Virus record (IMG/VR): IMGVR_UViG_3300002514_000266
Location: 1-23,499 of that record
Source: a virus
DNA length: 23,499 bases
Strand: one strand, 5' to 3'
This document shows positions 1-23,499 of this stretch, piece after piece. The position numbers and the translations under genes were made by a program. Within the stretch, counting starts at the first letter, position 1. Each line of letters begins with the position of its first letter. Below the pieces are notes generated by a model. The model ran no database searches. It was not told the origin of the DNA and worked only from the letters and a program-made list of their open reading frames with translations.

Positions 1-2
1 GA

Positions 3-422
3 CCTGGTGGGCTTATTGAACATGCACTAGATGTTGCATTAGCAATGAAATCTATTAATGAAGCTTTAGACCTTGGTGTTTCAACATCATCTATTTTAAA
101 AGTTGGTCTTTTTCATGAAGTTGGAAAGATAGGAGATGAGGAGAATTCTTGGGTAGTTGAACAAGATTCTGACTGGCATCGCGAAAAGCTTAAGCAAAAT
201 TATAAATATAATGAAAATGCTCCTAAGATGTCTATATCGCATAGAACACTATATCTACTTCAAAAATTTAATATTAATCTTACACAAGATGAGTGGATTG
301 CAATTCAGATTGCACCCGGATCACACTATGAAGAGAATAGGTTTTATGTCGGATCAGAACCTCCACTAGGTATCCTTTTACAAAAAGCTAAGTCTTTAGT
401 AATTCATCAGTCAACAAGCTAG
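3..422 (+). CDS. HD-fold phosphohydrolase-like protein, 5' end cut by window, probably degenerate
   Basis: The reading frame is open from base 3, so the true start lies upstream. The visible 139 codons begin with PGGLIEHALDV and continue with LFHEVGKIGD. This matches the order seen in phage HD-domain proteins of the YhaM/metal-dependent phosphohydrolase type (GGL-x-x-H, then LFHDxGK, later an AI-x-x-HDG-x-Y block and a LLH-x-AD block). Here HD has become HE, the third-ligand block reads AIQIAPGSHY, and the last block reads LLQKAKSL, so most expected metal ligands are substituted. Such families hydrolyse nucleotides or RNA 3' ends, but catalysis by this copy is doubtful. The stop is 20 nt before the next gene, suggesting co-transcription. 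Family assignment comes from remembered motif order, not a search. Confidence 0.6.
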   Translation, partial: PGGLIEHALDVALAMKSINEALDLGVSTSSILKVGLFHEVGKIGDEENSWVVEQDSDWHREKLKQNYKYNENAPKMSISHRTLYLLQKFNINLTQDEWIAIQIAPGSHYEENRFYVGSEPPLGILLQKAKSLVIHQSTS

Positions 423-442
423 GAATAGAATATTTATATGAT

Positions 443-2161
443 ATGCCTACTAAGAAAGATAATTTTTTAAAAAGATATTTCACACAAAGGTCTGATCTAT
501 CAGGACCAATTTCAAGATCTGGCGATGGCTTCGGTGCTGCTGGTGCTATGGGTAGTGGAGATGGGTATAAAGAAAAAATAGGAAGGGAAAAGATACCGTG
601 GTATCTAAGCGACTTTAGAGGTCAACCATCTATGGCAGCGGACTCAGGATTCTCTTCAATAGTTATGTCAAGAGTAAATAAGGGAAGAGATGAAATTCAC
701 GATCCTAAGAGAATGTTTCCAGATCAAGATGTGAAAGATTCAGATGAGGAAGATAATTACTTATCAAGGGCTCAGCATAAAATGAAAGAATCATCACAAA
801 AATATTTTAATGAAAATCATATAGTAAAAAATTCCCAATATTCCCTATCAGAGTTGTCATCCCTTATGGGTGAAGATATTGACTGGGAAAGGTTTATACC
901 TGATCCCGTTGAAGACTTGGGATCAAGTATTTCAACAGGCATAAGTGATAACTGGAGATCATTAGTTCCCGACTCACTAGAAGATGAGGCCGAAGATGCT
1001 TACGAGTATGTATCAGATCTTTTATCACAGGCAGCCACCCAGGGAGAAGAGGCGTATGACTTACTTTCAGATAAGATAGATACTCTTACACAAGATTCTG
1101 AAACGTTTAGAGACGTTAAAGATATAGCAATGGAAGTCGGCAGAGACTTTATAGCACTAACTGCTGCTGGGATACCAGTAATCGGAACACCTCTTGCCGC
1201 CGCTTATGTTTTATACAATCTATCAGAGCTAGACGAAGGGCAAGAGCAGGCAAGAAGGTCTATAGATCTACTCTTGACTAATGGATCGTATGAAAATCTT
1301 GAAAATATGCAAAGAGTATCTGGCGATCTATTTGATGATTACATAGATCTTCTTCAGGCGTCGACATATCTTATTCCGTTTGTTGGAGTTGGAAGGGGAA
1401 TTGTTGGGACAGCGGGAAAGCTTTTAAATAGAACAAAAGCTACAACAGCAACTGCTTTTTTAGGCCTAACTGGTTCAAGTGTTCTAAAGTCTGCTATAAA
1501 ATCAGAAATACTGCTTAGTAATGTCTTTAAGATTGCAGCCAGGATGGCAAACTCAGACGTTGCTGACTCCCTAGGTTTAGACAAAACTTACTTTTTTGAT
1601 TCAATTGTTAAAATACCATCTACGCTAATAGTCATGGCAGATATTATAGAAGAGGCGATTAAGCAGTATGAATCATGGGAACAGTCAGGATCACATTCAC
1701 AATTTAGATTTAATCCCTCACCTCTTTCACTACAAAGAAGTGAAATTCAAAGTTCTGAAGAGAGGTTAGCAAGTGATGACTATTTGACAGGTATCGAAGA
1801 GTGGATAAGGTCTGTTTCTAGAGACGTTACAGATTCAGTCCTGGGATCAGGACCAGATATAACAATTGAGGCAAAAAAAATGAAAGATAATGAGAAGATA
1901 TTAAGAGCATTTATTAGAGAGTCAATCTATCATACTACAAGAACTGAGCTAGAAGCAAAACCAGCCGGATGGGAGTACAGAGTACCACCCACATCAGATG
2001 AAGATGATACATCTGCAATGGGATCAGGAAAAGATCTTGTTAATTTTAAAACAGACATGGGATATGCAAGCTATCAGTCAAGACCAGAGAATATAAAAGA
2101 ACAAGCGCTAAGACGAATTATTAGAAGAAAAATTAGAATTTCTGAGTCTAAAAAAAAGTAG
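443..2161 (+). CDS. Unknown 572-residue protein, possible virion or injected protein
   Basis: I do not recognise this gene. The N-terminal 230 residues are polar and acidic with Gly/Ser-rich patches. Residues about 235-260 and 307-350 contain hydrophobic, Ala/Gly-rich stretches that could insert in a membrane or form a hydrophobic core. The C-terminal part carries two related basic helices: ILRAFIRESI at 486-495 and ALRRIIRRKIRISES at 555-569. The second resembles the N-terminal tag of three other proteins in this window. The start has AGGAATAG upstream and lies 20 nt after the preceding stop. The stop directly follows a slippery A AAA AAG heptamer, and the -1 frame stays open for 73 codons, so a 645-residue form may exist. 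The hydrophobic segments and tag suggest a virion or ejection protein, but this is inference. Confidence 0.75.
   Translation: MPTKKDNFLKRYFTQRSDLSGPISRSGDGFGAAGAMGSGDGYKEKIGREKIPWYLSDFRGQPSMAADSGFSSIVMSRVNKGRDEIHDPKRMFPDQDVKDSDEEDNYLSRAQHKMKESSQKYFNENHIVKNSQYSLSELSSLMGEDIDWERFIPDPVEDLGSSISTGISDNWRSLVPDSLEDEAEDAYEYVSDLLSQAATQGEEAYDLLSDKIDTLTQDSETFRDVKDIAMEVGRDFIALTAAGIPVIGTPLAAAYVLYNLSELDEGQEQARRSIDLLLTNGSYENLENMQRVSGDLFDDYIDLLQASTYLIPFVGVGRGIVGTAGKLLNRTKATTATAFLGLTGSSVLKSAIKSEILLSNVFKIAARMANSDVADSLGLDKTYFFDSIVKIPSTLIVMADIIEEAIKQYESWEQSGSHSQFRFNPSPLSLQRSEIQSSEERLASDDYLTGIEEWIRSVSRDVTDSVLGSGPDITIEAKKMKDNEKILRAFIRESIYHTTRTELEAKPAGWEYRVPPTSDEDDTSAMGSGKDLVNFKTDMGYASYQSRPENIKEQALRRIIRRKIRISESKKK
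2152..2158 (+). other. Candidate -1 ribosomal frameshift site (A AAA AAG)
   Basis: The run of eight A at 2150-2157 followed by G gives zero-frame codons AAA AAA AAG TAG. The heptamer A AAA AAG is the slippery sequence used by E. coli dnaX. Slippage would pass the TAG at 2159-2161 and continue with GTA GAT AGT. A weak downstream pairing (TGAGC 2172-2176 with GCTCA 2198-2202) is the only nearby structure I see. A homopolymer miscall (true run of nine A) would produce the same picture. Confidence 0.45.
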
Positions 2162-2379
2162 ATAGTGATAATGAGCCTCTAGATATTGATGAAGATTGCT
2201 CAGCAGAACACATCGACGAATTTAGCTCAATAGGCGGCGGATCAATTTCCGGATACACACTTCCCCTTGGAATGAAAGGCAAGGGAAGCGCAATGGATAG
2301 TGTCTTTCCCTGGAAGAAAGTAAAAAATAAGTCACAAAGTAAGAAAAAAAGATCAAAAAAGACTTCTAAAAAATCTTGA
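2158..2379 (+). CDS. -1 frame extension of the 572-residue protein (73 codons)
   Basis: This is an open frame of 73 codons ending at TGA 2377-2379. It has no ATG, GTG or TTG before codon 39 (ATG at 2272), so independent initiation near its start is unlikely. The translation looks like real protein: an acidic segment (DNEPLDIDEDC), a Gly/Ser hinge (IGGGSISGYTLPLG) and a strongly Lys-rich tail. It would be reached by -1 slippage at the A-run, or is simply the true C-terminus if one A is missing from the sequence. No other gene accounts for this stretch. The antisense frame here is a Phe-rich mirror of the Lys codons. Confidence 0.55.
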   Translation, partial: VDSDNEPLDIDEDCSAEHIDEFSSIGGGSISGYTLPLGMKGKGSAMDSVFPWKKVKNKSQSKKKRSKKTSKKS

Positions 2380-2393
2380 AAATATTTTCTATT

Positions 2394-2402
2394 TGCTGTA
2401 AT
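2394..2402 (+). promoter_or_regulatory. Possible extended -10 promoter for the SSB gene
   Basis: TGCTGTAAT has the TGn-TATAAT layout of an extended -10 element, with one mismatch in the hexamer. A closely similar element (TGCTATAAT) precedes the gene at 16766. Transcription would start near 2409 and give a leader of about 70 nt before the SSB start codon. No convincing -35 box is visible. Confidence 0.3.
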
Positions 2403-2409
2403 ATCATTA

Positions 2410-2461
2410 TGCAATGGCAAATTAAACATTAAAAACTAACACATTGCAATTTAAAAACTAA
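2410..2461 (+). promoter_or_regulatory. Possible autogenous translational operator of the SSB gene
   Basis: The leader contains a 7-bp inverted repeat, TGCAATG (2410-2416) and CATTGCA (2442-2448), followed by a structure-poor A-rich tract that runs into the ribosome binding site. An 11-nt direct repeat, TTAAAAACTAA, occurs at 2429-2439 and 2451-2461, with a shorter TTAAA at 2422-2426. T4 gene 32 mRNA is known to be autoregulated through a 5' structured element followed by U/A-rich repeats near the start codon. The arrangement here is similar in plan; function is inferred. Confidence 0.4.
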
Positions 2462-2476
2462 AAGGAAAAAAATAAC

Positions 2477-3262
2477 ATGGCAATTGATTTTGAAGCAATT
2501 AGAAAAAAGCTTGATCGGCTTAGTGGAGCAACACGAAATAGATCGGTTATGTGGAAACCAACTGAAGGTGAAGAGCACGTCGTTCGGCTGCTTTCTTTTC
2601 CCGATAATGATGGACAACCATTTAGGGAGATGTGGTTCTACTACGGGATTGGAAACAATAGAGGACTATTGGCACCGAACCAGTTTGGAAAACCTGATCC
2701 CATTCAGGAGTTAATTACTAATCTTCGAGAGGATGGGTCAAAGGAGTCTTATGAGCTAGCAAAGAAGCTATATCCAAAGATGAGAACATATGCGCCTGTC
2801 ATTGTTCGCGGAGAAGAGGACAAAGGTGTTCAAATTTGGGGATTTGGAAAGACTGTTTACCAGGCACTTCTAGGTCTCATGCTTGATGAAGACTATGGTG
2901 ATATTACAGATCCAAAGACTGGAAGAGATATAAAGGTGTCATGTGTTAAGCAGCCAGGAAGAAAGTGGGCAATGACTGAAGTTCGACCAAGAGGAAAGCA
3001 GTCAAATCTTGCGACTAGCTCCGAGAAAGCTTCAGAGTGGACTACAACTATTCCGAATCTTGATGACATTTATACATGCAAGACTTACGATGAGCTATCA
3101 AAGATTGTCAATGATTGGATCTCTGACGAAGAAGATGATGGATTCGGAAGTGATGGTCTAGATAATTCATCTAATACAACAAGTACAAGTAGCACGACAG
3201 AAGCGTCTAGCAAGTCATACAATAATTTAGACGATGCTTTTGCTGATTTGATGGATGAATAA
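2477..3262 (+). CDS. Single-stranded DNA-binding protein, T4 gp32-like
   Basis: This 261-residue protein should coat single-stranded DNA during replication and recombination. The basic N-terminus (MAIDFEAIRKKLDRLSG), the core with aromatic residues (WFYYGIG near 52-58, KLYPKMRTYAPV near 96-107, VQIWGFGKTVYQALLGL near 116-132) and a Ser/Thr linker leading to an acidic tail ending LDDAFADLMDE fit the gp32 layout of cooperativity domain, OB-fold core and acidic protein-interaction tail. Length is close to gp32 (about 300). The start follows a strong AAGGA site in an A-rich leader. The gene heads the replication block and is followed by a strong terminator, allowing expression at a higher level than recA downstream. 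The usual gp32 zinc cysteine cluster is not evident. Confidence 0.85.
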   Translation: MAIDFEAIRKKLDRLSGATRNRSVMWKPTEGEEHVVRLLSFPDNDGQPFREMWFYYGIGNNRGLLAPNQFGKPDPIQELITNLREDGSKESYELAKKLYPKMRTYAPVIVRGEEDKGVQIWGFGKTVYQALLGLMLDEDYGDITDPKTGRDIKVSCVKQPGRKWAMTEVRPRGKQSNLATSSEKASEWTTTIPNLDDIYTCKTYDELSKIVNDWISDEEDDGFGSDGLDNSSNTTSTSSTTEASSKSYNNLDDAFADLMDE

Positions 3263-3290
3263 GAAATCTTAAAATATTAGAAATATAAAT

Positions 3291-3321
3291 AAGCGGCACC
3301 AGATTTAATCTGGTGCCGCTT
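3291..3321. terminator. Strong intrinsic terminator hairpin after the SSB gene
   Basis: A perfect 14-bp inverted repeat (AAGCGGCACCAGAT at 3291-3304, ATCTGGTGCCGCTT at 3308-3321) encloses a 3-nt loop. The GC-rich stem stands out in this AT-rich genome. The T-run on the + side is short, so it may also act as an mRNA-stabilising or processing hairpin. It separates the SSB unit from the recA promoter. Confidence 0.8.
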
Positions 3322-3349
3322 TGAACATATACTGTTTTTACTGTATATT
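3321..3349 (+). promoter_or_regulatory. Sigma70-like promoter for recA, with inverted repeat in the spacer
   Basis: TTGAAC (3321-3326) and TATATT (3344-3349) are separated by exactly 17 nt, directly after the terminator. The spacer holds an inverted repeat, ATATAC (3327-3332) and GTATAT (3343-3348), which could be a repressor site. The downstream leader is short, with GAGGAAGAA before the ATG at 3372. Confidence 0.55.
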
Positions 3350-3371
3350 AAATCATATTTTAGAGGAAGAA

Positions 3372-4538
3372 ATGGGAAAAGATATCATACCTGAAGATTT
3401 TACGCAAGACTTGATCAAGTCTCTAAACAAAGATCACGGTCAAAGAGTTGCATATAATTTATCAGTTGATGAATCACCTACACATGTAAAAAGATGGATT
3501 AGCACTGGTTCAACTCTTCTTGATTATATATGTTCGAATAGAAGAGATGGCGGTCTTCCAGAAGGAAGAATTGTTGAAATATTTGGCCCACCATCAATTG
3601 GAAAGTCTCACATAGCAACGCAGATTGCAAGAAATACTCAAAAGCTAGGGGGCATAGTTGTTTACATTGACACGGAAAATGCAACCTCAGTAGAAAATTT
3701 GCAAATGCTTGGTGTAGACGTTTCAAAAAGGTTTGTGTATGTTGATACTCATTGTACAGAAGAGGTTTTTCAAGTTGCAGAATCTACAATTTTAAAGGCA
3801 AAGGGAATGAACAAAGACGTTCCTATTACAATTGTATGGGATTCAGTTGCTGCTTCATCTCCAAAAGCTGAACTTATTGGTGACTACGATAAAGAGTCAA
3901 TTGGGCTGCAAGCAAGGGCAATTTCAAAAGGGATGAGAAAAATAACAGGTGTTATTGGTGAGACAAATACGCTTTTTGTAATTTTAAATCAAATAAGAAC
4001 AAAGATAGGTGTTATGTTTGGAGATCCTCATACTACTCCGGGTGGTAAAGCTATACCATTTCATGCATCAACAAGAATTAAACTTGGAGCAGGGCAGCAG
4101 ATTAAAGATGGGGATGACGTTATAGGAATTAATGTCTCTGCGAAAACAATTAAAAATAAAGTAGCACCACCGTTTAGGAAAGTTAATTTTGAAATTCATT
4201 TTGGTGTAGGAATAAAAGAACATGAGCAAGTGTTTGACCTGCTAAGAAAAAACGGACCAGAGGAAATAGACGGAAATAAAATTGAAGTATCAGGAACGGG
4301 CGGATGGAAAAACTTGAGTGTATGTAATTTATCAACTGGAGAAATTCTAGTTGATAAAAAGTTTAGAAAGGCAGAATTTGACACGATTCTTTCGTGCCCA
4401 GACCATTCAAATTATCTAAATGATTTAATTGAGGTTGCTATGGTTAAAAAGTTTAATACTTCACCAGACATAGATGTTGAATCACTTAGTGAAATGGAAG
4501 CAGTTGCAATAGAATTGGAAATGGCCGATCTCAAATAG
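3372..4538 (+). CDS. recA: RecA recombinase
   Basis: This 388-residue protein is a strand-exchange ATPase for phage recombination and repair, closer to bacterial RecA than to T4 UvsX. It shows Walker A GPPSIGKS (72-79), the catalytic glutamate in YIDTEN (E102), Walker B ITIVWDSVAA (D157), and the loop region LNQIRTKIGVMFGDP followed by TTPGGKAIPF, very close to E. coli RecA. The later motif KVNFEIHFGVGI is also typical. I chose ATG 3372 because it has GAGGAAGAA upstream and the family motifs start after it; the frame is open back to 3321 but that part lies in the promoter. The next gene starts 1 nt after the stop. Confidence 0.93.
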   Translation: MGKDIIPEDFTQDLIKSLNKDHGQRVAYNLSVDESPTHVKRWISTGSTLLDYICSNRRDGGLPEGRIVEIFGPPSIGKSHIATQIARNTQKLGGIVVYIDTENATSVENLQMLGVDVSKRFVYVDTHCTEEVFQVAESTILKAKGMNKDVPITIVWDSVAASSPKAELIGDYDKESIGLQARAISKGMRKITGVIGETNTLFVILNQIRTKIGVMFGDPHTTPGGKAIPFHASTRIKLGAGQQIKDGDDVIGINVSAKTIKNKVAPPFRKVNFEIHFGVGIKEHEQVFDLLRKNGPEEIDGNKIEVSGTGGWKNLSVCNLSTGEILVDKKFRKAEFDTILSCPDHSNYLNDLIEVAMVKKFNTSPDIDVESLSEMEAVAIELEMADLK

Positions 4539-4539
4539 A

Positions 4540-5487
4540 ATGGACACATGTATAATTGTTGACGGATTAAACTTATTTACTAGACACTTTGTTGCAAATC
4601 CATCTACAAATCAGAACGGAGAGAGTGTAGGTGGTATTACTGGTACCGTCACTGCTATATCAAGACTTTCGGAAAGATTTAGCCCAGACAGAATTGTAGT
4701 CGTATGGGAATCTGGTGGGTCCTCGAGAAAGCGTGCAATTTTTCCAAACTATAAGTCAGGTAGAAGACCGCAAAGGCTTAATAGATACTACGGTGATGAC
4801 ATACCCGACACAGTTGAAAATAGAGACAACCAGTTAGAAATTCTAATATCAATTTTAAGAAATATGCCCATAGTTCAGATATACATTCCAGACTGCGAAG
4901 CAGATGATGTCATCGGGTATCTTTCAAAGTATACACTAAGAGAAATGAGAAAAGTAATTGTTTCATCAGATAAGGATTTTTATCAGCTTTTAGACAAGAA
5001 TACATTAATTTACTCACCTACATGGAAAAAGTTTGTTTCTTTTAAACAAGTTAGAGAAAAATTTGAAATATCTGCACAGAATTTCTGTCTTGGAAAATCA
5101 ATATGCGGCGACGTGTCAGATAATATTGACGGAATCAAAGGCGCAGGATTTAAAACTGTTGCAAAAAGGTTTCCAAGATTTAGGGAGGAAAATTTTTTTA
5201 CAATTTCTGAACTTATGGCTGAGTGTAGCAGGAAGATAGAAAGTGGCTCTAAGGTTAAGATATACAAGTCGATAATTGAAAATGAAGATGTCATAAGGCG
5301 AAACTGGAAATTAATTAATCTTGACACTAACAATTTATCACACAGCCAAATTGCTAAAATAGTAAATTCAATTGATACTTTTAGCCCTACACGAAATAAA
5401 ATGAATATATTGAAAATTTTTAAAAATCACGCAATTCAAAATATTGACGTAGATAGATTTTTTTTATCAATGAAATTACTCAAATAA
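4540..5487 (+). CDS. 5'-3' exonuclease / flap endonuclease (T4 RNase H-like)
   Basis: This 315-residue FEN/5'-nuclease probably removes RNA primers and 5' flaps at the replication fork. Visible are the N-terminal metal site VDGLNLFTR (D8), the CEADDVIGYLSK helix (E120, D122, D123), SSDKDFYQLL (D144, D146) and the helix-hairpin-helix region GDVSDNIDGIKGAGFKTVAKRF (D191, D194). The order and spacing are those of T4 RNase H and the Pol I 5'-nuclease domain. The position usually read FDG is VWESGG here. The gene is tightly coupled to recA upstream (1 nt gap) and the helicase downstream (10 nt gap). Confidence 0.88.
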   Translation: MDTCIIVDGLNLFTRHFVANPSTNQNGESVGGITGTVTAISRLSERFSPDRIVVVWESGGSSRKRAIFPNYKSGRRPQRLNRYYGDDIPDTVENRDNQLEILISILRNMPIVQIYIPDCEADDVIGYLSKYTLREMRKVIVSSDKDFYQLLDKNTLIYSPTWKKFVSFKQVREKFEISAQNFCLGKSICGDVSDNIDGIKGAGFKTVAKRFPRFREENFFTISELMAECSRKIESGSKVKIYKSIIENEDVIRRNWKLINLDTNNLSHSQIAKIVNSIDTFSPTRNKMNILKIFKNHAIQNIDVDRFFLSMKLLK

Positions 5488-5497
5488 GAGAAGGATA

Positions 5498-6868
5498 ATG
5501 AGCGAAGAAGCATACTTTGGAAAGTACGGAAAATCATTTCAGGAAAAAATATTTCAAGCATTTATAGCTGACTCCAACTGGGCAGCACAAATGATAGAGA
5601 TAATGACTCCTACATATTTTGAAAAAGAATATTTGAAATATCTTACTAGTAAATATTTCTCCTATTATGAAAAATACAAGTGTTTTCCTACACTTCCACT
5701 TCTTGTAACGATAGTAAGAGATGATCTAAGAGAGGGAAATGATGTAATATTGAGAGATCAAATAGTAGAATTTCTGCACAGGGTAAAAACAAACCCAGAT
5801 GTAGGAGATCTTTGCTTTGTAAAAGAGAAGTCTCTTGATTTTTGCAAAAAACAGTCTCTGAAAGATGCACTTGAACAAGCTGTTGACCTAATTGCAACTG
5901 AAAAATATGATTCAGTTGTCACTCTTATGAAAGAAGCTATATCAAAGGGTACACCTGCAACACTTGGTCACGACTTCTTTAATGAATATGAAACTAGATT
6001 TACAAAGATAACAAGATCTACATGTCCGACAGGCCTAGCACAGATAGATAAAAAAGATATTTTAAACGGCGGTCTTGGTCGAGGGGAAATTGGTGTCATT
6101 ACAGCACCAACCGGAGTGGGAAAATCACACTTTCTTGTTCACGTCGGATGTGAGGCGCTAAAGGTTGGGAAAAATGTAATACATTACACATTTGAATTAT
6201 CTGAAAGAGCTGTTGGGATAAGATATGACTCAAATCTTTGTAATATTCCCAGTAATGATATTGTTGAAAGAAAGGATGAGGTTATAAAGAACTACAAAGA
6301 TAGTGATTTAGGCAGGCTAATCATTAAAGAATATCCAACGGGATCTGCAACCGTTATGACAATTAGAAATCATATTGAAAAGCTTCTATTGAAAGGTTTT
6401 GTACCAAGCCTGATAGTCATTGATTACGCAGACATTATGAGATCATCAAGGTCTTATGACTCTTTGCGACACGAGTTAAAACTAGTATATGAAGAATTGA
6501 GAAATCTTGCAATGGATATGAACCTTCCAGTATGGACTGCTTCTCAGGCAAACAGAGAGGCATCAAATGCATCCGTTGTCGGTCTAGAGAATATGTCAGA
6601 AGCATATGGAAAAGCAATGGTTGCAGATGTTGTTCTTTCAATATCAAGAAAGCCAATGGAAAAAGCAACAGGCGAAGGAAGGCTTTTCATAGCAAAGAAC
6701 AGGGCAGGAAGAGATGGAATACTATTTCCAATTTATCTCGACACGTCAATGTCAAAGCTTAGAATTGTTCAAGATTCTTCTGAGATGTCACTTTCTGATG
6801 TAGTAAAGTCAGATGAGTCAGATATGAAGAATCTTTTAAAGAAAAAATGGAGACAGGTCAATTCTTAG
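5498..6868 (+). CDS. Replicative DNA helicase, DnaB/T4 gp41-like
   Basis: This 456-residue protein is predicted to form the hexameric helicase that unwinds the fork. An alpha-helical N-terminal region (about 1-150) precedes a RecA-like core beginning TGLAQIDKKDILNGGLGRGE. Walker A is APTGVGKS (203-210), followed by the H1a-like YTFELSE, Walker B LIVIDYADIM (about 306-315) and the sensor region PVWTASQANREAS. These are the SF4 helicase motifs in the expected order and the length matches DnaB. The start has GAGAAGGATA upstream. No primase domain is fused, so the primase must be encoded elsewhere. Confidence 0.9.
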   Translation: MSEEAYFGKYGKSFQEKIFQAFIADSNWAAQMIEIMTPTYFEKEYLKYLTSKYFSYYEKYKCFPTLPLLVTIVRDDLREGNDVILRDQIVEFLHRVKTNPDVGDLCFVKEKSLDFCKKQSLKDALEQAVDLIATEKYDSVVTLMKEAISKGTPATLGHDFFNEYETRFTKITRSTCPTGLAQIDKKDILNGGLGRGEIGVITAPTGVGKSHFLVHVGCEALKVGKNVIHYTFELSERAVGIRYDSNLCNIPSNDIVERKDEVIKNYKDSDLGRLIIKEYPTGSATVMTIRNHIEKLLLKGFVPSLIVIDYADIMRSSRSYDSLRHELKLVYEELRNLAMDMNLPVWTASQANREASNASVVGLENMSEAYGKAMVADVVLSISRKPMEKATGEGRLFIAKNRAGRDGILFPIYLDTSMSKLRIVQDSSEMSLSDVVKSDESDMKNLLKKKWRQVNS

Positions 6869-6897
6869 GTGTAATATTGACTTAAAGGAAAAAATCA

Positions 6898-9414
6898 ATG
6901 TTTACTTATGACAACGTATATGAATCAAGTCTAAAATATTTCAAGGGAGATTCTCTGGCTTCAAATGTTTTTTTAACGAAATATGCTTTAACTGGCAGAG
7001 ATGGTGATATTCTTGAAGAATGTCCAGAAGATATGCACAAAAGACTTGCAAAAGAGTTTGCTAGAGTAGAGAAAAAATACCCCAATCCTGTATCAGAAAG
7101 AGAAATTTTCTCCCTTTTGAAAGATTTCAAGTATATAATACCGCAGGGTTCACCTATGGCTGGTATTGGAAATAATAATCAGATACAGTCAATATCAAAC
7201 TGCTTTGTTGTCGAATCACCTCACGATTCTTATGGTGGAATTCTTAAGACAGACCAAGAGCTAGTTCAGATTGCCAAACGGCGAGGAGGTGTAGGTTTTG
7301 ACATATCCAATATTAGACCAAAGGGTATGACAACTGGGAATGCAGCAAGGACAACAGACGGAATTGAAGTTTTCATGGATAGATTTAGCAATTCATGTCG
7401 TGAAGTAGCCCAGGGAGGCAGACGCGGTGCATTAATGCTAACCATATCAGTCCACCATCCGCAGATAAAAGATTTTATAAAGATTAAAAGAGATCTATCA
7501 AGAGTTACAGGTGCAAATATATCAGTAAGAGTAACAGATGAGTTTATGAATGCTGTAAAAGAAAATGGTGAAGTTGGGCTTAGATGGCCTGTTGACTCCT
7601 CATCACCAAAAGTTACAAAGATCGAACAAGCTTCAGAAATATGGCACCTCTTAATTGAGTCAGCACATTCATCAGCAGAGCCTGGAATATTATTTTGGGA
7701 TACTGCTAAGTCAATGACACCTTCTGACATATACGAAAGTGAAGGCTTTGGATCTGTGTCAACAAACCCATGCGGTGAAATTATATTGTCGCCGTATGAT
7801 TCATGCAGGCTTATGCTTGTAAACTTGACTTCTTTTGTAAGAGACCCGTGGTCAGATAATGCTGAGTTTAACTTTGGCGATTTTGCATCAAAAGTTCAAA
7901 AAGCTCAGCGGTTAATGGATGACATGATCGATCTTGAAGTAGAGCAAGTAGACAAGATTATTCAAAAAATAGAGAATGATACTCAGCCTGAAAGTGTAAA
8001 AAAGATTGAGAAAGATCTATGGGAAAATATCAAGCTTCAAGCTGTCAATGGCAGAAGAACCGGTCTCGGGATAACTGGTCTGGGTGATACACTTGCAATG
8101 TTATCCATACGATACGGATCAAAGGAATCTATCAGAATAACAGAAGAAATATATAAGTGGCTTGCAATTAATTCTTACGAGTCATCTATTATCCTTGCAA
8201 AAGAAAGAGGGTCATTCCCAGCGTGGGATTCAGAAAAAGAAAAAGATCATCCGTTTATTTCAAGAATTGTAAGTGAGCTTCTACCCCACAGACAAGAAGA
8301 TTATGAAAAATATGGTAGAAGAAATATTGCAAATACTACAACAGCTCCTGCTGGGTCAGTATCAGTCCTTACACAGACAACATCTGGCATTGAGCCGGCA
8401 TTTATGCTTCACTATACACGACGTAAAAAGCTGACAGGTCAAGATTCAAGCGGAAGAGTAGATTTTGTAGATGATAGCGGTGATGAATGGCAAGAATATA
8501 CTGTGTATCATCATGGGTTTAAAAGATGGATGAAGCACATGTCCGAATCGGATCCTGATATCTTTATGGGTCTTTCAGATGATGAGATGGTATCAATGAG
8601 TCCATACACAAGGGCAACTGCTAGTGAGATTGACTGGATCTCGAAAGTAAAAATGCAGGCCGCTGCTCAAAAGTGGGTATGTCATGCAATATCAAATACA
8701 ACAAATCTACCCTCTGATGTTGATGTTGAAACTGTAAAGAAAGTTTATATGACAGGCTGGGAGCTTGGCTGCAAAGGAGTAACAGTATATCGCGATGGAA
8801 GTAGAGCTGGAGTTCTTGTATCTAGTGATAAAACATCGAAAAAGAAAGACCTATCCTTTAAAAGCAATCGTGCACCAAAGCGCCCAGAGATCCTGTCTTG
8901 TGAAATACATCAAGCTTCTGTTTCAGGAGAGCCGTGGACTATAATAGTAGGATTGATGCAAGGAAGGCCATACGAGATATTTGGGGGAAAATCTGAATAT
9001 GTTGAAATACCGAGAAAATATAAATCTGGATTTTTAACAAAAAAATCTAGAAAGACTATGAATTCAAAATATAATCTAAGCTTCGGCGAAGAAGGCGAAG
9101 AAATAATTGTAAGAGATATTGCAACTGTATTCGACAACCCAAATTATTCAGCATTTACAAGAACATTATCACTAGCATTACGACACGGAGCTCCTGTTAA
9201 CTATGTCTGTGAGCAACTTCAAAAAGATAGGGATGCAGATTTATTTAGTTTTTCAAAAGTAATAGCAAGATGTCTTAAAAAGTACATAGCAGATGGAACA
9301 AAGCCTGGAAACGGAACAATAGATTGTAACTGTGATAATGCAGAAGAGTGCGAAGTAGTATATCAAGAGGGATGTGCTACATGCCTTACATGTGGTTTTG
9401 CGAAATGCGGATAA
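6898..9414 (+). CDS. nrdJ: Ribonucleotide reductase, class II (adenosylcobalamin-dependent)
   Basis: This 838-residue enzyme reduces ribonucleotides to deoxyribonucleotides. The NPCGE block carries the thiyl-radical cysteine C292 and E294. C102 (SNCFVV) and C303 (DSCRLMLVNLTSF) are the likely redox pair, and the 11-residue C292-C303 spacing matches class II enzymes. Other family blocks are RRGGVGFDISNIRPKG and TTTAPAGSVSVLTQTTSGIEP. After the barrel comes a TSCPD-like segment (FTRTLSLALRHGAPV) and a Cys-rich tail, CATCLTCGFAKCG, expected to re-reduce the active site and bind metal. The domain set identifies NrdJ, which needs B12 but not oxygen or a small subunit. The start follows TTAAAGGAAAAAA. 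No intein or intron was seen. Confidence 0.94.
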   Translation: MFTYDNVYESSLKYFKGDSLASNVFLTKYALTGRDGDILEECPEDMHKRLAKEFARVEKKYPNPVSEREIFSLLKDFKYIIPQGSPMAGIGNNNQIQSISNCFVVESPHDSYGGILKTDQELVQIAKRRGGVGFDISNIRPKGMTTGNAARTTDGIEVFMDRFSNSCREVAQGGRRGALMLTISVHHPQIKDFIKIKRDLSRVTGANISVRVTDEFMNAVKENGEVGLRWPVDSSSPKVTKIEQASEIWHLLIESAHSSAEPGILFWDTAKSMTPSDIYESEGFGSVSTNPCGEIILSPYDSCRLMLVNLTSFVRDPWSDNAEFNFGDFASKVQKAQRLMDDMIDLEVEQVDKIIQKIENDTQPESVKKIEKDLWENIKLQAVNGRRTGLGITGLGDTLAMLSIRYGSKESIRITEEIYKWLAINSYESSIILAKERGSFPAWDSEKEKDHPFISRIVSELLPHRQEDYEKYGRRNIANTTTAPAGSVSVLTQTTSGIEPAFMLHYTRRKKLTGQDSSGRVDFVDDSGDEWQEYTVYHHGFKRWMKHMSESDPDIFMGLSDDEMVSMSPYTRATASEIDWISKVKMQAAAQKWVCHAISNTTNLPSDVDVETVKKVYMTGWELGCKGVTVYRDGSRAGVLVSSDKTSKKKDLSFKSNRAPKRPEILSCEIHQASVSGEPWTIIVGLMQGRPYEIFGGKSEYVEIPRKYKSGFLTKKSRKTMNSKYNLSFGEEGEEIIVRDIATVFDNPNYSAFTRTLSLALRHGAPVNYVCEQLQKDRDADLFSFSKVIARCLKKYIADGTKPGNGTIDCNCDNAEECEVVYQEGCATCLTCGFAKCG

Positions 9415-9445
9415 TAATTAGTATAAACCCAAGAGGAATTTAAAA

Positions 9446-10048
9446 ATGCATTGGAAAAGTACAATATCACCTTTAATAAAAGAAATAGAGCTAAGAAAAT
9501 CTCCTCAAATAATAAGAGTAAATAAGTTCGATGAAAAGTCAGCAAAAGAATTTCAAGATCAAGTATCACTTGCGCACAACACAGGGCAAAAGGTAATTCC
9601 TGTTATCATCGATTCTTATGGCGGCCAAGTTTATTCGCTTATGGCAATGATAGCTACAATTAATGCATCTGAAATACCAATTGTAACAATTGTAGAGGGA
9701 AAGGCGATGTCTTGCGGTGCAGTCTTATTTTCATTTGGTGAACAGGGTCTAAGATTTATGGATCCCGATGCTACTATTATGATTCATGATGTTTCATCTA
9801 TGGATTTTGGAAAAGTTGAAGAGTTAAAAGCTAGCGCAGCAGAGGCAGATCGTCTAAATGATAAAATTTATACTATGATGGCTAGGAATTGCGGAAAGAA
9901 AGATGACTATTTTTTAAAAATTGTAGATAAGAAAAAGCATGCAGACTGGTTTTTAGATTCTAATGAAGCAAAGAAGCATGGAATGGCAAATCAGATAAGA
10001 GTTCCAAAGCTTTCAATAAGTGTAGATGTGTCAATAGACCTGGAGTAA
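9446..10048 (+). CDS. clpP: ClpP-family serine protease
   Basis: This 200-residue protein has the ClpP/crotonase fold. VIIDSYGGQVYSLMAM forms the oxyanion region, GKAMSCGAVL carries nucleophile S89, IMIHDVSS carries H114, and HADWFLDSNEAKKHGMANQI supplies the probable catalytic aspartate D167. Length is that of ClpP (about 200). No Clp ATPase is encoded nearby, so it may work with host ClpX/ClpA, or serve as a ClpP-fold maturation protease for head assembly, as in other phages. The gene lies between nrdJ and the endolysin, not in an obvious head-gene block. The start follows AAGAGGAAT. The triad is intact, so activity is likely. Confidence 0.87.
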   Translation: MHWKSTISPLIKEIELRKSPQIIRVNKFDEKSAKEFQDQVSLAHNTGQKVIPVIIDSYGGQVYSLMAMIATINASEIPIVTIVEGKAMSCGAVLFSFGEQGLRFMDPDATIMIHDVSSMDFGKVEELKASAAEADRLNDKIYTMMARNCGKKDDYFLKIVDKKKHADWFLDSNEAKKHGMANQIRVPKLSISVDVSIDLE

Positions 10049-10055
10049 ATATAAA

Positions 10056-11009
10056 ATGGATAAAGATTTTTATAACAAGTCTAGCTCCGATAGTTTAGGC
10101 TGGAAGCCTTCTTGGTTTGGATGCGAAGAATTTGACTTTAATTTAGTAAAAGCGGTCCAAAAATGGCAAAAAGCTCATGGATTAACCGGAGACGGTCTTG
10201 TTGGGCCAATGACATATAGAAGGATCTGGACAGAAAGGGAAGTCAGCATTTCAGACTATGAGCCTAGAAAAAACGATTATACTTCTTATGGCAATCATCA
10301 CATTGTTCACAATGGGAACTTTATCCCTATTGAATGGAATAAGGTTGTTCTATGGGATGAAAGAGATGGATTCAAGGCAAGCAAGGGATGCTATACTGAT
10401 TATTCTGGAAAACCTGATCGTGAACCGACAATGTTCGTGAACCATTGGGATGTATGTCTTAGTGCTGAGTCTTGTGCGACAGTTTTGAATAGGCGTGGAA
10501 TATCTGTCCATTTTCTTATAGACAATGATGGAACAATCTTTCAAATGCTAGATACGCAGCACAAGGCGTGGCATGCCGGAATCCCGAGGTATGAAGGTGG
10601 CAATACGAAGGGGATTGGGGTAGAGATTAGTAACGCGTATTATCCAAAGTACCAGGATTGGTATGTTCGAAAAGGCTTTGGTGAGCGACCACTTCAAGAA
10701 CATGGCTATGTTCATGGAAAAACCCTGGACCCATTTTTAGATTTTTATCCTGTCCAGCTTGAAGCTTTAAAAGCGCTATGGAAAGCTATTCATATTGGTA
10801 TTGGTATTCCGCTTGAGTATCCAAAGAATTCCAACGGGCATATCGAAACTAGCATCCACAAAGAATGCGAACGAGGAAAATTTCATGGAATATGTAACCA
10901 CTACAACTTTATCAAAACGAAAATTGATTGTGCTGGTCTTGATCTTCCTACTCTTTTAGATGAAGTAAAGAGAACACCGATGTATTGCCTGGATAAAAAT
11001 AGTGAATGA
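10056..11009 (+). CDS. N-acetylmuramoyl-L-alanine amidase with peptidoglycan-binding domain (endolysin)
   Basis: This 317-residue protein joins an N-terminal PG_binding_1-like repeat (VKAVQKWQKAHGLTGDGLVG, about 31-50) to an Amidase_2/T7-lysozyme-type catalytic domain. Likely zinc ligands are H130 (FVNHWD), H282 (ICNHYNF) and C292 (KTKIDCAG); the family lysine is K289 or K287. The motif KAWHAGIPRYEGGNTKGIGVEISN is characteristic. It should cleave the amide bond between MurNAc and the stem peptide for host lysis. No signal peptide is seen, so a holin or other export route is needed, and none was recognised here. It starts 7 nt after clpP and overlaps the next gene in an ATGA junction. Confidence 0.9.
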   Translation: MDKDFYNKSSSDSLGWKPSWFGCEEFDFNLVKAVQKWQKAHGLTGDGLVGPMTYRRIWTEREVSISDYEPRKNDYTSYGNHHIVHNGNFIPIEWNKVVLWDERDGFKASKGCYTDYSGKPDREPTMFVNHWDVCLSAESCATVLNRRGISVHFLIDNDGTIFQMLDTQHKAWHAGIPRYEGGNTKGIGVEISNAYYPKYQDWYVRKGFGERPLQEHGYVHGKTLDPFLDFYPVQLEALKALWKAIHIGIGIPLEYPKNSNGHIETSIHKECERGKFHGICNHYNFIKTKIDCAGLDLPTLLDEVKRTPMYCLDKNSE

Positions 11010-11869
11010 TAAATAATATGAATCTATCACTAGAAAGAATTATAGGGGATACACCGCTAGTAAAGATCTCAGATAAAATATACGGAAAGCTAGAAACATA
11101 CAGTCCATCTGGATCTGTAAAAGATAGAATGATTTCATATGTTGTCAAGAAATCAATCGACAGGGGTGAAATATCAGAAAATACTACACTTTGTGATGCA
11201 ACAAGCGGAAACACTGGGATAGCGCTAAGCATGATTGCTGCATCGCTTGGTTTAAAATGCGTTATTTTTATGCCATCTAACATGTCTGAAGAAAGAAAGA
11301 AAATGATGAAAATCTATGGTGCAAGAATTATAGACGCACCTGAAGATGATTTTGAAAGAGCGATTTCAATGAGGGATGAATTCATATCTGCGGGATCTAA
11401 TATATGGTCACCCATGCAGTTTAGCAATCTTGAAAACATAGAATGCCATGAGACAATTACAGGTCCGGAAATTCAAAATCAGATAACAAGTCGAGGCCTA
11501 GCATGGTCAGCATTTATTCATGGCTCAGGGACGGGCGGAACAATTGAAGGAGTTCGTAGATTTTTAAAAAATACACCTACAGAAATACACATGGTTGTTC
11601 CAGATGAATCACCGCATGGAATACAAGGGATCGGTGATGGAAAAGATTTCCTAGCCAATCCAGAAGAAATGGATGGTATCATAGTAATAAAAACAGAAGA
11701 TGCAATCATGCGAGCAAAAGACTTTGCAAGAGAAACTGGACTTCTAGTGGGTATCAGTTCTGGAGCTAATATACTTGCATCGGAAAAATATGTAGCTAAT
11801 AACTCTCCTGATGGGTCAGTTGTTACAATTCTATGTGATCGTGGTGAGCGGTATATGTCAATCTATTAA
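11006..11869 (+). CDS. PLP-dependent cysteine synthase-like enzyme (CysK/CysM family)
   Basis: This 287-residue protein belongs to the fold-type II PLP enzymes related to O-acetylserine sulfhydrylase. Seen are the Schiff-base lysine in SGSVKDRM (K39), the substrate loop TSGNTG (66-71), the phosphate-binding GSGTGGTIEG and the cofactor serine region VGISSGAN, then CDRGERYMS as in CysK/CysM. It is slightly shorter than bacterial enzymes (about 300-320). Such an enzyme would make cysteine from O-acetylserine and sulfide, or a related beta-replacement product. It is an unusual auxiliary gene in a phage. The start is at the ATGA overlap with the endolysin; ATG 11018 is an alternative, and neither has a strong ribosome site. 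The sulfotransferase follows. Confidence 0.88.
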   Translation: MINNMNLSLERIIGDTPLVKISDKIYGKLETYSPSGSVKDRMISYVVKKSIDRGEISENTTLCDATSGNTGIALSMIAASLGLKCVIFMPSNMSEERKKMMKIYGARIIDAPEDDFERAISMRDEFISAGSNIWSPMQFSNLENIECHETITGPEIQNQITSRGLAWSAFIHGSGTGGTIEGVRRFLKNTPTEIHMVVPDESPHGIQGIGDGKDFLANPEEMDGIIVIKTEDAIMRAKDFARETGLLVGISSGANILASEKYVANNSPDGSVVTILCDRGERYMSIY

Positions 11870-11891
11870 TTGTAAAGATTAATATTTTTTT
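11864..11891 (+). terminator. AT-only hairpin with T-run after the cysteine synthase gene
   Basis: TATTAAT (11864-11870) and ATTAATA (11878-11884) form a 7-bp stem with a 7-nt loop, followed by seven T (11885-11891). The stem overlaps the stop codon. The layout is that of an intrinsic terminator, but the stem has no GC pair and would be weak. Confidence 0.35.
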
Positions 11892-11924
11892 ATATAATAA
11901 TAAAAATTACTGTAGTGAGAATAG

Positions 11925-12863
11925 ATGAAAGATTTCATATTTAAAATTAACAAAGCTAGAATTGACAAAGTAGCTAATGAAATAGCAAGGGTAAATCCCC
12001 AGCTATCTGATATAAAAGGATGGGAGGATGATTGCTCTGTTGCTTTAAAGATTCAAGCAGCGATTCTTTTATCAAAAAAAGAAGATTTTGCAGATATTGT
12101 AGAGAATGAAAAGGGAGCTATTAGTATATCTAAGGTTGTTCCCGTGAGATATTTCAATACAGCCGGTGATCATTGCTATTTTGTAAAATATAAAAGATCT
12201 TTTATTCACATACCCAAGACTGGGGGTCGACATCTAATATACAAATATTTTGTATTTCAAGTTGGTGGCAACCACATGTTTGCAAAAACTAATAGTGAAA
12301 ACTATGGTCAATATACAGAAGATTTTAAAAGATGCTTTACGATTGTAAGAAATCCATTTAGCTGGCTTTATAGCTACTGGGCACATATTTCAGAAGGCGG
12401 GGATCATACGGGTCATCACGGATGCCGACTCATTTCAAATAATAGTACATTTGAAAAATTTATTTTTAATGTCTGCAATCTAGAAAAAGATGAGTACTGG
12501 TTTCCCTATAATAGTGGAATGACTTCTCAGATTTTTGACATTGATGAAAAAATATGTGTAAGCGATATAATATTTTTTGAAAAATATAGTGAAGGCATTA
12601 TGTCTCTCAATATTGAAGAAAAGTGCGAGCCTTTCTTGTCATTCGAATGTCAGGAAAAACATAGAAGATTTATTGAATTTAGGCAAAGCTCAGACGAATA
12701 TAAGAAACACTATACTGATGAAATGATTGATGCAGTTAGTAGAAAGTTTAAGTTTGACTTAGATTTCTTAGGGTATGACTTTAACGGATTAGTTCACAAA
12801 AAGTCATCAATTCATATTCCCAAGAAAGTGTTCAAAAGTGAACTATCAAATATTTGGAAATAG
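11925..12863 (+). CDS. Sulfotransferase-family protein
   Basis: This 312-residue protein carries the two PAPS-binding signatures of the sulfotransferase superfamily. The 5'-phosphosulfate loop is FIHIPKTGGRH (93-103), and the 3'-phosphate region is FTIVRNPFSWLYSYW (138-152). The HIPKTGG form is that of the carbohydrate/Golgi-type (Sulfotransfer_2) branch. An N-terminal stretch of about 90 residues precedes the fold and is unrecognised. It would transfer sulfate from host PAPS to a glycan, lipid or other acceptor, possibly host surface or virion sugars; the acceptor cannot be read from sequence. It lies next to the cysteine synthase-like gene but after a candidate terminator. Codon use is as AT-rich as its neighbours. 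Confidence 0.82.
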   Translation: MKDFIFKINKARIDKVANEIARVNPQLSDIKGWEDDCSVALKIQAAILLSKKEDFADIVENEKGAISISKVVPVRYFNTAGDHCYFVKYKRSFIHIPKTGGRHLIYKYFVFQVGGNHMFAKTNSENYGQYTEDFKRCFTIVRNPFSWLYSYWAHISEGGDHTGHHGCRLISNNSTFEKFIFNVCNLEKDEYWFPYNSGMTSQIFDIDEKICVSDIIFFEKYSEGIMSLNIEEKCEPFLSFECQEKHRRFIEFRQSSDEYKKHYTDEMIDAVSRKFKFDLDFLGYDFNGLVHKKSSIHIPKKVFKSELSNIWK

Positions 12864-12872
12864 TATAAAGTG

Positions 12873-12938
12873 TTGATCCCGCAAAGATCACCTTATAATC
12901 TAATTCAAGAGAAGTTGTATATTTATGATATATAAATG
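12873..12938 (+). promoter_or_regulatory. Candidate promoter region before the nucleotidyltransferase gene
   Basis: TTGATC (12873-12878) and TATAAT (12894-12899) are 15 nt apart, a short spacing. A small inverted repeat TGATC/GATCA (12874-12878, 12886-12890) lies inside. Further down, TATAAATG (12931-12938) resembles the T4 late-promoter box TATAAATA. One or both could drive 12952. Confidence 0.3.
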
Positions 12939-12951
12939 ATGGTGGAGCAGT

Positions 12952-13740
12952 ATGACAAACTATGCTAAGAAAAACGCGTCTTTAATTTTTGAACATATTA
13001 GGATCGATGAGGCTGAGGCAGAAGATGTAGATGTAGTAGGCTTTGAAATCAATGAAACGTTAGATTCTGATATATGGTCTGAAAGTGAAAAGATGAAACC
13101 TGAGGTTAGAGAGAAACTTCTTGCTGTCTCTGAAGACTTTATAGCTGGGCTTCCATTCGATGTTGACGCTGAAGATATTAAACTAACTGGATCTCTTGCG
13201 ACATATAACTGGTCAAGATTTTCCGATGTTGATCTTCATATTGTAGTTGATTTTACTACTGTTGATGATGATGAACAGCTAGTAAAAGATTATTTTAATT
13301 CCAAGAAGACTGTGTGGAACTTAAAGCATGAAATTTATATACGAGGATATGAAGTTGAAATATACGTTGAAAATATAAATGATAAACACACAGCACAAGG
13401 CATGTATTCAATTCTTCACGATGAGTGGATAAAGAAACCAAAAAGAGAATTTTTTGAGATAGATGAGGAAGAAGTTAGGAAAAAGGCAGCATCAATAATG
13501 TCGCAGATAGAGTATATCGAAGAAGTCTCAAGCGATGAGCCAGCAGAAGCAGAAAAACTAGCAGAAAGAACAAAAGAAAAAATTAGAAAGATGAGACAGG
13601 CAGGTCTTGATTCAGAGAAGGGAATCTATTCAGTTAAAAATGTTGCTTTTAAAGTCCTAAGAAGAAACGGATATCTTGAGAGGCTAAGTAATATAAAGAC
13701 TCAGTCATATGACAGGGTAATGTCTCTAGCAGACCTATAA
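12952..13740 (+). CDS. Nucleotidyltransferase-domain protein
   Basis: This 262-residue protein has the DNA polymerase beta-like nucleotidyltransferase signature LTGSLATYNWSRFSDVDLHI: G80-S81 and the metal-binding pair D92/D94. The third acidic residue is likely in YEVEIYVEN. A charged helical C-terminal half follows (about 150-235, Glu/Lys-rich). Such domains transfer NMPs to protein, RNA or small molecules, and the acceptor is unknown. The first 25 residues contain IRIDEAEAE, which fits the [L/I]-x-E-[A/G/S] pattern cleaved by T4-type head proteases, so packaging in the virion is possible. The start follows GGTGGAG. The next gene begins 8 nt downstream. Confidence 0.75.
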   Translation: MTNYAKKNASLIFEHIRIDEAEAEDVDVVGFEINETLDSDIWSESEKMKPEVREKLLAVSEDFIAGLPFDVDAEDIKLTGSLATYNWSRFSDVDLHIVVDFTTVDDDEQLVKDYFNSKKTVWNLKHEIYIRGYEVEIYVENINDKHTAQGMYSILHDEWIKKPKREFFEIDEEEVRKKAASIMSQIEYIEEVSSDEPAEAEKLAERTKEKIRKMRQAGLDSEKGIYSVKNVAFKVLRRNGYLERLSNIKTQSYDRVMSLADL

Positions 13741-13748
13741 TTAGATAC

Positions 13749-14384
13749 ATGATTATTACAGAGAAAAGGATAAGAGAAATTGTTCTCGAAGAAATTATAA
13801 GAGAGCAAGAAGAAGTCAATCAAGATTGTCCAATTCCATTTCTTGCTGCCATATTAGCCTCTGAAGCTCCCAATAGTGAAAGAGAGATGAGTGCCGTATA
13901 TGATGTTATTATGAAACGAGCAGAAATAGGCTTTAAAGAAGTAAATACGGTCGATGGACAATTAAGAGTTCCCAGGCAATTCTCTGGATATACAAGATTT
14001 AGACCAGACGATACTGCATTTATTGCATACTATAGTGGTACTGCTCCAGATTCTGAATATTCAGTTTCAGCAGATAGAGTAGAAACAGAGAAGCTTATAA
14101 GAAGAAATCAATTTAAAAGAGCATGTGGTGTAATAGTCTCAGATTTTCAAGATCCCGGTAACCCAGATGCACCTACATATGGAGCAACTCATTTTGTAAA
14201 TCCAAGAGCAGCATCGACAGATAACAAGTGGTGGGAACTAGATACGTTTAGACCGATTCCGATTAATAATGGATATATAGGTGATCATCTTTTTGGGTGG
14301 GACTTGACAACAAGACAGTCAAGAGAATCATATTTACAGTTTAGATCTAGCCATCCAGAATTTAGCAGTCTCTATCCGGATTAA
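13749..14384 (+). CDS. SleB-like cell wall hydrolase with N-terminal tag
   Basis: This 211-residue protein opens with the tag MIITEKRIREIVLEEIIREQ shared in pattern with the genes at 16766 and 20490(-). The remainder resembles the SleB/Hydrolase_2 family of lytic cell-wall enzymes: FLAAILASEA with a likely catalytic glutamate (E39), AVYDVIMKRA, a QFSGYTRF block, and YGATHFVNPRAAS followed by WW. These correspond to the family's ASE, VILNR, QFS and HA-x-x-x-P-x-W positions. It would cut peptidoglycan, and the tag suggests delivery in the virion for entry rather than lysis. It begins 8 nt after the nucleotidyltransferase and converges on the phosphoesterase gene with 3 nt between stops. Family call is by motif memory. 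Confidence 0.72.
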   Translation: MIITEKRIREIVLEEIIREQEEVNQDCPIPFLAAILASEAPNSEREMSAVYDVIMKRAEIGFKEVNTVDGQLRVPRQFSGYTRFRPDDTAFIAYYSGTAPDSEYSVSADRVETEKLIRRNQFKRACGVIVSDFQDPGNPDAPTYGATHFVNPRAASTDNKWWELDTFRPIPINNGYIGDHLFGWDLTTRQSRESYLQFRSSHPEFSSLYPD

Positions 14385-14393
14385 GCTTTAATC
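14379..14393. terminator. Small palindrome between convergent stop codons
   Basis: GATTAA (14379-14384) and TTAATC (14388-14393) pair around the loop GCT. Both convergent genes end in this stem with TAA stops. With six mostly AT pairs and no T-run it could at best be a weak bidirectional terminator. Confidence 0.2.
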
Positions 14394-15047
14394 TTCAAAT
14401 TTTCTCAGCCTGGCAACACCATCTGTCACAGTAACATACGTCTGGTGTGTAACCCAGTCGCCTGCATTGATATATGTTTTAATATTCTGATCTTCGTCAA
14501 CCCATATTAAAGCTTCTGGTATGTGTGTATGACCCATAATAAACACATCAACTTTGGGATGGTGTCTAAGAATATTTATAATTGATCTTAGCTTGTGCTT
14601 CTTAATTTGAATTTCCGTCCACCATGTTGTAAAGTCAAAGTTAAAAGTGAATTCAAGTATATTTTGAATAACAGATAGAAATTTAACAAATACTCTATTT
14701 GCAAGAGCACCCTTGTCGTAAGAATCGCCGTGTTCAACTCTAAACACTCGGCCTTCATCTTCAAAGTCATACCTTTTAACAAATTCAACACCCATTATTT
14801 TTTTACCAACAACTCCCATTAAACCTTCGTCATGATTTCCAACTACATAGATAATTCTTTTTGCATCACCCATTTTTTCAAGTATCTGAAGACATCTTTC
14901 TGTAAAGACAGGTATCTTTATAAAATCTATAATATCACCAGCGAGAACAAGCTCATCACAATCCTCAGACTCTAAAAATGATAAAAGCTCGAGAGACTTA
15001 TAGAACCTAGTCCCAATATGTGTATCAGATATAATAACTCTTTTCAT
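14388..15047 (-). CDS. Calcineurin-like metallophosphoesterase (LpxH/UDP-diacylglucosamine hydrolase-like)
   Basis: This 219-residue protein has all dimetal phosphoesterase motifs: SDTHIG (D8, H10), LAGDIIDF (D38), VGNHDE (N71, H72), EHGD and MGHTHIPE, ending with YINAGDWV. Among this superfamily the layout is closest to LpxH-like UDP-2,3-diacylglucosamine pyrophosphatases, which act in lipid A synthesis. A phage copy could instead hydrolyse nucleotides or phosphoproteins. It is one of only two genes on the minus strand. It begins next to a divergent AT-rich region shared with the gene at 15141 and converges on the SleB-like gene. All catalytic residues are present, so activity is likely, but the substrate is uncertain. 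Confidence 0.85.
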   Translation of the reverse strand: MKRVIISDTHIGTRFYKSLELLSFLESEDCDELVLAGDIIDFIKIPVFTERCLQILEKMGDAKRIIYVVGNHDEGLMGVVGKKIMGVEFVKRYDFEDEGRVFRVEHGDSYDKGALANRVFVKFLSVIQNILEFTFNFDFTTWWTEIQIKKHKLRSIINILRHHPKVDVFIMGHTHIPEALIWVDEDQNIKTYINAGDWVTHQTYVTVTDGVARLRKFED

Positions 15048-15140
15048 TGAACAGTTTGCTAACCTTATATTAATATTATATACAGAACTACAAGGTGTAC
15101 TATACTTGTGTTACTGAAGTTTAAAAATAAAGGAAAAAAA
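15048..15140. promoter_or_regulatory. Divergent intergenic region with -10-like hexamers on both strands
   Basis: The 93-nt AT-rich gap separates divergent genes, so it should hold promoters both ways. On the + strand TATACT lies at 15101-15106; on the - strand TATAAT reads from 15080 back to 15075. No clear -35 boxes are visible. The AAAGGAAAAAAA ribosome site of the next gene is at its right end. Confidence 0.3.
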
Positions 15141-15383
15141 ATGACAGATACAAAAAACACATCAATGGCTTTTAGCGATGAGGTAATTGGACAAATTGCA
15201 AAACTAGTCCAACTAGCAATTATTACAGGGACAGATATTGTTGATAATTTAAGGATGATGCGTGTAACTCTTGATGGAGAAACTGATGTTCTTACACTAA
15301 CTGAAGAATATCGTGAAATATCAGAGGCTCAGGTTGAAAAGCTTATGCAAGAAGTAGAGGCACTTCAATCAGAAGAGGTGTAA
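15141..15383 (+). CDS. Small unknown helical protein (80 residues)
   Basis: This 80-residue protein has no assigned function. Residues 11-45 (FSDEVIGQIAKLVQLAIITG, then TDIVDNLRMMRV) form an amphipathic helical region. The second half is acidic, with a predicted helix in EAQVEKLMQEVEAL. I chose ATG 15141 because AAAGGAAAAAAA is immediately upstream; the frame extends to a GTG at 15108 without a ribosome site. The gene is first in a run of nucleotide-metabolism genes and ends 3 nt before the dUTPase-like gene, so the two are probably translated together. It could be an accessory or regulatory subunit. Confidence 0.75.
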   Translation: MTDTKNTSMAFSDEVIGQIAKLVQLAIITGTDIVDNLRMMRVTLDGETDVLTLTEEYREISEAQVEKLMQEVEALQSEEV

Positions 15384-15386
15384 GCT

Positions 15387-15758
15387 ATGGAAGATAGACT
15401 CTTAGAAATATTTAGGAGAAGAGAATCTTTTATGAAGAGCCTTGGTGATTCTTCCGGAGAATCTATGAACTGGCCACTTGATTTATCAAAAAAAGAAAAT
15501 CAGCAACATGTCAGGGATATGGCACTAAGAGGTGTCGAAGAGATGTTTGAAGCACTTCAGCATTTAAAAAACTGGAAACCTCATCGGAAAACAGAAATAA
15601 CTGAATTTGATAGAGAAGAATTTCTTGAAGAGATTGTAGATGCATTTAATTATTTTCTATCGATTCTTGTCCTTACAGGATTTGATGATAATGATTTAAT
15701 TGATGCATACAGAAGAAAAGACAAGATTATAAATGAAAGATTGAGGACTGGATATTGA
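15387..15758 (+). CDS. All-alpha NTP pyrophosphatase (dimeric dUTPase/MazG-like)
   Basis: This 123-residue protein shows the all-alpha NTP pyrophosphohydrolase pattern: RGVEEMFEALQHLKNWK with acidic residues E51, E52 and E55, then EEFLEEIVDAFNYFLSIL with E82-x-x-D85, and a closing helix DAYRRKDKIINERL. The ALQHLKNWKPHRKTE segment resembles dimeric dUTPases, in which such residues form the uracil/phosphate pocket. It would hydrolyse dUTP or another non-canonical dNTP to the monophosphate, feeding thymidylate synthesis. Its stop overlaps the TTG start of the next gene (TTGA), and that gene begins with a second domain of the same fold. Confidence 0.78.
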   Translation: MEDRLLEIFRRRESFMKSLGDSSGESMNWPLDLSKKENQQHVRDMALRGVEEMFEALQHLKNWKPHRKTEITEFDREEFLEEIVDAFNYFLSILVLTGFDDNDLIDAYRRKDKIINERLRTGY

Positions 15759-16666
15759 AAGTTAAAAAGCTATTTGAAGATCAGAATTATTTTTCAAAGA
15801 TGATAGGTACTGTGTGTAACACATCAGAAGATCTTGATAACTTTACAAAAACCCTATCTCTTGCACTTCATAAAGAAGTAAGTGATCTTGTATCTGCTAC
15901 TAACTATAGATCTCACACTGATGATAGTATGGTTCCAGATGCAGACAAGATACTTTTTGAATCAGTAGATGTAATTAGATATGCAGTAGCTATAATGAAT
16001 GCGTGGAGCATAACTCCTGAAAAATTTCAAAAAGCATGGATACTAAAGGACAAGTATCTTTCACTTTCAAGAAAGATTGAAGGAAATACTTGGAAAGGGG
16101 AAAAAGTTGCAATTGTTGATATGGACGATGTTCTTTGTGAGTTTAGAGTAGGATTTTCAAATTGGCTAAATAAAAACTACAGCGTTATAACTGATGTAGA
16201 ATCAAAAGAGTATTATTTTATTAATGCTCTTGAAAAAGCAGGTATAAACCCAGAGGGAATATTTTTAAAATTTGTATCTGAAGATGGATTCTCATCTTTA
16301 AAGCCAGCATCCGGTGCAATAGATTTTATTAAATCTCTTCAGGAGAAAGGTTATTTTATTCATATATTGACTGCAAGGCCAGGAGATAATCTAAGATGTC
16401 TTTATAATACACTTGACTGGCTTGACTCAAACAATGTCTGCTTTGACAAGGTTAGCTTCTCATCAGAAAAACTGAGATGGTGCATGCAATCAGAATACTG
16501 GTCATCAGGTGCAATAGAGTTTGCAATAGATGATTCACCTAAACATGCAGCAGAATATGCAAAACATGATATAAGAGTTCTTTTGCCAAGAAAGACTTAT
16601 AATACAGAGGTTCAAAGTCTTTCAAATGTAATTGTCTATGATTCTTTCCTAGATATTGATATTTAA
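15755..16666 (+). CDS. MazG-like pyrophosphatase fused to HAD-type 5'-nucleotidase
   Basis: This 303-residue protein appears to be a two-domain fusion. Residues about 10-108 resemble the all-alpha NTP pyrophosphatase fold: LALHKEVSDLVSATNYRSH (E41, D44) and FESVDVIRYAVAIMNAW (E69, D72). Residues about 117-303 are a HAD phosphatase with VDMDDVLCEF (nucleophile D122, D124), ILTARPGD and FAIDDSPKHAAEYA, like the 5'(3')-deoxyribonucleotidase (NT5C) group. In sequence the domains could take a dNTP to dNMP and then to deoxynucleoside. The start is TTG 15755, overlapping the previous stop, with GAGG 10 nt upstream; ATG 15800 is an alternative but would cut into the first domain. Confidence 0.8.
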   Translation: MKVKKLFEDQNYFSKMIGTVCNTSEDLDNFTKTLSLALHKEVSDLVSATNYRSHTDDSMVPDADKILFESVDVIRYAVAIMNAWSITPEKFQKAWILKDKYLSLSRKIEGNTWKGEKVAIVDMDDVLCEFRVGFSNWLNKNYSVITDVESKEYYFINALEKAGINPEGIFLKFVSEDGFSSLKPASGAIDFIKSLQEKGYFIHILTARPGDNLRCLYNTLDWLDSNNVCFDKVSFSSEKLRWCMQSEYWSSGAIEFAIDDSPKHAAEYAKHDIRVLLPRKTYNTEVQSLSNVIVYDSFLDIDI

Positions 16667-16693
16667 TTTATCCAATGATTAAGAATTTTCTGC

Positions 16694-16729
16694 AGCAGTT
16701 GAATAATTAAACATGTTAACTGCTATAAT
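16694..16729 (+). promoter_or_regulatory. Promoter with embedded 7-bp inverted repeat before 16766
   Basis: TTGAAT (16699-16704) and TATAAT (16724-16729) are 19 nt apart, and the -10 is extended (TGCTATAAT). An inverted repeat AGCAGTT (16694-16700) and AACTGCT (16718-16724) covers both boxes, as an operator would. The leader is about 30 nt and ends in ATAGAGGAAAAG before the ATG. Confidence 0.45.
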
Positions 16730-16765
16730 TGTAGAAATAAATTTATTAACGAAATAGAGGAAAAG

Positions 16766-17698
16766 ATGAAGCTAACTCAAAAATCTTTAAAGAAAATTAT
16801 TCTTAGCGAGCTTAGAAGGTCCATATCAGAACAAGCACGAGATGCGGGTGACGTCCCCGGGGGCCAGGCACCAGCACGAGGCACCCAAGCCTATGCTGAC
16901 AGCCAGAGAGAAATATGGGGTGTCTCTGATGAAGATCTCGAAAGAGAGCGCATCCAGAAACAGGCAGACGAGCGAGGAATATCTTTTGAAGAAATGGAGG
17001 CTATTCTTGCTCATATGGATTCCCCAGAGTACCGCAGAGAACAATACCTAAGACAGCAAGAACAGGCACGTGCCCATGCACGGGATGAAGGAAACTGGCC
17101 TGAGCCAAGGACTGGCAATATGTATGAAATCATTGGTGATCCACACAGCGTTGATATTCAAAACGGATTGAAGTGGTTGTGGCTTGGTGCAGTCCGGGAC
17201 TCTAAGGTTTTGGAAGGTGTTGCTAAACAGTTCACCCCTAGAGTTCCAGCTGAGGGTGAGTACTTGGCAGGTTTTTCTTCTCCGATGTGGGCATTGGTTG
17301 ATCACAGGGACGAAAATGGTGTATATACACAGCTTGTCACTCAGCCCGTGGGTGAGAGGCGAAGAGGCGCAGAGATATGCAGAATCACCGTCGAATACAT
17401 TATGAAAGTATCGGGCGATCAAGTAGATTGTGAAATGGCATGGAACAGTGATATGGTTAGACCAGGTAGCCAGCTTGCGCGAATGATGGACGCAGCAGTT
17501 CAGGCAGTAAATGGTTCATCAGCTTCTTTCCCTGCATCGCTAAAATTCTTTCCTGATGGACGAACTGAGGGAGCAAACGCAGAAGTTCCAGCCTCAGAAG
17601 ACGAAGTACCGGTTGCAATTCTTGAATTCACAGGAGGCGAGGTTGTGGCGCTGGTCAACATGGACTTCGGTTTTCGCGTTAGCCCATATGCTCGATAA
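16766..17698 (+). CDS. Unknown protein with N-terminal tag, GC-richer than its neighbours
   Basis: I do not recognise this 310-residue protein. It opens with MKLTQKSLKKIILSELRRSI, the same pattern as the SleB-like and the minus-strand metallopeptidase genes, followed by ISEQ. Residues about 25-110 are charged and low-complexity (Arg/Glu/Gln/Ala, probably disordered or coiled). From about 115 on there is a compact-looking domain rich in aromatics and beta-prone segments (NGLKWLWLGAVRDSKVLEGV, EICRITVEYIMKVSGDQVDC). Base composition is clearly higher in GC than in adjacent genes (a 60-base stretch near 16861 is about 60 percent GC), with more CGA/CGC codons. This suggests recent acquisition. 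It has its own promoter-like region. The tag suggests a virion cargo protein. Confidence 0.75.
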   Translation: MKLTQKSLKKIILSELRRSISEQARDAGDVPGGQAPARGTQAYADSQREIWGVSDEDLERERIQKQADERGISFEEMEAILAHMDSPEYRREQYLRQQEQARAHARDEGNWPEPRTGNMYEIIGDPHSVDIQNGLKWLWLGAVRDSKVLEGVAKQFTPRVPAEGEYLAGFSSPMWALVDHRDENGVYTQLVTQPVGERRRGAEICRITVEYIMKVSGDQVDCEMAWNSDMVRPGSQLARMMDAAVQAVNGSSASFPASLKFFPDGRTEGANAEVPASEDEVPVAILEFTGGEVVALVNMDFGFRVSPYAR

Positions 17699-17784
17699 TA
17701 GACTGACAAATTATGAACACTTCGCATTGTTTTTTTCATAGTTGAGTTTTTTTATATTGTAAACTTTAATTTCTTGCTGTATTG

Positions 17785-17792
17785 TATAAATG
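17785..17792 (+). promoter_or_regulatory. TATAAATG box before the secreted-protein gene
   Basis: The 112-nt gap 17699-17810 is T-rich and has no clear terminator. TATAAATG at 17785-17792 could serve as a -10 or a T4-late-like box, with TTGCTG at 17774-17779 upstream. The same octamer stands before 12952. Confidence 0.25.
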
Positions 17793-17810
17793 TAAAGCAC
17801 AGGAGGAAAT

Positions 17811-18239
17811 ATGTTTCGTTTTACCCTACTCACGCCCCTACTTTTTTCACTCTCAGCATACGGAGATATTCCACCAGATAATATTCGCATTGAATCTACT
17901 CTGGTTGGAAATGCTCCTATAGAGATTCCTGAGAGTGATTGCTCTTCTCCCATTTCAAACTCTATTGTTAAGTTTTTAGATACGGGATCAATGTGCATTG
18001 AAGGTGTTCGTGCCCATATTGATGGAAGAGGTTGTAATACAATTTTCTGGGAAAGGGGTTCTGATAATGAATATATCTTCTTTTGCAAGACAAGAGATAC
18101 ATGTGATATTACTCATGTAGGAAGATTTATTGCATACCCGACTTCACTTCCCGCACCTGAGATTTATTCTAGAAATCCTGCTATTTGCGAAGATTCAAAT
18201 TATATTATTTTTCATGAACAAAATAATGTTAGTGAATAA
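17811..18239 (+). CDS. Small secreted Cys-rich protein of unknown function
   Basis: This 142-residue protein starts with a clear signal peptide: MFRFTLLTPLLFSLSAYG has a positive residue, a hydrophobic core and small residues near a likely cleavage after residue 18. The mature part has six cysteines (ESDCSS, GSMCIEG, GRGCNTI, FFCKTRDTCDI, PAICEDS), an even number consistent with disulfide bonds outside the cytoplasm. It has a perfect AGGAGG ribosome site (17801-17806), the strongest in the window, so high expression is likely. A lipobox is absent. I recognise no family. Export to the periplasm fits a superinfection-exclusion, envelope-modifying or spanin-like role, but this is only inference. 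Confidence 0.72.
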   Translation: MFRFTLLTPLLFSLSAYGDIPPDNIRIESTLVGNAPIEIPESDCSSPISNSIVKFLDTGSMCIEGVRAHIDGRGCNTIFWERGSDNEYIFFCKTRDTCDITHVGRFIAYPTSLPAPEIYSRNPAICEDSNYIIFHEQNNVSE

Positions 18240-18269
18240 AATTAACTAGCGTTAAATATAGGAATACAG

Positions 18270-19256
18270 ATGCCAAAAAATAAAAACTTAGAACCAGTTA
18301 CTTTTCCAATGAAGATTAGATTTGACGAGGATCCGAGCACTGAGTTTAAGAATGATCTTGAATCAATTAATATTTCACTACTAGACCATCCCGACCCGCT
18401 TAGGGCAAGAAGGATGGTGTACCAATTTATTAATGCAACATGGGAAGATGAGCCCGGTCTTCACAATCCAGACGATGTAGATGACTGGAAGCTTTTTCAA
18501 GCACTAGAAGCTGCGCTTCAGTTCAAAGCTTTGCCTACAGTCTTGGAGACGCTTGATTTTACATTTAGAATTGAAGGAATCGATGTCCAGACAGTTACAC
18601 ATTTAATTCGGCATAGAACAGGATCTTTCTCTGCTCAGTGTACAGGAGACAGGTGGCAATCTCATGCAAATGCATTAGTTCCCGGTCCCATTCAGAATAG
18701 TCCTGAGATTTATGAAAGATGGAAAAGTCTAGTTGTTGAGTCAAAGAAGCTTTATTGTGACATGATTGATACAAGGAAGATTTCGATTATGGATGCACGA
18801 ACAATTCTTCCAAAGTGTCTCGAGACACATTATTACGCACGCTTTAATATGAAAGATCTTCTAAACTTTATTAGACAAAGAATGGATAAGCAAATTCAGC
18901 CAACAACTGACAATATTATTGCATATCAGATGTACTTAGCCGTTGCAAGAATATTTCCAGAAGTTACAACAGTCGTGAATATGCACTCACCTTCGAGACA
19001 TTATGTTGCTACTGCAAGAACCGGAAAGGCAACAAATCTTTATTTTCCAGATAAAGATTCTGATTCGTTTGACTGGCACCCTAATGACTTTATCTACTCA
19101 GCATATCGCGATGAAGTAAATGGTACAGACCCAGATCTCGGCGGAAGAGAAAACTTTAAATTTTCAGAATTGGCATCAATGTACGATAGACAGGTCAATG
19201 ACCTTGTAGAAAAGTACAATGAGTGGAAAGAAACTGTCGGATTTGAATCACCATAG
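18270..19256 (+). CDS. thyX: ThyX-like flavin-dependent thymidylate synthase, divergent signature
   Basis: This 328-residue protein resembles ThyX, which methylates dUMP to dTMP with FAD and methylene-tetrahydrofolate. It keeps IEGIDVQTVTHLIRHR (R114, H115, R116), the DARTILP block and a FNMKDLLNFIRQR helix like the family N-x-R-x-L-x-x-F-x-x-x-R. However, the signature RHR-x7-S reads RHRTGSFSAQC (C124 replaces S; the usual N-E pair is S-A), and the AQ-x-E-I block reads KQIQPTTDNI. It is longer than typical ThyX (220-260) because of added N- and C-terminal segments. It may be an active phage variant with altered nucleotide contacts or an enzyme with a different uracil modification. The dUTPase-like gene nearby would supply dUMP. 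Confidence 0.75.
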   Translation: MPKNKNLEPVTFPMKIRFDEDPSTEFKNDLESINISLLDHPDPLRARRMVYQFINATWEDEPGLHNPDDVDDWKLFQALEAALQFKALPTVLETLDFTFRIEGIDVQTVTHLIRHRTGSFSAQCTGDRWQSHANALVPGPIQNSPEIYERWKSLVVESKKLYCDMIDTRKISIMDARTILPKCLETHYYARFNMKDLLNFIRQRMDKQIQPTTDNIIAYQMYLAVARIFPEVTTVVNMHSPSRHYVATARTGKATNLYFPDKDSDSFDWHPNDFIYSAYRDEVNGTDPDLGGRENFKFSELASMYDRQVNDLVEKYNEWKETVGFESP

Positions 19257-19264
19257 GCGAAAAA

Positions 19265-19681
19265 ATGTCTTTTTCAGATTCATTTAGCATGATTGAATCA
19301 TGGCTTTTTGAAAAGGATTATGAAGTCTTGTACGAGACTGATGGTCAAGATGCTGTTTATTTTGGCTGTAAGCAAATTATTCTTAACAGTAGAAACCATA
19401 TTGAAAAGAGACTATATATACTTTTGCACGAATGTGGTCACATACTAATAAATAGCAACTCTTTCGACAGGGTATTTTCCCTTAGCAGCGAAACAGAAGC
19501 TATAATGGGCGGTAGAAAAGTTTCTAGAAAAAGAAGAGTTGCAAAGCTAACAGAGGAAATTGAAGCCTGGAAACGAGGTGAGAATCTTGCAAGAAGGCTT
19601 GGGATAGAAATAAATGAAGAAAAGTTTGATAGAATACGTGCGAATGCTATTATGAGCTATATCGAATGGGCAAGAGATTAG
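19265..19681 (+). CDS. ImmA/IrrE-like metallopeptidase
   Basis: This 138-residue protein contains LYILLHECGHILINS with the zinc motif HECGH (H55, E56, H59), typical of the ImmA/IrrE family. IrrE-like proteins cleave or sense regulators; ImmA cleaves a mobile-element repressor. A downstream acidic ligand may lie in TEEIEAWKRGENLARRLGI. No fused helix-turn-helix is present, so it is a stand-alone peptidase. It starts 8 nt after the ThyX-like gene and its stop overlaps, by 3 nt, the stop of a minus-strand metallopeptidase. Its target could be a host or phage repressor, but nothing in the window identifies it. Confidence 0.75.
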   Translation: MSFSDSFSMIESWLFEKDYEVLYETDGQDAVYFGCKQIILNSRNHIEKRLYILLHECGHILINSNSFDRVFSLSSETEAIMGGRKVSRKRRVAKLTEEIEAWKRGENLARRLGIEINEEKFDRIRANAIMSYIEWARD

Positions 19682-20490
19682 CTCACTGAATGTTTAATAT
19701 TTGTGTAGAGCTTAGTTAGAAATTTCTCTAGAGATTTTCTATCATTCTTTAATGTTTCTTTATATCTGGAAACTATTCCAGCAAGATCAGAGTCTTGCCT
19801 TTTGATAAGTGAAAGCGCTTCTTCTTGCGTGTATTTATCTAAAAGCTGCTCAGATGCTTCATATGCAAATGCATCAATTTCATTATGAAGGCTAAGGTAG
19901 TCTTCCTGCGTTCCGCCTTTTGACAACTGCTTGGGATCGTTCTGTAGTTCTTCCCATGCCTCTTCTTCACTAATCCCTTTGCTTTCTGCCTGTTTCTTAA
20001 GTTGATTATAGTGAACTAGTTCATGGTTGATAGTTCGTGATATTATCTTTGATAGCTCTGTAGAGTCTAAGTCATCCATATCATACTCATCAGAGTAGGG
20101 TCTAAACTCAAGCCATATAATGTGTTTCCCATTTTCAGGACCTCTGTATTGACCTCTCATCATCCAGTTGCTAGGATATCCTCCATATTCATCTCCCGGT
20201 CCTAAAGTATATAGCTCATTATCTGTAACACTGAGGAAAAAATATAGATCTGTACCAAGATCACTAGCAGATGTATTTAGTGCATCCATAAGAGTTTCAA
20301 TTGCAGGAGTTGACCAGGTCGACTCATCAACAAGATCTACATCATTTTCATTGTGAGCCATTTCCCAAAACTTAGAATCGACAATTCCTTGAAAAATAGC
20401 TGATGTCAATTCTTTATCAGGTGCTGTTGATTCACACAGCAAGATCTCTTCCTTGATGATCTGTCTTAATTGCCTGCGTGTGATTTTCAT
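19678..20490 (-). CDS. Zinc metallopeptidase-like protein with N-terminal tag
   Basis: This 270-residue protein begins with the tag MKITRRQLRQIIKEEILLCE, followed by S. LLCES fits the [L/I]-x-E-[A/G/S] cleavage pattern of T4-type head proteases. The zinc motif is SRTINHELVHYNQL (H156, E157, H160), with a probable third ligand in LHNEIDAFAYEA, as in gluzincin-type enzymes. The N-terminal half before the motif is acidic and unrecognised. The gene is on the minus strand, convergent with another HExxH gene and divergent from the deoxyribosyltransferase-like gene. Packaged in the virion, it could act on host proteins after injection; this is inference from the tag. Function beyond a probable peptidase is unknown. 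Confidence 0.72.
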   Translation of the reverse strand: MKITRRQLRQIIKEEILLCESTAPDKELTSAIFQGIVDSKFWEMAHNENDVDLVDESTWSTPAIETLMDALNTSASDLGTDLYFFLSVTDNELYTLGPGDEYGGYPSNWMMRGQYRGPENGKHIIWLEFRPYSDEYDMDDLDSTELSKIISRTINHELVHYNQLKKQAESKGISEEEAWEELQNDPKQLSKGGTQEDYLSLHNEIDAFAYEASEQLLDKYTQEEALSLIKRQDSDLAGIVSRYKETLKNDRKSLEKFLTKLYTNIKHSVS

Positions 20491-20548
20491 GTTTAAACCC
20501 TGTTAGATAATAATTATTTCACTTTTTCTAATTTATTTTAAAAACTAC

Positions 20549-20576
20549 TTGCGACAAAGTTATAATCATCTATACT
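20549..20576 (+). promoter_or_regulatory. Candidate promoter for the deoxyribosyltransferase-like gene
   Basis: In the divergent gap 20491-20596, TTGCGA (20549-20554) and TATACT (20571-20576) are 16 nt apart. A second TATAAT lies at 20561-20566. ACAAGGAGAA forms the ribosome site 7-12 nt before the ATG. Confidence 0.4.
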
Positions 20577-20596
20577 ATAAACAAGGAGAAATAGTA

Positions 20597-21037
20597 ATGA
20601 AAGCGTATCTTGCAAGTTCATGGTTTAACCCTGTTGCAAATCAAGAGGTTGATGATATTATCTCATCACTTGAGAACAATAACTTTGAGGTATTTTCACC
20701 TCGTGATTTTTTTGTTTGTCCGCCAACTGCTGACCTGGCAACACAAAAGTCAACCTATGAGGGAAATCTTGAACATCTTCACAAGTGTGATTTTATGGTT
20801 TGTAATACTCATGGAAAAGATATGGGTTCAATTTTTGAAGCTGGATATTTTAAAGCACTTGAAAAGCCTATCGTTTATTTCTGCGCTGGGCTGCCCGCAG
20901 GGGCGGCATTCAACTTAATGTTGGCACAGAGCGGAGTAAAAGTATGCACATCTATTGATGAGCTTAATGACTACATGGCACGCTGTAACTCAGAGGGTAA
21001 GCTTCTTTTCGAGCCATACTATGGAAATATTGAGTAG
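20597..21037 (+). CDS. Nucleoside 2-deoxyribosyltransferase-like protein
   Basis: This 146-residue protein matches the nucleoside 2-deoxyribosyltransferase family in fold motifs: MKAYLASSWFNP at the start, CDFMVC (D65), and KDMGSIFEAGYFKALEKPIV with the catalytic glutamate E81. The family transfers deoxyribose between bases or hydrolyses nucleosides or dNMPs. I chose ATG 20597 because AAGGAGAA is upstream and the family starts there; the in-frame TTG at 20549 lies in the promoter. With the dUTPase-like, HAD-nucleotidase and ThyX-like proteins it could salvage bases or remove modified nucleotides. It is first in an operon-like pair with the polymerase gene. Confidence 0.82.
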   Translation: MKAYLASSWFNPVANQEVDDIISSLENNNFEVFSPRDFFVCPPTADLATQKSTYEGNLEHLHKCDFMVCNTHGKDMGSIFEAGYFKALEKPIVYFCAGLPAGAAFNLMLAQSGVKVCTSIDELNDYMARCNSEGKLLFEPYYGNIE

Positions 21038-21070
21038 AATTTAATAACATCGTTGCGTGTAAATTTGGCT

Positions 21071-21090
21071 AATTTATTTTATAATAAATT
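21071..21090. other. AT hairpin just upstream of the polymerase start
   Basis: AATTTATT (21071-21078) and AATAAATT (21083-21090) pair over a TTAT loop, ending next to the GAGGAAT ribosome site. It overlaps a TATAAT (21080-21085). It may be a promoter element or may limit translation of the polymerase. Confidence 0.3.
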
Positions 21091-21101
21091 GAGGAATATA
21101 A

Positions 21102-23499
21102 ATGTCATCTATTATTAAACCCAAGAAGTTTGTCGGTCTACATGCACATTCTGGAACAGGTAGTCCGTATGACGGTCTTGGATATCCAAACCAGCATATT
21201 GACTTTGTCTTGTCAAATGAAATGAATGCATGGGCACTGACTGATCACGGTAACGGTAACGGTCTTGCCCATGCACATGCTTATGCAAAGAAGCTAAAGA
21301 AGAAAGGTAGGGATTATCGACAGATTTATGGTGTTGAGTTTTACTTTGTACCTTCATTGCTTGAATGGCGTGAATCTTACGAAGCACATCGTGAAGAAGT
21401 TCGTGCAGCAAGGTCTGAAAAGAAGTTAAAAGAGTCAACAGATATTAACTCTGAAGATGAGATTTCTGGAGGTCTTATAATTGAAAATGAAGATGAGACA
21501 AAAAATGATTTCGAGAAAAACGATTGGAAGAGGCGATATCACCTAGTTGTCATCGCAAAGAATCAAATTGGTCTACAGAATCTTTTCACTCTTGTCAAGA
21601 AGTCTTATACAGATGGTTTCTACAGATTCCCTAGAATTGATTACAATCTTCTCAAGATGCACGGTGAGGGTCTTGTAGTAAGTACAGCATGCATTGGTGG
21701 CTATCCCTCATCTTTAATTGCTAGAGGGGAGGCAACAGGCAAGTCTGATAGTGATATTATTCTAGATTTAGAAAACATGTCTGATAGATTTATTGATGCC
21801 GTAGGCAGGAAAAACTTTAATCTAGAAGTTCAATTTAACTCTCTATCAATGCAACATAAAACCAATAAGCATCTTATTTCTCTACATGAGAAAACAGGTA
21901 TACCGCTTGTCGCTACTGCTGATAGTCACTACTATGGTAGAAATATGTGGGAAGCACGAGAATTGTATAGAAAACTCGGCCGCATGGGTGCAAGAGGAGA
22001 TGCAATGCCGTCACTTCCAGCTTTTGAAGACTTGAAGTGTGAGCTCTATCCCAAGAATGCTGAACAAATGTGGGATGAGTATAAACAGCATGCTTCAAGC
22101 TATGATTTCTACAAGGGTAAAGATCAGCTAATAGCTGATGCAATTGAAAGATCTTACGATATTGCATGGGAACAATGCGAAGATGTCTGGTTTGATGAGG
22201 AGGCAAAGCTTCCAAGATTTGGTACACCGACAGACTCAGCATTCAATCAGCTAGCACGAAGAGTTAAAGAGGCACTAGTTAAAGAAGACCTTCATAAAGA
22301 TCAAGAATATGTTGATCGTGCAAAGATGGAGCTAGATGATATCAAGTATCTTGGATTTGAAAACTATTTCCTAACTATGACAAAGGTTTTTGACCTAGCA
22401 TCACAAAGCACTATTATCGGCCCAGGTCGCGGCTCTGGCGCTGGATCACTAGTTAACTACTTGCTAGGAATTACAACAACAGACCCGATTAAATATGGGC
22501 TTCTATGGGAGAGATTTCTTCACAGGGCAAAGGCAGGATGGCCAGACATTGATACAGATGCTGGTGATAGAGATGTCCTGATCAATGCTTCAAGAGAACT
22601 TTTCGGAGAAGAGTCTGTTGTTCCAGTTTCCAATTTTAATACACTTAAGCTTAAGTCCCTTGTTAAGGATGTTTCAAAGTTTTATGGTATTGACTTTGGC
22701 GAAGTTAACGCAATGACAAATACTTTAGAAAAAGATGTTATGCATAAAGCTATGGGTGATCATGAAGAAAGATCAACATATGTTCTTACACATGAAGATT
22801 GTATGAAGTACTCGCAGAAGTATTCTGATTTTATGGATGAATACCCGAAGGTAAGTGAACATGTCCAGAATCTTTTTATGGAGTCTAGATCAATTGGTAG
22901 ACATGCTGGGGGTGTTTTAATCTGCCCGAATCTCGAGAAGCATATGCCCGTTATTAAGGTAAGGGGCGAATTGCAAACACCATGGTCTGAAGGTATGAAC
23001 TTTAGACATCTTGAAACAAACGGATTTCTTAAGTTTGATTTTCTCGGTCTAACAACACTTAAGATGGTCGAAGATTGTACAAGACTTATTCTTAGAAAGC
23101 AAGGCAATCTATCACCTACGTTTGCTGATATTCAAAAGTTCTTTGATGAAAAGATGAATTGTAGATATAATGATCTTGATGATCAAAATGTATGGGAGCA
23201 TGTTTACCATAAGGGTCGGTTTGTACAGGTATTCCAGTTTACCCAGCAAGGCGCAAGAAACTTTTGCACTTCTGCAAAGCCAAGTACTATTGAAGAATTA
23301 GCAACAATTACAGCAATCTATCGGCCAGGACCTCTTTCTGCTGGTGTTCATAGAAAGTACGTAAAAGCTAAGAAGTCAGTTGAGGATGGTAAACCTATTG
23401 AGTATGATCACCCTGTTATCGAAGAGATTCTAAGCGAAACTTACGGCTTTATCTCGTTCCAAGAGCAGTTCATGCTCTTAGCACAGAAGCTAGCTAATT
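21102..23499 (+). CDS. dnaE: DNA polymerase III alpha subunit (DnaE-type), 3' end cut by window
   Basis: The frame is open from ATG 21102 (GAGGAAT upstream) to the right edge, giving 799 codons of a normally 1000-1200-residue protein. It has an N-terminal PHP domain with apparently all nine metal ligands (H14, H16, D48, H49, E79, H147, C187, D264, H266), which points to an active metal-dependent PHP site. The polymerase part shows GPGRGSGAGSLVNYLLGI, PDIDTD (D472, D474), SIGRHAGGVL and FLKFDFLGL (D636), then FQFTQQGARN, AIYRPGPLSAG and YGFISFQEQFMLLAQ. Residues about 95-140 form a charged insertion in the PHP domain. It would be the phage replicative polymerase in place of a family A or B enzyme. 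Confidence 0.93.
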   Translation, partial: MSSIIKPKKFVGLHAHSGTGSPYDGLGYPNQHIDFVLSNEMNAWALTDHGNGNGLAHAHAYAKKLKKKGRDYRQIYGVEFYFVPSLLEWRESYEAHREEVRAARSEKKLKESTDINSEDEISGGLIIENEDETKNDFEKNDWKRRYHLVVIAKNQIGLQNLFTLVKKSYTDGFYRFPRIDYNLLKMHGEGLVVSTACIGGYPSSLIARGEATGKSDSDIILDLENMSDRFIDAVGRKNFNLEVQFNSLSMQHKTNKHLISLHEKTGIPLVATADSHYYGRNMWEARELYRKLGRMGARGDAMPSLPAFEDLKCELYPKNAEQMWDEYKQHASSYDFYKGKDQLIADAIERSYDIAWEQCEDVWFDEEAKLPRFGTPTDSAFNQLARRVKEALVKEDLHKDQEYVDRAKMELDDIKYLGFENYFLTMTKVFDLASQSTIIGPGRGSGAGSLVNYLLGITTTDPIKYGLLWERFLHRAKAGWPDIDTDAGDRDVLINASRELFGEESVVPVSNFNTLKLKSLVKDVSKFYGIDFGEVNAMTNTLEKDVMHKAMGDHEERSTYVLTHEDCMKYSQKYSDFMDEYPKVSEHVQNLFMESRSIGRHAGGVLICPNLEKHMPVIKVRGELQTPWSEGMNFRHLETNGFLKFDFLGLTTLKMVEDCTRLILRKQGNLSPTFADIQKFFDEKMNCRYNDLDDQNVWEHVYHKGRFVQVFQFTQQGARNFCTSAKPSTIEELATITAIYRPGPLSAGVHRKYVKAKKSVEDGKPIEYDHPVIEEILSETYGFISFQEQFMLLAQKLAN

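Follow-up and report, generated by a model that had tools for sequence, protein, structure and literature searches.

A short N-terminal tag on unrelated proteins of large uncultured T4-related sea phages, most likely serving head loading and injection

The capsid-targeting sequence (CTS) of phage T4 is a short N-terminal propeptide present on different proteins (IPI, IPII, IPIII and, as the Alt propeptide, Alt), and the T4 protease gp21 cuts after L/I-x-E (PMC9026906). The tag described here was found in a stretch of 23,499 nucleotides of viral DNA (the whole stretch analysed, hereafter the window), and it resembles the CTS in its predicted nature of a short N-terminal propeptide carried by different proteins, in its gp21-type L/I-x-E end and in the presence of gp20/gp21/gp23-type head genes in the phage that bears it. 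At the same time, the tag differs from the CTS in its predicted length (18–24 residues versus 10–19, i.e., longer by several residues), in its abundance (up to 32 tagged genes per contig, in arrays), and in having a relative on head-module genes and, on some of the cargo, a second, C-terminal scaffold-like motif. The two sequences are unrelated, T4 MKTYQEFIAEA scoring −38 on the tag profile; kinship was rejected for IPI–III as a whole, which score −38 to −40 unshifted and no better than −25 when shifted.

Two other systems are comparable. As far as the available part of the source describes it, the first 30 residues of phage P1 DarB bring a reporter to the head, so that the P1 signal, like the tag, is N-terminal; it is described there for one very large protein (PMC9024508). 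Head proteins of the giant phage SPN3US and its relatives lose N-terminal propeptides to the prohead protease; as far as the relevant portion of that paper describes them, most of these propeptides exceed 100 residues, with no single short motif common to many cargos (PMC5694885).

The tag in the window

The window belongs to a 160-kb contig of a T4-superfamily phage (G001). A preliminary description, made from the letters alone, had reported an ungapped motif of 16 residues at the N-termini of three window proteins, followed in each by [I/L]-x-E-[Q/S] and by otherwise different sequences. All three tags were found at the positions reported and fit the motif given there (MIITEKRIREIVLEEIIREQ in the 211-residue protein, MKLTQKSLKKIILSELRRSISEQ in the 310-residue protein and MKITRRQLRQIIKEEILLCES in the 270-residue protein), and the predicted site follows each of them (Table 1). 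The consensus, M-K-I-T-x-x-x-L-R-x-I-I-K-E-E-[LI], is short, charged and probably helical; the models of the 211- and 270-residue proteins place the tag in a helix (residues 5–22 and 5–23, respectively), with pLDDT below about 55 in both, so the helix remains a guess.

The rest of the three proteins does differ: a Pfam search found no family common to them, and tblastn of the 211- and 310-residue proteins against 12 records returned only their own genes. The 211-residue protein gave a sub-threshold match to PF07486 (E 0.0044, 18.1 bits; Pfam cut-off 27); its structure prediction, made without relatives, reached a pLDDT of 37 and the model was set aside. The 270-residue protein keeps H156, E157 and H160 unchanged in 6/6 aligned rows, and its model, built from six sequences, has a mean pLDDT of 73. 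A comparison of this model with the PDB yielded nothing at E ≤ 0.001 (best E 0.53, with a zincin-like entry 12th at E 3.1), so the metallopeptidase class rests on HExxH only; a sequence search against the PDB gave nothing useful either. Peptide patterns searched in viral_contigs found no relatives of the 211-, 310- and 572-residue proteins outside the parent contig. This kind of search misses relatives, as is evident from a homologue of the 572-residue protein in a 48-kb contig (G006), 45% identical.

Table 1. Tag-related features of the window (a slash marks the predicted or possible cut)
Feature	Position	Strand	Remark
572-aa protein with C-terminal tag-like segment	443..2161	+	two further, weaker tag-like segments (residues 348 and 487)
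C-terminal tag-like segment LRRIIRRKIRISES of the 572-aa protein	2108..2149	+	possible cut ISE/S
Putative cargo gene with tag, 211 aa	13749..14384	+	weak, sub-threshold match to Cell Wall Hydrolase (PF07486)
N-terminal tag, residues 1–19 of the 211-aa cell-wall-hydrolase-like protein	13749..13805	+	predicted cut IRE/Q
Putative cargo gene with tag, 310 aa	16766..17698	+	family search: none found
N-terminal tag, residues 1–22 of the 310-aa protein	16766..16831	+	predicted cut ISE/Q
Putative cargo gene with tag, 270 aa	19678..20490	-	HExxH and conserved EIDA downstream; metallopeptidase by motif only
N-terminal tag, residues 1–20 of the 270-aa metallopeptidase-like protein	20431..20490	-	predicted cut LCE/S

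A copy of the tag had also been claimed near the C-terminus of a fourth protein, of 572 residues. Such a segment exists, ranking 7th on the tag profile among 50,137 nine-residue windows of the 160-kb contig, and it is partly conserved, as the G006 homologue ends in EEALRRIVRRKIQEQKKRS; the segment is nevertheless a weaker copy, keeping I-S-E/S and lacking the conserved E14–E15 pair. The proposed selection at the protein level is borne out: where tags of a single genome share a residue at a given position, its codon differs in 56/125 (G001), 280/699 (G061) and 316/697 (G017) comparisons, the fraction spans 0.40–0.55 across the six genomes compared, and third codon positions of the tag are the least conserved in 6/6 of them.

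Recurrence of the tag and diversity of the tagged proteins

The search of the remaining genome and of related phages proposed in the preliminary description found three further strong copies in the parent contig (six in total), and a 17-column profile identified 68 tagged ORFs among 9,384 (at least 10 bits) in 12 records, with none in three within-ORF shuffles; 16 of the 68 were training rows, and some of the 12 records also contain loci that supplied other training rows. The 68 proteins are largely unrelated to one another. A 305-kb phage contig (L425; 305,838 bases, the last 838 left out of the scan) carries 32 tags, 14 of them on consecutive genes, and G006 has eight in 48 kb; numbers elsewhere are as low as two (G008), one (G015 and G052) or zero (G010). 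The tag is phage-specific, with three stretches matching the pattern, on two contigs, in genome_contigs versus at least 120 in viral_contigs; 80 of the latter (95 proteins) were taken as the tag set. The non-redundant set of 139 proteins (163 before the removal of near-duplicates) combines 66 from the profile scan and 73 from the DNA pattern, the latter among the matches listed.

The plain profile found no match above 4 in Flavobacterium phage vB_FspM_immuto (first 150 kb of a 160-kb record), because its gene 190 (immuto35A_190) is short of two residues (MKKSQLRQIIKEALDAS); it scores 32.3 once shifted by 2. This phage, which infects the environmental strain LMO8, was the only cultured one found to bear the tag. 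One regular expression revealed no T4-style tags in Pelagibacter phage HTVC008M. In the parent contig, a crude count of TATAAATA-like late promoter sites and upstream words gave no pattern tied to the tagged genes.

Clustering of 137 cargo regions, two of the 139 proteins being too short, gave 130 clusters, a count that is partly by construction since near-duplicates had already been removed. Analysis of the 78 tagged proteins of at least 110 residues indicated enzyme-like domains, including L,D-transpeptidase, P-loop/polynucleotide kinase and HD hydrolase, and the cargo may include wall-active enzymes.

Predicted cleavage site and head genes

The site [LI]xE with E at positions 18–24 is present in 83 of the 139 proteins (in 2000 shuffles, mean 13.5 and maximum 26), and with E at 20–24 in 59 (shuffled mean 9.0, s.d. 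2.8, maximum 20); the control [LI]x[DQ] was met in 6/139 versus 11.0 expected. The DNA search pattern covers residues 1–16 and the profile extends to residue 18, so E at 20–24 lies outside the search pattern. The residue after the site is A, S or G in 45/83 tag sites; for [LI]xE sites located beyond residue 30 in these proteins the figure is 28/173 (Fisher p 1e-9). All six strong tags of the parent contig have [LI]xE; it is missing at 18–24 in 56/139 proteins, and in 15 of the 32 on the 305-kb contig. Capsid ORFs contain L-[RKD]-E followed by S, A, Q, T or V in 25/25 cases (24 records, 20 distinct sequences), a site matched by eye to that of T4 gp23. The tag sites, judged by their residues, agree with the specificity of T4 gp21 and resemble the major-capsid sites of these phages, and the tag is probably removed by cutting.

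The suggestion that the phage uses another head protease did not hold, as the parent contig encodes a protease of the T4 gp21 family (PF03420, Peptidase_S77, E 1.6e-25, 90.2 bits, cut-off 27), with Portal_T4 (8.2e-79) and Gp23 (2.6e-76) genes in the order portal-X-protease-small genes-scaffold-like gene-capsid; the scaffold-like gene matched no family above cut-off and owes its name to its position. Fifty tag-bearing records, the larger ones among the matches listed, were searched for protease and capsid. PF03420 was found in 31/50, including 14/14 of those of at least 120 kb, and the Gp23 capsid in 13 of these 14. Among control records selected through a ThyX motif (17 of at least 80 kb, drawn from the 80 listed out of 120), 4/8 of at least 120 kb and 5/17 overall contained the protease, and 1/17 the tag pattern with two mismatches allowed. 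Of 15 records obtained through polymerase kinship, three have the protease, namely those over 100 kb. The 19 tag-bearing records (again among the matches listed) where no protease was detected also lacked a T4-type portal or HK97-type capsid and thus look like fragments, but the portal search matched nowhere and one of them (G063) has Gp23. The 48-kb contig G006, where the protease was not seen, is probably a fragment as well.

A small gene downstream of the protease begins with what its sequence indicates is a relative of the tag. Within 4.2 kb downstream of the protease at 33 loci, 22/265 ORFs reach 4 bits on the profile, versus 0.2 in shuffles, at 15 of the loci. At 26/33 loci a small gene at most 1.7 kb downstream fits the pattern M..LK.[IL][IV]KEC..E.., and in 13 whole contigs 7/6,295 ORFs fit it, every one beside the protease. 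The relative is in register with the tag or one residue off at 8/26 loci, shifted by at least two residues at 5/26, and shifted with a KP insertion at 13/26. The scaffold-type C-terminal motif W..LAG[ILM] (13 ORFs versus 0.25 expected among 5,361) also ends N-tagged proteins of 1025/1026 residues in two contigs. Both patterns were written after examples had been seen.

Possible roles of the tag and their significance

The tag may be interpreted as a capsid-targeting propeptide of T4-superfamily phages, a reading to which we assign a probability of roughly 0.78. A charged N-terminal tag would dock unrelated cargo proteins onto the prohead scaffold or core during head assembly; the gp21-type protease would cut after [LI]-x-E, about 18–24 residues in, freeing the cargo inside the maturing head, and the cargo would probably enter the host together with the DNA. 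Docking, cleavage, presence in virions and injection are inferred. The capsid-targeting role proposed in the preliminary description gains support from the cleavage-site statistics of the 139 proteins, the association with a T4-type protease, the head-module relative and the scaffold-like C-terminal motif. What can be read from the sequences is the tag and the way it recurs on proteins unrelated to one another, a protease-like site placed at an almost constant distance, the protease itself and the head-module relative; packaging, cleavage and injection are unobserved, there being no virion proteomics, and the support for capsid targeting is therefore of sequence only.

The tagged proteins might instead be scaffold or core components, bound to the core through the tag and then degraded or lost without delivery to the host; the tag relative lies on small genes adjoining the protease, as T4 core genes 67 and 68 adjoin theirs, and two tagged proteins end like scaffold-like proteins. 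This is considered unlikely, since the cargo varies from phage to phage (the 130 clusters from 137 pre-filtered regions) and includes enzyme-like domains, unlike a conserved structural core, and a single site near the N-terminus suggests release, not shredding. Localisation signals often are short, charged, helix-forming N-termini, and the tag has this common shape; together with possible wall-active enzymes in the cargo, this would suit an address to another cell site (membrane, replication compartment or host polymerase), with [LI]xE an incidental product of helix composition. Such an address seems improbable, as it leaves unexplained the E-specific site with A, S or G after it, the protease association and the head-module relative. 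Finally, frequent arrays of tagged genes (14 consecutive in L425) would be expected of duplicated gene starts, of which the tag might be a relic, or it might be a nucleotide-level signal for translation or recombination, without function in the protein; different codons at 40–55% of same-residue positions, least conserved third positions in 6/6 genomes and mostly unrelated remainders of the tagged proteins leave this scarcely credible.

Under the capsid-targeting reading, large uncultured T4-related phages of the sea most likely use the same short tag on many unrelated proteins for loading into the head and injection. More tentatively, at odds somewhat short of even, the tag may belong to a modular head-loading code, in which the N-terminal tag, joined on some proteins by a scaffold-like W..LAGI tail, would package and inject any captured gene, the arrays being a fast-changing arsenal readable by sequence from uncultured genomes. 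What a phage carries in its head and injects normally becomes known only once the phage is in culture and has been studied by proteomics; with a tag that can be recognised in sequence, the internal cargo of many uncultured T4-superfamily phages could be predicted in one step. Most of the proteins so predicted are unknown and may serve to disable host defences or to seize control of the cell, and the tag itself would add a natural packaging signal to those of T4 and P1.

The tag and the proteins that carry it

The preliminary description reported an ungapped 16-residue N-terminal motif (the tag) common to 13749 and 16766, on the plus strand, and 20490, on the minus strand; it was found at the claimed places, and [IL]-x-E followed by Q or S does stand behind it in all three proteins (cell-wall-hydrolase-like, 211 aa; without family, 310 aa; metallopeptidase-like, 270 aa). 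The polymerase gene of the window, itself a virus record of 23,499 bases, is identical to that of G001, a 160,346-base IMG/VR contig of a T4-superfamily phage, with which the remaining window genes are collinear (G001 position = window position + 90,319). The search of the rest of the genome and of related phages that had been suggested showed that the tag recurs in G001 and in many viral contigs. Three further strong tags lie just downstream of the window, on proteins of 443, 310 and 1025 aa, and the six strong tags of G001 all terminate in [LI]xE (IRE/Q, ISE/Q, LCE/S, LQE/S, LRE/A and LKE/D, the slash marking the putative cut). Most of the 16766 gene and the sequence downstream of it fall in a 1-kb bin with a GC content of 44.5% (31.5–40.1% in the other bins), which may reflect recent acquisition. 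Amid the replication genes, a ClpP-like protease and a cysteine-synthase-like gene were recognised by eye.

The DNA pattern of the tag (MKIT...LR.II.EE[LI] and near forms) matches at least 120 stretches in viral contigs, and only three stretches, on two contigs, in the bacterial and archaeal genome collection. Both genomes concerned contain a T4-type protease, one of them on the same 305,838-base contig, which carries 32 tags (null 0); 14 of these belong to consecutive genes of one strand within 6.5 kb, and the parts behind the tag are mostly different. This contig is phage-like and was binned into a Methylococcaceae MAG. A further tagged contig, PBIO01000025.1 (L423; 101,404 bases), was binned into a Halobacteriovorax MAG and is likely a mis-binned phage; the tag set includes an IMG/VR record of equal size. 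Scanning 12 phage records with a tag profile placed 68 of 9,384 ORFs at or above 10 bits, with none in three shuffles (G017, 13; G061, 12; G047, 9; G006 and G042, 8 each; G001, 6; G043, 5; G013, 3; G008, 2; G015 and G052, 1 each; G010, 0). Two different proteins of Flavobacterium phage vB_FspM_immuto have a common N-terminus, MKKQILSEQF.RMQ.LAGIITES, perhaps another packaging tag.

The cargo, i.e., the protein part behind the tag, is mostly unrelated among tagged proteins: with near-duplicates removed beforehand, 137 cargo regions formed 130 clusters, and among 78 tagged proteins of at least 110 aa, the majority without any family match, no two matched the same Pfam family (E 0.01) or PHROG (E 0.001). 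The matches include L,D-transpeptidase, AAA_33, polynucleotide kinase, tRNA-ligase phosphodiesterase and HD hydrolase; that to a cell-wall hydrolase was below its cut-off. Homologues of the window metallopeptidase in five related contigs share its HExxH, and the tag is clearly retained in those of G005 and G006; the searches made found no relatives of 13749 and 16766.

Coordinates of the features discussed
Feature	Sequence	Position	Locus
W..LAG[IL] C-terminus, scaffold-like and N-tagged proteins	G001, outside window	62705-64156 and 117316-120393	L031, L034
572-aa protein	window	443-2161	
LRRIIRRKIRISES	window	2108-2149	
ClpP-like protease; cysteine-synthase-like gene	window	9446-10048 and 11006-11869	
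1-kb bin of high GC	window	17001-18000	
Run of 14 tagged genes	305-kb contig	1398-7910	L425
Two genes with a common N-terminus	immuto, MW353176	111631 and 25470	

The site behind the tag and the T4-type head

In 59 of 139 tagged proteins, [LI]xE occurs with its E at residues 20–24, versus 9.0 expected (s.d. 2.8, maximum 20, 2000 shuffles). This count is nearly free of the selection by which the set was assembled, since the DNA pattern covers residues 1–16 and the profile extends no further than residue 18; neither [LI]x[DQ] nor [LI]xK is enriched behind the tag in the same 139 proteins. A, S or G follows [LI]xE in 45 of 83 cases, and the same tripeptide beyond residue 30 in 28 of 173. Cleavage by T4 gp21 after L/I-x-E is described in PMC9026906. 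At the counterpart of the T4 site, the correspondence being judged by eye, L-[RKD]-E/[S,A,Q,T,V] stands in all 25 capsid ORFs compared, which come from 24 records and comprise 20 distinct sequences. The G001 capsid sequence LLRE/QSS resembles IIRE/QEE of 13749. Against the cleavage reading, 56 of the 139 tagged proteins lack [LI]xE at 18–24, and so do 15 of the 32 on the 305-kb contig.

G001 has a T4-type head module, with a portal (PF07230, 8.2e-79), a prohead protease of the gp21 family (PF03420, 1.6e-25), a capsid protein (PF07068, 2.6e-76) and, between the last two, a gene called scaffold-like from its position only. Comparison of capsid and protease places Microcystis phage Mel-JY01 and immuto among its closest cultured relatives. 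A T4-type protease was found in 31 of 50 tag-bearing records and, among those of at least 120 kb, in 14 of 14, with Gp23 in 13. Records chosen for comparison by a ThyX motif had the protease in 4 of the 8 that reach 120 kb (5 of 17 overall), and 15 polymerase-related records had it in the three longer than 100 kb and in none of the 12 smaller ones. The 19 protease-less tag-bearing records are probably fragments; T4-type portal and HK97-type capsid were not found in them, though the portal search was positive nowhere and one, G063, has Gp23.

Tag relatives and C-terminal motifs

Among ORFs up to 4.2 kb downstream of the protease (33 loci), 22 of 265 reached 4 bits on the cargo profile, versus 0.2 when shuffled, in 15 loci. 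A gene of about 130–155 aa there begins with LK.[IL][IV]KEC..E, a motif related to the tag. The pattern, composed post hoc with the loci already inspected, is met in 26 of the 33 loci and in only 7 of 6,295 ORFs of 13 whole contigs, all adjoining the protease. Eight of the 26 starts read like MKMTRNELKDLVKECLVEILSEG, offset from the register of the cargo tag by at most one residue, and end in L-x-E/G or S; five have a two-residue shift or an N-terminal extension, and the other 13 combine a shift with a KP insertion. The first form is also visible by eye in G001 gene 48 and in G037, which the pattern missed in the locus scan. Several genomes have a second small gene near the protease, whose start resembles MKLTSQLLRRIIEEEVAKF. 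In T4, the core genes 67 and 68 are located between the portal and protease genes; any correspondence of the small genes to them is conjectural.

The C-terminal tag copy described earlier on the 572-aa protein is the weaker part of the evidence. LRRIIRRKIRISES ranks seventh of 50,137 G001 windows for the tag core, below four cargo tags, a segment of the small head-module gene 49 and the start of gene 40; it keeps I-S-E/S and lacks E14 and E15. The G006 homologue retains LRRIVRRKI, with I-Q-E/Q. A targeting or processing role of this segment is possible, on weaker grounds; C-terminal processing is also mentioned for T4 Alt in PMC9026906. The 572-aa protein contains two more weak tag-like segments, at residues 348 and 487.

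Another C-terminal motif, W..LAG[IL] or a close form, is found at the end of scaffold-like proteins from 9 of 13 records and also of the N-tagged proteins of 1025 aa (G001) and 1026 aa (G006) and of two others. Such ends occur on 13 of 5,361 ORFs, versus 0.25 expected; the pattern was composed after the first examples had been noticed. At L423, a 152-aa gene ending in EKWQRLAGILK is next to tagged genes. The C-terminus of the T4 scaffold is unlike this motif, and the shared end is possibly a second core-binding signal.

A proposed route into the head

The tag, the site, the protease and the head-module relative are read from the sequences themselves. According to PMC9026906, T4 internal proteins are targeted by propeptides of 10–19 residues, later removed. 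The T4 capsid targeting sequence is unlike the tag, which would thus work like it without being shown to descend from it. Six forms of the motif core had no match in the literature text searched, and no such tag in marine phages is named in the literature listings consulted; subscription papers and preprints were outside the scope of both searches. The best reading, inferred by analogy with T4, is that the tag would dock its cargo onto the prohead core and be removed by the gp21-type protease, and that the released cargo would remain in the head, to be injected afterwards.
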